51,509 nt of DNA from Lactiplantibacillus brownii (GTDB lineage: Bacteria; Bacillota; Bacilli; Lactobacillales; Lactobacillaceae). The stretch covers positions 1-51,509 of the forward strand of contig NZ_JAVCWF010000003.1 of the NCBI RefSeq assembly GCF_031085375.1, written 5' to 3'. Made by a program: the position numbers and the translations under genes. The stretch's first letter is position 1, and each line of letters opens with the position of its first letter. The notes beneath the pieces are model-generated. The model had not been told where the DNA came from, made no database searches, and saw only the letters and a list, made by a program, of their open reading frames with translations. Below, in pieces: positions 1-51,509 of the stretch.

Positions 1-1146
1 ATGACAAAATCAACAAATTTTAATTACTATGAAGCCGATAACGTATATGGAGCCTTATTTTTCCAGTTTCCTAAGGTATTAATGTATGGCGAGCAATACA
101 AGCATTTAAGCAGTGATGCTAAATTGGCTTATATGGTACTGAAAGACCGGCTCGAGTATTCTTTGCGCAACAACTGGGTTGATGAAGAAGGACACGTCTA
201 CTTTATTTTTACCAATCAAGAATTAATTAATCTGTTTAACTGTTCGGAACATAAAGTTATTAAAATAAAAGCTGAACTTAAATCAGCCGGCCTACTCTTA
301 CAAAAACAAATGGGATTCAACCCAAAGACTAAAAAGAATGAACCGAATCGTCTATACCTTTCTAAGCTCGATGTAAAAGCTACTGATGTTTATCTAAGGG
401 GCGAATATGGGCAAAAAGAGCCTGAAACCCTTGCTACAAGCGGAACTGCAAAAAATGCAGTTCCACAAGAGACCGTTGAAACCCTTGCTACAAGCGGAAC
501 TGCAAAAAATGCAGTTCCGCAAGAGACCGTTGAAACCCTTGCTACAAGCGGAACTGCAAAAAATGCAGTTCCGCAAGAGACCGTTGGAAAAAAACCTCAA
601 ACCCTTGCTACAAGCGGAACTGCAAAAAATGCAGTTAATCTATATAAAGACTATAAAAATAATATAGATACTCATAGATACGGTATAGATACTCAAAAGT
701 TGGACTTTTCCACAGCCAATTTTTCACCAGCTGAAATTGAAGCCCAAAATCGGGATTTAGTAAAACATGCTGATGAGTTCTTAACTGACGAAGATAGTGG
801 CTTACCGGTCTTCTTAGAACCAGAAGCAGTGCAACTACTTAGCTTTTGGTGCCGTACCCCACAACAAATGCGGCGCTTTATTGGCATTATCTTAAACGCC
901 AAATATGCTGTCGAAAAAGAACATAAGGATTTAGGCGTATGGATTCTATTAGATGACCCTGATTTAAAAAAAATGATGACCAAAACATTAAGACGCTATT
1001 TTAATGCCCTAAGAAGCGATGAGAAGCATATCAATAATGTTGAGAACTACCTGTACGGCACCATGCAAAACCTATTTGATGTTTGGTGGAACCAACAAGC
1101 GGCTAGAGAATATGCGGCCAAACACCCTAACGATGAGCGTGCTTAA
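1..1146 (+). CDS. repA: RepA_N-family plasmid replication initiator
   Basis: Initiator of theta replication of the RepA_N type found on low-copy plasmids of Firmicutes. The N-terminal ~125 residues carry the family's winged-helix region, with the family-like stretch LSSDAKLAYMVLKDR near residue 37 and FTNQELINLFNCSEHKV near residue 71. Residues ~140-212 are a tandem 18-residue repeat (ETLATSGTAKNAVPQ-type) encoded by 54-bp DNA repeats, which probably are the origin iterons inside the gene. The C-terminal ~170 residues look alpha-helical and are less conserved in this family. The 381-aa length is normal. The ATG at base 1 has its ribosome binding site (AAAGGGAG, 51494-51501) only if the window's ends are joined, so the molecule is most likely circular. 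The upstream leader (51270-51500) is rich in nested stem-loops, suggesting antisense-RNA control. Confident family call. Confidence 0.93.
   Translation: MTKSTNFNYYEADNVYGALFFQFPKVLMYGEQYKHLSSDAKLAYMVLKDRLEYSLRNNWVDEEGHVYFIFTNQELINLFNCSEHKVIKIKAELKSAGLLLQKQMGFNPKTKKNEPNRLYLSKLDVKATDVYLRGEYGQKEPETLATSGTAKNAVPQETVETLATSGTAKNAVPQETVETLATSGTAKNAVPQETVGKKPQTLATSGTAKNAVNLYKDYKNNIDTHRYGIDTQKLDFSTANFSPAEIEAQNRDLVKHADEFLTDEDSGLPVFLEPEAVQLLSFWCRTPQQMRRFIGIILNAKYAVEKEHKDLGVWILLDDPDLKKMMTKTLRRYFNALRSDEKHINNVENYLYGTMQNLFDVWWNQQAAREYAAKHPNDERA
424..636 (+). repeat. 54-bp tandem iterons with internal palindromes, inside repA
   Basis: Units start at 424, 478 and 532, with a partial fourth at 599-636. Each holds a perfect 9-bp inverted repeat, GGAACTGCA then AAAAA then TGCAGTTCC (442-464, 496-518, 550-572). 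The fourth copy, 616-636, keeps only 7 bp of the right arm. Repeats in the middle of rep are the known origin position for RepA_N plasmids, so these are likely RepA binding sites. The 54-bp period keeps the reading frame. Confidence 0.8.
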
Positions 1147-1231
1147 AACTAAAAAGCTATATAAGGCCATTTAAGCTGTTTTAAACAGATAGAGCATAAT
1201 TATATTAAACGAGTTTTAAAATGCGCTTACG

Positions 1232-1259
1232 GGCACTTTAGGAACGTTGTATAAGTGCC
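1232..1259. other. Inverted repeat downstream of repA
   Basis: A 7-bp perfect inverted repeat, GGCACTT (1232-1238) and AAGTGCC (1253-1259), lies in the 228-bp gap between repA and the relB-like gene. It resembles a degenerate MOBQ nick region but does not match it well, and no relaxase gene is adjacent. Function unknown. Confidence 0.3.
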
Positions 1260-1312
1260 ATTGCGGAAAGAACAGCAAACTTAAATTCACAACTTTTAAA
1301 GAAGCAGGCTAA

Positions 1313-1341
1313 TTGAGATGGTACTCAAAGATTAGTATAAT
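1313..1341 (+). promoter_or_regulatory. Sigma-A promoter of the relB-zeta operon
   Basis: TTGAGA (1313-1318) and TATAAT (1336-1341) are 17 bp apart, an almost ideal housekeeping promoter, 34 bp upstream of the chosen relB start at 1375. Confidence 0.75.
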
Positions 1342-1374
1342 GTGAGTAGTAATAAAGGGGGGGGCGAGAAAATC

Positions 1375-1656
1375 ATGGCAGTTAAGGAAAAGAAACGCGT
1401 ACAAGTCCAGATTGACAAAGAATTGGCAGATAATACCGAAGCCGTTTTAAGCCAGTTAGGTCTAAACCCAACTACCGCGATCAATATGTTTTATAAGCGG
1501 ATCGTAGCTGACGCAGCATTACCGTTTAAACCAGCCCTGAGCGAAGCCGAAAGAGCTAATTTAAGCCTTTTAAAGGCTACCAAAGAGACACCAGTAACAG
1601 AGTTCAAAGACGCTAAAGAAGTCGCTGATTGGCTCAATGATCCAGATGAGGACTAA
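1375..1656 (+). CDS. RelB/DinJ-family antitoxin
   Basis: A 93-aa ribbon-helix-helix antitoxin. The N-terminal segment RVQVQIDKELADNTEAVLSQ followed by LGLNPTTAINMFYKR is typical of RelB/DinJ, which dimerise on DNA through the N-terminal strand and bind the toxin with the C-terminal part; ADWLNDPDED at the end fits that tail. The start at 1375 is preferred over the upstream in-frame start at 1342 because AAAGGGGGGG lies just before it and the family begins there. No RelE/YafQ toxin follows. Instead a small gene and a zeta-type toxin gene lie downstream on the same strand, so this protein may repress that operon, or be the orphan half of a lost pair. Family call firm, partner uncertain. Confidence 0.85.
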   Translation: MAVKEKKRVQVQIDKELADNTEAVLSQLGLNPTTAINMFYKRIVADAALPFKPALSEAERANLSLLKATKETPVTEFKDAKEVADWLNDPDED

Positions 1657-1702
1657 TGGCTTATCAGATTAAATAAATTAATAACTTGGAAGTGTGATGA
1701 AC

Positions 1703-1888
1703 ATGAAAGATACAATCACAATTAATGACTTTTTTGAAATTGCCAAAGAAACTGATTTAAAAGATTTACTTGATAAGTCATTACATGAGCCAGATCCAGA
1801 AAAGCGCAAAGTATATGACGCTTTATATACCTACTTTTTAGATAAAAGGCAAGATGAGGTTATTAAGCGAAAGGACTTTGTCCGTTGA
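1703..1888 (+). CDS. Small protein coupled to the zeta toxin gene, candidate antitoxin
   Basis: An acidic 61-aa protein (ATG at 1703, GGAAG at 1688-1692; an ATG at 1697 is also possible) with no motif I recognise. It is rich in Asp, Glu and Lys and probably helical, without a membrane segment. Its stop codon overlaps the TTG start of the zeta-toxin gene (TTGA, 1885-1888), a layout typical of antitoxin-toxin pairs where the antitoxin is translated first. By position it could be the epsilon/PezA-like neutraliser, but I see no convincing sequence similarity to those families. It lies in an operon with the RelB-like gene upstream. Confidence 0.6.
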   Translation: MKDTITINDFFEIAKETDLKDLLDKSLHEPDPEKRKVYDALYTYFLDKRQDEVIKRKDFVR

Positions 1889-2200
1889 TAGATAAACCCC
1901 AATATATAATTGTTGCTGGTATTAACGGAGCAGGAAAAAGTACGCTATACGATACATTTCCCATCTTGTTTGACAAAACAAAACGGATTAACGCTGATGA
2001 ACTTTTAAGACAAATGGGTGGCGATTGGCATAAAGATAGTGACAACTTAAAAGCCATGAAAGAAGAAATCAAACAACTACACTATGCTTTAGATCACCAG
2101 CAAAGTATTCACGTAGAAACAACACTGGCAGGTAGAGGCAAAGCTCAACTCAATTTGATTGACAAAGCTCACAAAAATGGCTTTGAAGTGACTTTATTAT
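1885..2200 (+). pseudogene. Zeta-type toxin, 5' part (gene split by an insertion)
   Basis: N-terminal ~105 residues of a zeta/PezT-like P-loop kinase. Known zeta toxins phosphorylate UDP-N-acetylglucosamine and block cell-wall synthesis. The Walker A motif GINGAGKST lies near residues 13-21, followed by INADELLRQ and HVETTLAGRG, all typical of zeta toxins. Translation starts at TTG 1885, coupled to the small gene upstream. After codons for VTLLY the frame runs into foreign DNA at 2201. The remaining codons resume at 5627: joining 1885-2200 with 5627-5991 gives an uninterrupted 226-aa frame. The insertion is flanked by a 10-bp repeat (ACTTTATTAT at 2191-2200 and 5617-5626). The toxin is therefore inactive while its probable antitoxins remain intact. 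Confidence 0.85.
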
Positions 2201-3188
2201 ACGCGTGGTGCTAGTTCGTCACAAAATTAAAAAATCCTAAATTATAGACTAAAATTGCCAGTTCAATTTTTAGTTGAAAGCCAAAGGCACTCCGCGTTAA
2301 GTTAGTTTCAATTTCAAAATCACTAACTAAGGTAGAAAAACGCGATTCAATTGTGCGACGTAACGCCTTGAGCGCGCGCTTATTATGTTCCTTGGCCCCC
2401 CCCTTCATATTTGAACGGTATGGTGTCCATAACGTGTAGCCTAATTGCTTAAATTCAGCGCCAAGTCGCTTGCCTACATAACCGACATCGGCCAAAACAA
2501 TTGGACAAGGACAATCATCAATCAAGCTAACGGCAACTTTTGTATCATGGACCGAAGCGGCAGTCACCACATAATTCAGAATGTAGCCATCAGTGGTTAC
2601 TAGCATGTGGGTTTTAAACCCATAGAACGACATTTGCTTAGTGGCATTGTAGCCAATATTAGCTTGCCCAGCAAAAATACGTGCTCTAAATTTACGTACT
2701 GGTTCACACAATGGATTCGGCAAACTATCAATGATTGCGATCTGTCCAGGTTGGGCTGCTTCACGCGTCAAACCAGTACGGATCGCATTGACCACGGGTA
2801 ATAATTGTAGTGCGCGACGGTTGAACCGTGACCGACTAATGGTGATTTTTTGCGGCATAAAGGCGGTCATCAAGCGCCAAAAACGGCGTTGTGATTGAAT
2901 ACCAAGCGTTGTTTGTAAACACAGTAGCGCCAACAATCGACAGTCATCGATTTTAACGTGCGCCACATTACGCCGTTGCGTCACACAACGTGGGCAATAG
3001 CGCTGGTAAAGCGACTGGCACAGCTGATAAAAATAATGATAGTTACCTTGTAATTCGTGACGAATTTGTTTAAACTTAGGATGGTTCAACATCGTTAGGA
3101 CTCCTTTTAAGTTTAGTCACTTATGAGTCTAACTGTGTTGGACTTTTTTGTTAATTTTTTTGTATTATTACAAACTAGCACCACGCGT
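2201..3188 (-). mobile_element. IS982-like insertion sequence, complete copy
   Basis: A 988-bp element with terminal inverted repeats ACGCGTGGTGCTAGTT (2201-2216) and AACTAGCACCACGCGT (3173-3188) around a single intact transposase gene. It forms the left boundary of the composite insertion in the zeta gene. The IS982 assignment rests on the transposase. Confidence 0.82.
2211..3092 (-). CDS. IS982-family transposase
   Basis: A 293-aa DDE transposase, close to the usual IS982 length. It starts with a conserved region containing CPRCVTQRRNVAHVKIDDCR and LLALLCLQTTLGIQSQRRFWR. The catalytic core is visible as AIIDSLPNPLC (first Asp, residue ~142), VVTAASVHDTKVA, then VLADVGYVGKR (second Asp, residue ~200) and a later Glu in RTIESRFSTLVSDFE. 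The stop codon lies almost at the left terminal repeat. The gene has no frameshift, so it could supply transposase for the partial copy at 5305-5616 as well. No other reading of the sequence is likely. Confidence 0.85.
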   Translation of the reverse strand: MLNHPKFKQIRHELQGNYHYFYQLCQSLYQRYCPRCVTQRRNVAHVKIDDCRLLALLCLQTTLGIQSQRRFWRLMTAFMPQKITISRSRFNRRALQLLPVVNAIRTGLTREAAQPGQIAIIDSLPNPLCEPVRKFRARIFAGQANIGYNATKQMSFYGFKTHMLVTTDGYILNYVVTAASVHDTKVAVSLIDDCPCPIVLADVGYVGKRLGAEFKQLGYTLWTPYRSNMKGGAKEHNKRALKALRRTIESRFSTLVSDFEIETNLTRSAFGFQLKIELAILVYNLGFFNFVTN

Positions 3189-3220
3189 ATAAAAATAGAT
3201 AAAAGAAAGAGGCGGGCAAC

Positions 3221-4108
3221 ATGACAGCTGCTATTCAATTAAAAAACTTATCCTTTGCATACCCTAATAAGCGGGTACTTGATCATCTGAATTTGCAAAT
3301 TCAATCAGGCGAAATCTTTGGGTTGGTCGGTCCAAACGGTGCCGGAAAGACCACCCTGCTCAATCTCATCCAGGGCATCTTAAGCTCCCACAATCATGCC
3401 ATTACCGTTTTGGACAGCCAACCGGGAAGCACCATCGTTAAAGAAAAAGTGGCCACGATGTTTCAAGATGATTTACAAATTAACAATGTCAAAGTAAACG
3501 AGTTCATTAAGTTATTTGCGGCACAAGCAACCCATCCCAAGAATCCCGAAACAGTCATAAAGGAACTTGGTCTTTCAGATATTCAAAATCAACTCATGAA
3601 TAAACTATCCGGTGGACAACGTCGAAAAGTCAGCTTTGCCAGTGCCATTGTGTCAAATCCGCAACTCTTATTTTTAGATGAACCAACCGTGGGTATGGAT
3701 GCAGAAACTCGGCAAAATTTTTGGCGCTATATTGAAAAGTTGCGTCAGCAAAACGTCACTATTGTCATTACCAGCCACTATCTTGAGGAAATTCAAAAAG
3801 TGGCTGACAGAATCGCCATTTTACAAGACGGGCAATTCCGTTACGTTGGTACTTGGCAGACACTTCAAAGCCACCATGATAATGGTCAATTCAATTTCAA
3901 CACACAGCTGGAACGATCATTGTTCACACATTTACCAGCTGTTGAATCCGCCACTCAAACCGACGCCAATATGACCTTAATCAGTAACGATACCGATTTA
4001 ACGTTAAAGGCACTATTGCCTTTTATCGATCAGCTGCATGACATCACGATTACGCGTGAATCATTGGAGTCAATCTTTTTGGAAATGACAAATAAGGGGG
4101 ATCATTAA
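3221..4108 (+). CDS. ABC transporter ATP-binding protein
   Basis: A 295-aa ATPase of an ABC-2 type exporter. Walker A is GPNGAGKTT (residues ~38-46), the signature is LSGGQRRKV (~132), Walker B is LLFLDEPTVG (~148-157) and the switch His is in ITSHYLEE (~185). The C-terminal ~80 residues are the extra domain often seen in drug, peptide or antibiotic exporters. AAAGAGG precedes the ATG at 3221. The permease starts 1 bp after its stop, then a sensor kinase gene overlaps the permease, so this is the usual ABC plus two-component cassette used for export of antimicrobials or sensing of membrane stress. The substrate cannot be read from sequence. It arrived inside the IS982-bounded insert. Confidence 0.88.
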   Translation: MTAAIQLKNLSFAYPNKRVLDHLNLQIQSGEIFGLVGPNGAGKTTLLNLIQGILSSHNHAITVLDSQPGSTIVKEKVATMFQDDLQINNVKVNEFIKLFAAQATHPKNPETVIKELGLSDIQNQLMNKLSGGQRRKVSFASAIVSNPQLLFLDEPTVGMDAETRQNFWRYIEKLRQQNVTIVITSHYLEEIQKVADRIAILQDGQFRYVGTWQTLQSHHDNGQFNFNTQLERSLFTHLPAVESATQTDANMTLISNDTDLTLKALLPFIDQLHDITITRESLESIFLEMTNKGDH

Positions 4109-4109
4109 G

Positions 4110-4886
4110 ATGAAAACATTGGGATATCAAATCAGCTTTAATGCAAAACGCGTTTTTTTACGAAACTTCAGCTATTTATTTTTCACCATCTTAATGCCAA
4201 TTGGCTTCTATATCATATTCACAAAGGTTTTGATTTCGGGAACCACTGCTCAGGAATTGGTCTTTGCCAAGCAATACCTTGGCAGTATGATCGTGTACAG
4301 TGTCTTGATTAACGCCATGTTTGGGCTGGGACAAATTATGCAGAACGACCGTCAGCACAAACTGCTCTCGGCATTATCACTCACACCTAAAGGAACCAAA
4401 TACTACTATATTTCAATTGGTATTATCATGTCACTTGTCAATGTGCTGTCCATTATTTTAATGCAGCTTGTCGCAAAATCAACGTGGAATATCACTCTCT
4501 CGTTAGGTGAATCTGTTAGTGTCATCGTCATTGCTGTTTTTGGTACGCTGCCAATCATGGGGGTTGGCGTTCTTTCCTCATTTGCCAAAACGCCTCAACT
4601 GACAAGCATTATTGCAAACTTAACCGTCTTTCCGTTGGCCATCATTAGCGGCTTGTGGTGGCCACTTCAGATGATGCCGAATTGGGTTCAGACCATCGGT
4701 AAAGCCACACCGACTTACCTCACCAGCAAAATGATCAATCTTGCGATCAATAACCAATCCCTACCAATTCATGATATTATGGGAATAGTCATTTGGACCG
4801 TTATCATATTAGTACTGATTTTTGTACTGATCAAATTGGTTCAAAAGAGTGGAGAACTAAAAAATGATCAAGGGACTGCGGTCTAA
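4110..4886 (+). CDS. ABC-2 type permease
   Basis: A 258-aa membrane protein with about six hydrophobic segments (residues ~20-40, 60-80, 100-125, 135-160, 170-190 and 228-250), as in ABC-2 exporter subunits. The loop containing ISGLWWPLQMMPNWVQTIGKATPTYL before the last helix is characteristic of this family (the LWWPL...MP...P pattern). It lies directly after the ATPase gene and overlaps the downstream kinase gene by 23 bp, so the three were co-translated. Together with the ATPase it would form an exporter in the cytoplasmic membrane. Substrate unknown. No damage is visible. Confidence 0.87.
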   Translation: MKTLGYQISFNAKRVFLRNFSYLFFTILMPIGFYIIFTKVLISGTTAQELVFAKQYLGSMIVYSVLINAMFGLGQIMQNDRQHKLLSALSLTPKGTKYYYISIGIIMSLVNVLSIILMQLVAKSTWNITLSLGESVSVIVIAVFGTLPIMGVGVLSSFAKTPQLTSIIANLTVFPLAIISGLWWPLQMMPNWVQTIGKATPTYLTSKMINLAINNQSLPIHDIMGIVIWTVIILVLIFVLIKLVQKSGELKNDQGTAV

Positions 4887-5304
4887 TTTAAAAACCTATT
4901 GGTACTCGTATATTTGGCTAATCTTTTTGATAGAGGACATTTCAGACAAATTTCCTCCCAAAACGTCAAGCGATTGGTTCTGGGTTGGAATGACCTTTCT
5001 TTTTCTGATTGCTTTCGTGATCACTTCTGCCTCCCCAAAATACCAAATAGCCGGTATGATAACTGAGACGCTGATCGGAATGATCTTTACATTTTTTGAC
5101 AATAACTTCTGGATCATGATTTTTCCAGGATGGCAAATTTCATCCATTTTAGCTTACGCGCCAAAACGTTACTTTAGGCTTTTCGCGACTGTTTATTATG
5201 CGACATTTATTGGCGAAATGATTAATTTGAAAATTCTGAATCCTGTGAACCTTGGTCTGTGGTTATTTGTTTTCCCACTATTCTCACCAATCTTTGCCTA
5301 TAGT
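4864..5304 (+). pseudogene. DesK-like sensor histidine kinase, N-terminal fragment
   Basis: About 147 residues of membrane sensor domain: four or five hydrophobic segments with short loops, starting MIKGLRSNLKTYWYSYIWLIF. This arrangement, overlapping the permease gene of an ABC-2 exporter, is that of DesK/YvfT-type kinases paired with ABC transporters and LuxR-type response regulators. Homology ends at 5304, where the reading frame passes into the IS982 fragment. The phosphorylatable His box, the ATPase domain and the response regulator gene are missing. The frame continues to a stop at 5364 through IS sequence, which is not part of the kinase. The kinase is non-functional, so the exporter has lost its regulator. 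Family call is by topology and context more than by motif. Confidence 0.65.
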
Positions 5305-5616
5305 TTGTCCTTGTCCAATTGTTTTGGCCGATGTCGGTTATGTAGGCAAGCGACTTGGCGCTGAATTTAAGCAATTAGGCTACACGTTATGGACACCATA
5401 CCGTTCAAATATGAAGGGGGGCCAAGGAACATAATAAGCGCGCGCTCAAGGCGTTACGTCGCACAATTGAATCGCGTTTTTCTACCTTAGTTAGTGATTT
5501 TGAAATTGAAACTAACTTAACGCGGAGTGCCTTTGGCTTTCAACTAAAAATTGAACTGGCAATTTTAGTCTATAATTTAGGATTTTTTAATTTTGTGACG
5601 AACTAGCACCACGCGT
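5305..5616 (+). mobile_element. IS982-like 3'-end fragment
   Basis: A 312-bp copy of the end of the element at 2201-3188, in the opposite orientation, beginning at TTGTCCTTGTCC and ending with the intact terminal repeat. It encodes the last ~110 transposase residues, with a frameshift at 5418-5424 (GGGGGGCC run) relative to the complete copy. Its truncated inner end cuts off the sensor kinase gene. Confidence 0.85.
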
Positions 5617-5991
5617 ACTTTATTATATGTTGCTTTGCGAGATGAAAATTTAGCTATCCAAAGGGTCAACGAACGGGTACAAAAAGGTGGCCACGGTGTT
5701 CCAGTAGCAACGATCAAGAAACGTTATCAGCAATCCAAACATAATTTGCCATTAGTGGCCTTTAAATCTGATAAGGTCATGATCTATGATAATAGCGAAA
5801 AGTTTACCTCTGTTTATGCAAGAGAGAAGGGACAAGTTTTTAAGAACGATTTGAGGCATTTTCCTTGGATAAACCAAAATATTACTTATCCAGAAAAGGT
5901 GCAAAAGCAGTTACAAAATTTTGCAGATCAAAACCCAGAAGTAAAGCCTAAAAATGATCCAGAAAATAAAAACGATCGGCCTAGTTATTAG
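5617..5991 (+). pseudogene. Zeta-type toxin, 3' part
   Basis: The C-terminal half of the toxin split at 2200. Bases 5617-5626 are the second copy of the 10-bp target duplication, and the toxin codons continue from 5627 (VALRDENLAIQRVNERVQKG, then GGHGVPVATIKKRY, the conserved zeta GGHxVP motif). The tail after ~residue 205 is charged and low in complexity (PEVKPKNDPENKNDRP). The gene ends in a terminator shared with the convergent small gene. An ATG at 5641 could give a 117-aa fragment without the P-loop, which should be inert. Confidence 0.82.
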
Positions 5992-6005
5992 GTTGATCGT
6001 TTTTT
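5968..6005. terminator. Bidirectional terminator between zeta and the DUF3847 gene
   Basis: AAAAACGATC (5968-5977) pairs with GATCGTTTTTT (5995-6005), giving an A/T-flanked stem usable on both strands between two convergent genes. The stop codons of both genes lie within the loop. Confidence 0.75.
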
Positions 6006-6238
6006 AATTTATCCGGTTTATGGGCGTTAACATAATCAGCAAATGTTTTTAAAAGTTCTTCGGTTTCTTCGACCGATAGGTTATCAGCTTGAAAGTATTT
6101 TTCGAGCAAAGCCCCTTTTTGAATTAATCGGCGAGAACGGGCTTTGCGGGCTTGCCGATTTTCGTAGTATTTAGATTGCCGTAATTTAAAATCTTCTTGC
6201 TCAATTTTTTGTTTTAAACGCGCTTGCTTTTGAGACAT
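5981..6238 (-). CDS. DUF3847-like small mobilisation-associated protein
   Basis: An 85-aa, highly charged protein (start at 6238, GGAGG at 6246-6250; longer in-frame starts lack a good site). It begins MSQKQARLKQKIEQEDFKL and contains ENRQARKARSRRLIQKGALLEKYF, the pattern I associate with DUF3847 proteins found beside MobA/MobL relaxases. A coiled-coil is likely at residues 1-45. It is divergent from the relaxase gene, with the oriT-like region between them, so it may be an accessory nicking or regulatory protein. That role is inferred from position. Confidence 0.7.
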   Translation of the reverse strand: MSQKQARLKQKIEQEDFKLRQSKYYENRQARKARSRRLIQKGALLEKYFQADNLSVEETEELLKTFADYVNAHKPDKLKNDQPNN

Positions 6239-6390
6239 AACGATCCCTCCAATCATATTAGAAATAATCACCGAAACTATATCATATAGGAAACGTTAAG
6301 TCAAAGGATAAAAGTTGAAATAGCGAAGCGGAAGGCATACACTAAAAGTAAATTCAGGAGAATCAGCAGACCGAGTGAAACGAGGTCAAT

Positions 6391-6427
6391 GCGCACTTAC
6401 ACACAACAACTAAAGTTGGTTGTGTTA
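6391..6427. other. oriT-like site with MOBQ-type nick sequence
   Basis: On the minus strand 6399-6391 reads TAAGTGCGC, the core of the nick region shared by RSF1010, pIP501 and pSK41-type (MOBQ) origins of transfer. Directly beside it is an imperfect inverted repeat, ACACAAC-AACTAAAGTTG-GTTGTGT (6400-6426). It lies 83 bp upstream of the relaxase start, the usual place. The exact nick position is an inference. Confidence 0.7.
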
Positions 6428-6509
6428 TTGTGCTAAACACTTGTATTAGAAGTCGCCGTTGGCGACAACAAAATCAAACCCATAAACCCAAAGAAAGGTG
6501 GTGACCGAC

Positions 6510-8573
6510 ATGGCAATTTTTCATATGAGTTTTAGTAATATTAGTGCTGGAAAAGGAAGAAGTGCAATTGCTGGAGCAAGTTATCGAAGTGGCGAAAAAT
6601 TATTCGATCAAAAAGAAGGCCGAAGTTATTTTTATGCTCGGTCGGTTATGCCAGAAAGCTTTATTTTAACACCAAAGAATGCGCCAGAATGGGCGAGTGA
6701 TAGAAAGAAATTATGGAACGAAGTTGAAAGAAAAGACCGTAAATCAAACTCACGGTACGCTAAAGAGTTTAACGTGGCTCTACCAGTTGAATTAAGTGAA
6801 GATGAACAGAAAGAATTATTGACAAAATATGTACAAGAAAATTTTGTTGATGAAGGTATGGTTGCTGATGTGGCAATTCATAGAGATCACCCAGATAATC
6901 CGCACGCTCATGTGATGTTAACTAACCGTCCATTTAACCCAGACGGAACGTGGGGATTGAAAAGTAAACGAGAAAACATATTAGACGAAAATGGGAACAA
7001 GACTTATACAGGAAATAGTCGTTTCCCAAGATCAAGAAAGGTGTGGTTAGTTGATTGGGATAAAAAAGAAAAAATCAATCAATGGCGGCACAATTGGGCG
7101 GTTAGTGTAAATCAAGTTTTAGAGCAAAAAAATATTCCCGATCGGATCAGCGAAAAATCATTTATCGAGGAGGGAATATCTGATACCCCAATGCAACATG
7201 AGGGAATCAATAGTAAGCGGCATGAAAGAAAAGAATTTAACCAACAAGTTAAGGACTATCGCAAGGCCAAAGCCAGTTATAAAAATAACCAAGAAAAAGT
7301 AATCAATAGAGGTCATTTAGATAGCCTAAGTAAACACTTCTCGTTTAATGAAAAACGGGTAGTTAAAGAGTTAAGCCATGAACTGAAAACTTATATCAGT
7401 TTGGAGAACTTAGATGATAAGCGGCGCATGCTATTTAATTGGAAAAACAGCACCTTAATTAAACATGCGGTTGGTGAAGATGTGACTAAACAATTATTGA
7501 CAATTAACCAACAAGAAAGCTCACTCAAAAAAGCAGATGAACTCTTAAATAAAGTGGTTGATCGCACGACTAAAAAACTTTATCCAGAGCTTAATTTTGA
7601 ACAGACCACGCAAGCTGAAAGACGAGAATTAATTAAGGAAACCGATAGCGAACAAACAGTTTTCAAGGGTAGTGAATTAAACGAACGTTTAATGAACATT
7701 CGTGATGATTTGTTGACCCAACAATTATTGACCTTTACCAAACGGCCATACGTTGGCTGGAAGTTATTAATGCAACAAGAAAAGGAAGTCAAAATCGAAC
7801 TGAAATATACGCTGATGATTCATGACGATAACTTAGAAAGTCTAGAACACGTCGATCAAGGGTTACTAGAGAAATATTCGCCAACCGAACAGCAAAAGAT
7901 TACTCGCGCAGTCAAAGATCTACGGGCAATCATGGCCGTTAAGCAAGTCATTAAAACGCAATACCATGAAGTATTGAAAAGGGCCTTTCCCAAAGGCGAT
8001 TTAGATGGATTGCCATTGATTAAACAGGAACAAGCCTATACAGCCGTGATGTACTATGATCCTGTTTTAAAGCCATGTCAGGCCGAAACGATTGAACAGT
8101 GGCAAGCAAACCCACCACAGGTTTTCAGCCTCCCAGAACATCAACAAGGACTAGCTTATTTATCGGGACAGCTGAGCTTAGATCAGTTAGAAAATCATCA
8201 CTTACAACGGGTTTTAAAGCATGATGGTACTAAACAACTCTTTTTTGGCGAATGCAAAGCTGATCCGACGATTAAGAACAGTCAGATCGAGAAAATCCAA
8301 ATGCAGTTAAAAGAGCAACAAGCCAAGGACGACCAGTATAGAAAAGCAAATATCGGACATTATCAACCACTGAACTACAAGCCAGTTAGTCCAGACTATT
8401 ACTTAAAGACGGCCTTTAGTGACGCGATCATGACTGTTCTATATGCTCGTGATGAAGATTACCAACGGCAAAAACAGGCGCAAGGTTTAAAGGAGACTGA
8501 GTGGGAAATGACGAAAAAGCAGCGGCAACATCAAACCCGGAACCGGCATGAAGATGGGGGCATGCACTTGTAA
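6510..8573 (+). CDS. mobA: MobA/MobL-family relaxase (MOBQ)
   Basis: A 687-aa nicking enzyme for conjugative mobilisation. It starts [20 protein letters not shown], the family's N-terminal strand, with the conserved [14 protein letters not shown] (residues ~17-30). The catalytic Tyr is probably in this region or in the FYAR segment after it. The metal-binding three-His motif appears as [14 protein letters not shown] (residues ~129-142). Residues ~250-687 are helical and charged without a recognised helicase or primase domain. ATG 6510 is preferred over GTG 6498 because AAAGGTGGTG precedes it and the family begins MAIFH. No type IV secretion genes are in the window, so the plasmid looks mobilisable rather than self-transmissible. 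The oriT-like site lies just upstream. Confidence 0.92.
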
Positions 8574-8680
8574 TCACAAAATTAGCGACTGGTTAATTGG
8601 TATGAATGGTAGCCCATAATGTATTTTATATTGAGAAAAATTTGGTACGTAGAGCGTGCTCGATTAGTTACGTATAGCTG

Positions 8681-10165
8681 CCAGCCTTGTGTATGGTCTA
8701 TCAAAGAGACCAGGTAAACAAAACCTTTAAGCCGAAACCCTATTTTGAACTAAATGCTGAAATTCTTGCTAATCAGCAAAAATTCGTCGCAAAATTAGAC
8801 CCCTATCAGCGATTTAAAGACGAAGCAGGGCTAATAACATTCATGCAAGCTAAACACGTTCAGAAAAGCTCACAGGCCGGTTTAATCAAGAACTTCCAAA
8901 AGCAAGGCAAGAAGCGTGCTAGTCCCCAACTATTCTCGCTATCCAGTCTCCAAAGTGCCATGAATAAACGTTATCACGCCAGCGCCAGCCAAACCTTAGC
9001 GGCTATTCAAAGCTTATACGAAGACAAACTGCTCAGTTATCCCCGCACCGATTGTGCTTATATCACTGATGAAGAATTTGATTATTTAGTGGCTAATCTG
9101 ACGAAGTATCTGGGTTTGGTCTCTAAGCCAGTCGCTTTAACCAATACCACTCCGAACAAACGCTATGTTGATGGGAAAAAAGTTGAAGAACACTATGCCA
9201 TTATTATGACTAAAGTCGTGCCAACGAAAGAGAAACTAGCCAGCTTGCCTAAATTACAGCAACAAGTCTATGACTTGGTTTTAAGAACCACATTAGCCAT
9301 GTTTGCTGATCCGTACGAGTACGAGGAAACCACCATTATTACCCAAGTTGGTGACGCCAATTTTAAAGCAACCGGTAAGGTCCCAACTAAGCAAGGTTGG
9401 CAAGCTTTATTTGATGATCACAAAGCCGAACAGCAAGAAGCAGCAACTTTACCGCTCGTTCACCAAGGCGATCAAGTCCAAGCAAATCTGCAAACGCCGC
9501 AAAAAGAAACGACCCCGCCGGTACCATTTACCGAAGGTACCCTGATTACGGCCATGAAGACGGCCGGTAAAACGCTTGATGATGAAGCAGCCCAGGCGAT
9601 TCTCAAAGACGTGCAAGGCATTGGAACAAGTGCGACCCGGGCAAATGTACTGGAAATATTAAAAAAACGCGGCTATCTCGTCACTGAAAAAAATAAGCTG
9701 CACGTCAGTGAAGCCGGGATAACATTATGTAAAGCGGTCGAACTCGAACCCTTGCTAACTAGTCCAGAAATGACGGCTAAATGGGAGCAAGCGTTACAGC
9801 AAATCAGTACCGAAGAACGCACCCCGGATAACTTTTTGAGCCAAATTAAGAACTTTGTGGCCAAGTTAATCGCTGATGTTCCCACACAATTAACCGGCAA
9901 TGCAGCCATTAAGCAACAAATCAATCACCAACAGCAAGCGCAAAAAGTTGCCGAGGTGTTCTTAGAAACACCACAAGTAACTGTCATAAATAAACAAAAG
10001 TTTTACATTGTGAAACCCAAGCAAGGCGAGGACTTTACCCTACCCAAGAAATGGAGCAGCAAAACATCACGATTGAAGTATATCGGAATCATGGGAACCG
10101 GTTATGATGTCGTTGATATTTTACGCTCTCCTATTTACCTTGTAGACTCGATTATTGAGCACTGA
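8681..10165 (+). pseudogene. Type IA topoisomerase (TopB-like), truncated at both ends
   Basis: About 460 residues of a plasmid-type topoisomerase III. The active-site motif LLSYPRTDCAYIT (catalytic Tyr in SYPRTD) is near residue 125, followed by EEHYAIIMT, FTEGTLITAMKTAGK and the GIGTSATRANVLEIL motif, all characteristic. The N-terminal Toprim domain is missing: similarity begins at about 8681 (PALCMVYQRD) with no start codon of good context (TTG 8687 is the first). The C-terminus also departs from the family after FTLPKKWSSKTS (about 10065), where unrelated residues replace the expected tail. Such enzymes normally accompany conjugation genes. Without Toprim it cannot act as a topoisomerase. 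The junctions at ~8680 and ~10065 are probably recombination points. Confidence 0.8.
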
Positions 10166-10350
10166 GATAAAAATAAAACATAGTTTTTCCAAGATTATAA
10201 GGCAAACTATTTACATCCAGATAGCCGTATTAACCAGCTATCTAGATTGTAGTCTTTTTAATATCAGGGATATGGGATATCCAGCAAGATCGTGTTTTAA
10301 ACTCACGTAATCGTTCACCTAAATGGCCAAATAATTGTCTGTATTAAAAG
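10166..10350. other. Intergenic stretch, nothing recognised
   Basis: AT-rich sequence between the topoisomerase fragment and the hydrolase gene, probably junction debris. I see no ORF, promoter or convincing terminator in it. Confidence 0.4.
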
Positions 10351-10929
10351 TCAGCTGTTGATAGCTCCTATAAATTTGAGATGGCCTTGGCTAATTAGTG
10401 AGTTCGGACTACTCCCTAACTGACCATTAGGTACCGGCAAGTCTAAATTTTCATAATACTGTTGCCATTCAGGCAAAACAGAGCCGTTAGGGCCAAATAC
10501 CATTGGGGATAGATGAAATATATTTTCATCTTTAAATGCATTAACCACGTAGTCCGAACAGTAATATCCTGGCTGATCTAATCTGAAGCTCGGATTGTAT
10601 GGTGCTTCTAACATGGACTTGGCTCGTTTTAGTATTTTGAGGGGATTTATTAAAGGGCTACTCTTCCGATAAACGTCAATCAATCCTTCTTCGGAAATAA
10701 ATTGATCTAACGGTTGACGAATGCAACCATGGTCTTTGGTTGCATGGAGAACAAAAAAGTCAGTGCCTTCTTTTTCTACTATCCCGATATGGTAATAAGC
10801 TAGTGGCCGATCTAAAAACGTTTGTTTTGTGCCTCTAATGATCATCTCTGACAGTTTATTTTGTGCTTTTTTAACAAGTAACAGATCGCCTGTTTTCAAA
10901 CTAATCAAAATTAGCAGTCTCCCTTCCAT
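10351..10929 (-). CDS. YiiX/YebB-like (NlpC/P60-superfamily) cysteine hydrolase
   Basis: A protein of about 185-192 aa with a circularly permuted papain-like fold. The catalytic His is in AYYHIGIV (residue 47) and the Cys in GYYCSDYVVNAF (residue 124), with KTGDLLLVK near the N-terminus, as in YiiX-type proteins. These enzymes cleave amide or thioester bonds, and some act on lipids or peptidoglycan fragments. No signal peptide or membrane helix is evident, so it is probably cytoplasmic. The start is uncertain: the ATG at 10929 has a poor upstream site, while AAGGGAG overlaps it and would serve the TTG at codon 8. It is divergent from bioY, and the BirA-type operator lies in the shared gap. 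Confidence 0.7.
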   Translation of the reverse strand: MEGRLLILISLKTGDLLLVKKAQNKLSEMIIRGTKQTFLDRPLAYYHIGIVEKEGTDFFVLHATKDHGCIRQPLDQFISEEGLIDVYRKSSPLINPLKILKRAKSMLEAPYNPSFRLDQPGYYCSDYVVNAFKDENIFHLSPMVFGPNGSVLPEWQQYYENLDLPVPNGQLGSSPNSLISQGHLKFIGAINS

Positions 10930-10939
10930 TATTCGAATT

Positions 10940-10983
10940 TTAGTAACCCTTTATTTTACTAATGGGTTACTAATAGCTATAAT
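10940..10983 (+). promoter_or_regulatory. BirA-type operator over the bioY promoter
   Basis: Inverted repeat TTAGTAACCC (10940-10949) and GGGTTACTAA (10964-10973) with a 14-bp spacer, the layout of biotin-repressor (BirA) operators in Firmicutes. It overlaps a promoter with TTTACT (10955-10960), a 17-bp spacer and TATAAT (10978-10983) reading into bioY-birA. Repression when biotin is plentiful is expected. Confidence 0.8.
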
Positions 10984-11022
10984 AACACTGTTTTTGAAAA
11001 ATCCATACTTGGAGTGATCATA

Positions 11023-11580
11023 TTGAAACGTAGTAACACCACAAGATTATTAACGTTATCTGCAATGATGGTAGCAATCTTAATTATATTAGGCCTCTTC
11101 CCTGGTATTCCGTTGGGATTTATTCCAGTACCTATCGTTTTACAAAACATGGGAGTGATGATGAGTGGTGAGTTGTTGGGACCTAGGTATGGGACCATCT
11201 CAGTATGTCTATTTTTATTATTAGCCTTCATCGGTATGCCCATACTTTCTGGTGGTAATGGTGGTATGGCTGTCTTTATTGGACCAACTGGCGGCTATCT
11301 TATAGCTTGGTTATTTACGCCATTACTAATTGGTCTATTAATTAATCGTTTTCAGATTTACAATAAGTCTTGGATATTTGAACTGCTCATTTTATTATTA
11401 GCCGGAGTGATTTTTATTGATTTGGTGGGTGCTATATGGCTCTCTTACCAGTCTCACATTACGCTGATTGCCGCTCTTATTTCAAACTTAGCATTTATAC
11501 CAGGAGATCTTATTAAAAGTGCTTTAGCAGTTATTATTGTTCGCCGTATTAGAAAAGCAATGCATTTAAGCTTATTTTAG
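11023..11580 (+). CDS. bioY: BioY biotin transporter substrate-binding subunit
   Basis: The membrane S-component of an ECF-type biotin importer, 185 aa with about six hydrophobic helices. Family landmarks are LLTLSAMMVAILIILGLFPGIPLGFIPVPIVLQN near the start, GPRYGTISVCLFLLLAFIGMP and GGNGGMAVFIGPTGGYLIAW. A TTG start at 11023 is favoured because GGAG (11011-11014) is 8 bp upstream; a GTG at 11014 would overlap that site. It works with the chromosomal ECF module (EcfA1A2T) or alone. It lies directly behind a BirA-type operator and 36 bp before birA, so it is biotin-repressed. On this plasmid it may secure biotin for AccB of the acc genes at 32.6-36.5 kb. Confidence 0.92.
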   Translation: MKRSNTTRLLTLSAMMVAILIILGLFPGIPLGFIPVPIVLQNMGVMMSGELLGPRYGTISVCLFLLLAFIGMPILSGGNGGMAVFIGPTGGYLIAWLFTPLLIGLLINRFQIYNKSWIFELLILLLAGVIFIDLVGAIWLSYQSHITLIAALISNLAFIPGDLIKSALAVIIVRRIRKAMHLSLF

Positions 11581-11616
11581 TTATTGTTTATCGCTATTTA
11601 ATTAGGAGGTGGTTTG

Positions 11617-12621
11617 ATGAAAAATAAATCAACCCAAGAAAAAGTGGTGTTAGAACTTTTGACTAATTTAGATACGTGGGTATCTGGTGACTATCTAGCT
11701 AAAAAGTTTCAAGTCAGTCGTGAAACCATCTGGAAGGCTATTAATAATTTAAAAAACAAACGAGATTATCCAATTGTTAGTCGTAAGAAACGTGGGTACA
11801 TGCTTCATACAGCACCGTATTTAGAAGCCGACTTAATTAATATTTACAGCCATAAGCAATTAACAGATAATCTGCATGTCTTTAAAGAAGTTACATCAAC
11901 CCAAGATTTAGCAAAGCAATTTTCTAGTAAGCACTGTATTACCAGGCCAACCGTTTTTGTTGCCGATAAGCAGACTAACGGTTATGGAAGACGAGGTCGC
12001 TCTTTTTATTCACCACCGACTACAGGCCTTTATCTCAGTATTATTCTGCCTAACCAACAACAAACTGTTATTCAACCCGGACTACTAACAACTGGGATTG
12101 CCGTGAGCATCACCCATGTGCTTGAAAAGTTTTATCCAAATAAAGAATTTCAGTTTAAATGGGTAAATGACATCTATCTAAATTATCATAAGGTGGGCGG
12201 AATTATTACGGAGTCCATTTTTGATCTTGAACTGGGGGCGGCCTCAGCTTTCATTGTTGGTGTGGGAATAAATTTAACAACTGTCAAGTTTCCAAAAGAG
12301 TTGGCAATCAAAGCCCAAGCTATCGATAATGACAATTCAGTTAACCGCAATCAATTAATTGCCGAAATAATCCAAGCAATTATAAACGGATTTTTAGACT
12401 ATACGAACCCCCAACTATTGGCGGAGTACCGGAAAAAATCGATTGTTTTAGGAAAAGTGGTTTCTTTAAATACTGGGTCAGAAGTTATTCAGGGAGTTGC
12501 TCAGAAGATTGAAGATAATGGTGGTATAACCATTAAAAGGATAGATGGAACATTTCAAACCTTTACAAGCGGTGAAGTAATCAAAACTGGTTTTAAGTAT
12601 AAAGGAGATCATATTGGATAG
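11617..12621 (+). CDS. birA: Bifunctional biotin-protein ligase and repressor BirA
   Basis: A 334-aa group II biotin ligase. Residues ~5-65 are a winged-helix DNA-binding domain (VSGDYLAKKFQVSRETIWKAI). The catalytic domain has NGYGRRGRSFYSPP (the biotinyl-AMP loop, residue ~125), KWVNDIYLNYHKVGGI (residue ~186) and the small C-terminal barrel. It makes biotinyl-5'-AMP, biotinylates the AccB lysine, and when unused binds the operator at 10940-10973 to shut off bioY-birA. AGGAGGTGG precedes the ATG at 11617. The operon is a closed loop of biotin sensing, uptake and use. With acc genes on the same plasmid the ligase has an obvious substrate. It overlaps the next small ORF by 8 bp. Confidence 0.93.
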   Translation: MKNKSTQEKVVLELLTNLDTWVSGDYLAKKFQVSRETIWKAINNLKNKRDYPIVSRKKRGYMLHTAPYLEADLINIYSHKQLTDNLHVFKEVTSTQDLAKQFSSKHCITRPTVFVADKQTNGYGRRGRSFYSPPTTGLYLSIILPNQQQTVIQPGLLTTGIAVSITHVLEKFYPNKEFQFKWVNDIYLNYHKVGGIITESIFDLELGAASAFIVGVGINLTTVKFPKELAIKAQAIDNDNSVNRNQLIAEIIQAIINGFLDYTNPQLLAEYRKKSIVLGKVVSLNTGSEVIQGVAQKIEDNGGITIKRIDGTFQTFTSGEVIKTGFKYKGDHIG

Positions 12622-12739
12622 CTTAATTTATGGATTATGTGTTGATAATACGGGACGTTATGAGCACTACCACAATGATTTTGATATTGCCGCTTTAAAC
12701 TGTAGCTACTATCGAAAGTGTTTTTCCTACTCTAAATAA
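12614..12739 (+). pseudogene. CHY-type zinc-finger protein, truncated
   Basis: A 41-codon ORF starting at TTG 12614 (AAAGGAG at 12601-12607) whose sequence GLCVDNTGRYEHYHNDFDIA matches the start of CHY zinc-finger proteins, which normally continue for about 100 residues with several Cys-x2-Cys pairs. Here the usual Cys after Gly-Arg is Tyr (RYEHYH), later Cys pairs are degenerate (NCSYYRKCFSYSK) and the frame ends early. It overlaps the end of birA, so it was once translationally coupled to it. Probably a decayed gene. Confidence 0.55.
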
Positions 12740-12754
12740 GTTAATACTAGGGAA

Positions 12755-12816
12755 GGGCACCTGATTTAAAAAATGGAGTTTACTACAACTCATTTTTTAA
12801 ACAGGTGCCCTTTTTT
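12755..12816. terminator. Strong terminator after bioY-birA
   Basis: A long hairpin: GGGCACCTG (12755-12763) pairs with CAGGTGCCC (12802-12810), with further pairing of AAAAAATGGAGTT and AACTCATTTTTT inside it, followed by T6. It ends the biotin operon and, on the other strand, may also end cfa transcripts. Confidence 0.85.
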
Positions 12817-12848
12817 GAACATTATTTGAATAATTTTCCTAGTAATAG

Positions 12849-14021
12849 TTAATTATAAATGTAATTGCGTTTCATCGGCAATCCTGTACCACTAGGTGCA
12901 TTCACTAATAAGTACTGAATAACATCTATATTGCCTGATTCGAAGGAAGCGGCACAAGCTTGTAAGTATAGACTCCACATTCGATCAAAACGTTCACCAT
13001 ATTTTTCGATGACTTGATTCCGAACCTTCTGATAGTTTTGGTACCAGATTTCCAATGTTTTTTGGTAATGGCGTCGTAAGGGTTCAATATCTGAAAATTG
13101 CAATTGGGCATCCATAATGTGCTTAATATTTTCAGCAACATTGGGAATGTATCCTCCTGGAAAGATGTATTGATTAATAAATGGATCCACACCAGCACCT
13201 TCATGTTGTCCAGTAATGCCGTGAATCAATGCTTGTCCTCCTGGGGCCAAAAATTCTTGAACCTTTTTAAAATATAGTCCTAAGTTTTCTTTACCAACAT
13301 GTTCAAACATGCCCACAGATGTTACGTAATCGTATTGACCAGATACTTCACGATAGTCTTCCAATATTACGTGGACCTGATTTTCTAAGTGTCGTTCCTT
13401 TATTTGTGATTGTGTATAGTTATATTGTTCTTGGCTCAAGGTAATACCTGTTGCATCTAGTCCAAACTCTTCAGCAGCCATGAATAATAAAGTTCCCCAT
13501 CCACTACCAATATCCAATAGTTTACGACCAGGATTAGTGGCTAGCTTACGTAAGATATACCGGACCTTGTTCAATTGTGCTTGTTTCAAAGTGTCGGATT
13601 CTTTCTCAAAATAAGCACAAGAATAGGTCATTGTGTCATCTAACCATAGCTTATAAAAATCGTTACCTATGTCATAATGTTTTTGAATATCTTTTTCACT
13701 ATTTTTTTCAGAATGCGATATTTTGGGTAAGTGTTTTAAGAATGAATTATGAGTTAAAAAACTGTCTTTTTTCCGGTAAGCCGATGCGATTAATGTTTGT
13801 ATACTTCCATCAATCTCTATGTCACCATTCATATAAGCCTCACCTAGAACCAAGGTAGGCTGACTGGTTAGCGATTTAATTGGAATTTCGTGTTTAAATT
13901 GTACCTTAATTTCAGGAACTCCAGCGCCATATTTTTCTTTTTTCCCATTCCAATAAGTTACTTCAATCGTTATGTCGAATGCTTTACTGAATAATTCCTT
14001 GTAAACCACTTTGTCTAGCAC
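12849..14021 (-). CDS. cfa: Cyclopropane-fatty-acyl-phospholipid synthase
   Basis: A 390-aa SAM-dependent methyltransferase that adds a methylene across double bonds of membrane phospholipid acyl chains, giving cyclopropane (for example lactobacillic) acids. The SAM pocket is LLDIGSGWGTLLFMAAEEFG (residue ~165). TYSCAYFEKESDTLKQAQLNK, VTSVGMFEHVGKENLGLYF and FINQYIFPGGYIP are all family hallmarks. The length is standard. A GTG start at 14021 follows GGAGGG. The gene is monocistronic in this window, with a terminator-containing gap to birA and a short AT-rich gap to the DUF1836 gene. It changes membrane fluidity and acid tolerance and fits the lipid theme of this plasmid. Confidence 0.95.
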   Translation of the reverse strand: MLDKVVYKELFSKAFDITIEVTYWNGKKEKYGAGVPEIKVQFKHEIPIKSLTSQPTLVLGEAYMNGDIEIDGSIQTLIASAYRKKDSFLTHNSFLKHLPKISHSEKNSEKDIQKHYDIGNDFYKLWLDDTMTYSCAYFEKESDTLKQAQLNKVRYILRKLATNPGRKLLDIGSGWGTLLFMAAEEFGLDATGITLSQEQYNYTQSQIKERHLENQVHVILEDYREVSGQYDYVTSVGMFEHVGKENLGLYFKKVQEFLAPGGQALIHGITGQHEGAGVDPFINQYIFPGGYIPNVAENIKHIMDAQLQFSDIEPLRRHYQKTLEIWYQNYQKVRNQVIEKYGERFDRMWSLYLQACAASFESGNIDVIQYLLVNAPSGTGLPMKRNYIYN

Positions 14022-14091
14022 AAATATCCCTCCATTAAAAAAATAAATTATATAACTAAAATATCATATACAAAAATACGTAATAATTTTC

Positions 14092-14592
14092 CTATAGATC
14101 CTGATTTTTCTGAATAAGACGTCTTGCTAAAAACCAAAACAAAACCGATTGAGTCGCACTATACTGTATAAGCATAGTAGATGTGGGTTCTAAACTAATA
14201 TTGGCTACAGGGGGCATTTTTATTGTTTCTTGAGAACTCTGGTTATTAAATATTTTTACAAAGTTATCATAGCCTTCTGCAGGTGAAGTATCCGCAAGAA
14301 TTAGTCGCAATCCTTGCTCTATTTCTGATAGTGAGAATACATTTTTAAATACACCGACCACAATTGCTCCTGCCAAATGTTTTCGTGCATATCTCTTCTT
14401 GATTGGAGCCTCAATAATCCCTGCTTTAAAATAATTATGCATCATTGTCTTGGTAATTTTTTCCTCAATCATGGGTTCAACAAAAGAATTGGTGATGTCT
14501 AATAATTGATCCAAATGTAAATTGAAGCTTGGTAATTCGCTCCATAACGGTAATCTCGGGAAATTATTTTTAGCGAAAGGCAACTTAGTCAT
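14092..14592 (-). CDS. DUF1836 domain protein
   Basis: A 166-aa protein of the DUF1836 family: LPLWSELPSFNLHLDQLLD (residues ~14-32), then ITKTMMHNYFKAGIIEAPIKKRYARKHLAGAIVV, which looks like a MerR-like winged-helix recognition region (the N-Y-x-K-x-G-x-I-x-x-P pattern). The C-terminal part has a hydrophobic helix around SVLFWFLARRLI. It lies 18 bp downstream of degV on the same strand, an arrangement common in lactobacilli, so the two are probably co-transcribed. No biochemical function is known to me; a DNA-binding regulator is plausible. Confidence 0.8.
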   Translation of the reverse strand: MTKLPFAKNNFPRLPLWSELPSFNLHLDQLLDITNSFVEPMIEEKITKTMMHNYFKAGIIEAPIKKRYARKHLAGAIVVGVFKNVFSLSEIEQGLRLILADTSPAEGYDNFVKIFNNQSSQETIKMPPVANISLEPTSTMLIQYSATQSVLFWFLARRLIQKNQDL

Positions 14593-14610
14593 CCTCCTTG
14601 CACAGAAATA

Positions 14611-15459
14611 TTAATCAATCTGAACTGCAATTCCAATTAGCCCTGGGCCTGTGTGTACACATAATGCTGGGGAAACATCACCAGTATAAATGGTATGTTT
14701 TGGAAAGCTATTTCTAAGTTCGGTTAGTACATGACTTGAAATCGCTTTGTCATTGCCCTGAACGACTGCAAGCCTAAAACTTTCGTTTGTTGAAGCATCT
14801 TCGATAGCCAGCTTTAATAACCTTGAAATTGCTTTCTTTTCAGAACGAGCTTTTGCTACTGGGTAATATATGCCATCTGAGTCGCACGATATGACTGGTT
14901 TAATATTTAAAACTGATCCCACCATCCCAGCCACTTTGCCAATCCTACCGCCAATTCTAAGATATTTTAATGTTGCAATATAAAAATAGACTTTACTTTT
15001 TAGCACGGACTGTTGAACTCGCTTAGTGATTTCTTGGTAATCATAATTAGCATTAATTAAGTCTTCTGCGTATGCTGCAATCAATCCACTACCAATACCA
15101 ATACTTTTTGAATCAATAACTGTTATGATTGCGTTATTGACATTTTCAGAAGCTATTTTAAAAACCTTATTTGTAACTGATAAGCCGCTGGAGATTGTAA
15201 TAGCAATGATTTTTTTATAACCTCGTTGCTGCAATTTTTTGATATATTGTGATACCAGTCCAAGAGTTGGACTAGCTGTTTTAGGAATATAACCATCTTC
15301 AATTAGTTGATACACTTCCTGAGGTTGAATAGTCACACGATCCAGATACTCGTGGTTGTTTGCTGTCACAACTAAGGGAACAACTTCAACATTTACTTGA
15401 TTTTTTATTTCCGCGGGAATATCTGATGCGGAATCGACTAATAGTCCAATTTTTTTCAT
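14611..15459 (-). CDS. DegV-family fatty-acid-binding protein (FakB-like)
   Basis: A 282-aa DegV protein. In Firmicutes these bind a fatty acid and present it to the kinase FakA, giving acyl-phosphate for phospholipid synthesis. Visible landmarks are LLVDSASDIP (residues 5-14), KTASPTLGLVSQY (residue ~79), ITISSGLSVTNKVFKIA with the conserved SSGLS, TVIDSKSIGIGSGL, and YLRIGGRIGKVAGMVGSVLNIKPVI. All are characteristic. GGAGGGAAA precedes the ATG at 15459. FakA is not in the window and would be chromosomal. It forms a probable operon with the DUF1836 gene. Its role here would be uptake or recycling of exogenous fatty acids, complementing the synthesis genes further along. Confidence 0.88.
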   Translation of the reverse strand: MKKIGLLVDSASDIPAEIKNQVNVEVVPLVVTANNHEYLDRVTIQPQEVYQLIEDGYIPKTASPTLGLVSQYIKKLQQRGYKKIIAITISSGLSVTNKVFKIASENVNNAIITVIDSKSIGIGSGLIAAYAEDLINANYDYQEITKRVQQSVLKSKVYFYIATLKYLRIGGRIGKVAGMVGSVLNIKPVISCDSDGIYYPVAKARSEKKAISRLLKLAIEDASTNESFRLAVVQGNDKAISSHVLTELRNSFPKHTIYTGDVSPALCVHTGPGLIGIAVQID

Positions 15460-15752
15460 TTTCCCTCCATATAGTCTTGATAACCTTATAAATAGTATTC
15501 TACACTATATTATGAGGCTGTCAATACTACTATTATTCCATGATAGATTTTTGAAGTTGGCTTCTGATTATAACTTTCTACGGTGTGAGTCGCGTAGACC
15601 TGTAAATTCAAACCATCCACATAAACAAATGGGAAAGAGCAACTAACAAAATTGCGCCTACAGAGGACACCTTAGTACTGGAAAAATCAAAGCAGCTCAA
15701 GTTTTCAAGACTGATCAAATTAAACTTTCTATTTGCCATTTTTAAACAATAA

Positions 15753-15796
15753 AACACGCCAAGCTATTGTCATGGGAACAATAACTTGGTGTGTTT
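15753..15796. terminator. Hairpin, probable terminator or IS-edge structure
   Basis: AACACGCCAAG (15753-15763) pairs with CTTGGTGTGTT (15785-15795) around a 21-base loop. It lies in the 475-bp gap between degV and the IS256-type transposase gene. The T run is weak. The rest of the gap (15480-15750) shows no gene. Confidence 0.5.
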
Positions 15797-15874
15797 AAGT
15801 GTGTGAAAAGTACAAACGAGAGCGTAAAATATCTTGTGTAAATGCATAAAAGATTTCTGAATTGTATAGAAATA

Positions 15875-15933
15875 GGGAATGCCTTCCCTTATGATATTTA
15901 GTAACCACAGAAAACATCACAGGAGGCATTCCC
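15875..15933 (+). promoter_or_regulatory. Stem-loop sequestering the transposase ribosome binding site
   Basis: GGGAATGCCT (15875-15884) pairs perfectly with AGGCATTCCC (15924-15933), which contains the end of the AGGAGG site just before the ATG at 15935. Read-through transcripts entering from outside would fold it and block translation, a known protective device of insertion sequences. Confidence 0.65.
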
Positions 15934-15934
15934 C

Positions 15935-17018
15935 ATGAATGAACTTACCACAGAAATTATCGCTGCACTAGCCCAAAAGCAAGATTTGGACGAAGTTTTT
16001 CGTCACCACCTCGAAATTGCGATTAACCAGCTGCTTCAAACCGAATTGGCAGAGTTTTTGGGTTACGAACGCTACTCATACGCTGGGATTAACACTGGTA
16101 ATAACCGCAACGGCAGTTATGAGCGCTCGTTTGATACGAAGTACGGCCAACTTAACTTAACCATTCCTCGAGATCGCAATGGCCGGTTTGAAAATCATAC
16201 CTTGCCAGCCTACGGTCGGCACAGTGATAATTTAGAAACAACGGTCATTCAGTTGTATACCAAGGGAATTACCACTGCTGAAATTGCCGAACTCATTGAG
16301 AAAATGTACGGTGCTCACTACTCCAAAGCCACGGTTTCCAACATGACTAAAGCCGTCAATGAACAGGTTCAAGCTTTCCAGCAATCACAATATGCGGCCA
16401 TCTTCTTAGATGCCACTTACTTGCCGTTAAAGCGGGATACCGTTCAAAAAGAAGCCGTTCATATTGCGATTGGCATTCGTCCAGATGGTACGAAAGAAGT
16501 GCTGAACTACCAAGTGGCGCCAACGGAATCGACTGGAATCTGGACTGAACTGCTGGGAACCTTGATCAAGCAGGGCGTTAAAGATGTGCTGTTGTTTGTG
16601 GGGGTTAGTTGGTTTGGATGAAGGCTTGAATCGGCATTTTCCTAAAGCCAAACGACAACGTTGCCTGGTTCATGTTGGGCGGAATCTGATGAACAAAGTT
16701 CGCGTAAAAGACCGCAAGGCCGTGATCAGTGACTTTAAACAAGTTCATCGGGCCGCCAACCGTGAAGCAGCCGAACTGAAACTGAATGAGTTCGCCAACA
16801 ACTGGCATCAGACCTATCCCAAATTAATCAAAGATCTGCTTAAAATGCCGAATTTACTCACTTTCATGGACTTTCCACCAGCTATCCGGCAATCACTATA
16901 CTCCACTAACCTGATTGAGAACTTTAATAAGCATCTCAAGCGCACCACCCACCACAAAGAACAATTTCCAACGGAAGATTCACTGGATCGCTTCCTGGTT
17001 TCTCAGTTTAATGTTTAT
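15935..17018 (+). pseudogene. IS256-family (mutator-type) transposase, frameshifted and 3'-truncated
   Basis: A DDE transposase. The first part (15935-16600) has typical QTELAEFLGYERYSY and NRNGSYERSF near the N-terminus and the first catalytic Asp in AIFLDATYLPLKRD (residue ~152). At about 16600 a few bases are missing: the codons expected for the second catalytic Asp (usually in an SDGL/ADGL motif before VGLDE) are lost and the frame shifts. The second part (16603-17018) continues with LVGLDEGLNRHFPKAKRQRC, then NLIENFNKHLKR holding the catalytic Glu region. The gene stops at 17018 where the IS30-type element begins. It cannot make active transposase. Confidence 0.85.
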
Positions 17019-18061
17019 GGTAGATTGCAAATTTAATCCGAATTTTTGGACAAATTTGTCAGCATAACCCGATACGGTGTTTGCCAGTCGAGTATTTTAA
17101 GCGGTCGCTGGTTAATTTAGAGTAACGTCGTCGTTAAATCTTGAGCACTAATGTGCTCAAAACGAGTCCCTTTAGGATAAAAATAACGTAAATTCCGATT
17201 AAAGCGTTCATTACTACCACGTTCAGCTGGCGTATAAGCATGGCAGTAATAGGTCTTAATACCATATTGTGATTCAAGTGATACTAGCCCACTAAACTCA
17301 GTGCCACGGTCCACAGTAAAGCTGTGCACCGGACCATTAAAAGTGGTTAGGAACTTAGTTAGTGCTTCATTAACAGTCGCTGTCGTCCGATCTTTTAACC
17401 GGTATGCCCAAAGGAACCGTGATTTGCGATCGATTAAAGTTAATAAAACTGCCTTACTATGCCCACGAGGACCAACGACTGTATCTAGTTCAAAATCGCC
17501 GATGCGATTACGTTGATTAATCATCATGGGACGCTGTTCAATTGATCGCCCCAAAGATTGATTATATTTGGATCGTTGGTCAACGTTACGCCGTTGGCGT
17601 ACGCCATGTTCAGGTAGATCATTCAAGGAGAAACCAATTCTCCCCTGATTTAGCCAATTATAAATAGATTTAGTAGCTAGTTTAAATTCGTGAGCAATCA
17701 TTCCTGGTGACCAGCTTAGACGTAAATGGTTGAGAATTTTTTGCTTTAACTCATCGCTCAGCTTAGTTTTCCGACCACATCGTGATCGCTTGTATTCGGC
17801 ATCTGTTTGTGCTAATTCAGCCTGATAAGGTTGACATCGAGATAATTCATAAGAAATTGTTGACGGTGATCGGTTCAGCCGAACGCCCATTTGGATATTG
17901 GACAGCCCTAGTTCACAAAAGGTTTCGATTTTAATTCGTTCGGAATAGGTTATACTAGACAAAAGATCAGCTCCTAAAAGATGGGTTTGTGGTAAACACC
18001 ATTTTAAAGGAAGCTGATCTTTTTTGTCCGAACAGCGTTCGGATTAATTTTACAATCTACC
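17019..18061 (-). mobile_element. ISLpl1-like IS30-family element, copy 1
   Basis: 1043 bp, the length I recall for ISLpl1. Terminal repeats GGTAGATTGCAAATTTAATC (17019-17038) and its near-inverse ending ACAATCTACC (18061). Nearly identical to the copy at 24635-25677, with two differences seen (near 17070 and at 17119). It is inserted in the tail of the IS256-type transposase gene. Confidence 0.9.
17033..17962 (-). pseudogene. IS30-family transposase with nonsense mutation
   Basis: Same gene as the intact 309-codon copy at 24649-25578, but a C-to-T change creates TAA at 17119-17117, ending the protein after 281 residues (17117-17962). The N-terminal helix-turn-helix (LSNIQMGVRLNRSPSTISYELSR) and the catalytic core (FELDTVVGPRGHSKAV, FTVDRGTEFSG, AYTPAERGSNERFNRNLRYF with the final Glu) lie before the stop, so only the last 28 residues are lost. 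Activity might be reduced or absent; this cannot be decided from sequence. A second change alters one residue in the lost tail (TPYR instead of TPYQ). Confidence 0.85.
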
Positions 18062-18104
18062 TACAATTTAACAAGTCTCACCAAAATTGTCAATTTAAAT
18101 CGAT

Positions 18105-18605
18105 TCACCACGGCAATTCAACGCTAATGTGCGCATTAAAGTCTTGCTGGCGCTTTAGTTTGGCTAACCGGGCGGCCTGCCGCTCTTGATAGCCCTGAGC
18201 AACAAACGTGTATTCTGGTTTATCAGCGACTAACAGTGGTAATTCAATATTACGGTCCGTCACCACGAACGTTGAAAAGCAGGTCAATCCCAAAAACCGT
18301 TCGCCGGTCTTCAAGTGTTCACCAATAATTTTAGTAAATACCTCGATTGAGCGGTGACCAACGCCCGAAACGTAAGATTCCGCACACATTGAGTCTTGTA
18401 ACCGAAACGGCAATAAAAAATTGACCTGATCGACTGACACGGTCACCGTCTCAATTCGAGCCACTCGCGATGCGGCAATCGATGAATTATCATCGATAGT
18501 CGCCAAGATTTTTCCGCCGAAAACCGTGTCGTGCTCATTCAAGTCAGCTGAAAACACACGGTGATTGCTAATTGATAAAGTCTGTGAAATATGAATTGGT
18601 TCCAT
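18105..18605 (-). CDS. Hotdog-fold acyl-CoA thioesterase
   Basis: A 166-aa YciA/BFIT-like thioesterase. It has the family start with HRVFSADLNEHDTVFGGKILATIDDNSSIAASRVAR: the NEHDTVFGGK segment with catalytic Asn/Asp, then VSVDQVNFLLPFRLQDSMCAESYVSGVGHRSIEVFTKI. It hydrolyses acyl-CoA (perhaps acyl-ACP) to free fatty acid and CoA in the cytosol. The C-terminal ~30 residues are charged (RQAARLAKLKRQQ). The gene is alone on its transcript within the composite segment. The sequence is GC-richer than the plasmid backbone, which suggests a chromosomal origin with the neighbouring fab genes. Confidence 0.88.
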   Translation of the reverse strand: MEPIHISQTLSISNHRVFSADLNEHDTVFGGKILATIDDNSSIAASRVARIETVTVSVDQVNFLLPFRLQDSMCAESYVSGVGHRSIEVFTKIIGEHLKTGERFLGLTCFSTFVVTDRNIELPLLVADKPEYTFVAQGYQERQAARLAKLKRQQDFNAHISVELPW

Positions 18606-18811
18606 GTCTGCACCCCGTCATCTTTAATTATTTTTATTTATATCACTGCAAACGACCTACAATGTGATTAAAACAGACTAGCCAGCTCGATTGTTGTTCG
18701 GACACGTCCTTCCTGCTACGACCACCGAAACCGACTGCTTTTATCCTTATGTCATCGTCGGCTTTGATTCCGATTCAAGACACATCGTTAGAATGTGATC
18801 AACCGCCACAA
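18606..18811. other. Intergenic gap between thioesterase and lysR, nothing recognised
   Basis: Separates two minus-strand genes. No ORF or clear hairpin is seen; it should hold the thioesterase promoter. Confidence 0.35.
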
Positions 18812-19699
18812 TTAATCTGAAAGTGATTGGCTATACTTCGTCGCAAACGCCCAAAATTTAGCAACCACGGCAGCGTGATTATCTGGACGCTTCATGAAAG
18901 CCATCTGACTGCGAATAGTAGGCGTCAGTGGAACTGCTTTAATGTTGTCAAAACCAGTGAGATCAAATGACCGCGCCATGACAACCGAGACACCATCACC
19001 CTGATTCAGCATTTCTAAAATGAGATCAATTCGTTGACCATCATAAACCATCTGTGGCGTATGCATTTTTTGAAATACCGAAAACAACGGGTTATCTTCA
19101 CCGATGGTATCTTTCAATAATAAAATTGATTCATGTGCCAGCATCGGCAGACTAATCTCAGCTTGTTGCGCCAACGGATCGTCTTTCGGAACAAGGACCA
19201 CAAACTGATCGGTCTCATTCAATAAAACGTCATAATTATTGGGTTGATCCCCGAAAATCCGTGTAAATACAATGTCGACATTCGTATGATCCAGTGCATG
19301 CGCTAACCGATCGACACTCGCCTCACTAAATTGTAATTTCACTTCCGGATACCGCTTCATAAATGCCGTGATAATATGAAAAGCTTGGTATTGTGCTAAA
19401 GATGGTAGTCCCTGAACAACCAGCGACTGCGCATTATGAGCGGTATTAGCGGCCAGAACTTGTTGTAGCTGACGCTCTTCGCGCAGAATTGCTTGGGCCC
19501 GTGGCAATAATTGTTGCCCAACCCGTGTTAACGTGACTTGCCGATGCGCACGTTCAAATAATTGGACCTGCCAATCGCGCTCTAAAGCCATAATGTACTT
19601 TGAAATGGTCGACTGTGACAAAAACATGCGTTCAGCACTGCGACTATAGTTCTGGGTCGTGGCAAGGTCAACAAACACTGCCAATTTCCGTGTTTCCAT
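18812..19699 (-). CDS. LysR-family transcriptional regulator
   Basis: A 295-aa LysR-type regulator. The N-terminal winged helix is clear: LAVFVDLATTQNYSRSAERMFLSQSTISKYIMALERDWQVQLFERAHRQVTLTRVGQQLLPRAQAIL contains the AE-x-x-x-S-Q-x-x-x-S pattern. Residues ~90-295 are the periplasmic-binding-like effector domain (VVQGLPSLAQYQAFHI, DIVFTRIFGD). The ligand is unknown. It is divergent from the DUF554 gene (gap 19700-19825), the classic arrangement in which LysR regulators control the divergent neighbour. The gap should contain its operator, but I cannot point to a defined T-N11-A box with confidence. Confidence 0.92.
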   Translation of the reverse strand: METRKLAVFVDLATTQNYSRSAERMFLSQSTISKYIMALERDWQVQLFERAHRQVTLTRVGQQLLPRAQAILREERQLQQVLAANTAHNAQSLVVQGLPSLAQYQAFHIITAFMKRYPEVKLQFSEASVDRLAHALDHTNVDIVFTRIFGDQPNNYDVLLNETDQFVVLVPKDDPLAQQAEISLPMLAHESILLLKDTIGEDNPLFSVFQKMHTPQMVYDGQRIDLILEMLNQGDGVSVVMARSFDLTGFDNIKAVPLTPTIRSQMAFMKRPDNHAAVVAKFWAFATKYSQSLSD

Positions 19700-19825
19700 A
19701 ATTAACCCTCTTCTAACTATTCCTATTTAGAATAGTTTACCACATATTCAGAATTGTTCTTATCCGAAACAAGCTCTAAACTAATAGCTGTTGTTTTTAT
19801 CAATTAAATATTGAGGAGGGCTTGC

Positions 19826-20550
19826 GTGCCAATTGGAATTATTACTAACGTGTGTGCGATCTTTTTCGGGGGTATTGTGGGCGCATTGACCGGCAAACGA
19901 ATGTCACAACGTTTAAAAGATGGGCTGAATATGTCCTTTGGGATCTGTTCCATGTGTATGGGATTTACGCGATTGCACCACTAAAAAATCTAGCGGCGGT
20001 CATCTTTGCCGTTATTATCGGAACAGGTATTGGATTGCTTTGCCATTTGGGAACTGCAATCAATCACGGCGCTGCCGCGATGCAACGTTTCATTTCACGG
20101 TTTGTCAAAGCACCAGCAACTTTTGAGAAACAGGCTTTTGAACAGACAATGGTCACGGTAATCGTATTATTTTGTGCCAGTGGAACTGGTATTTACGGGA
20201 CTTTAACTGAAGGGATGAACGGCGACGCCACAATTTTGATTTCCAAATCGATTCTGGACTTCTTTGCTGCGGTAATTTTCGGTGCTAACTTAGGGTTAGT
20301 TGTTTCCTTAATTGCTGTTCCCCAACTAATCATCCTGACAGCTTTATTCTTAGTCGCTCACCTAGTCTTTCCCTTGACCACTCCTGACATGATTCTAGAT
20401 TTCAAAGCGGTCGGTGGTATTTTAATGGTTGCCAGCGGCTTTCGCATTATTGCCGTCAAGATGTTTCCGACCGCCGATATGATTCCGATGATGGTCGTTA
20501 TCATGCCGATTTCATGGTTATGGATGAATTTTGTATTGCCATTATTATAG
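19826..20550 (+). pseudogene. DUF554 membrane protein, frameshifted
   Basis: The family start is visible from GTG 19826 (GAGGAGGG at 19813-19820): PIGIITNVCAIFFGGIVGALTGKR, then MSFGICSMCMG. At 19961-19963 one base is missing (ATG-GG-ATT), and the rest of the protein, IYAIAPLKNLAAVIFAVIIGTGIG to the stop at 20550, continues in another frame. The reconstructed product would be about 241 aa with six or so membrane helices and repeated GTGIG-type motifs, normal for DUF554. Function unknown; such proteins are integral membrane. An internal start at 19852 gives a 232-aa ORF with a wrong N-terminus. It could be a real mutation or a sequencing slip in a short G run. Confidence 0.8.
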
Positions 20551-20573
20551 ATAAATTAATTGAAGGATAAATT

Positions 20574-20621
20574 AAAAAGCAGTTCTGAGCCCACAATTAT
20601 AGCTTGCTCAGAACTGCTTTT
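20574..20621. terminator. Bidirectional terminator between DUF554 and the fab cluster
   Basis: AAAAAGCAGTTCTGAGC (20574-20590) pairs with GCTCAGAACTGCTTTT (20606-20621). A and T runs flank the stem, so it can stop the DUF554 transcript and the convergent fab transcript. Confidence 0.85.
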
Positions 20622-20744
20622 AGTCAGCACGTAGAAGGCTTGCAATAGCAGGTCAACCAGTCGGCTGATAATAAAATCCAGTGGCCATTGTTCACTAAAC
20701 TTAAAAAAGAGCGCACTAAAGTTAATACCAACCACGCACTCCAA

Positions 20745-21296
20745 TCAGCCAACCGACAAGGGACGAGCCAAAAATCCCTCGTGGGTCGCAGGCAATTCTA
20801 ACGGCGTCAACTGGTATAACTGTGTTTGATAGCACGCTAGTCCACGTTGTAAATCAAGAACCTCGACACGGCGGGGCGCATGGGTCAAGCCACAGCCCAC
20901 TAACTTTAATACCGCTTCTTTAGCCGTCCAAAGTTGCCACCCTAACCGATAACGATCTTGCACCGATAAAGCCTGTAATAGCTGCCATTCCGCCGATGTA
21001 AAGGCTCGCCGAATGGCAGTCACATCATATGGACGGACCTGTTCAACATCAATCCCCAGAGGTCCCGGACCGACCGCCACCATCACTAACTGGTGCGTGT
21101 GACTAACACTAACACCTAATCGAGGATGACTTGGAAAATAGGGCTGTCCCAATCGATGATAAGCTAATGGTACCGATAACACTTGCTGAATTAATTGGCG
21201 ACTCACGGTTCGCTGAGTGACCCGTCGCATTTTTTTAGAAACATCGACCGGCATCTGAAGCCACTGCCGTTTAAAGACAACTTGAGTGATTGGCAT
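20745..21296 (-). CDS. Sfp-type 4'-phosphopantetheinyl transferase
   Basis: A 183-aa PPTase that would transfer phosphopantetheine from CoA to the Ser of acyl carrier protein. The family motifs are present in order: GVSVSHTHQLVMVAV, then GIDVEQV (residue ~80, metal-binding Asp and Glu) and WTAKEAVLKLVG (residue ~124, the W-x-x-K-E-A-x-x-K signature). The size is that of short Sfp/HetI enzymes. The start overlaps the stop of the fabDI chimera by one base (TAATG, 21294-21298), so it is translationally coupled to the cluster. From memory this is also its place at the end of the L. plantarum chromosomal fab operon. The larger second cluster lacks a PPTase, so this gene may serve both AcpPs. It appears intact. 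Confidence 0.9.
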   Translation of the reverse strand: MPITQVVFKRQWLQMPVDVSKKMRRVTQRTVSRQLIQQVLSVPLAYHRLGQPYFPSHPRLGVSVSHTHQLVMVAVGPGPLGIDVEQVRPYDVTAIRRAFTSAEWQLLQALSVQDRYRLGWQLWTAKEAVLKLVGCGLTHAPRRVEVLDLQRGLACYQTQLYQLTPLELPATHEGFLARPLSVG

Positions 21297-22471
21297 TAAC
21301 TTAAGTGGACCCCTTTATCCACGTGTACCACGTCCCCGGTCATTCCAGTCGAGAGATCGCTTAATAAAAAGGCAGCCACGTTGCCGATCTCACGCGTTTT
21401 TACCGGTTCTCCATCAACTGTCATACTGCGAGATAATTTTAATAATTGCTGATGCTCATGAATACCCGTTACCGCCAACGTTTTGACTGCTCCGGCTGAA
21501 ATTGCATTCACGCGGACTTGTTGTGGTCCAAGGTCACGTGCCAAGTAACGCACATTTGCTTCCAACGCGGCCTTAGCAACCCCCATCATATTGTAATTTG
21601 GTACGGCTCGCTCTGATCCAAAATACGTCAACGTTACGAGACTGGCTCCTGGTTTCAGCATTGGCCGAGCTGCTCGGGCAACTGCAATCAGCGAATACGC
21701 ACTAATATTTTGTGCCAAATCATATCCAGCTTTCGTGGTATTCACAAAATCACCTTCTAACGTTGCTTTATCCGCATAAGCAATCGCATGGATAATCCCA
21801 TCGATGACACCATACCGTTGTTTAATGCTTGCAAATGCCCGATCAACATTGTCATCATCAGCAACATCACAGGCAATTAACGGCGTGTGTGAAGCCACCG
21901 CAACGTCTAATGGGACCACCCGTTTAACGCCGTGTGTTTTTAAATAGGTTCGCGCAGCTTGAATACCAGATGCATCGCCACCAATAACAATTTGATCAGC
22001 TAGATTGTAATTAGCGGGATACGCAACCCCCACTGCTTGGGCACTTTGACAAGCGGCTGCAACCAGTGCCGGCGTTACCCTCAACGCCGCGACCATCTCC
22101 CCGGGATGCTGTAATCCCGCTCGTTGCATATATCTAGCCCGATCGGCAACTAACTTCAAGCCATCAGCAAATGGCAGGACGCCAGCTGCAATCAATGCGG
22201 CATACTCACCAAGGCTCAATCCTGCTAACACGGTCGGACACTCATTAAGCAACGCTGTTAAAGCACGATATAACCCCATATTCATCGCTGTAATTGCAAC
22301 CGGCATCCGTTGAGCATCATCGATCCAATCAGCAGTTACCCGCAGATCCCAGTCCAACACTTGATTAGCTTCGTCAATCGTGGCTTGATACGCTGGTAAC
22401 GTTTGATAAAGATCGGCCCCCATATCGGCAAACTGTTGTCCTTGACCACTGAATAAGATTGCCGTTTTCAT
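21296..22471 (-). CDS. In-frame FabD-FabI chimera left by a deletion
   Basis: A 391-aa protein made of two incomplete enzymes. Residues 1 to ~197 are FabD (malonyl-CoA:ACP transacylase): FSGQGQQFADMG, the nucleophile Ser86 in GLSLGEY and His195 in VASHTPL. From Cys201 the sequence is FabI (enoyl-ACP reductase), matching FabI residue 62 onward: CDVADDDN, then the catalytic Tyr-x6-Lys (YNMMGVAK, residues 293-300) and VDKGVHLS at the end. Missing are the last ~105 residues of FabD, the first 61 of FabI with the glycine-rich NADH loop, and every gene that lies between them in the complete cluster (fabG to accA, about 6.5 kb by comparison). Neither half should be active, but the frame is open and coupled to the PPTase gene. 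Confidence 0.9.
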   Translation of the reverse strand: MKTAILFSGQGQQFADMGADLYQTLPAYQATIDEANQVLDWDLRVTADWIDDAQRMPVAITAMNMGLYRALTALLNECPTVLAGLSLGEYAALIAAGVLPFADGLKLVADRARYMQRAGLQHPGEMVAALRVTPALVAAACQSAQAVGVAYPANYNLADQIVIGGDASGIQAARTYLKTHGVKRVVPLDVAVASHTPLIACDVADDDNVDRAFASIKQRYGVIDGIIHAIAYADKATLEGDFVNTTKAGYDLAQNISAYSLIAVARAARPMLKPGASLVTLTYFGSERAVPNYNMMGVAKAALEANVRYLARDLGPQQVRVNAISAGAVKTLAVTGIHEHQQLLKLSRSMTVDGEPVKTREIGNVAAFLLSDLSTGMTGDVVHVDKGVHLS

Positions 22472-22474
22472 AAC

Positions 22475-22723
22475 TTAGTCCTCGCTAGTTTCCTGATGAG
22501 TCGCCACATAATCAACTAGATCACCAACCGTGGCTAACGCGTCATCCGTTTCGATTTCGATATCATATTCGTCTTCGATCTTATCGATCACTTCAAAAAC
22601 GTCCAGACTATCAAGTGCTAAGTCTTCGGTAAAGTTCGTTGTCATCGTAATCTTGTCAGCATCCACGTCTAATTGTTCCACGATCATCTTTTTAATTTGG
22701 TCAAAAATTTCAGTTTTAGTCAT
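22475..22723 (-). CDS. acpP: Acyl carrier protein
   Basis: An 82-aa acidic four-helix carrier. The phosphopantetheine Ser lies in DLALDSLDVFE (residue ~38), the invariant DSL motif. The core from QLDVDADKITMT to EDEYDIEIET is nearly identical to the second AcpP at 29457-29699, while the termini differ. GAGGAAT lies upstream of the ATG at 22723. It holds the growing acyl chain in the cytosol for all Fab enzymes. The stop is 3 bp before the fabDI chimera start, so it belongs to the same operon. With only FabZ, FabH and AcpP intact, this cluster cannot run a full elongation cycle by itself. Confidence 0.95.
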   Translation of the reverse strand: MTKTEIFDQIKKMIVEQLDVDADKITMTTNFTEDLALDSLDVFEVIDKIEDEYDIEIETDDALATVGDLVDYVATHQETSED

Positions 22724-22779
22724 TGTTGATTCCTCCAGAATTTTTAAATTAATTTTAAATGCTTGATTTCAGTTATCAA

Positions 22780-23766
22780 TTAATACTCAATTACGGCACT
22801 ACCGACGGATAACCCGCCGCCAAAACCGGTAAACACCAGCTTGTCACCACGTTGAACTTGCTTTTGGGCAACCATTTCAGCAAATAGAATCGGTTCACTG
22901 GCTGCCGCAGTATTGCCATACTGTGCAATGTTCATCGGTAATTGTTCCGTAGCTAAGTTTAATTTTTGACCAACGCTCTTAACAATACGTGCGTTGGCCT
23001 GATGAAGCACAAATGCTTTAATATCACTCGACTCGAGCCGTGCCTGCATCAACGCCTGCTCAATTGAGTGGGGCACTTGTTTAGTGGCAAAGTCATAAAC
23101 CCGCCGACCATTCATCTGAAAGGCCCAGCGGTTAGAACCTGCACCATCAGTCCGTGTTGACCACGGATTCACCTGAGGCTGCTGTCCCGCCGTTAAATAA
23201 TGCCCGTCAGCGCCAAACGTCGCGTAATGACCGCCCAGCCAGTGCCCAGTGGCCGTATTAGGCTTAGCAGTAATCAATAGACCACCCGCACCATCACCAA
23301 ATAAAACGGCAGTGCTACGATCATGCCAGTCCACTAACCGACTCAAGGTCTCGCTACCGATTAACAAAGCGGTCTGACCCGGTTGTAAGTATTGGTGAAC
23401 CAACTGCATCCCATAAACAAAGCCCGCACATGCAACATTGATGTCAAAGGCAATTGCTTTTTCAGCCCCAATCGCTGCCTGTACTTGAGGAGCCGTCGCC
23501 GGTGTCAAATAATCCGGTGACATGGTTGCCACGATGATCAAATCAATCGCCGTCGCCGCTAGCCGACTTTGCTGCAACAACTGCTGGGCAACTGAAACAG
23601 CTAAACTCGTCGTTGTCTCATCGGTCGCGACGTGGCGAGAACGAATTCCCGTTCGCTGCTTGATCCAATCATCAGAAGTCGCCATCAGTTGCGTTAGTTC
23701 TTGATTCGTGACTTTGGTCGTCGGCAGTGCCTTAGCACTCGCTAAAATCGAAAAATTAGTTGTCAT
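22780..23766 (-). CDS. fabH: 3-oxoacyl-ACP synthase III (FabH)
   Basis: A 328-aa initiating condensing enzyme joining acetyl-CoA (or other acyl-CoA) with malonyl-ACP. The catalytic triad is visible: Cys in NVACAGFVYGM (residue ~112), His in LHQANARI (~254) and Asn in YGNTAAAS (~284). GVFGGGLSVGSAV-like C-terminal glycines are in place as GFGGGLSVGSAVIEY. The length is standard. The ATG at 23766 has only a weak ribosome site. The gap to fabZ holds a stem-loop (23776-23826) where the second cluster has a MarR-type regulator gene. Protein similar to, but clearly diverged from, the second FabH at 28409-29392. Confidence 0.95.
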   Translation of the reverse strand: MTTNFSILASAKALPTTKVTNQELTQLMATSDDWIKQRTGIRSRHVATDETTTSLAVSVAQQLLQQSRLAATAIDLIIVATMSPDYLTPATAPQVQAAIGAEKAIAFDINVACAGFVYGMQLVHQYLQPGQTALLIGSETLSRLVDWHDRSTAVLFGDGAGGLLITAKPNTATGHWLGGHYATFGADGHYLTAGQQPQVNPWSTRTDGAGSNRWAFQMNGRRVYDFATKQVPHSIEQALMQARLESSDIKAFVLHQANARIVKSVGQKLNLATEQLPMNIAQYGNTAAASEPILFAEMVAQKQVQRGDKLVFTGFGGGLSVGSAVIEY

Positions 23767-23775
23767 GGTTGGTTA

Positions 23776-23826
23776 CAATTCGGCAATGCTTTTAAAAAAC
23801 TTTCCCAAACGACAATCGCCGAATTG
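23776..23826. promoter_or_regulatory. Stem-loop between fabZ and fabH
   Basis: CAATTCGGC (23776-23784) pairs with GCCGAATTG (23818-23826). It lies in the 74-bp intergenic gap of the minus-strand operon just before the fabH start, without a T run. It could attenuate or stabilise the message; its role is unknown. Confidence 0.45.
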
Positions 23827-23840
23827 CTATTACCACCTTT

Positions 23841-24284
23841 CTATTTTGAATCAGTTGCACCAACGATAAAGGTTAAATCAGTTGTGCAGGCTGCCTTGTC
23901 ACCGACCATCGCCTGACAACTCACCGTTCCCATGTTGGACCGTTGTTTGACCATTTGGACATGCAACTTCAAGACATCACCGGGACGGACAATTTTGCGG
24001 AACTTGGCATCCTTAATGGCGCCAAGATAAGCCGTCTTACCAGCAAACTTTTCAGATTTCAAAATCAGAATCGACGCGGCTTGCGCCAAAGCTTCAATAA
24101 TCAACACGCCCGGCATGACCGGGTTACCGGGAAAGTGCCCTTGGAAAAATGACTCATTGATCGTGACATTTTTCGTCACCACGATCGATTCACCCGGATT
24201 TAATTCATCCACCCGGTCCATGAATAAAATTGGGTACCGGTTGGGGATTAATTGCATAATTTCACTTGCTTCTAACACACTCAT
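23841..24284 (-). CDS. fabZ: 3-hydroxyacyl-ACP dehydratase (FabZ)
   Basis: A 147-aa hotdog dehydratase. The active-site His and Glu are in FFQGHFPGNPVMPGVLIIEA (residues ~50 and 64), as in classical FabZ. LIPNRYPILFMDRV near the N-terminus and KFRKIVRPGDVLKLHV are family landmarks. It removes water from 3-hydroxyacyl-ACP; some lactic acid bacteria FabZ/FabN enzymes also isomerise the double bond and so make unsaturated chains, which cannot be read from sequence here. AAAGGAG precedes the ATG at 24284. It is the first gene of this minus-strand cluster, behind a promoter overlapped by a palindrome (24501-24541). Confidence 0.94.
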   Translation of the reverse strand: MSVLEASEIMQLIPNRYPILFMDRVDELNPGESIVVTKNVTINESFFQGHFPGNPVMPGVLIIEALAQAASILILKSEKFAGKTAYLGAIKDAKFRKIVRPGDVLKLHVQMVKQRSNMGTVSCQAMVGDKAACTTDLTFIVGATDSK

Positions 24285-24500
24285 AGTTAGTCGCTCCTTT
24301 CACGACGTTTGGGAATGGCGTTAGGTTAATCGTCCGGCCGAATCTTGTCAATTGATTTCAGCAGATTAATTTACGGCATGTTACATTTTTTAGTAGTCAA
24401 ATCCCGGTAAGCTGGGCTCTAATCGAGCTTTATTTTTTTGCGAAAATTTCTTGACGATCCATTTTTTGCGGTCATAATCCGTCAACGAACTGGCACAGTT

Positions 24501-24541
24501 TAGCAATTTGACTATAAAGTTTATAATCAAATTGCTAACAA
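24501..24541 (-). promoter_or_regulatory. Promoter and FabT-like palindromic operator of the collapsed fab cluster
   Basis: TAGCAATTTGA (24501-24511) and TCAAATTGCTA (24527-24537) form an 11-bp perfect inverted repeat with a 15-bp spacer. On the minus strand TTGTTA (24541-24536), a 17-bp spacer and TTTATA (24518-24513) form a promoter within it. The ATTTGA...TCAAAT halves resemble FabT sites. It is about 220 bp before fabZ. Confidence 0.6.
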
Positions 24542-24634
24542 GTTTTGACTTCAGCAAGCAGTGATACAATCTGTTCAACTGTCACTAGCTTAAATGCACG
24601 CAAAAAAAAATTGCATCTAAGAACTAGCATTCTT

Positions 24635-25677
24635 GGTAGATTGCAAATTTAATCCGAATTTTTGGACAAATTTGTCAGCATAACCTGATACGGTGTTTGC
24701 CAGTCGAGTATTTTAAGCGGTCGCTGGTTAATTTGGAGTAACGTCGTCGTTAAATCTTGAGCACTAATGTGCTCAAAACGAGTCCCTTTAGGATAAAAAT
24801 AACGTAAATTCCGATTAAAGCGTTCATTACTACCACGTTCAGCTGGCGTATAAGCATGGCAGTAATAGGTCTTAATACCATATTGTGATTCAAGTGATAC
24901 TAGCCCACTAAACTCAGTGCCACGGTCCACAGTAAAGCTGTGCACCGGACCATTAAAAGTGGTTAGGAACTTAGTTAGTGCTTCATTAACAGTCGCTGTC
25001 GTCCGATCTTTTAACCGGTATGCCCAAAGGAACCGTGATTTGCGATCGATTAAAGTTAATAAAACTGCCTTACTATGCCCACGAGGACCAACGACTGTAT
25101 CTAGTTCAAAATCGCCGATGCGATTACGTTGATTAATCATCATGGGACGCTGTTCAATTGATCGCCCCAAAGATTGATTATATTTGGATCGTTGGTCAAC
25201 GTTACGCCGTTGGCGTACGCCATGTTCAGGTAGATCATTCAAGGAGAAACCAATTCTCCCCTGATTTAGCCAATTATAAATAGATTTAGTAGCTAGTTTA
25301 AATTCGTGAGCAATCATTCCTGGTGACCAGCTTAGACGTAAATGGTTGAGAATTTTTTGCTTTAACTCATCGCTCAGCTTAGTTTTCCGACCACATCGTG
25401 ATCGCTTGTATTCGGCATCTGTTTGTGCTAATTCAGCCTGATAAGGTTGACATCGAGATAATTCATAAGAAATTGTTGACGGTGATCGGTTCAGCCGAAC
25501 GCCCATTTGGATATTGGACAGCCCTAGTTCACAAAAGGTTTCGATTTTAATTCGTTCGGAATAGGTTATACTAGACAAAAGATCAGCTCCTAAAAGATGG
25601 GTTTGTGGTAAACACCATTTTAAAGGAAGCTGATCTTTTTTGTCCGAACAGCGTTCGGATTAATTTTACAATCTACC
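24635..25677 (-). mobile_element. ISLpl1-like IS30-family element, copy 2 (intact)
   Basis: 1043 bp with the same terminal repeats as copy 1 (GGTAGATTGCAAATTTAATC at 24635; ...ACAATCTACC ending at 25677). It lies directly upstream of the collapsed fab cluster's promoter region and in the same orientation as copy 1. Confidence 0.92.
24649..25578 (-). CDS. IS30-family transposase
   Basis: A 309-aa DDE transposase. The N-terminal helix-turn-helix is SNIQMGVRLNRSPSTISYEL, followed by a second one around LSWSPGMIAHEFKLATKSIYNWL. The catalytic triad is Asp in IGDFELDTVVGP (~170), Asp in HSFTVDRGTEFSG (~228) and Glu in AERGSNERFNRNLRYF (~267). The full length matches IS30-family members of lactobacilli. 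The stop lies 14 bp inside the left terminal repeat. It should be active and could mobilise both copies and the DNA between them. Confidence 0.93.
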   Translation of the reverse strand: MSSITYSERIKIETFCELGLSNIQMGVRLNRSPSTISYELSRCQPYQAELAQTDAEYKRSRCGRKTKLSDELKQKILNHLRLSWSPGMIAHEFKLATKSIYNWLNQGRIGFSLNDLPEHGVRQRRNVDQRSKYNQSLGRSIEQRPMMINQRNRIGDFELDTVVGPRGHSKAVLLTLIDRKSRFLWAYRLKDRTTATVNEALTKFLTTFNGPVHSFTVDRGTEFSGLVSLESQYGIKTYYCHAYTPAERGSNERFNRNLRYFYPKGTRFEHISAQDLTTTLLQINQRPLKILDWQTPYQVMLTNLSKNSD

Positions 25678-25749
25678 TAATAAGCACAACAAAACTTAAA
25701 AACATAAGAGCAAGCAGGTGGATCAAGGCGTGCAACGTTAACCAGTTGT

Positions 25750-25856
25750 TATGCTATACTGTGAGTGCCCATATGAACAAGGATTCCTATGTCGAGCTAT
25801 ATGACGATATTAAACAACCGCTAGCTTGCGGAGCTAAAGCGGCTATTTTTTATTAG
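25750..25856 (+). ncRNA. Remnant of a type I antitoxin RNA
   Basis: A TATACT box (around 25755) is followed by a short stretch ending in the hairpin AACCGCTAGCTTGCGGAGCTAAAGCGG and a T run, very like the end of the antisense RNA at 40766-40883. The convergent toxin reading frame expected on the minus strand is absent or decayed. Confidence 0.45.
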
Positions 25857-25956
25857 CATGTAGGCACCATTATTTATGAAGACCACTTTTAAATTAAAAG
25901 CAGCTCATATTATGTATTATCTGGTGCTCAAATAACTCTTGAATTAGGAATCAAAC

Positions 25957-27141
25957 TCATGTAAAACTGGCATTCACTAATTTATAAATGCTGTTATGAC
26001 GGGGATCGTTTAGTGTATTCCCCACGTATGTGGGGGTGATCCTTGCTAAATGGCCACAAAGCCCGTCATAATTTTGAACTTGTGATTTGTCGAGCCGCAA
26101 GTATTGCTTGGCAACTTTAAAGTAATTCTCAATTTGCCATCTTCGGGCGTATAGTTGAATGATCTCTTGTGGCTGAAGGCCTAACTGAGTCGTTGCCAGT
26201 ACTAGGTAGTCATCTTGACGGGCCCGATTAGCCACAAATACCAAGCGAAGCTTGAATTTTTGGTTCCCGACGTGCGCTTCGACAAAGCAGCTGTATTGAT
26301 AAGCTTGCTTGGGTTGATATTTTGAGGCCTGCAGTCGCTTGTATAATGCTTTAACTGAATATTGCCGTCCGCGATATTGATAGTAAATTTTGCTGGACCG
26401 TTTAAGCATGCCCACGCCGTTTAATCCCAACTTGGTTAATTCATAGAACATTTTTGGTGAGCTATACCAGCTATCAAATAACACATAGTCAGCTAGAACG
26501 CCATTTGCGAGGGCTTGCTTGACAAGTTGCAATGAAACGAGGTTCATTTTTTGCTGTGCTTGGCGACGTCTCCGGCCAGCAATTGTTCGTTGATCGGTTG
26601 TTTTAGCTGATTTTCCAAGGACGTTTTGTGGCTTCTTGGAAGACATTAATGCAAAGTTGATCGGTAAGAATGTATTGGCGTCACTCCAACCCAAAGTTAA
26701 AGCCCGGTATCCCTTAATATATAACTGTTTGTCATGGTCAAAGACTCGCGCTAGTAATTCGGTTTGGGTGGCGTACTCACGGGAAAAGAGTGTATCGTCA
26801 ATGATCAATGCTAACCGCCGCCGGCGGTCAATAAACGGTCGTAAATGCTTGATTAAATGACTCCCAACTTGACAAATCAAGCGTTGCCAATTGATCCGGC
26901 CATCGTTCAAATTATTTCTGACGGTGCGACTGGTAAAGTTAGGTGTTTCATGGGCTCGATAAAGCGAGCGTCCCAGGAACTTTGTCGTGAGCAGCCATTC
27001 AATGACCTTCATCAAGCTGATTTCTGAATGCCGGCGATAATTCACCAACTTGGTGAGTTTAGATAGACCAATGAGGGAAGTAAATTGATGAACAATATTG
27101 TGAAGCTCGTTTTCTGTATTTTTTTGTCTTATAATATTCAT
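25957..27141 (-). pseudogene. IS4-family transposase with its 3' end replaced
   Basis: A DDE transposase of about 365 recognisable residues starting at ATG 27141 (AAAGGAG upstream). Catalytic residues: Asp in LIIDDTLFSR (~120), Asp in VLFDSWYSS (~222) and the IS4 signature YARRWQIENYFKVAK (Y-x2-R-x3-E-x6-K, ~328). After GLCGHLA the normal C-terminal tail is gone; the next ~30 codons (26042-25957) are CRISPR-repeat and flanking DNA read by chance. The element's right (3') terminal repeat is therefore missing, and the gene is likely inactive. The left end lies somewhere in 27142-27300, where I find no certain terminal repeat. It separates the two fab clusters. Confidence 0.78.
26015..26042 (+). 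CRISPR. Single type I-E-like CRISPR repeat
   Basis: A 28-bp sequence GTATTCCCCACGTATG...GTGATCC with the palindrome CCCCAC-GTAT-GTGGGG, matching the repeats of type I-E arrays in lactobacilli as I remember them. Only one copy is present, fused to the truncated IS4 transposase gene, whose tail translates it as RITPTYVGNT. No cas genes are in the window. Confidence 0.75.
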
Positions 27142-27306
27142 GACGTAAGTCTCCTTTGTATCTTGGTTTTGGTCGACTAAAGTATACAACGCAGGAGAGC
27201 TTGCGTTTATTTTTTTGCCAAAAAAGCCAATAACCACACGCCTTTGGCGTGATTATTAGCTTTCAAGTTTCAGTTCTTAGTTTTATCGGTTATTACGCCA
27301 TTAACC

Positions 27307-27343
27307 AAAATAGTTTGAATTTCAAACTATTTTAGGTTATGAT
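27307..27343 (+). promoter_or_regulatory. FabT-like operator over the first fab promoter
   Basis: A perfect 27-bp palindrome: AAAATAGTTTGAA (27307-27319), central T, TTCAAACTATTTT (27321-27333). It overlaps a promoter TTGAAT (27315-27320), 17-bp spacer, TATGAT (27338-27343). The TTTGA...TCAAA core is that of FabT sites in streptococci. It is 163 bp upstream of fabZ. Confidence 0.75.
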
Positions 27344-27394
27344 GTGAGATGTTCAAAATTTGGACATGGATGAAGTGAAATCAACCAAATTTTT

Positions 27395-27424
27395 TTGACA
27401 ATTTAGTTCGAAAGTCGAATTAAT
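27395..27424 (+). promoter_or_regulatory. Second promoter and operator-like palindrome before fabZ
   Basis: TTGACA (27395-27400) and ATTAAT (27419-27424) are 18 bp apart. Between them is the palindrome TTCGA-AAG-TCGAA (27407-27419). A repressor bound there would block polymerase. It may be a second, weaker FabT site. Confidence 0.5.
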
Positions 27425-27469
27425 CTGGCGTGATACTTGATCAGTTTTGCAACCGAAAGGAAGAAAGCA

Positions 27470-27916
27470 ATGAGTGTATTAGATGCAGCTAAAATTATGG
27501 ATCTAATTCCCAATCGATATCCAATTTTGTTTATGGATAAAGTCGATGAATTAAATCCGGGTGAATCGATCGTTTGTACCAAAAACGTCACAATTAACGA
27601 GGAATTTTTCCAAGGCCATTTTCCTGGAAATCCAGTTATGCCCGGCGTATTAATTATCGAGTCGCTTGCTCAAGCAGCTTCGATTTTAATTCTCAAGACG
27701 GAAAAATATCGTGGCAAGACAGCTTACCTTGGTGCCATTGATAATGCCAAATTCAGAAAAGTTGTTCGTCCGGGTGATGTTTTGAAGCTACATGTTGAAA
27801 TGGAAAAACAGCGTGACAACATGGGTAAAGTTAAATGCGCTGCCAAAGTTGAAGACAAAGTGGCTTGTTCCGCCGACTTAACGTTCATTGTTCCAAATCC
27901 AGATAAAAAGATTTAG
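27470..27916 (+). CDS. fabZ: 3-hydroxyacyl-ACP dehydratase (FabZ1)
   Basis: A 148-aa dehydratase with the intact active site GHFPGNPVMPG (His50) and Glu64 in VLIIESLAQ. NRYPILFMDKVDEL and KFRKVVRPGDVLKLHVEME are conserved. It catalyses the dehydration step of each elongation round. ATG 27470 follows AAAGGAAG (27456-27463); in-frame upstream codons lack a site. First gene of the complete 13-gene operon, behind two operator-bearing promoters. It is a close relative of the copy at 23841-24284 and has the same family-specific N-terminus (SVL-A--IM-LIPNRYPILFMD), so the two clusters share an ancestor. Confidence 0.94.
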   Translation: MSVLDAAKIMDLIPNRYPILFMDKVDELNPGESIVCTKNVTINEEFFQGHFPGNPVMPGVLIIESLAQAASILILKTEKYRGKTAYLGAIDNAKFRKVVRPGDVLKLHVEMEKQRDNMGKVKCAAKVEDKVACSADLTFIVPNPDKKI

Positions 27917-27944
27917 ACCGAGAGTGAATGAGGAGATTTAATGA

Positions 27945-28412
27945 ATGAATTCGACGAGTGATGAAATTAAAGATGATTACAATTTCATAAGTGAGGCTTT
28001 GATAGATATTTATGATCAGATAATGCGAATTGAAGAGAGTGAAATTCGAAAGAGTCGATTTAAGGACATCACTGCAAAAGAATTGCATCTTATTCATACA
28101 ATTGGCCTTCATGATCGGAAAATAACTTCAGAAGTATCACGTGTTTTGAAGTTAAGTAAAGGGACGTTAACTGCCAATCTTAATAACCTTGAGAAAAAAG
28201 GCTACATCATTCGAATGATTAACCAACAGGACCGTCGGATTATCAACCTTGGGCTGACGAGTAAGGGCAGATTGCTTTATCGTGCCCACTATGCGTTCCA
28301 TCGCCAGTTGGTTGAAAGTTGCTTAAAGGGATTTGACGGATCCGATATTCGAAAGATGCGGCAGGCATTGGTTAACGTTGAGAAATTTATTGACGAGGTT
28401 TCATCAAAATGA
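27945..28412 (+). CDS. fabT: MarR-family regulator, FabT-like
   Basis: A 155-aa winged-helix protein placed between fabZ and fabH, the position of fabT in streptococci and lactobacilli. The DNA-binding part is ITSEVSRVLKLSKGTLTANLNNLEKKGYIIRMINQQDRRIINLGLTSKG (residues ~63-110), with the MarR wing D-R-R. The N- and C-terminal helices would form the dimer and bind acyl-ACP. Known FabT proteins repress the fab operon when long-chain acyl-ACP or exogenous fatty acid is abundant. GGAG (27932-27935) precedes the ATG, and the stop overlaps fabH by 4 bases (ATGA). Likely targets are the palindromes at 27307-27333, 27407-27419 and possibly 24501-24537. The name is by context and family. Confidence 0.82.
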   Translation: MNSTSDEIKDDYNFISEALIDIYDQIMRIEESEIRKSRFKDITAKELHLIHTIGLHDRKITSEVSRVLKLSKGTLTANLNNLEKKGYIIRMINQQDRRIINLGLTSKGRLLYRAHYAFHRQLVESCLKGFDGSDIRKMRQALVNVEKFIDEVSSK

Positions 28413-29392
28413 AATTTGAAGATTTTAAAATAGTAGCTACGGCGAGTCAAGTGCCTGAGCGAGTTGTTGATAATCATGAACTTTCAACGATGATGGACAC
28501 CTCTGATGAGTGGATCGTTAAGCGAACGGGAATTAAGCGTCGGCATATTGCCGTTACTGAAACTACAAGCTCACTTTGTACCAGCGTTGCTCAGCAATTA
28601 CTTGCTCAAAGCGAACTGCAGCCTGACGATATTGATTTGATCGTTGTTGCAACCATGTCACCTGATTATTTAACACCTTCTACCAGTGCAACTGTGCAAG
28701 GAAACATTGGTGCTACTAAGGCGATGGCGTTTGATATTGATGCAGCCTGCTCAGGGTTTGTTTATGGATTGAAGCTAATTCGGCAAATGCTGATGGCAGA
28801 TCATAAAAAGAATGCCATTTTAATTGGTGGTGAAACGTTAAGTAAGCTTTTGGATTGGTCTGATCGATCCACTGCCGTTTTGTTTGGTGATGGTGCCGGT
28901 GGGGTTTTGGTTACGAACGAGACAACTGCTGATGGGTCATATCTTGCAGATAGTATGACAACCCTTGGCAGTCTTGGTGGCTATTTAACGGCTGGTAAGA
29001 CTGGTCAGCCATCACCATTTTCATCAGATCATCAACCATTCAAGCCGTTCTTTAAGATGAATGGTCGGCGTGTTTATCAATTCGCGGTTAAGAATGTTCC
29101 CGATTCGGTTAACCATGCATTATCGGTGGCTAAATTAGCACCGACAGATGTTGACCACTATGTCCTTCATCAAGCGAACGTTCGAATTGTCGAGCGGATT
29201 GCGGATGAACTCGAGCTGCCAATGACCAAATTTCCGGTTAACATCGGTGAATTTGGGAATACCGCAGCTGCCAGCGAACCGATCTTGTTGGATCAGCTAG
29301 TAAAACACAACATTATCAAACGTGGCGATACAATTGCGTTAAGTGGCTTCGGTGGTGGCTTAACAGTTGGAACCATGTTACTGACTTATTAA
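28409..29392 (+). CDS. fabH: 3-oxoacyl-ACP synthase III (FabH)
   Basis: A 327-aa initiating ketoacyl synthase. Cys114 in DAACSGFVYG is the nucleophile; His in VLHQANVRI (~250) and Asn in FGNTAAASEP (~280) complete the triad. The C-terminal GFGGGLTVGTMLLTY is normal. It condenses acetyl-CoA with malonyl-ACP, setting the rate and the starter unit of synthesis. Its ATG overlaps the fabT stop, so it is translationally coupled to the regulator. Compared with the FabH at 22780-23766 the order and motifs are the same, but the sequence differs throughout and is less GC-rich, so the two clusters come from different lineages rather than from a recent duplication. Confidence 0.95.
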   Translation: MKFEDFKIVATASQVPERVVDNHELSTMMDTSDEWIVKRTGIKRRHIAVTETTSSLCTSVAQQLLAQSELQPDDIDLIVVATMSPDYLTPSTSATVQGNIGATKAMAFDIDAACSGFVYGLKLIRQMLMADHKKNAILIGGETLSKLLDWSDRSTAVLFGDGAGGVLVTNETTADGSYLADSMTTLGSLGGYLTAGKTGQPSPFSSDHQPFKPFFKMNGRRVYQFAVKNVPDSVNHALSVAKLAPTDVDHYVLHQANVRIVERIADELELPMTKFPVNIGEFGNTAAASEPILLDQLVKHNIIKRGDTIALSGFGGGLTVGTMLLTY

Positions 29393-29456
29393 CGATATTG
29401 CTCATAGAAAATTAATTAATCAAATTAAAAACAAACAACTATATTGGAGGAAATTA

Positions 29457-29699
29457 ATGATGACTAAAGAAGAAGTATTTAACAAGGTAAAGGATATTAT
29501 CGTGGACCAATTGGATGTTGATGCAGACAAAATTACGATGACAACGAACTTTACCGAAGACTTAGCACTTGATAGTCTGGACGTTTTTGAAGTGATCGAT
29601 AAGATCGAAGACGAATATGATATCGAAATTGAAACTGACAAAGGTATGGAAACTGTTGGTGATTTGGTAGATTACGTTTTTAAACAACAAACTAAGTAG
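29457..29699 (+). CDS. acpP: Acyl carrier protein
   Basis: An 80-aa acidic carrier protein (79 if the second ATG at 29460 is used; GGAGG at 29446-29450 suits both). Ser40 in LALDSLDVFE receives phosphopantetheine. The middle 45 residues are almost identical to the AcpP of the other cluster, the ends differ. It carries the acyl chain between FabD, H, F, G, Z and I. There is a 64-bp gap from fabH with its own strong ribosome site, usual for the highly expressed acpP. No PPTase is encoded in this operon; the one at 20745-21296 or a chromosomal AcpS would activate it. Confidence 0.95.
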   Translation: MMTKEEVFNKVKDIIVDQLDVDADKITMTTNFTEDLALDSLDVFEVIDKIEDEYDIEIETDKGMETVGDLVDYVFKQQTK

Positions 29700-29708
29700 G
29701 TTGATACT

Positions 29709-30623
29709 TTGAGATTAAGTTATTTATTTAGCGGTCAGGGAAAACAATTTCCCGAGATGGGGCAGGACCTTTACCAACAAGAGGTAATTTATCGTCAAAC
29801 CATTGAGGAAGCTTCTGCTGCACTTAATATGGATTTGAGTAAATCAGAGGTTATGGATGATCCCAATAATGTCCAGGTCGCCATTGTCGCAATGAGTACC
29901 GGTATTTTTCGGATTCTTGAAAAAGAATTCGGATCACCAGTGGGCGCTGCTGGATTGAGCCTTGGCGAATATAGTGCAATTATAGCTGCTCGTGGTGTTC
30001 AGTTTGCTGATGCGCTAAAGCTGGTTCGTGATCGTTCTCGCTATATGGATAAAGCAGGAAAAGATCATCCGGGTAAAATGGCAGCTGTTCTTAAGGCAAA
30101 CGCTGATTTAGTCCGTGAAGCCTGCCGGGTTGGTGCTCAAGCAGGTGATATTTACCCAGCTAATTTTAATACCGATTCGCAGATTGTTATCGGGGGTACA
30201 CAGGCCGGTTTGGACGCAGCAACCACTTATCTTCATGAACATGGGATTAAGCGGGTTGTTCCGTTAAAAATGACGGTTGCTTCTCATACTCCGTTTATGC
30301 AAGAAGCAAGTGATTTATTAGCTGATCGAATTCAAACTGTTGACTTTCATGAGTTTAAGTTTCCTGTTATTAGTAATACAACAATGACCCAATTTGATGT
30401 TGCCAATATGAAACAGACGCTGGTTGATCAGTTGGTTAATCCGACCCATTTCATTGATTGCCTCAAAGCCTTAGTCAATTTGGGCAGTGATACGATGATT
30501 GAAATCGGTCCGGGTGATACGTTGATGAAGTTTGCAAAATCGTTATCAACTGTTGACACACTACATATTGATAGTGTTAAGACATTGAATGATGTCAGAT
30601 CAAATGTAAAGTTGGTGAAATAA
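29709..30623 (+). CDS. fabD: Malonyl-CoA:ACP transacylase (FabD)
   Basis: A 304-aa transacylase moving malonyl from CoA to AcpP. The oxyanion motif FSGQGKQFPEMG (residues 7-18), nucleophile Ser84 in AGLSLGEYSA, the Arg in RDRSRYM (~110), His in VASHTPFM (~193) and Gln/Gly near MIEIGPGDTL are all present. The start appears to be TTG 29709, since the sequence from LSYLFSGQG onward is the family start and no ATG or GTG is suitably placed. It is 9 bp after acpP and overlaps fabG by one base (TAATG). This is the complete version of the enzyme half preserved in the chimera at 21296-22471. Confidence 0.95.
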   Translation: MRLSYLFSGQGKQFPEMGQDLYQQEVIYRQTIEEASAALNMDLSKSEVMDDPNNVQVAIVAMSTGIFRILEKEFGSPVGAAGLSLGEYSAIIAARGVQFADALKLVRDRSRYMDKAGKDHPGKMAAVLKANADLVREACRVGAQAGDIYPANFNTDSQIVIGGTQAGLDAATTYLHEHGIKRVVPLKMTVASHTPFMQEASDLLADRIQTVDFHEFKFPVISNTTMTQFDVANMKQTLVDQLVNPTHFIDCLKALVNLGSDTMIEIGPGDTLMKFAKSLSTVDTLHIDSVKTLNDVRSNVKLVK

Positions 30624-31354
30624 TGAGTGAAGCAAAACAAATTGCATTAGTAACCGGTGCCGCAAAGGGGATCGGATTAGCGATTGCCAAAAGGCTTTCA
30701 AAAGATGGTATGACAGTTGTTTTAAATACGCACCATGCTTTAGATGATGATGTGAAGCAGCAATTAAGTGATCAGGGAGTTACTTTTGATAATTTGGTTG
30801 GCGACGTGGCCAACGAAGATGATGCCCAAGCAATGATTGACAGTTTGCTGGAAAAATATGGTCAAATTGATGTTTTAGTAAACAATGCGGGCATTAACCG
30901 CGACAAATTATTGAGCCGCACTAAGCTGTCGGATTTTAAAGCAGTTATTGACACAAATTTAATTGGCGCGTTTAACATGACCAAGTTTGCAATGAAGTCA
31001 ATGCAAAAGAGTCGTTCTGGTGTCATTGTCAACATTTCCAGTATTTCAGGCTTGCATGGTAATATTGGGCAGGCTAATTATTCCGCTAGTAAAGCTGGAC
31101 TAGTCGGTTTGACAAAAACAGCCGCTCGTGAAGGGGCTTTACGTAATATTCGTTGTAATGCTGTTGCTCCGGGAATGATTGAAACCGATATGACTGGAAA
31201 AATGAGCGAACGTCGTCAAAAAGAATTCACTGATCAAATTCCGTTGAAACGATTTGGCCGACCGGAAGAAATTGCCGACGCAGTTTCGTTCTTGGTGCAT
31301 AATGATTATTTAACAGGTCAAGTCATCACAATTGATGGTGGATTAACAATTTAA
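30623..31354 (+). CDS. fabG: 3-oxoacyl-ACP reductase (FabG)
   Basis: A 243-aa short-chain dehydrogenase. The NADPH loop is TGAAKGIGLA (residues 11-20), the NNAG motif is at 87-90, Ser140 lies in VNISSISG, and Tyr153/Lys157 in NYSASKAGL form the catalytic pair. It reduces 3-oxoacyl-ACP to 3-hydroxyacyl-ACP. The C-terminal FLVHNDYLTGQVITIDGGL is standard. It is coupled to fabD by a one-base overlap and followed by fabF after 20 bp with AAGGAG. The collapsed cluster has no fabG of its own; this is the only copy in the window. Confidence 0.95.
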   Translation: MSEAKQIALVTGAAKGIGLAIAKRLSKDGMTVVLNTHHALDDDVKQQLSDQGVTFDNLVGDVANEDDAQAMIDSLLEKYGQIDVLVNNAGINRDKLLSRTKLSDFKAVIDTNLIGAFNMTKFAMKSMQKSRSGVIVNISSISGLHGNIGQANYSASKAGLVGLTKTAAREGALRNIRCNAVAPGMIETDMTGKMSERRQKEFTDQIPLKRFGRPEEIADAVSFLVHNDYLTGQVITIDGGLTI

Positions 31355-31374
31355 TTGCTAAAGGAGATAAATTC

Positions 31375-32604
31375 ATGAACAGAGTCGTTGTTACTGGAAT
31401 GGGTGCCGTTACCCCACTCGGAAATGATGTTGATAGTTTTCTGACCAACTTATTAAATTCGAAGGTTGGCATTAATAAGATTACCAAATTTGATGCAGAA
31501 GCAACTGGAATTTCTGTTGCCGGTGAAGTCAAGGACTTTGACGCAATGAAGCGCTTGGACCGAAAAACCGCAAAGCGAAATGATCTGTTTGTCAATTACG
31601 CGCTATATAGTGCTCACGAAGCGATGGAAATGGCTGGCTTGAATGAAGACAATATCAAACCAGAGGAACTAGGCGTCATTTATGGTTCAGGAATTGGTGG
31701 TTTGACGACCATTCAAGAGCAAGTCATCAAGATGCACGACAAAGGACCTAAGCGGGTATCACCTCTCTTTGTGCCTAATTCCATTGTTAATATGGCTGCC
31801 GGTGATATTTCAATTGCCTTCAAGGCCCGTAACACCAGTCAAGCTATTGTGACTGCCTGTTCGTCAGGGACTAATGCAATTGGCAATGCCTTTGAATATA
31901 TTAAAGAAGGAAAAGCTGAGGCAATGATTGCAGGCGGAACTGAAGCTTCAGTAAATGAAATTGGTATTTCAGGATTTGCTGCAATTACGGCATTATCGAA
32001 GACCGAAGATCCAATGAAAGCGTCAATTCCGTTTGATAAAGACCGAAATGGTTTTGTAATGGGTGAAGGTTCTGGAACCCTGGTCTTGGAAAGTTATGAC
32101 CATGCCAAAGCACGTGGCGCTAAGATCCTTGCTGAGATTGTTGGTTATGGAACGACTAGTGATGCTTACCATATGACAGCGCCTGATCCAGAGGGAACCG
32201 GCGCTAAACGGGCAATGCAAATGGCCATTGACGAGGCTGAAATTGATGCCACTGATGTTGACTATATTAACGCGCACGGAACAAGTACTCATGCCAATGA
32301 CAGCGCTGAATCCAAGGCAATCAATGTGGTCTTCTCAAAGAATGATCATGTTAAGGTAAGCAGTACCAAAGGGATGACTGGCCACGCATTGGGCGCAGCC
32401 GGTGCGATTGAGGCTGTTGCAACAATCGGCGCAATTCAAAGAAACCAAATGCCGGTAAATGTGGGTGTTGTTAACCAAGATGAAGAATGTGATGTTGATT
32501 TAGTTGATGACACCAATAAGAAAACAACTGTTAACTATGCAATCAGTAACTCATTTGGATTTGGAGGACACAACGCTGTAATTGCATTTAAGGGATGTGA
32601 TTAA
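31375..32604 (+). CDS. fabF: 3-oxoacyl-ACP synthase II (FabF)
   Basis: A 409-aa elongation condensing enzyme. Cys162 in VTACSSGTNAIG is the nucleophile; His residues in NAHGTSTHAND (~300) and STKGMTGHALGAAG (~338) complete the Cys-His-His active site. VVVTGMGAVTPLG at the start and SFGFGGHNAVIAF at the end are diagnostic. It extends acyl-ACP by two carbons using malonyl-ACP, and in lactic acid bacteria also affects the length of unsaturated chains. AAAGGAG lies upstream of ATG 31375. The accB gene follows after 4 bp. No damage is visible. Confidence 0.96.
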   Translation: MNRVVVTGMGAVTPLGNDVDSFLTNLLNSKVGINKITKFDAEATGISVAGEVKDFDAMKRLDRKTAKRNDLFVNYALYSAHEAMEMAGLNEDNIKPEELGVIYGSGIGGLTTIQEQVIKMHDKGPKRVSPLFVPNSIVNMAAGDISIAFKARNTSQAIVTACSSGTNAIGNAFEYIKEGKAEAMIAGGTEASVNEIGISGFAAITALSKTEDPMKASIPFDKDRNGFVMGEGSGTLVLESYDHAKARGAKILAEIVGYGTTSDAYHMTAPDPEGTGAKRAMQMAIDEAEIDATDVDYINAHGTSTHANDSAESKAINVVFSKNDHVKVSSTKGMTGHALGAAGAIEAVATIGAIQRNQMPVNVGVVNQDEECDVDLVDDTNKKTTVNYAISNSFGFGGHNAVIAFKGCD

Positions 32605-32608
32605 AGTT

Positions 32609-33085
32609 ATGGACGAGAAGGAAATTGAACGGTTATTAGATAAGTTTGATAAATCATCACTCAAAAACTTTGAGTTAACGCAGGATGATTTTAAATTGGC
32701 ATTGAGTAAACGTGAGGCTGGTGACCAAGTTGTTGTAGGTGAGCCAACATTAACAACACCTAATGACACTGTTAGCGCACCTAAACCGACGTCAAAACAA
32801 TCACAGAATGAATCAACAACGCCAGCTGTTAATTCGGCAGCTGATGTCGCCGAAATTAAAGCACCGCTGGTAGGTGTTATCTATTTCGCGCCAAGTCCCG
32901 ATAAGCCTGCCTTTAAAAAGCAGGGCGATAAAGTTGAAAAAGGGGACGTTGTCTGCGTTATTGAAGCAATGAAGATGATCAATGAAGTTAAGAGTGATGT
33001 TTCAGGAACAATTTCAAATATCTTGGTTGAGGATGGCAGTATGGTTGAGTATGATCAACCACTGTTTCAAGTTAAGAAGGGATAG
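32609..33085 (+). CDS. accB: Biotin carboxyl carrier protein of acetyl-CoA carboxylase
   Basis: A 158-aa BCCP. The biotinylated Lys122 sits in VIEAMKMINEV, the invariant motif, within a C-terminal barrel (residues ~83-158). A Ser/Thr/Pro-rich linker (~45-80) joins it to an N-terminal helix starting MDEKEIERLLDKFDKSSLKNF, typical of AccB. This fixes the start at 32609, although the AAGGGA site is a little far upstream; a longer in-frame start at 32582 would overlap fabF and not match the family. It carries carboxyl-biotin from AccC to AccAD. BirA encoded at 11617 on the same plasmid could biotinylate it. Confidence 0.93.
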   Translation: MDEKEIERLLDKFDKSSLKNFELTQDDFKLALSKREAGDQVVVGEPTLTTPNDTVSAPKPTSKQSQNESTTPAVNSAADVAEIKAPLVGVIYFAPSPDKPAFKKQGDKVEKGDVVCVIEAMKMINEVKSDVSGTISNILVEDGSMVEYDQPLFQVKKG

Positions 33086-33091
33086 ATAATA

Positions 33092-33508
33092 ATGACACCC
33101 AACGTAAATGATGTGATTCCCCAACGCTATCCTTTTGAAATGATTGACCGCTTTTTGGATGTTCAAGCAGGTGTTAAGGCAAGATCGGTGAAACTGATTT
33201 CCATTAATGAATGGTTCTTTGCCAACCAGCCGGTTAACCGGTTAGTTGTCCCACGGCCAATTATGATTGAGGCAATGGCTCAGACTGGGGTTGCTGCCAT
33301 TCTGTCATTACCAAAATATCAAGGGAAAAATGTGTTTTTTGGCGGCATAAAAAACGCCACTTTTCAAGATGATTTTCGACCAGGCGACCGGTTAATCTTT
33401 GAAGTGGAAATGAAAAAGCTCAAAATGAACATTGGATTAGGTCACGGATCGATTATTCGAGACGGTCAAGTGATTTGTGAGGCCGACCTGATATTTGCGG
33501 TGGAATGA
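33092..33508 (+). CDS. fabZ2: FabZ-like protein lacking the catalytic histidine
   Basis: A 138-aa hotdog-fold protein in the place where lactobacillus fab operons have a second fabZ. The frame VIPQRYPFEMIDRF and FQDDFRPGDRLIFEVEMKKL match FabZ. In an ungapped comparison with FabZ1, the catalytic stretch QGHFPGNPVMPG becomes ANQPVNRLVVPR: the His is replaced by Gln46, while the Glu (Glu60 in MIEAMAQ) is kept. Classical dehydratase activity is therefore doubtful; a regulatory, structural or altered-substrate role is possible. Many annotations call such genes fabZ. It is tightly packed (6 bp after accB), so it is co-translated with ACC subunits, which hints at a role with them. Confidence 0.8.
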   Translation: MTPNVNDVIPQRYPFEMIDRFLDVQAGVKARSVKLISINEWFFANQPVNRLVVPRPIMIEAMAQTGVAAILSLPKYQGKNVFFGGIKNATFQDDFRPGDRLIFEVEMKKLKMNIGLGHGSIIRDGQVICEADLIFAVE

Positions 33509-33580
33509 GAAACCTGGCTCATTTCGGGAATGAATCCAAATGGCGTTCCAAAACGTTTTTAAGTACAAGAAGGTGAGCAT

Positions 33581-34960
33581 ATGTTTAAAAAAGTATTAGT
33601 GGCAAATCGTGGCGAAATTGCTGTGCAAATTATCAGAGCACTTCATGACATGAATATTGAAGCAGTTGCTGTTTATTCCAGTGCTGATAAGGAGAGCTTG
33701 TTTGTTCATTTAGCTGATGAGGCGATCTGTATTGGCGGTGCCCAGCCGAGTGATTCTTATTTAAATATGGCCCAAATTATGAGTGCCGCAACTTTAACTG
33801 GTTGTGAAGCCATTCATCCCGGGTACGGTTTTCTCTCTGAGAATGCTGAGTTTGCGGAAATGTGTGAGTCTTGTCATATTCAATTCATTGGTCCTAGCCA
33901 TCAATTGATTTCACTGATGGGTGACAAGGCTAACGCCAGAGAGGCAATGAAGTCCGCGGGCGTTCCGGTGATCCCTGGTAGCGAGGGTGATGTCACTTCA
34001 GTTGATCAAGCTGAACGGATTGCTGAAAAAATTGGTTTCCCAGTTTTATTGAAATCCGCTGCCGGTGGTGGTGGTAAAGGTATCCGTGAGGTTGATCGGC
34101 CAGAAGAGCTTCGTGATTCATTCGAGCAGTGCCAACGTGAGGCCAAGGCATCATTTGGTGATGATAGTATGTATGTTGAAAAACTAATCCGAGATGCCAA
34201 ACATGTTGAAATGCAGGTGATTGCGGATAATTTTGGCCACGTTGTCTATTTACCGGAACGTGACTGTTCTCTGCAACGAAATCATCAAAAGGTAATTGAA
34301 GAAAGTCCATGTATTTTGATTTCTCCTGAAGAACGTCAGGAATTAGGTGAAATTGTTGCCAAGGCAACGCTTAAACTTGGTTATACAAATACTGGGACCT
34401 ACGAATTTTTGATGGATCACGATCACCATTTTTACTTTATGGAAATGAATACTCGTCTTCAGGTTGAACATACGATTACCGAAGAAGTTACCGGCATTGA
34501 GCTGGTAAAGGGTCAGTTAGCCGTTGCTGCTAATGAAGTATTACCCTTTGTTCAAGCAGATGCGACTGTTAAGGGACATGCTTTGGAGTGTCGATTAAAT
34601 GCCGAAGACCCCGAAAACAACTTTGCTCCTCAACCCGGGAAAATTACCCATTTATTTTTCCCTGATGGGTCATTGAGTGTCCGAATTGATGCTGGTGTGA
34701 CCAACGGCAGTTTTATTTCACCTTTTTATGATTCAATGATCGCTAAATTAATCGTTCATTTAAATGACCGGAATGCGGTCATTGCGAAGATGAAACGGGT
34801 GTTAAGTGAGCTTGAAATTACGGGTGTCATAACCAATCAAGCCTTTTTATATGAGTTAGTTACATCTGATCGATTTAAACAGGGAACCTACTCAACTAGT
34901 TTTATTGAAAATGATGTTCTTGCTGGTAGGAGGGGATTAAATGCTGCAAAGTCGGTTTAA
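33581..34960 (+). CDS. accC: Acetyl-CoA carboxylase, biotin carboxylase subunit
   Basis: A 459-aa ATP-grasp enzyme that carboxylates the biotin on AccB using ATP and bicarbonate. The N-terminal VLVANRGEIAVQIIRA, HPGYGFLSENAEFAE, the ATP loop KSAAGGGGKGIREV (~residue 159), MEMNTRLQVEHTITEEVTG (~residue 286) and the C-terminal ALECRLNAEDP are all diagnostic. The length is standard. AAGGTGAG precedes ATG 33581. The end overlaps accD by 20 bp, so translation is coupled, giving balanced subunits. No loss or change in key residues is seen. Confidence 0.96.
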   Translation: MFKKVLVANRGEIAVQIIRALHDMNIEAVAVYSSADKESLFVHLADEAICIGGAQPSDSYLNMAQIMSAATLTGCEAIHPGYGFLSENAEFAEMCESCHIQFIGPSHQLISLMGDKANAREAMKSAGVPVIPGSEGDVTSVDQAERIAEKIGFPVLLKSAAGGGGKGIREVDRPEELRDSFEQCQREAKASFGDDSMYVEKLIRDAKHVEMQVIADNFGHVVYLPERDCSLQRNHQKVIEESPCILISPEERQELGEIVAKATLKLGYTNTGTYEFLMDHDHHFYFMEMNTRLQVEHTITEEVTGIELVKGQLAVAANEVLPFVQADATVKGHALECRLNAEDPENNFAPQPGKITHLFFPDGSLSVRIDAGVTNGSFISPFYDSMIAKLIVHLNDRNAVIAKMKRVLSELEITGVITNQAFLYELVTSDRFKQGTYSTSFIENDVLAGRRGLNAAKSV

Positions 34961-35783
34961 AATGCCCAGTCGTGATGAATTAAAAAAGCGAATGGATAAA
35001 ATCCCCGATAACTTAATGAAAGAATGCCCAATTTGCCATACAACGTTTTTTTCGATGAGAATGGGCAAGCAGCGAACCTGCCCTAATTGTGGATTTGGTT
35101 TTCGAATTACGGCTCGCAGGCGGGCTAAGATTACGTTTGATACCTTTGACGAAATGGATGCAGACGTAACGGTTCCCGACCAATATGACGATAAGAAGTA
35201 TCGGGGTAAAATTGCAAAAGCAAAAAAGGTAACCGGAATTAAGGAAAGTGTCTTGACTGGAATCGGGTCACTGGATCATCAAAAAGTGGCGGCCGGAATT
35301 ATGGACCCATTCTTTATCATGGGTAGTCTTGGCAGTGCCACTGGTGAAAAAATTGTTCGATTGTTCGAAAAAGCAACCACTGAAAAGTTGCCGGTTGTCA
35401 TGTTTACGGCTTCTGGTGGTGCGAGGATGCAGGAAGGGATCAAGTCACTGATGCAAATGGCAAAGGTGTCCCAGGCTGTTGAGGCTCACAGCAAAGCCGG
35501 ACTGTTTTATCTGGTGGTTCTTTGTGATCCAACGACTGGTGGCGTTACTGCCAGTTTTGCAATGCAGGGCGACATTATTTTAGCCGAATCTCATGCTTTG
35601 GTTGGATTTGCTGGTCGCCGAGTCATTGAACAAACAATTATGAAGCAGCCACCCAAGAATTTTCAAAGGGCTGAAACTGTTTTGGATCACGGCTTTATCG
35701 ATGCGATTGTTCCGCGGACCAATTTAAAGCAGACAATCTCTCAATTTTTGCGACTGCATCAGAGGGAGGCTAGTCATGGCTAA
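34941..35783 (+). CDS. accD: Acetyl-CoA carboxylase, carboxyltransferase beta subunit
   Basis: A 280-aa beta subunit. The N-terminal four-Cys zinc ribbon is intact: ECPICHTTFF with the second pair in TCPNCGFGFR (residues ~30-54). The crotonase-type core follows with FTASGGARMQEGIKSLMQMAK and DPTTGGVTASFAMQGD, which form the acetyl-CoA pocket. With AccA it transfers the carboxyl group from carboxybiotin to acetyl-CoA, making malonyl-CoA. It overlaps accC by 20 bp and accA by 8 bp. AGGAGGGG lies inside the end of accC before its ATG at 34941. Confidence 0.95.
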   Translation: MLQSRFKMPSRDELKKRMDKIPDNLMKECPICHTTFFSMRMGKQRTCPNCGFGFRITARRRAKITFDTFDEMDADVTVPDQYDDKKYRGKIAKAKKVTGIKESVLTGIGSLDHQKVAAGIMDPFFIMGSLGSATGEKIVRLFEKATTEKLPVVMFTASGGARMQEGIKSLMQMAKVSQAVEAHSKAGLFYLVVLCDPTTGGVTASFAMQGDIILAESHALVGFAGRRVIEQTIMKQPPKNFQRAETVLDHGFIDAIVPRTNLKQTISQFLRLHQREASHG

Positions 35784-36546
35784 AAAAACAGCTTATCAAC
35801 GTGTTCAGGCAGCCCGTGACAGTCATAAAATTTCAACGGATGAACTCATTCGTGGTTTGACAACTGATTTTTTTGAACTCCATGGAGATCGGTCTGATGG
35901 CGATGATCAAGCAGTAATCGGTGGCATTGGATTGTTAAAGGATGTACCGATTACGGTGGTTGGGATTCGTAAGGGTGCTGATACGGAAGAAAATATCAAG
36001 CGTCATTTCGGTAGCCCTGAACCGGAAGGCTATCGTAAAGCGCTTCGATTAATGCAACAGGCGGAAAAATTCCATCGACCGATTTTGGCGCTGGTGAATA
36101 CGCCTGGCGCTTGGCCGGATGTGGATGCTGAATATCACGGTATTGGTTCTGCAATTGCCAAGTGCTTACAAGTGGGCATGCAACTAAAGGTACCGTACAT
36201 TAGTATCATTGTTGGTGAGGGTGGTAGTGGTGGCGCGATTGCGCTTGCCTGTGGCGACAAAGTATTTATGTTTGAAGATAGTATTTATTCCGTTTTGTCA
36301 CCTGAAGGCTATGCCAGCATCATGTGGAAGGATTCATCAAAGGTCCAGCAAGCAGCTGAAGCCTTAAATTTAACATCAGAATGGTTACAAGAAAATGGTA
36401 TTATTGATCAGATTATTCATGAATACCACTCTGGTGAGAATTTAGGCCCACTACGTGACTTTCTGGCAAATCAGTTTAATGAACTGGCTAATTTACCGAT
36501 TGACGAGTTATTACGCCAACGTGAGCAACGTTACCGGAATTTTTAA
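35776..36546 (+). CDS. accA: Acetyl-CoA carboxylase, carboxyltransferase alpha subunit
   Basis: A 256-aa alpha subunit, the short form usual for lactobacilli. Landmarks are LTTDFFELHGDRSDGDDQAVIGGIG, NFGSPEPEGYRK-like HFGSPEPEGYRKALRLMQQA, and the oxyanion and biotin site NTPGAWPDVDAEYHGIGSAIAK with GEGGSGGAIALACGD. LSPEGYASIMWKDSSK follows. It pairs with AccD to form the carboxyltransferase heterotetramer in the cytosol. AGAGGGAGG precedes the ATG at 35776, inside the end of accD. A 28-bp gap with GGAGG leads to fabI. Confidence 0.95.
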   Translation: MAKKTAYQRVQAARDSHKISTDELIRGLTTDFFELHGDRSDGDDQAVIGGIGLLKDVPITVVGIRKGADTEENIKRHFGSPEPEGYRKALRLMQQAEKFHRPILALVNTPGAWPDVDAEYHGIGSAIAKCLQVGMQLKVPYISIIVGEGGSGGAIALACGDKVFMFEDSIYSVLSPEGYASIMWKDSSKVQQAAEALNLTSEWLQENGIIDQIIHEYHSGENLGPLRDFLANQFNELANLPIDELLRQREQRYRNF

Positions 36547-36574
36547 AAGAAAAATTATTTGGAGGCCGAATTAA

Positions 36575-37333
36575 ATGAGTGGCTTTTTAGATGGAAAAAC
36601 AATTGTGATCATGGGGGTCGCAAATAAACGCAGTATTGCTTGGGGATGTACCCAGGCAATTATTGATCAAGGCGCTAAGGTTATTTTAACTTATCAAAAT
36701 GATCGAATTAAGAAGAGCTTACAACGATTTGTTCCTGAAGATTCAGAATTAGTAGAATGTGACGTTGCTGATGATGACAACATTAAAAATGCATTCGAAG
36801 AGATTGGTAATAAGTATGGCAAAATTGATGGTGTGATTCATGCAATCGCTTATGCTGACCGTGAGACATTGACGTCTGGGCTGGTACATACTACTCGTGA
36901 AGGATACGATTTGGCTCAAAACATTAGTGCCTACTCATTGATTGCAGTGAGTCGTTATGCACAACCAATCCTAAATGACCCTTCAAGTATTGTAACTTTG
37001 ACTTATTTTGGTTCAACTCGGGCCATTCCAAATTACAATATGATGGGTGTTGCCAAAGCGGCCTTGGAAGCCAACGTTCGCTATTTAGCTTCAGATTTAG
37101 GGGTGAATGGGATTCGAGTAAACGCAATTTCTGCGGGTGCGGTTAAGACATTAGCAGTTACCGGCATTAAGCATCATGGTGAATTGTTAAAGGAATCGGA
37201 GTCGAGAACCGTTGATCAAAAGAGCGTTACAACAACCGAAATCGGAAATGTGGCTGCCTTTTTGATGAGTGATCTGGCAACTGGAATGACCGGCGACGTG
37301 GTTTACGTTGATAAGGGTGTGCATCTTATTTAA
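36575..37333 (+). CDS. fabI: Enoyl-ACP reductase (FabI)
   Basis: A 252-aa NADH-dependent enoyl reductase, the last step of the elongation round and the target of triclosan-type inhibitors. The cofactor region VIMGVANKRSIAWG (residues 11-24), DVADDDN (63-69) and the catalytic Tyr154-x6-Lys161 in NYNMMGVAKAA are present. The end GDVVYVDKGVHL is typical. It is the final gene of the operon, followed by a hairpin at 37376-37413. It is the full version of the FabI half found in the chimera at 21296-22471; the match between the two starts at Cys62 here. No FabK or FabL alternative is seen. Confidence 0.96.
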   Translation: MSGFLDGKTIVIMGVANKRSIAWGCTQAIIDQGAKVILTYQNDRIKKSLQRFVPEDSELVECDVADDDNIKNAFEEIGNKYGKIDGVIHAIAYADRETLTSGLVHTTREGYDLAQNISAYSLIAVSRYAQPILNDPSSIVTLTYFGSTRAIPNYNMMGVAKAALEANVRYLASDLGVNGIRVNAISAGAVKTLAVTGIKHHGELLKESESRTVDQKSVTTTEIGNVAAFLMSDLATGMTGDVVYVDKGVHLI

Positions 37334-37375
37334 AGAGAGTGATCAAATCAGCGGTTAGATCCCAGAATATAAGCC

Positions 37376-37413
37376 AGCCCATCTAATATTCTGGTTTTGA
37401 ATATTAGATGGGT
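37376..37413 (+). terminator. Terminator stem of the fab operon, interrupted by an IS
   Basis: CCCATCTAATATTC (37379-37392) pairs perfectly with GAATATTAGATGGG (37400-37413). The expected T run is absent because the ISL3-type element starts within the right arm at 37411. A CTTTTTT tract lies just beyond the IS right end (38860-38866). Confidence 0.7.
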
Positions 37414-38859
37414 CTCTGTCAAATCGTATTGGTGGAGATTTTGAACGGCACATTCACTTCGGTGAATGTGCTTTTTGTTTACTCATGAATTAAACTAATC
37501 CGGATAAAGAAGTTGTCAATATTTCGAAAACCAAAACAGTTACGCTTTAATGCCTTGATTTTACGATTAAGTCCTTCAATTGGACCGTTGGAAAATGGAT
37601 AACGACAACTGTTTAGAAGGGCTGAACCATTTTTGATAAACGTGTTGATCGTTATGTCCATTTGATTACTAGTGGGTTGGTAGTTAGTAAGTAAGGATTG
37701 GAACGCATTAGCATCCTTTTGGTGTATGGCACTTAAGATACCTTGATAGGTTTGATACACAGATCTAAATCTGGGAAAAGCGTCTAGAGCTAAATCAATG
37801 GCGTTTTGTTGCGTCATATACTCGTTAATTCCGCGTAAATAAACAGCCTTAGAATCATTAACTTTTATTTCATCAAGATGAAATAAACGCCATTGAGATT
37901 TTAAAATATGATAAATTCGTGAATGCTTATCTTGGATAGTACGAATGGTTTGCGTGCGTTCATTATCTAAGGCACGCCCAGCCAGTTGAATAATATGGAA
38001 ACGATCGATAATCGTGGCCGCATTGGGAAATAAGCGATGAATGAAGCTGCCATATTCAGCATTCATGTCAATCGTCACTGATTGAACTTGGGCACGTTCT
38101 TGAACCGAAAAACGAGCTTCAAAGTAGTCAATGATATCTTTACTTAGCCGATCTTTTAAAGTAACAATTCGGCGATGACTAACGGCATCGCAACAATTAA
38201 AGGACATCCAGTGATTACAGGAACGAAATTCATCAAAGCAAAGATTCTCTGGGAGATGTTTAACACGATAGGCTAAGTGAATATTGGCATTTAGGATTCG
38301 TTGAACACTGCTTGGCGAAATTCCACAAAGTTTAGCAATTTCTTTACTCGTCAACATATCGCGTGCCAAAACGATCACTTGATGTTTGATATTATGTGTG
38401 AAAGTTTCGTTACGATTAACCAACTTAGTTTTAGCACCACAGGTTTTTGAACAATCTTTACATTGGTATCTTTGACGTTTTAAATGCATTTCGTAACGAC
38501 CACCGGATAAGGTTCCTAAACGCAGGTGACTCATGTGAGTTCCGTTTTTAATTAAGCTTTTATGGCCACAATGTGGGCACTTTAAAAGTTGATAAGACAA
38601 AGTTGCATGGACGACATGAATACGTTGGTTTGTGGAACACCGTTCTTTAGAAATACCAGTGACAATTAAGTTTGGGTCTGTTATTTCGAATAAGCATAAG
38701 ATAGAATTAGTTAGGGACATCTGAATTTCCTCTTTTCGATTTGTTTTGGCGATTAAATCGTAGCACAAAGAGGACAGATGTCCTTTTTTATTTTTCTGAT
38801 TTTCAAAACAGACAAAAAACCGGTATTAGTTATTCACCAATACCAGAAAGTGTAGACCC
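37411..38859 (-). mobile_element. ISL3-family insertion sequence
   Basis: 1449 bp. The left end GGGTCT (37411) and, after 10 bases, GTATTGGTG match the inverse of the right end, CACCAATAC ... AGACCC (ending 38859). One intact transposase gene. I find no clear 8-bp target duplication. Confidence 0.8.
37479..38720 (-). CDS. ISL3-family transposase
   Basis: A 413-aa transposase. It has the N-terminal zinc ribbon CPHCGHKSLIKNGTHM and a second Cys group in RYQCKDCSKTCG, then the helix-turn-helix LTSKEIAKLCGISPSSVQRIL. The DDE core has Asp in LCFDEFRSC (~residue 165), Asp in VTIDMNAEYGSFI (~225), VIDRFHIIQL-like IIDRFHIIQLAGRAL, and Glu in FSNGPIEGLNRKIKALKRNCFGFRN near the end, which is the family's C-terminal signature. 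ATG 38720 follows GAGGAAA; the upstream in-frame start at 38768 is not favoured. It appears intact and active. Confidence 0.9.
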   Translation of the reverse strand: MSLTNSILCLFEITDPNLIVTGISKERCSTNQRIHVVHATLSYQLLKCPHCGHKSLIKNGTHMSHLRLGTLSGGRYEMHLKRQRYQCKDCSKTCGAKTKLVNRNETFTHNIKHQVIVLARDMLTSKEIAKLCGISPSSVQRILNANIHLAYRVKHLPENLCFDEFRSCNHWMSFNCCDAVSHRRIVTLKDRLSKDIIDYFEARFSVQERAQVQSVTIDMNAEYGSFIHRLFPNAATIIDRFHIIQLAGRALDNERTQTIRTIQDKHSRIYHILKSQWRLFHLDEIKVNDSKAVYLRGINEYMTQQNAIDLALDAFPRFRSVYQTYQGILSAIHQKDANAFQSLLTNYQPTSNQMDITINTFIKNGSALLNSCRYPFSNGPIEGLNRKIKALKRNCFGFRNIDNFFIRISLIHE

Positions 38860-38864
38860 CTTTT

Positions 38865-38954
38865 TTATTTGTTCCTTTTGTCGATGTATGTTAGCAACGC
38901 TAAAATAAACATTGCAAACAGCAACATCAACGAGAGTGTCTGGAAGACGCTCAT
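38865..38954 (-). CDS. Small membrane toxin, Fst/holin-like type I family
   Basis: A 29-aa peptide missed by usual ORF cutoffs: MSVFQTLSLMLLFAMFILAL followed by LTYIDKRNK. A short N-terminus, one hydrophobic helix and a charged tail are the hallmarks of the small putative holin-like toxins of lactobacilli. AGGAAGG (around 38967-38973, minus strand) precedes the ATG. Its upstream leader (AGCCACCGCC complement near 39020-39030) resembles that of the second toxin at 40873-40977. Such toxins depolarise the membrane and are held in check by a convergent antisense RNA. The position where that RNA should start is now occupied by the ISL3-type element, so the antitoxin may be missing. Confidence 0.6.
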   Translation of the reverse strand: MSVFQTLSLMLLFAMFILALLTYIDKRNK

Positions 38955-39135
38955 TGACTGTGAAACCTTCCTGAAGATTATTCCATGTTCCCATGGGACT
39001 CACCTCGCAAGGGAAAAGACAGCCACCGCCCCTAAAACTTTAGAGTCCTAATATACTTGACTTTACGTAGAAAAAACTTGCTTGCTTAATCCATTATACA
39101 GCGGAAGCTAGCGATCAACCGACTCTAACCAAAAA

Positions 39136-40108
39136 CTAGTTTTGAGTTAATAGCCAATTGTTTGCTTGAACAATTGGCCTGTTAGTTTGCACTTCAGGTT
39201 TAATTTTATTATTGAAGAGTACTTGCCCATTGTTTTTCTTGATTTTTTCAGCAGTTATGTTTACTTGGGCACCATTATACATAGTGTACGTATCGTTGAT
39301 ACTAGTATACCCAGCAGAATTACCACCAAAAGTTTTAACGTTGGGATTGGTTTCAAGTGCTAAAGCCGTTAACTCGCCTGAACTAGCAGTCCATCGATTG
39401 AGTATCACCGCAACAGGAATTCCTGTGATTTTTTTTTACCTTACCGAGGTCTATCTTAGTTCCCATGTTGTTAGTAACACTCCCTTGGAAGGTTACACTC
39501 GTAGTCTTTTTTGCCGCGTTAACTACTTCAAATAATTTTCCATTAGGGATAACTGGCGAAATTCCAGCTAACATTGGGCCAATGTCACCACCTGGGTTAT
39601 TCCTAAGATCAATGATAATACCCTTATATGTTTTACTAGTCAGCTTATAATAAATTGTGTTTGCGTATCTTTTCCCTTGTGATGATGATCCATTGAATTC
39701 TGGTAAGTGGACGTATAAGATGTTATTTTTAACGCTGCTAGTTGGTGCTTTGTATTGTGAAACTTCTTTTTTTACTTCTGATGGAGTTATCAAAGAAGAG
39801 TGCTTACCACCCTTAATTGCCAAGGCTTGTTTTAACAGTGGATAAATTTCTTTGTAGGTATGCTTATTTGAAATGTCATTGCGAATCTCTATCATCCTAT
39901 TTTTCTGCGTTTGATTTTCTGTATAGATCCCTGTGGACGATATTTTATTAAAAGCCAGCATGGCGTCTCTTTTAGGGGTTGGTGGGACTAAGTAGAAGTC
40001 AAAGTTAGGTCCATACTGATATCCTATGTATATTCCTCCAGAAATAATCACTAGCATAGTTACTATTAGCGAGATAATTAATTTTTTATGCTTTTTCAAA
40101 TAACTCAC
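39136..40108 (-). pseudogene. S41-family C-terminal processing peptidase, frameshifted
   Basis: A secreted or membrane-anchored serine peptidase: a hydrophobic anchor at residues ~9-28 (LIISLIVTMLVIISGGIYIGY), the S41 landmark YKGIIIDLRNNPGGDIGPML (~residue 165) and the catalytic Ser in WTASSGELTALAL. The two halves lie in different frames. At 39429-39437 (T9 on the plus strand, A9 in the gene) one base too many breaks the frame after GKVKK; with eight bases it reads on ITGIPVAVILNRW. The reconstructed product is about 323 aa. The frameshift in a homopolymer could be phase variation, decay or a sequencing slip. The upstream half alone lacks the catalytic Ser. Confidence 0.78.
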
Positions 40109-40233
40109 TCCTTAATCCTTAAGATACTCACAACATAATTTTAACACATTAGGAGATATGCCTAACCATCATGGGATATTTGTAAATGAGTTAGCTTCAA
40201 GAAAGGTCGCTATCTTACGTAATCGCTACTCCA

Positions 40234-40569
40234 ATGAAGCTCACCAAAAAAAATCAGACGTGGTTTTCTGGCAGTGCCATTGCCAGATGGAATCAGTGTT
40301 CTTTCGTTCAATATGGTTATGCGGTACTCCCTAATCAGGTCCCAGAGAAGAGAGAAAAGACAACTATCATTGATAGTGATGGAAAAAATAAACATGTTGC
40401 TGCTGTTAAAACCCCGCAGCGAGTTGATGCGTTTGTAGCTGATGATCCTTTTGGTAGTGGTAGTTGGCTAAAGTTTTATACCGGACAATATAGTTCTAAA
40501 CAGCATTGGACACTTGTTGCTCATAAAGGATCCTATATTTCAAATATTCGTCTGGTCTCTCGTGCGTAG
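40234..40569 (+). CDS. Unrecognised ORF, possible gene fragment
   Basis: A 111-aa frame without a clear ribosome binding site. I do not recognise it. The C-terminal half (QRVDAFVADDPFGSGSWLKF then YSSKQHWTLVAHKGSYISNIR) looks like genuine protein with alternating beta-type residues and aromatic positions, as in beta-rich wall-binding or cell-surface modules. The N-terminal half looks less natural. A similar-quality stretch follows the stop in another codon phase up to about 40674. It lies between the S41 pseudogene and a toxin-antitoxin module and is probably a remnant of a larger gene. Confidence 0.35.
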   Translation: MKLTKKNQTWFSGSAIARWNQCSFVQYGYAVLPNQVPEKREKTTIIDSDGKNKHVAAVKTPQRVDAFVADDPFGSGSWLKFYTGQYSSKQHWTLVAHKGSYISNIRLVSRA

Positions 40570-40753
40570 ATGCCCCTAATGATGCGTGAACAAACTGGGA
40601 ATCATTATGTGGGTTACGATACTCATGCAGAACGACGGATTACTAAACGATTTCCGTGGTGGCCGTTCAATTAAGAAAATTAGTGTTGATCAGTCACATT
40701 AAAACTGCTAAAGAAGCTGATTAAAAATAGTCGAAAGCCAGTTATAGTCATGC

Positions 40754-40883
40754 TATAATATAGATAGAAAAAGGAAGCCCCGCTGGAACAGGACTTCCCA
40801 TGTAGAGCCGTTAAAGACGGTGGCATAACTTAATACGATTAAATAACCGCTAGCTCTGCCAAGCTAAGGCGGTTATTTTTTTT
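40754..40883 (+). ncRNA. Antisense antitoxin RNA of the type I toxin
   Basis: A TATAAT box at 40754-40759 (TCGAAA 17 bp upstream) starts a transcript of roughly 120 nt from about 40766. It ends at the hairpin AACCGC...GCGGTT (40845-40874) with T8 (40876-40883). It is convergent with, and overlaps the 3' end of, the toxin gene at 40873-40977, as in Fst/RNAII systems. The 5' part also has short repeats (GGAAGCCCCGC...GACTTCCC) that could pair with the toxin leader. Confidence 0.65.
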
Positions 40884-40977
40884 GCTGACTTTTGATCAGC
40901 TCAACAATTAATGCAATTAAGGCTACGATAAACGTACCGAAAGCCAGCATTAATTGTAAAGCGTCCGCAACGGACAC
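40873..40977 (-). CDS. Type I toxin, putative holin-like membrane peptide
   Basis: A 34-aa peptide starting at GTG 40977 (AAAGGAG 10 bp upstream) with the sequence VSVADALQLMLAFGTFIVAL then IALIVELIKSQQKK. The VADALQLMLAFG start followed by one membrane helix and a charged end is what I recognise as the putative holin-like toxin family of lactobacilli. It would insert in the membrane and damage the cell when free of its antisense RNA (40754-40883), giving plasmid stability. The leader region 40985-41090 contains AGCCACCGCC and a promoter-like AT-rich stretch (TATAATTAAAG complement near 41080). Too short for standard gene callers. Confidence 0.8.
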   Translation of the reverse strand: MSVADALQLMLAFGTFIVALIALIVELIKSQQKK

Positions 40978-41132
40978 TTAGGCTACTCCTTTCGTTAGGA
41001 TTTATGGGCTTTAAAGGTTCAACACCATAAGCACCACCTCCGATCGGAAATAGCCACCGCCTTAACTTCTCTACAAGCTTTAATTATACAGGAGCTTTGA
41101 CTTTCTGCAAAAACAAAAAAAGGAAGAAAAAT

Positions 41133-41705
41133 ATGGACTACACGGAAATAAATCAAAAGTTAGAATCAGCATTTAATAAAACAAGTATTCAAAAGTACGA
41201 TGTATGTCAACTATGGAGTTGTCTATCTTGTGATCTGTTATACGATCTAAAGAAGGATCAATATGCCTTCCCTGTTGTTGGTAGCATGAAATTTATTAAC
41301 AAAATAACTAACCAACATGGGGAATATATTTACAACAATCAAAACGGAGACTTCCATGTGGTTACATTTTTTTGTAAAATTAAAACATGGTCTTTACTGG
41401 ATTTCTCAACCAAACATCTTTCTGTAAAAGTACCGTGTGCTCCTTGTATGGTGGGTTTTAAAATAGATCAAGTGTCATTAGCAGATAGCCCAGTAATAAT
41501 TTCCATTCCTGAGTTAAACAATTTAAGTGGTGACGACCAAGGCTTAAAAAAAGTAGTTCAAATTATCCCTAAAATAAAAAGCATTTCCAAAGACGACGAA
41601 AAATATTTATATGAATTTAAACCAGATCATATTTCTCCACAACTAAATCCAGTCAATGAAACAGAGCTTGAGTCTCTAGAGGATGCATTAGGTTTGAAAT
41701 TTTAA
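41133..41705 (+). CDS. Hypothetical cytoplasmic protein
   Basis: A 190-aa protein (ATG 41133, AAGGAAG before it; an in-frame upstream start at 41097 is less likely). No motif recognised. It is low in GC, has Cys pairs in QLWSCLSCDLLYDL and VPCAPCMVGF, and shows a hydrophobic core with beta-type alternation (DFHVVTFFCKIKTW). No signal peptide or membrane helix. It lies alone between a toxin-antitoxin module and a resolvase gene, typical of accessory cargo. Function unknown. Confidence 0.65.
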   Translation: MDYTEINQKLESAFNKTSIQKYDVCQLWSCLSCDLLYDLKKDQYAFPVVGSMKFINKITNQHGEYIYNNQNGDFHVVTFFCKIKTWSLLDFSTKHLSVKVPCAPCMVGFKIDQVSLADSPVIISIPELNNLSGDDQGLKKVVQIIPKIKSISKDDEKYLYEFKPDHISPQLNPVNETELESLEDALGLKF

Positions 41706-41816
41706 TCTGTTTATTTTCCAACGGCCAATAGAGTATACCCTAGTGGTCTTTTTTATTTCTGTGCTATACTAGGAATTACAAGTGTTCATTAGAACTGTCC
41801 AAAAGGAGAATTGGAA

Positions 41817-42398
41817 ATGGCTAAAATCGGTTATGCGCGTGTGAGTTCCAAGGAGCAACATTTAGATCGGCAGCTAGCGGTTTTAAAGGGCGTTGATAAG
41901 CTATTCACAGATAAATTGAGTGGGGCCAACACCAATCGACCAGAACTGCAAAAAATGCTCGCCTATGTTCGCGAGGGTGATATTGTCCTGGTCACTGAAT
42001 TAGATCGCTTAGGTCGAAACAACCAGGACTTAACTAAGATCATGAACACCATTCAAAATAAGGGGGCCACCCTAGATGTGTTAAACTTGCCGTCCATGAC
42101 AGGGATTGCGGATCCTAATTTACGCCAGCTCATGACGAATCTCATTATTGAACTGTATAAATATCAAGCTGAAAGCGAACGTAAGCGGATCATTGAACGG
42201 CAGCAACAAGGGATTGCCCTCGCTAAACAGCAGGGTAAATATCATGGTCGGAAACCTCAATATGCCGAAGATGATCCCCGTTTACTACATGCTTTTAAAC
42301 TTTACCAGACGGGCATGAGTGATGTAGATGTTGCCCGTAATACCGGGATTAAACGGACAACCTTTATCAGATACCGAAAGAAATTCGATGTGCATTGA
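41817..42398 (+). CDS. Serine recombinase (resolvase/invertase)
   Basis: A 193-aa small serine recombinase. The nucleophile Ser is in GYARVSSKEQHLDRQL (residue ~10), followed by the Arg region ELDRLGRN (~residue 66-73) and the helix ESERKRIIERQQQGI. The C-terminal helix-turn-helix is MSDVDVARNTGIKRTTFIRYRKKF. It resolves plasmid multimers or cointegrates at a res site, probably in the 41706-41810 upstream region where TATACCCTAGTG and CTATACTAGG form an imperfect repeat. AAAGGAG precedes ATG 41817. A copy of only its last 23 codons occurs at 49592-49660. Confidence 0.93.
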   Translation: MAKIGYARVSSKEQHLDRQLAVLKGVDKLFTDKLSGANTNRPELQKMLAYVREGDIVLVTELDRLGRNNQDLTKIMNTIQNKGATLDVLNLPSMTGIADPNLRQLMTNLIIELYKYQAESERKRIIERQQQGIALAKQQGKYHGRKPQYAEDDPRLLHAFKLYQTGMSDVDVARNTGIKRTTFIRYRKKFDVH

Positions 42399-42546
42399 AC
42401 CGGTTTACATGAGATAATCAGAATAGATTAGAAGCCCTGAAACAGGCGTAAAATAACAAATGCTTAAAAATGATGCTACTGGAAGTTGGTCGCATCTTTA
42501 ATTAGTATTTAAATTAAAAATTAGAATCTAAAGGAGAACTTATATA

Positions 42547-42760
42547 ATGACAATACACAAGAATCCTTTAGTTAAGCCCTTTGTCAAATGGGCTGGGGGA
42601 AAGCGACAATTATTACCAGAGATAAAACGTTATTTGCCGTCAAAAATTAAAAATTATTACGAACCATTCGTGGGAGGGGGCGCTGTTTTTTTTAGATATA
42701 CAATGTCCACACCCCATAATTAACGACTTTAATGATGAATTAATCAATACCTATCTAGTA
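42547..42760 (+). pseudogene. DNA adenine methylase (Dam/DpnM-type), 5' fragment
   Basis: The first ~70 residues of a class alpha N6-adenine methyltransferase. The AdoMet-binding start [21 protein letters not shown] (residues ~11-31) and [13 protein letters not shown] (~40-52) are clear. In the T8 run at 42687-42694 one base is missing, so the frame shifts before [21 protein letters not shown]. The gene then stops at the IS6-type element (42761). The DPPY motif and target recognition part are lost. AAAGGAG precedes the ATG. It may once have been part of a restriction-modification system, but no endonuclease is left. Confidence 0.82.
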
Positions 42761-43578
42761 GGGTTCTGGTGCAAAGTTTACTCAGGGAGAGTGCATCCTG
42801 TATCATGAATTGAAACTGGAGGTTTTCAGATGACTGATCATTTTAAAGGACGACAATTCAATCAATCAGTGATTACTTTTGCCGTAGGCTACTACTTGCG
42901 TTACAACATCAGTTATCGAGATCTAGTTGAAATGATGCGCGACCGTGGTATTTTCGTGCATCACACAACCCTCATGCGTTGGGTACAACATTACTCACCG
43001 ATTATGCGGGCTCTATGGCGTAAGCGCCATCGGCGCACTTCCAAAAGTTGGCGTATGGATGAGACCTATATCAAGATCAAAGGTCAATGGAATTACCTCT
43101 ACCGTGCCATTGATGATCAAGGTCTTACGCTTGATTTTCAACTGCGCAAGAAGCGTGACTTTAACTCGGCCTATCATTTTCTCAAACGCCTTTTAAAGAC
43201 CTATGGTCTTCCACATCGATTAGTGACTGATCAGTACGGAGCGACCCTAAAGGCAATTAAAAAGCTTACTAGGGAAGGTTATCTGCACAAAGGTGTGCAT
43301 CAGTGCTCCAAATATCGCAATAATCTGATTGAGCAAGATCACCGTTTTATTAAGCGGCAACAAGTTCGTTCCGCAAGTTATCAGATCACTCGGACAGCAG
43401 CTAGGACATTATACGGCATTGAAACCATGCATGCGATACACAAAGAAAGCCGAAAGAAGCTAGGCCTCTTCGGCTTTTCAGCGTATCAAGAAGTCGACCA
43501 ATTGTTAGCGGCATAGGCTACAACCACTAAACACAGTCACTTTGATCTACGCTTAATTTCAACTTTGCACCAGAACCC
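42761..43578 (+). mobile_element. IS6-family insertion sequence
   Basis: 818 bp with perfect 18-bp terminal repeats GGGTTCTGGTGCAAAGTT (42761-42778) and its inverse ending at 43578, very like the ends of ISS1/IS1216. One intact transposase. The left end cuts the dam gene, the right end abuts the structured-RNA-like segment; no target duplication is seen, consistent with IS6-mediated rearrangement. Confidence 0.9.
42830..43516 (+). CDS. IS6-family transposase
   Basis: A 228-aa transposase of ISS1/IS1216 type. The N-terminal VGYYLRYNISYRDLVEMMRDRGIFVHHTTLMRWVQHY is the usual helix-turn-helix. The triad is Asp in WRMDETYIKIKG (~residue 81), Asp in LVTDQYGATLKAI (~137) and Glu in NNLIEQDHRFIKRQ (~171). 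These elements move by cointegrate formation, so a single active copy on a plasmid promotes fusion with other replicons. AACTGGAGG lies upstream of the ATG. Intact. Confidence 0.92.
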   Translation: MTDHFKGRQFNQSVITFAVGYYLRYNISYRDLVEMMRDRGIFVHHTTLMRWVQHYSPIMRALWRKRHRRTSKSWRMDETYIKIKGQWNYLYRAIDDQGLTLDFQLRKKRDFNSAYHFLKRLLKTYGLPHRLVTDQYGATLKAIKKLTREGYLHKGVHQCSKYRNNLIEQDHRFIKRQQVRSASYQITRTAARTLYGIETMHAIHKESRKKLGLFGFSAYQEVDQLLAA

Positions 43579-44020
43579 CCTCACCGGGTGAAGGAGTCGA
43601 AAAATAGATGCCCGGGGAACTCAACAACCATAATTATTGAGTTCAAAGCTAAACTTGCTACTGTTGCAAGCACGCAGAAGACGACTTAGGGAGCTCTAGC
43701 AGACTAGCCTGTACTAAGTAGACCCTGTTAGCAATGGCGCTAATATTTTCTATTAATAGGCGGGTTGGACAATGTGAAGGATAACTGAAAGATATGGGAA
43801 CGTGTGGAGATGGGGAAACCCTGAGAGTGCTGAGATAGGTGAGGCGGTGCTCTGTTAGAAAGCTATTCACATGATGCTGAACCTAGCATGACTAAGAGAG
43901 GTGAGAGCTAACCGAGCTGAACGATATGCCCAGATGAAGCCTTACAGAGTTTTTTCTATCCAAACTTTTCATGGGAAGACTCTGTTCAATTCTACCTTCA
44001 CCTCACTCAATCCCAGATCA
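43579..44020 (+). ncRNA. Structured non-coding segment, possible group II intron fragment
   Basis: This 440-bp stretch has no ORF but a composition and short helices typical of catalytic RNA: CCGGG...CCCGG (43585-43616), GAACTCAA...TTGAGTTC (43619-43645) and segments such as GAGATGGGGAAACCCTGAGAG and ACCTAGCATGACTAAGAGAG that recall domain I of group II introns. No reverse transcriptase follows, and the 5' end is cut by the IS6 element. It ends near the hairpin ACAGAG...CTCTGT (43946-43986). The assignment is from impression only. Confidence 0.4.
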
Positions 44021-44134
44021 GCTCAGTGCAAAAGTCAACAATAAATACAAGAAAAATACATAAAACAGGTACAGACATATGTTCGGTTATGGTAAACTGA
44101 ACTTAGGATATAGCTGAGTTTGGAGGTTATTATG

Positions 44135-44428
44135 ATGTTGTTTGAACTTGAAAGAGCAATTAATAGCGGTGTTTACTACTTGGTTAGAAACGTGCAGACA
44201 GGAACCACTAGAGTTAGGTTTACTGGTTGTCCCACGTTAGCAGATTATGATGAGCAGGATAGGCATGATTCAGGAACTGAAATGTTTGGGGCTTCAAGTT
44301 TTAAGACAATCAATTACATAAAACCATATAAGCGGGGCATACAATATTGTCTAGTTGAACAAGTCCCGGGAACAAAGCAAGCCAGAATACTCAGGAAATT
44401 GTATGAATTCAGCAATGAAGGAGAATGA
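44135..44428 (+). CDS. Hypothetical protein
   Basis: A 97-aa protein (ATG 44135, or 44132; GGAGG at 44122-44126) that I do not recognise. It is mixed in composition, without a membrane segment: LVRNVQTGTTRVRFTGCPTL and SFKTINYIKPYKRGIQYCLV suggest a small beta-rich domain. The end overlaps the region before the next gene, which starts at 44433, 4 bp after this stop. The two are thus co-transcribed and probably work together. Confidence 0.6.
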   Translation: MLFELERAINSGVYYLVRNVQTGTTRVRFTGCPTLADYDEQDRHDSGTEMFGASSFKTINYIKPYKRGIQYCLVEQVPGTKQARILRKLYEFSNEGE

Positions 44429-44432
44429 GAAT

Positions 44433-45233
44433 ATGCAAATTGCAGTTTCAAATAGTGCATTGATGAATGTTGAAGAATCATTTTTGCAGAATGCTAAATA
44501 TTTTCTGGAGAAACTTCAAGAACAGTATCCATATGACTCTAAAGTAGATGAGGTTGATGATTCATATTCCACTGAGGTTATTTATATATTTTTTTATAAT
44601 CACGCTTCCTCTTTTATGTCTGATGATATTATTGTTGTTACCAATTACCGGATATTTAGTGTTGCAAAAGTTGAAGATTTTACAGCTAATAACTTTAATG
44701 TAAACTTACACACGTTTATGGATTCAATAAAAAATGTTGTTTACAAGAAAGCATCCATTGAAATTCAAGCAGATAATGGTTGGTATATATTTAAATCTAG
44801 TGATGAAGCAGATCAAAAATTTGTGACCGCGGGGAAACATGTGGATGATCAAATTTTAGATATAAATAGAAAACTGGTTAGTACAAAAAAAGTAGCCACA
44901 CCAATACCTGCACCAGTAGAAAATACTACCAATGATGAGTCTAATTATGATACTGATTCTGGTGGTTTTATATTTGTTGGGCCTAAGACAGATGATTATG
45001 AATATGAAAATATGGTGTATGTTCAAGCTCAGAATATTAATTGGATAGATAATACTGGTGATTTTGTTCGTGCTATGGACAAAATAATGAGTAATTTTAG
45101 TGAATTTGTTGGGCCAGATGAATGTATTTTTAACATGAGGTACACCACTCAAAGTATGGGTGATTCATACTCAGTTAATGCTGTTGGAGATCTATGCAAA
45201 AAGAAGAAGCAAGAAGAGAAACCAAAAGAATAA
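44433..45233 (+). CDS. Hypothetical protein, possibly PH-like domain
   Basis: A 266-aa acidic protein (ATG 44433; AAGGAG before it; a longer in-frame start at 44355 overlaps the previous gene). Residues ~60-130 with DDIIVVTNYRIFSVAKVEDF and VVYKKASIEIQADNGWYIFKS have the pattern of a bacterial PH-like domain (the T-N-x-R motif is typical). The rest is acidic and low in complexity (NTTNDESNYDTDSGGFIFVG), ending in a Lys/Glu-rich tail. No signal peptide. Together with the 97-aa gene it forms a two-gene unit closed by a terminator. No function is known; it could belong to a defence or stress cassette, but nothing shows this. Confidence 0.6.
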   Translation: MQIAVSNSALMNVEESFLQNAKYFLEKLQEQYPYDSKVDEVDDSYSTEVIYIFFYNHASSFMSDDIIVVTNYRIFSVAKVEDFTANNFNVNLHTFMDSIKNVVYKKASIEIQADNGWYIFKSSDEADQKFVTAGKHVDDQILDINRKLVSTKKVATPIPAPVENTTNDESNYDTDSGGFIFVGPKTDDYEYENMVYVQAQNINWIDNTGDFVRAMDKIMSNFSEFVGPDECIFNMRYTTQSMGDSYSVNAVGDLCKKKKQEEKPKE

Positions 45234-45245
45234 TTTGTAGTATAC

Positions 45246-45290
45246 AAAAAGGGATTAGCTCAATGATAGATAAGTGAGTTAGTCCCTTTT
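45246..45290 (+). terminator. Terminator after the two-gene hypothetical unit
   Basis: AAAAAGGGATTAGCTCA (45246-45262) pairs with TGAGTTAGTCCCTTTT (45275-45290), with one mismatch. Confidence 0.75.
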
Positions 45291-45305
45291 ATTTTACAAT
45301 CTACC
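45291..45305 (+). repeat. 15-bp scar of an ISLpl1-like right end
   Basis: ATTTTACAATCTACC is identical to the last 15 bases of both ISLpl1-like copies (ending 18061 and 25677), here with no element attached. Probably left by a deletion, or a pre-existing end-like target. Confidence 0.45.
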
Positions 45306-45342
45306 TTAGGATTAAGTTAATCCTTCAAAATTGGCACAACCC

Positions 45343-45382
45343 AAAAGGCCACTCATCTCATTACGAGGTGGGTGGCTTTTTT
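45343..45382. terminator. Hairpin terminator
   Basis: AAAAGGCCACTCATCTC pairs imperfectly with GAGGTGGGTGGCTTTTTT (45366-45382). Located in the 375-bp non-coding gap between the hypothetical unit and the convergent parAB module. The rest of the gap (45383-45570) shows nothing I recognise. Confidence 0.65.
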
Positions 45383-45574
45383 GTGTGCATTCTGCTTCAT
45401 TTAAACGGACAAGTATACGTCTAAAAGTTGAACGTGTTGTCTGAGAGCGCGATATTATTTATTTTTTACTTTGTTAGCATCGCCGGTTTCCAAAGTCTGT
45501 ATTTGATCTGAGATATCTTCATCAAATATAATAGTTGCTCGTTTTTTATTCAGCAAAGCACCTCAAGATTTTGT

Positions 45575-45625
45575 AATTTAAAATAAATAATTTATTTTTT
45601 ATTTTAAATTATTTATTATTTTCTC
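45575..45625. repeat. AT-rich centromere-like repeats, distal side of parAB-2
   Basis: AATTTAAAATAAATAAT at 45575-45591 followed by an inverted-looking relative (ATTTTAAATTATTTATTATT, 45601-45620). The same 17-mer occurs twice at 46666-46703, on the other side of the par genes. Likely binding sites of the small partner protein (parS-like). Confidence 0.6.
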
Positions 45626-45842
45626 CAAACTCGCCTGAATTGATAGCGTATTTAAGCATAGAGTCAATGACATCAACTATCTTAGCTTCCTTATGATAGG
45701 CTATATCTTTAATCATTTTATACGTACCTTCACGTACTTGTACGGGCCTAGTGACTTCTTTTTTTTGTTTAAATGGGCTTTCATTGTCGCCTAGTTGTTG
45801 GTTAGCTTGTTTTGCTAATTTGTCTAAAAAATCATTAGCCAT
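45609..45842 (-). CDS. Small partition partner protein (second par module)
   Basis: A 77-aa basic protein starting at 45842 (MANDFLDKLAKQANQQLG), overlapping the parA stop by 8 bp. Its C-terminal half, RPVQVREGTYKMIKDIAYHKEAKIVDVIDSMLKYAIN, looks like a ribbon-helix-helix DNA-binding domain, as in many small ParB-type proteins of Gram-positive plasmids. It probably binds the AT-rich repeats flanking this operon and represses it. The N-terminal part would contact ParA. An upstream ATG at 45857 is inside parA and overlaps the GGAG site, so it is not favoured. Confidence 0.75.
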   Translation of the reverse strand: MANDFLDKLAKQANQQLGDNESPFKQKKEVTRPVQVREGTYKMIKDIAYHKEAKIVDVIDSMLKYAINSGEFGENNK

Positions 45843-46623
45843 TTTCCATTTCTCCAATCCGTTTTAGTTGTTCTTTTAGCACCATATCGTACATTCCAAT
45901 TGCTCGTTTATCCCAGTGGTCTTCATTTTTAATGCCTTCGTTTGAAAATAGCTTAACTCGCTCTTGCTGCCAAATTCTGTTGGAAAATACAGCATCTCCA
46001 AATGAATCTATGGCAGCTTGTGTTATTTCTTTATCAACTTTGGCATCTTTTTTAACAAGATAAAGAATTACACCAGCAACGTTAAAAGATGCTTGATAAT
46101 CACTTTTTAGTTGAAACATATACTGCGCAGTTTTAAGGACAGATGTGTAAGCTTGCTTTTGAGTTTGCAATACTAACGATATATAGTCACTAGCTAAGAT
46201 TGCATTATTGGTAAAAATGGAGAGTGTTGGTGGAACATCAATAATAATGTAGTCAAATTGTTCTTTAAAGCTCTTGATCAGCTCGCTTAATATAAGCATG
46301 CGGTCATGAGACTTAATTTTTTCGGCTTTACCAGGCCATAAACTTAGTTCCCAATCAGCTGGAATTATTGAGATATTATCGGTTAGAGTAACTACTGATT
46401 TGCTTAGATCTAAATTTAGTAGTCCGTTGTAAAGAGACACAGCCGGTTCAATTTCTTTGCTAAATGTGGATTTCATAATTTCGGTAGCGTTTGCCTGCGG
46501 GTCGAGGTCAATAAGCAAAACTTTGTTTTTGTTGGCACCCAATAAATATGTGTTCATGACGCTTAGCGTAGTCTTGCCTACGCCACCTTTAAAGTTAAAA
46601 TGTAGCAATGTTTTAGCTCTCAT
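45835..46623 (-). CDS. parA: ParA-family partition ATPase (second par module)
   Basis: A 262-aa ParA/Soj-type ATPase without an N-terminal DNA-binding extension (type Ib). The deviant Walker A is FKGGVGKTTLS (residues ~10-20), Walker A' is LLIDLDPQANAT (~37-48) and Walker B is YIIIDVPPTLS (~115-125). Start ATG 46623 with GGAGG at 46631-46635; the in-frame upstream start at 46656 is not needed. The promoter lies among the AT-rich repeats at 46660-46720, so autorepression by the partner protein is likely. This module is independent of the one at 49841-50896 and not closely similar to it, which suggests the plasmid is a fusion of two replicons. Confidence 0.9.
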   Translation of the reverse strand: MRAKTLLHFNFKGGVGKTTLSVMNTYLLGANKNKVLLIDLDPQANATEIMKSTFSKEIEPAVSLYNGLLNLDLSKSVVTLTDNISIIPADWELSLWPGKAEKIKSHDRMLILSELIKSFKEQFDYIIIDVPPTLSIFTNNAILASDYISLVLQTQKQAYTSVLKTAQYMFQLKSDYQASFNVAGVILYLVKKDAKVDKEITQAAIDSFGDAVFSNRIWQQERVKLFSNEGIKNEDHWDKRAIGMYDMVLKEQLKRIGEMENG

Positions 46624-46660
46624 AGTATATCCTCCAATGACGCAATGATAACACAATAAT

Positions 46661-46720
46661 AAGATAATTTAAAATAAATAATATGTAATTTAAAATAAAT
46701 AATTTATTATTTATAATTTT
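46661..46720. repeat. AT-rich centromere-like repeats, promoter side of parAB-2
   Basis: Two direct copies of AATTTAAAATAAATAAT (46666-46682 and 46687-46703), 21 bp apart start to start, plus a partial (TTATTATTTATAATTTT). They match the copy at 45575-45591 on the far side of the operon. Probable parS/operator. Confidence 0.65.
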
Positions 46721-46728
46721 GTTTAGAG

Positions 46729-46758
46729 TTGACAGCCATTCTATGAAAGGGCTATAAT
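46729..46758 (+). promoter_or_regulatory. Strong sigma-A promoter, divergent from parA-2
   Basis: TTGACA (46729-46734), 18-bp spacer, TATAAT (46753-46758), reading rightwards into a region without a protein gene. It may drive a small RNA. Confidence 0.6.
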
Positions 46759-46799
46759 CATTGGTGTTGACAGTCCTAGTCATTATCAACTAAAGCAAC

Positions 46800-46890
46800 A
46801 ATAAAAAACTGCATATAAAAAAACACCCACCGACGGTAATCGGTGAGCGCCATAAAAGTCATATAAGTTACTGACTATTATATCATGGCC
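46800..46890 (-). ncRNA. Candidate small RNA
   Basis: On the minus strand a TATAAT box (around 46877-46882) is followed by about 50 nt and then a hairpin, CACCGATTACCGTCGGTGGGTG with a T7 run (near 46822-46845), a compact sRNA-like unit. It faces the promoter at 46729-46758, so the two transcripts may overlap. Confidence 0.35.
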
Positions 46891-46899
46891 GGTGCAATT

Positions 46900-47332
46900 T
46901 TTAAAGCCCTAGGGGACAAGCTGGGGTCTAAATCTAAGGGGACACGTTTGCCAGGGCGACTTCAATAAGTCTGGCTATACCACAACAAGGTCATCTGTAC
47001 GGCTGGGTGGTGAATGGTGAGCGCGACCATTAACGGCGCGGGTGGTAAAACGAAGCTTCGGCTTGGTGCCACTGATTAGTTGGTGATCGAACAAACATAA
47101 ATACGTATTGCCAACGCCTACTAGGGCGTTTTTTAGTAGGTTAAACCGAAAACGTAGGTTTATAATGAGTGGTGGTAGCAATACCGCAATTGTACAGACA
47201 AGCGACGGGCGTTAACGACCGACGAACTAAGGGGAAACTTTTAGTAGTAGAATTGTACTCTGGTTCAGTTATTCCAAATAACTGTTTCCAGGGAACAATT
47301 CTGCGCTCAAAACGTCACTCCCTCTAAACTGA
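46900..47332. other. Non-coding region with hairpins
   Basis: No credible gene. It contains short stems, for example ACGAAGCTTCGG (47051-47062), and a terminator-like AACGCC-TACTA-GGGCGTTTTTT (47117-47135). I cannot assign a role; a vestigial origin or RNA gene is possible. Confidence 0.35.
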
Positions 47333-47665
47333 ATGGAAAACCGTAACCCGTCAAGACAAATTCCAAAGAAAAAAAGAAAGTTGGTGGAATTGTTGGAATG
47401 TAAGGATTACATTGTTCCATTGAATCCAGATGTGATCGTTAAGAAGACAATCTATCGGAGTTCTGCAAGAATTACTGATCGACAAAGGAACCAAGTGAAG
47501 AGAGTTTTGCGTAGTCAAGGGTATCAGGGAAGAATTAGTAGTATTCGATATACTCGGGTAAATTACAAGTATTCCTTTAAAGTATCCGTGAAGTATCAGG
47601 GGAGTGTCGGTAAGTTTTTGGTTAATACAAAGAATGAGACAGTTGAATTTAAGGGAATGGTCTAG
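47333..47665 (+). CDS. Small basic hypothetical protein
   Basis: A 110-aa, strongly basic ORF beginning MENRNPSRQIPKKKRKLVEL, with RQRNQVKRVLRSQGYQGRI in the middle and a beta-like C-terminus (YKYSFKVSVKYQGSVGKFL). The ribosome site before ATG 47333 is poor (CCCTCTAAACTGA), so expression is uncertain. No family recognised. Composition would suit a nucleic-acid-binding protein. It stands alone between two non-coding stretches with hairpins. Confidence 0.45.
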   Translation: MENRNPSRQIPKKKRKLVELLECKDYIVPLNPDVIVKKTIYRSSARITDRQRNQVKRVLRSQGYQGRISSIRYTRVNYKYSFKVSVKYQGSVGKFLVNTKNETVEFKGMV

Positions 47666-47844
47666 GAGTAATACCAGTAATTTTCACAAACTTTCTTTCC
47701 CCAATTAAAGCCAATCTGCGACCTATACCACTTCTTTTTTGGACAAGTTCACAATCAAAAAATAACGGAATGTGGAAGTGCCGCGGTGAATGTGGGTTAC
47801 TTGGGATAAGCCGCCTTATGTTAACTAGCTTAAAATTGCACAAT

Positions 47845-47959
47845 AAAAAGGCCTACCCAATTGAGGATAGACCTTTTTACTTTATTCGGAAGTTTGTCAA
47901 ATGGTGTTGAAGGATAGTTTCTATCCTTTGGAGATCTCCTCGTGTGGGAGATCTTTTTT
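47845..47959. terminator. Two hairpin terminators in tandem
   Basis: AAAAAGGCCTACCC...GATAGACCTTTTT (47845-47877), then GGAGATCTCC...GGGAGATCTTTTTT (47930-47958), with a smaller stem GGATAG...CTATCC between them. They bound a 180-bp segment without a gene. Confidence 0.6.
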
Positions 47960-48063
47960 GTTGTTTTATTAGTTGCGGCGTTTAATCTGGTGTGTTGTCT
48001 GAATATCGTACTTGAAGGCATAACAAATAAGCCTACCATCGTGACGTTATTGTGGTAGATAAT

Positions 48064-48165
48064 CTAGGCAATCAGCTGGTAGACGCGTGTGAACATATTG
48101 GCCTGATTGGAGAAGCCATAACAAGCACGTTTGAGCTCCTTGATCTTACGATTGATACAGATGAA
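48064..48165 (-). pseudogene. Decayed 3' end of a second ISL3-family transposase
   Basis: On the minus strand the codons ending at the stop 48066-48064 read INRKIKELKRACYGFSNQ then ANMFTRVYQLIA, matching the C-terminal signature of ISL3 transposases (compare LNRKIKALKRNCFGFRN in the intact copy at 37479-38720). Upstream of this the frame contains stops. It is a different ISL3 member, since residues differ throughout. Plus-strand ORF 48052-48255 is its shadow. Confidence 0.7.
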
Positions 48166-48284
48166 CTAGTCTTAATTGGAATTCGAGTAGGATCGCATGA
48201 TCGTTTATTTCCTGGTCAAAATCGTTCCAAAAGGTATCGAAAAAATGACGAATAAAAGAAGTCATTTATACCATATAAAAACAA

Positions 48285-48326
48285 ATAGCCCCCAACATCT
48301 ACATTATAGATATTGGGGGCTATTTT
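48285..48326. terminator. Bidirectional terminator
   Basis: ATAGCCCCCAATATCTA-type stem: ATAGCCCCCAA (48285-48295) pairs with TTGGGGGCTAT (48313-48323), with further inner pairing and flanking A and T runs. Confidence 0.75.
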
Positions 48327-48382
48327 AACAATGTTTTTTAGGGGCGATTTTGTTGGTAATGACTAATCATGGTATTCTGGTT

Positions 48383-48452
48383 AAAGGTCATGAAGACATC
48401 TCTTTTCTTATTTGTTGTGGTAACTATAAGAATAGGTCTTCATGGCCTTTTT
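48383..48452. terminator. Long-loop hairpin, probable terminator
   Basis: AAAGGTCATGAAGAC (48383-48397) pairs with GTCTTCATGGCCTTT (48436-48450), with one G-T pair, followed by TT. It lies in the 390-bp gene-free interval 48166-48554, which otherwise shows nothing I can name. Confidence 0.5.
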
Positions 48453-48554
48453 GGTCTAGTCATTTAGGTGTTGCACTTCAATTTTAAATCCGGCTATTTT
48501 TTTCATTCAAATAATAGAGATTGATGTGTATCTAAAAACCGTCGATTTAACACA

Positions 48555-49517
48555 CTATTTCTGGGTGGTAAAAATTAATTTAACACTGTCAGCATTAACA
48601 GTATCAGACGTATTATCATAACTTGTTGATAACACCTGACCATCTTTTAATTCCATAACAACATCCTTCGAGCTTGGATTTAATTGAACATCTCGGCTAT
48701 CACCAGTTGTGTCATCATATTGAGAAATTTTCCATCCAAGATTGTCATATTCCTCATCCAATACACCATTGGTTGATAACTTATAGGTTCCAGCTTTAAT
48801 ATCACGGCCAACTACCCATTCGCCCTGGCCTAATTGATCTCCTGCAGTGGTATTCTTTGATACTGCTGTAAGCTTAATTTTCGATATACTATCCAATTTA
48901 AGAGTATCGCCATCAAATAAAATTATACGAATCTTACTTGGATAGCCATTATCACTGCCACTAACAGCACCAAGATAATTAATAAATAAGCTGTCAACGC
49001 TTTTTCTTTCACCTGTAATATTACCGCTCCCACCCAGAATTTCTAAATCATAAATTCCCGGTACAACCTCGGAACTTTTACCAACAGTGATAGTTCCTGT
49101 TACCATTAAATCTCCGGTTGATTTTCCATTTGCGGCTAGCTTATTCAATAATTCAAGTGAACTTTCTTTCTTACTGTCTTTCTTGGACGAAGTTGTGTCA
49201 GCTTTTTTTACTCCATTTGAAGAAATTGACGATGTTTCACTTGCATCCTTCGTAGCATTTTCAATACTTTTTGAGTAGAAGGACTGTGACACAAGAACCA
49301 AGATTATTGTCACAACAGACAAAATTGTTCCTATCAGTCCTAATGTAATTTTACCCTTAGCTTTCTTTGAAATAATTAGTGTGATTATCCCTAGAATTAA
49401 AGCAATTATTCCAAACACAAAAGAAATATTATTGACTATAGGAATTAATGACCCTAAAAGACCCAGTCCTCCCAAAACAATTGTAACTATGCCCAATGCA
49501 TAATGCCCTTTTTTCAT
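48555..49517 (-). CDS. Membrane-anchored protein with two repeated beta domains
   Basis: A 320-aa protein (ATG 49517, GGAGGAA upstream). Residues ~8-30, 33-52 and 60-80 are hydrophobic (GIVTIVLGGLGLLGSLIP; FVFGIIALILGIITLII; LGLIGTILSVVTIILVLV), resembling DUF4190-type three-pass anchors. A Ser/Lys-rich linker follows, then two related domains starting at GKSSEVVPGIYDLEILGGSG and GEWVVGRDIKAGTYKLSTNG (the V-G-x-D-I-x-A-G-T-Y-x-L motif), which are probably extracellular. The exact function is unknown; such domains occur in lactobacillus plasmid and prophage cargo. It has its own ribosome site and no operon partner. Confidence 0.7.
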   Translation of the reverse strand: MKKGHYALGIVTIVLGGLGLLGSLIPIVNNISFVFGIIALILGIITLIISKKAKGKITLGLIGTILSVVTIILVLVSQSFYSKSIENATKDASETSSISSNGVKKADTTSSKKDSKKESSLELLNKLAANGKSTGDLMVTGTITVGKSSEVVPGIYDLEILGGSGNITGERKSVDSLFINYLGAVSGSDNGYPSKIRIILFDGDTLKLDSISKIKLTAVSKNTTAGDQLGQGEWVVGRDIKAGTYKLSTNGVLDEEYDNLGWKISQYDDTTGDSRDVQLNPSSKDVVMELKDGQVLSTSYDNTSDTVNADSVKLIFTTQK

Positions 49518-49591
49518 TCCAAGTTCCTCCAATTGTGATAACTAAACACAATAATTAATGTATCACATTGTAAAACTAGCAACAAGAGCAC

Positions 49592-49660
49592 GCCCGTAAT
49601 ACAGGAATTAAACGGACAATCTTTATAAGGTATCGAAAGAAATTTAATGTTAACAGATAA
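49592..49660 (+). pseudogene. Last 23 codons of a resolvase gene
   Basis: Reads ARNTGIKRTIFIRYRKKFNV then NR-stop, nearly the same as the C-terminus of the resolvase at 41817-42398 (ARNTGIKRTTFIRYRKKFDVH). There is no upstream part. It marks a deletion or recombination junction upstream of parA. Confidence 0.8.
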
Positions 49661-49840
49661 TAGGTATGACTAATTGTTGAAGCCTATTTATACCACCAAA
49701 TAAATACCTTTATGCGTTTTATGTATTCCATTAGTACTACTTTTATCTTGATTTTGTGTTCTTAAAGTCGTATTATGTAGGAGAACAAGGTATTTGTTAA
49801 GTATTACCTTTATCTTTATATGTTAGGAGGAAAGTGTGTT
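49661..49840 (+). promoter_or_regulatory. parA upstream region with inverted repeats
   Basis: An AT-rich 180-bp stretch with AAGGTA-N12-TACCTT (49788-49811) and a related AATACCTTT at 49707, likely operator or centromere sequence for the downstream par genes. AGGAGG at 49825-49830 serves parA. Confidence 0.45.
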
Positions 49841-50650
49841 ATGCAAGTAATCAGTTTTATGGCTATCAAAGGTGGCGTTGGTAAAACCACAATGGCATTT
49901 CAGTTCGCCAAATTTTTACAAACACAAGATCAAAAAGTTTTGATGATCGATTTGGACGCACAGAAGAGTTTGACGGGCACTTTTGAAAATGAACATTTTA
50001 ATTTCAGTGGAAAGCCCACCATTGCAGATGTCCTAGAAAAACCAAGCTCCGGGTTAATTGAGACACAAGTTCAGGATAATATCGCGATAATTCCATCAAC
50101 TAGCAACCTGGAAGAAGTAGCAGATCGTTTAGCCTCAAAACCAAATAGAGAATTGCTATTATTTATGTGGTTTGTTAAAAATGCGCAAGAACTGAATCAA
50201 AAATATGACTACATAATTATCGACTTGCCACCAGCTTGGAACCTGTTAAGCAAAAATGGTGTAGCTGTAGCCGATAAAATCATTTCTCCAATGGAACCAA
50301 GTCGATTTGGGTATGAAAGTCATACAAAAGTATTGCAAAGTGTGGGAACTTTACAAGATGAAGTTGTTGATCCAGTTAGTGGTAAATCATATATTACTGC
50401 CAAAGTATTCTTTTTAGGCAATCGAATCAAACACAATACTAATTCTTCTCACGAATTTTTATCAGCACTCAAACATATAGATAATGTCATTGGGGTTATC
50501 CCAGAAAAGGAATTAGTTAACGCTAGTATGCTTGCAAAGGAGGGCATACTAGAATATGCAACCCAGAATGACAAGTTGCATGAACAAGAGCCATTTCTCA
50601 AACTATTAAGTGACGTGTTTTCAGAAATCCAAAAACAGGGGAATGATTAA
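49841..50650 (+). CDS. parA: ParA-family partition ATPase
   Basis: A 269-aa ParA/Soj ATPase. The deviant Walker A is IKGGVGKTTMAF (residues ~8-19), Walker A' is LMIDLDAQKSLTG (~35-47), and Walker B is YIIIDLPPAWN (~124-134). It polymerises on the nucleoid with ATP and moves the plasmid copies apart. The start at 49841 follows AGGAGG with good spacing; the ORF can extend to 49820 but not usefully. It is followed 3 bp later by a small partner gene and then by the repA leader, the usual RepA_N plasmid layout, so this is the native partition system of this replicon. Confidence 0.92.
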   Translation: MQVISFMAIKGGVGKTTMAFQFAKFLQTQDQKVLMIDLDAQKSLTGTFENEHFNFSGKPTIADVLEKPSSGLIETQVQDNIAIIPSTSNLEEVADRLASKPNRELLLFMWFVKNAQELNQKYDYIIIDLPPAWNLLSKNGVAVADKIISPMEPSRFGYESHTKVLQSVGTLQDEVVDPVSGKSYITAKVFFLGNRIKHNTNSSHEFLSALKHIDNVIGVIPEKELVNASMLAKEGILEYATQNDKLHEQEPFLKLLSDVFSEIQKQGND

Positions 50651-50653
50651 CTT

Positions 50654-50896
50654 ATGGCAAACAAATTTGAAAAGTTTTCAAGTACCAACAACGATTACCA
50701 AGTGGCTAGAGACATTCAGCAAAAAGATGCACTTAACGAAAAATTGAATTGGGAACGAAAAGTAAAGACAAGCTTCTCAATTCAACAAAAGAATATTGAT
50801 CGTTTAGATGAAATGGTTAATCAGTTGAACGCAAAATCGAGATCAACCTTATTAGATACCATAATAGAAAATGCTTATAGAGACTTTCAAGAATAA
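50654..50896 (+). CDS. Small ParB-type partition partner
   Basis: An 80-aa protein with an N-terminal polar region and a C-terminal segment, VKTSFSIQQKNIDRLDEMVNQ then LNAKSRSTLLDTIIENAYRDF, that fits a ribbon-helix-helix fold (strand followed by two helices). It lies 3 bp downstream of parA and so is co-translated. It would bind the upstream repeats and stimulate ParA. Similar in size and layout to the partner at 45609-45842, but little similar in sequence, which supports two independent par modules on the plasmid. Confidence 0.75.
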   Translation: MANKFEKFSSTNNDYQVARDIQQKDALNEKLNWERKVKTSFSIQQKNIDRLDEMVNQLNAKSRSTLLDTIIENAYRDFQE

Positions 50897-51072
50897 TTGA
50901 GTGGGGAAAATGATGAAATCACAAATAGTTGATAGCAATAATTGATACGAAGACCTTGTATCTGATCAACGGACCGATGGGGGCTGGTAAAGTATACAAG
51001 ACAGAATAAAGTTGCCGGTAGGTAAGCACTATGCTAGACTAAGACTAATTTAACAACCGAATAGAAGATCAA

Positions 51073-51188
51073 GCTAAACCAAAAAGTCCCCAATTCACGA
51101 GGAATCAGGGACCTTTGGTTTAGCAAGTAGCTAACAGGCAGCTACTTAGATTCAGTCGATTTTAACTTGCCGGTCTAAATCGACTGAA
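51073..51188. other. Cluster of three perfect inverted repeats between par and repA
   Basis: GCTAAACCAAA/TTTGGTTTAGC (51073-51124, with inner GTCCC/GGGAC pairing, terminator-like), AAGTAGCT/AGCTACTT (51125-51147) and TTCAGTCGATTT/AAATCGACTGAA (51151-51188). They follow one another without gaps. Likely the par terminator plus regulatory structures of replication. Confidence 0.6.
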
Positions 51189-51273
51189 CATTGTTCTTAA
51201 TTTGTAGGTCAATTATACCGCAAACCAGTCCCAAAGGACAAGTTAAGGATAGTTAAAAACAAATTAAAGTCAA

Positions 51274-51509
51274 TGGACTAAGTAGCTAACTGAAGCTATT
51301 TAGTCCATTTTTTGTTGTTAGAAATAAAAAAGTTGCCGACTGGGAAACTCACAAACAGACACATGCTGGTAAATTACAAAGCATTCATTTATCCGTGAGG
51401 CTTTGTAATTCAGTTAAAGCATATCAGATTTGTATTTTAAAGCAAATCAAATGTTTTAGCAACTCTCTTTTGAGACAGCGTGTGTCAGTCAAGAAAGGGA
51501 GTTTTTATT
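51274..51509 (+). promoter_or_regulatory. Structured leader of repA, candidate antisense-RNA control region
   Basis: TGGACTAA/TTAGTCCA plus a T run (51274-51313, terminator-like), then ATTACAAAGC/GCTTTGTAAT (51373-51409), enclosed by GACACATGCTG (51358-51368) and its near-inverse CAGCGTGTGTC (51476-51486), just before AAAGGGAG (51494-51501), which serves the repA ATG at base 1 across the join. The outer pairing would affect access to the ribosome site. Confidence 0.6.

Follow-up and report, generated by a model that had tools for sequence, protein, structure and literature searches.

An in-frame fabD-fabI deletion fusion, most likely inactive, in an IS30-flanked fab operon fragment on a probable brewery-type plasmid of Lactiplantibacillus brownii

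An open reading frame of Lactiplantibacillus brownii begins as FabD and ends as FabI. How did this frame arise, does its product work, and was the frame kept by selection? We analyzed it within a window that is the entire contig C3 of the host assembly (51,509 bp; the host genome also has contig C1, of 3,009,648 bp), and we are confident of the overall answer, namely that this is an apparently recent deletion fusion, most likely inactive, within an IS30-flanked fab fragment that a probable plasmid of brewery type has acquired. Every part of the locus belongs to a known kind, and the chimera is probably of little importance as a protein. The reference for all comparisons was an intact chromosomal fab operon (locus L081 of genome G005), which we term L. 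plantarum-like because close protein matches to the two halves of the fusion bear that name (among the matches listed, one L. plantarum-named protein has 98% identity to the FabD half, and several have 97% to the FabI half). The features that the argument needs are as follows.

17018..18063, minus strand: IS30-family element, left copy (transposase ORF of 281 aa; that of the right copy has 309)
18062..24634, no strand given: foreign segment of about 6.6 kb with an internal deletion of 6,350 bp (98.7-98.8% identical to L081)
19852-20550: DUF554 gene, frame broken relative to L081 (one G fewer in a G run near 19963)
20745..21296, minus strand: PPTase-family gene (PF01648), open; has one base in common with the fusion stop, which is also so in the intact operon
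21296..22471, minus strand: FabD(1-198)-FabI(60-252) fusion ORF, 391 aa (open frame; Pfam; alignment)
21876..21884, minus strand: 9-bp direct repeat at the junction, single here (two copies in L081, at 8170-8178 and 14520-14528)
22475..22723, minus strand: acyl carrier protein gene, open (Pfam; comparison with L081)
22780..23766, minus strand: fabH, open (Pfam; comparison with L081)
23841..24284, minus strand: fabZ, open (Pfam; comparison with L081)
24634..25679, minus strand: IS30-family element, right copy, oriented like the left one and 99.8% identical to it
27437..37333, plus strand: complete brewery-type fab/acc operon

The fusion ORF contains neither a stop nor a frameshift. Pfam places Acyl_transf_1 at residues 6-200 and adh_short_C2 (the enoyl-reductase match) at 166-389, and alignment with L081 in two blocks confirms that FabD is joined to FabI, as had been predicted from the letters of the sequence, while moving the join from about FabD 197 and FabI 62 to FabD 198 and FabI 60; the P-L codons at the join are compatible with both proteins. 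Absent from the alignment are FabD 199-310 (the last 112 residues) and FabI 1-59, in agreement with the expectation that FabD has lost its C-terminal part and FabI its N-terminal part, the latter of which we take to be nucleotide-binding. Ser86, His195, Tyr293 and Lys300 of the fusion lie where they had been placed; the first two (Ser86 being the nucleophile) are presumably the catalytic residues of FabD, and the latter two presumably the Tyr-x6-Lys catalytic pair of FabI.

DNA comparison shows how the two halves came together. Window positions 18062-21884 correspond to 18343-14520 of L081 at 98.7% identity and window positions 21873-24634 to 8181-5421 at 98.8%, both on the same strand, and the 6,350 bp of L081 that lie between these blocks are missing. 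The original prediction of a single, in-frame loss of an operon core was right in kind and slightly too large in size (about 6.5 kb, against a measured 6.35 kb); the gap in L081 runs from the end of fabD through seven ORFs into the start of fabI, and these ORFs fit the predicted list of lost genes in number and order. The deletion is clean: a perfect 9-bp repeat lies at both break ends, one copy of it is kept and there are no extra bases. Repeats of this kind between fabD and fabI are ordinary, because 9-mer sharing is expected even after codon shuffling (codon-shuffled fabI has a mean of 5.0 9-mers in common with fabD); the evidential weight of the repeat lies in its exact position at the breakpoints. 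Short-repeat-mediated deletion that leaves a fused pseudogene is a known kind of event, and the fusion resembles such cases in its one remaining repeat copy and lack of added bases, but differs from them in being in frame, with two half-enzymes still recognizable. Relative to L081, the operon keeps its gene order and, outside the deletion, the identity given above, but it has lost the fabD-to-fabI stretch and is located on another replicon, with an IS30 copy on either side. An origin of the junction by recombination of the window's two fab operons with each other was considered and rejected, because the sides of the junction are 98.7-98.8% identical to L081 and only 67-83% identical to the other operon. 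The missing stretch (6,341 bp of it as the query) has no copy elsewhere in the host genome, where its matches are confined to the brewery operon (64-68%) and to three chromosomal stretches of less than 80 bp.

The segment around the fusion is foreign to its host, since its 98.7-98.8% identity to G005 contrasts with 80% for one host chromosomal locus (3.6 kb, found in 15 of 21 genomes) and with no more than partial matches of 67-73% and short ones for the flanks of the G005 operon on the host chromosome. Two like copies of an IS30-family element bound it (1,046 bp each; 251.9 and 262.4 bits with NF033563, cut-off 80), in direct orientation and 99.8% identical to each other, which is the arrangement of a composite element. 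The original prediction had read the operon correctly as scarred and had left this setting, an IS30-bounded foreign segment on a likely plasmid, unnoticed. In the Pediococcus damnosus plasmid pL21533-1 (L099), window positions 6229-18063 are matched at 98.2% and 24634-35013 at 99.5% over 10,389 bp, and the two matches meet in a single IS copy common to both, so that plasmid lacks the segment. The simplest order of events would be gain of the segment together with one IS copy, the alternative being its loss in other plasmids. Among 72,556 plasmid records, seven match 20745-24284, each over a brewery fabZ only (about 77%). The one-base shift in the DUF554 gene could be decay or a sequencing error in the G run.

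The contig itself is probably a plasmid, as suggested by its separation from the chromosomal contig, a MobQ relaxase scoring above its cut-off and long matches to brewery plasmids. Its complete operon runs fabZ, marR-type regulator, fabH, acpP, fabD, fabG, fabF, accB, fabZ2, accC, accD, accA, fabI (fabZ to accC named from an annotated relative, fabI and fabD by Pfam, accD and accA by position only). We compared this operon with 12 named loci, out of 45: seven are 98.9-99.6% identical over 8.9-9.9 kb (L. backii, S. malefermentans, L. cerevisiae, L. paucivorans, L. diolivorans, P. damnosus and L. yonginensis) and the remaining five are 66-69% identical. According to passages of two papers (PMC4814128, PMC5000825), a FAS cluster is plasmid-encoded in Pediococcus damnosus and Lactobacillus backii, and the chromosomal FASII of both is incomplete. 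The host studied here shares with these two species a near-identical cluster and a chromosome whose FASII is likewise incomplete; it differs from them in being a Lactiplantibacillus, apparently other than the L. plantarum-like donor (to judge from the 80% locus), and in having a second, scarred fab operon inserted alongside. The brewery FAS cluster thereby gains a Lactiplantibacillus host. Its near-identity in seven named species of five genera (the seven of 12 loci above) goes beyond the two species named in those passages; a chromosomal fab cluster in beer L. plantarum is described in a passage of a further paper (PMC10530735). A biotin ligase gene (11614-12621) and a cyclopropane fatty acid synthase-like gene (12849-14021) lie on the same contig, and both also occur together with the FAS cluster on a brewery plasmid.

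In the host genome as a whole, FabD-type matches occur on contig C3 only (n = 2, one of them the fusion), and FabF and FabI matches are likewise confined to it, in a search that covered enoyl reductases of the FabI kind; the brewery cluster is the only place where FabF, FabI and an uncut FabD were found. The genome has two PPTase-family matches, neither of which falls in the brewery operon. One of these is on the chromosome, which also has a FabH relative (46%) and a pair of AccC relatives (both 43%; one lies in a frame of 1150 residues); with these but no FabD, FabF or FabI, the chromosomal FASII is incomplete. Loss of the core of the scarred operon was presumably tolerated because the same contig has a complete one. 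At positions 596014-598658 of chromosomal contig C1 (genome G000), FabH-like and AccC-like genes adjoin on a chromosome without FabD, FabF or FabI matches. Among 20 other genomes of the genus, nine have strong, separate FabD and FabI matches whose starts lie about 6.9 kb apart, and 11 have no match better than 4e-9.

The fusion is known from one genome only. Neither it nor the deletion was found in those 20 genomes; none of the 72,556 plasmid records matches 601 bp of sequence spanning the junction; and among the best 120 of 8000 protein database matches none spans both halves, the best covering 58% of the fusion. With residues 1-200 alone as the query, the top match is a 310-aa FabD at 98%, and a different fusion, a 388-aa FabD-plus-ACP protein, is listed at 51% (both among the best 120 of 7999). 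A literature search, judged by titles and the starts of abstracts, found no fabD-fabI fusion. The original prediction had linked absence of the chimera from many genomes with an artefactual junction; the absence was found within these searches, but it shows rarity and does not imply an artefact, because the 9-bp repeat provides a natural mechanism. Occurrence in one genome, a short repeat at the junction and a possible homopolymer error nearby, in the DUF554 gene, would all suit an assembly artefact, but a 9-bp repeat would be short for assembly collapse where the contigs reach 3.0 Mb and 51.5 kb, and nowhere else in that assembly does the missing stretch occur; we regard an artefact as extremely unlikely. 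Whether the fusion works was evaluated with profiles and models. Against the FabI profile NF004748 (NCBIfam) it scores 345.8 bits, missing the curated cut-off of 362 by just 16 bits, and two intact FabI controls pass with 456.4 and 452.0 bits; its match begins at profile position 50 of 252. Against the FabD profile TIGR00128 it scores 150.2 bits, intact FabD controls (226.2 and 217.9) likewise falling under the cut-off of 260.9, and it covers the profile to position 204 of 290, compared with 285 in the controls. An active or regulatory product (a truncated FabI that enters tetramers and lowers their activity, or a FabD half that binds malonyl groups) would be in keeping with the open frame, with the presumed catalytic residues kept in both halves and with the matches of both halves to solved structures across their retained parts (FabD chains being matched to about 199-214 of 305-318). 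However, FabD 199-310 and FabI 1-59 are missing, no protein among the matches listed runs across both halves, and in the AlphaFold model (mean pLDDT 76.6, pTM 0.51) the active-site loops fall below a pLDDT of 50 (191-197, with His195, and 284-293, with Tyr293), a confidence that, coming from an alignment of 42 rows, is weak evidence in either direction. We consider such a product highly improbable. Missing parts, scores and model suggest a pair of half-domains whose sites do not work, and after the loss of FabD's C-terminal part and FabI's nucleotide-binding part neither activity is likely to have survived; the fusion is most likely a dead remnant of the deletion.

Was the frame nevertheless selected? 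The fusion stop and the PPTase start overlap by one base (TAATG), as do the corresponding ORFs of L081, which upholds the prediction that the frame is preserved and coupled to the PPTase gene. The further proposal, that selection may have held the frame so as to keep the PPTase expressed, is not supported, and the frame can be explained without it: in L081, all six repeat pairs between fabD and fabI that reach 9 bp agree in codon phase, as do 10 of the 14 that reach 8 bp, so that a repeat-mediated deletion is expected to be in frame by default. Relative to G005, the FabI half has no synonymous and three non-synonymous changes, and the FabD half two of each. Those three amino-acid changes in the FabI half occur in 6, 14 and 8 of 119 aligned FabI proteins and are thus standing variants, indicating that there has been too little change since the deletion from which to read selection; for the FabD half the alignment included a single close FabD, too few to rate its changes. 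Reading selection from the pN/pS of the fusion was accordingly rejected as uninformative with so few changes. For fabZ, fabH, acpP and the PPTase gene, pN/pS relative to G005 is 0.00-0.12 (PPTase 0.11), and most of this divergence may predate the transfer. A scan for promoters and terminators did no better than on shuffled sequence (9 against 7.6, and 7 against 4.6). A selected translational bridge, whereby ribosomes traverse the fusion as far as the PPTase start that overlaps it and the enzyme so made helps to activate the acyl carrier proteins of the plasmid operon, draws on the intact overlap, on the open PPTase gene with its low pN/pS and on a brewery operon with no PPTase-family match of its own. 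We nonetheless find it unlikely: besides the default phase of the repeats, a further PPTase-family gene is present on the host chromosome, the divergence is too small for selection after the deletion to show, and the plasmids of P. damnosus and L. backii that have the cluster (PMC4814128, PMC5000825) match 20745-24284 over fabZ only, at about 77%. A broader version holds the scarred operon to be a trimmed accessory module, its core removed as redundant, its fabZ, fabH, acpP and PPTase genes kept and the fusion ORF serving as a translated bridge; if true, it would give the complete cluster extra capacity for initiation, dehydration and acyl carrier protein activation in a host that lacks a complete chromosomal FASII, but we rate this as quite unlikely. 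That the fusion and these four genes are all open speaks against a pure relic; the DUF554 frameshift in the same segment speaks for one, unless it is a sequencing error.

We therefore favor the apparently recent, most likely inactive deletion fusion, which could have arisen as follows. A piece of an L. plantarum-like chromosome (fab operon, PPTase gene and 3' flank) would have moved, with IS30 copies at its sides, into a brewery-type plasmid in which a single IS30 copy already occupied this position. Either in the donor or on the plasmid, the 6,350 bp would have been lost through slippage or illegitimate recombination at the 9-bp repeats in fabD and fabI, the common codon phase of the repeats would have made the join in frame, and the complete fab operon on the same contig would have allowed the core to be lost; the adjoining fabZ, fabH, acpP and PPTase genes may still be expressed. 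The locus would then offer an early-stage view of how a mobile replicon can take up redundant fatty-acid genes and have them trimmed, and the in-phase repeat count advises caution more generally, in that in-frame fusions made by short-repeat deletion need not mean selection. Upstream of fabZ, a 39-bp stretch (24500-24538) also matches both L081 and itself in inverted orientation, at 92%; this inverted repeat may be a regulatory site.
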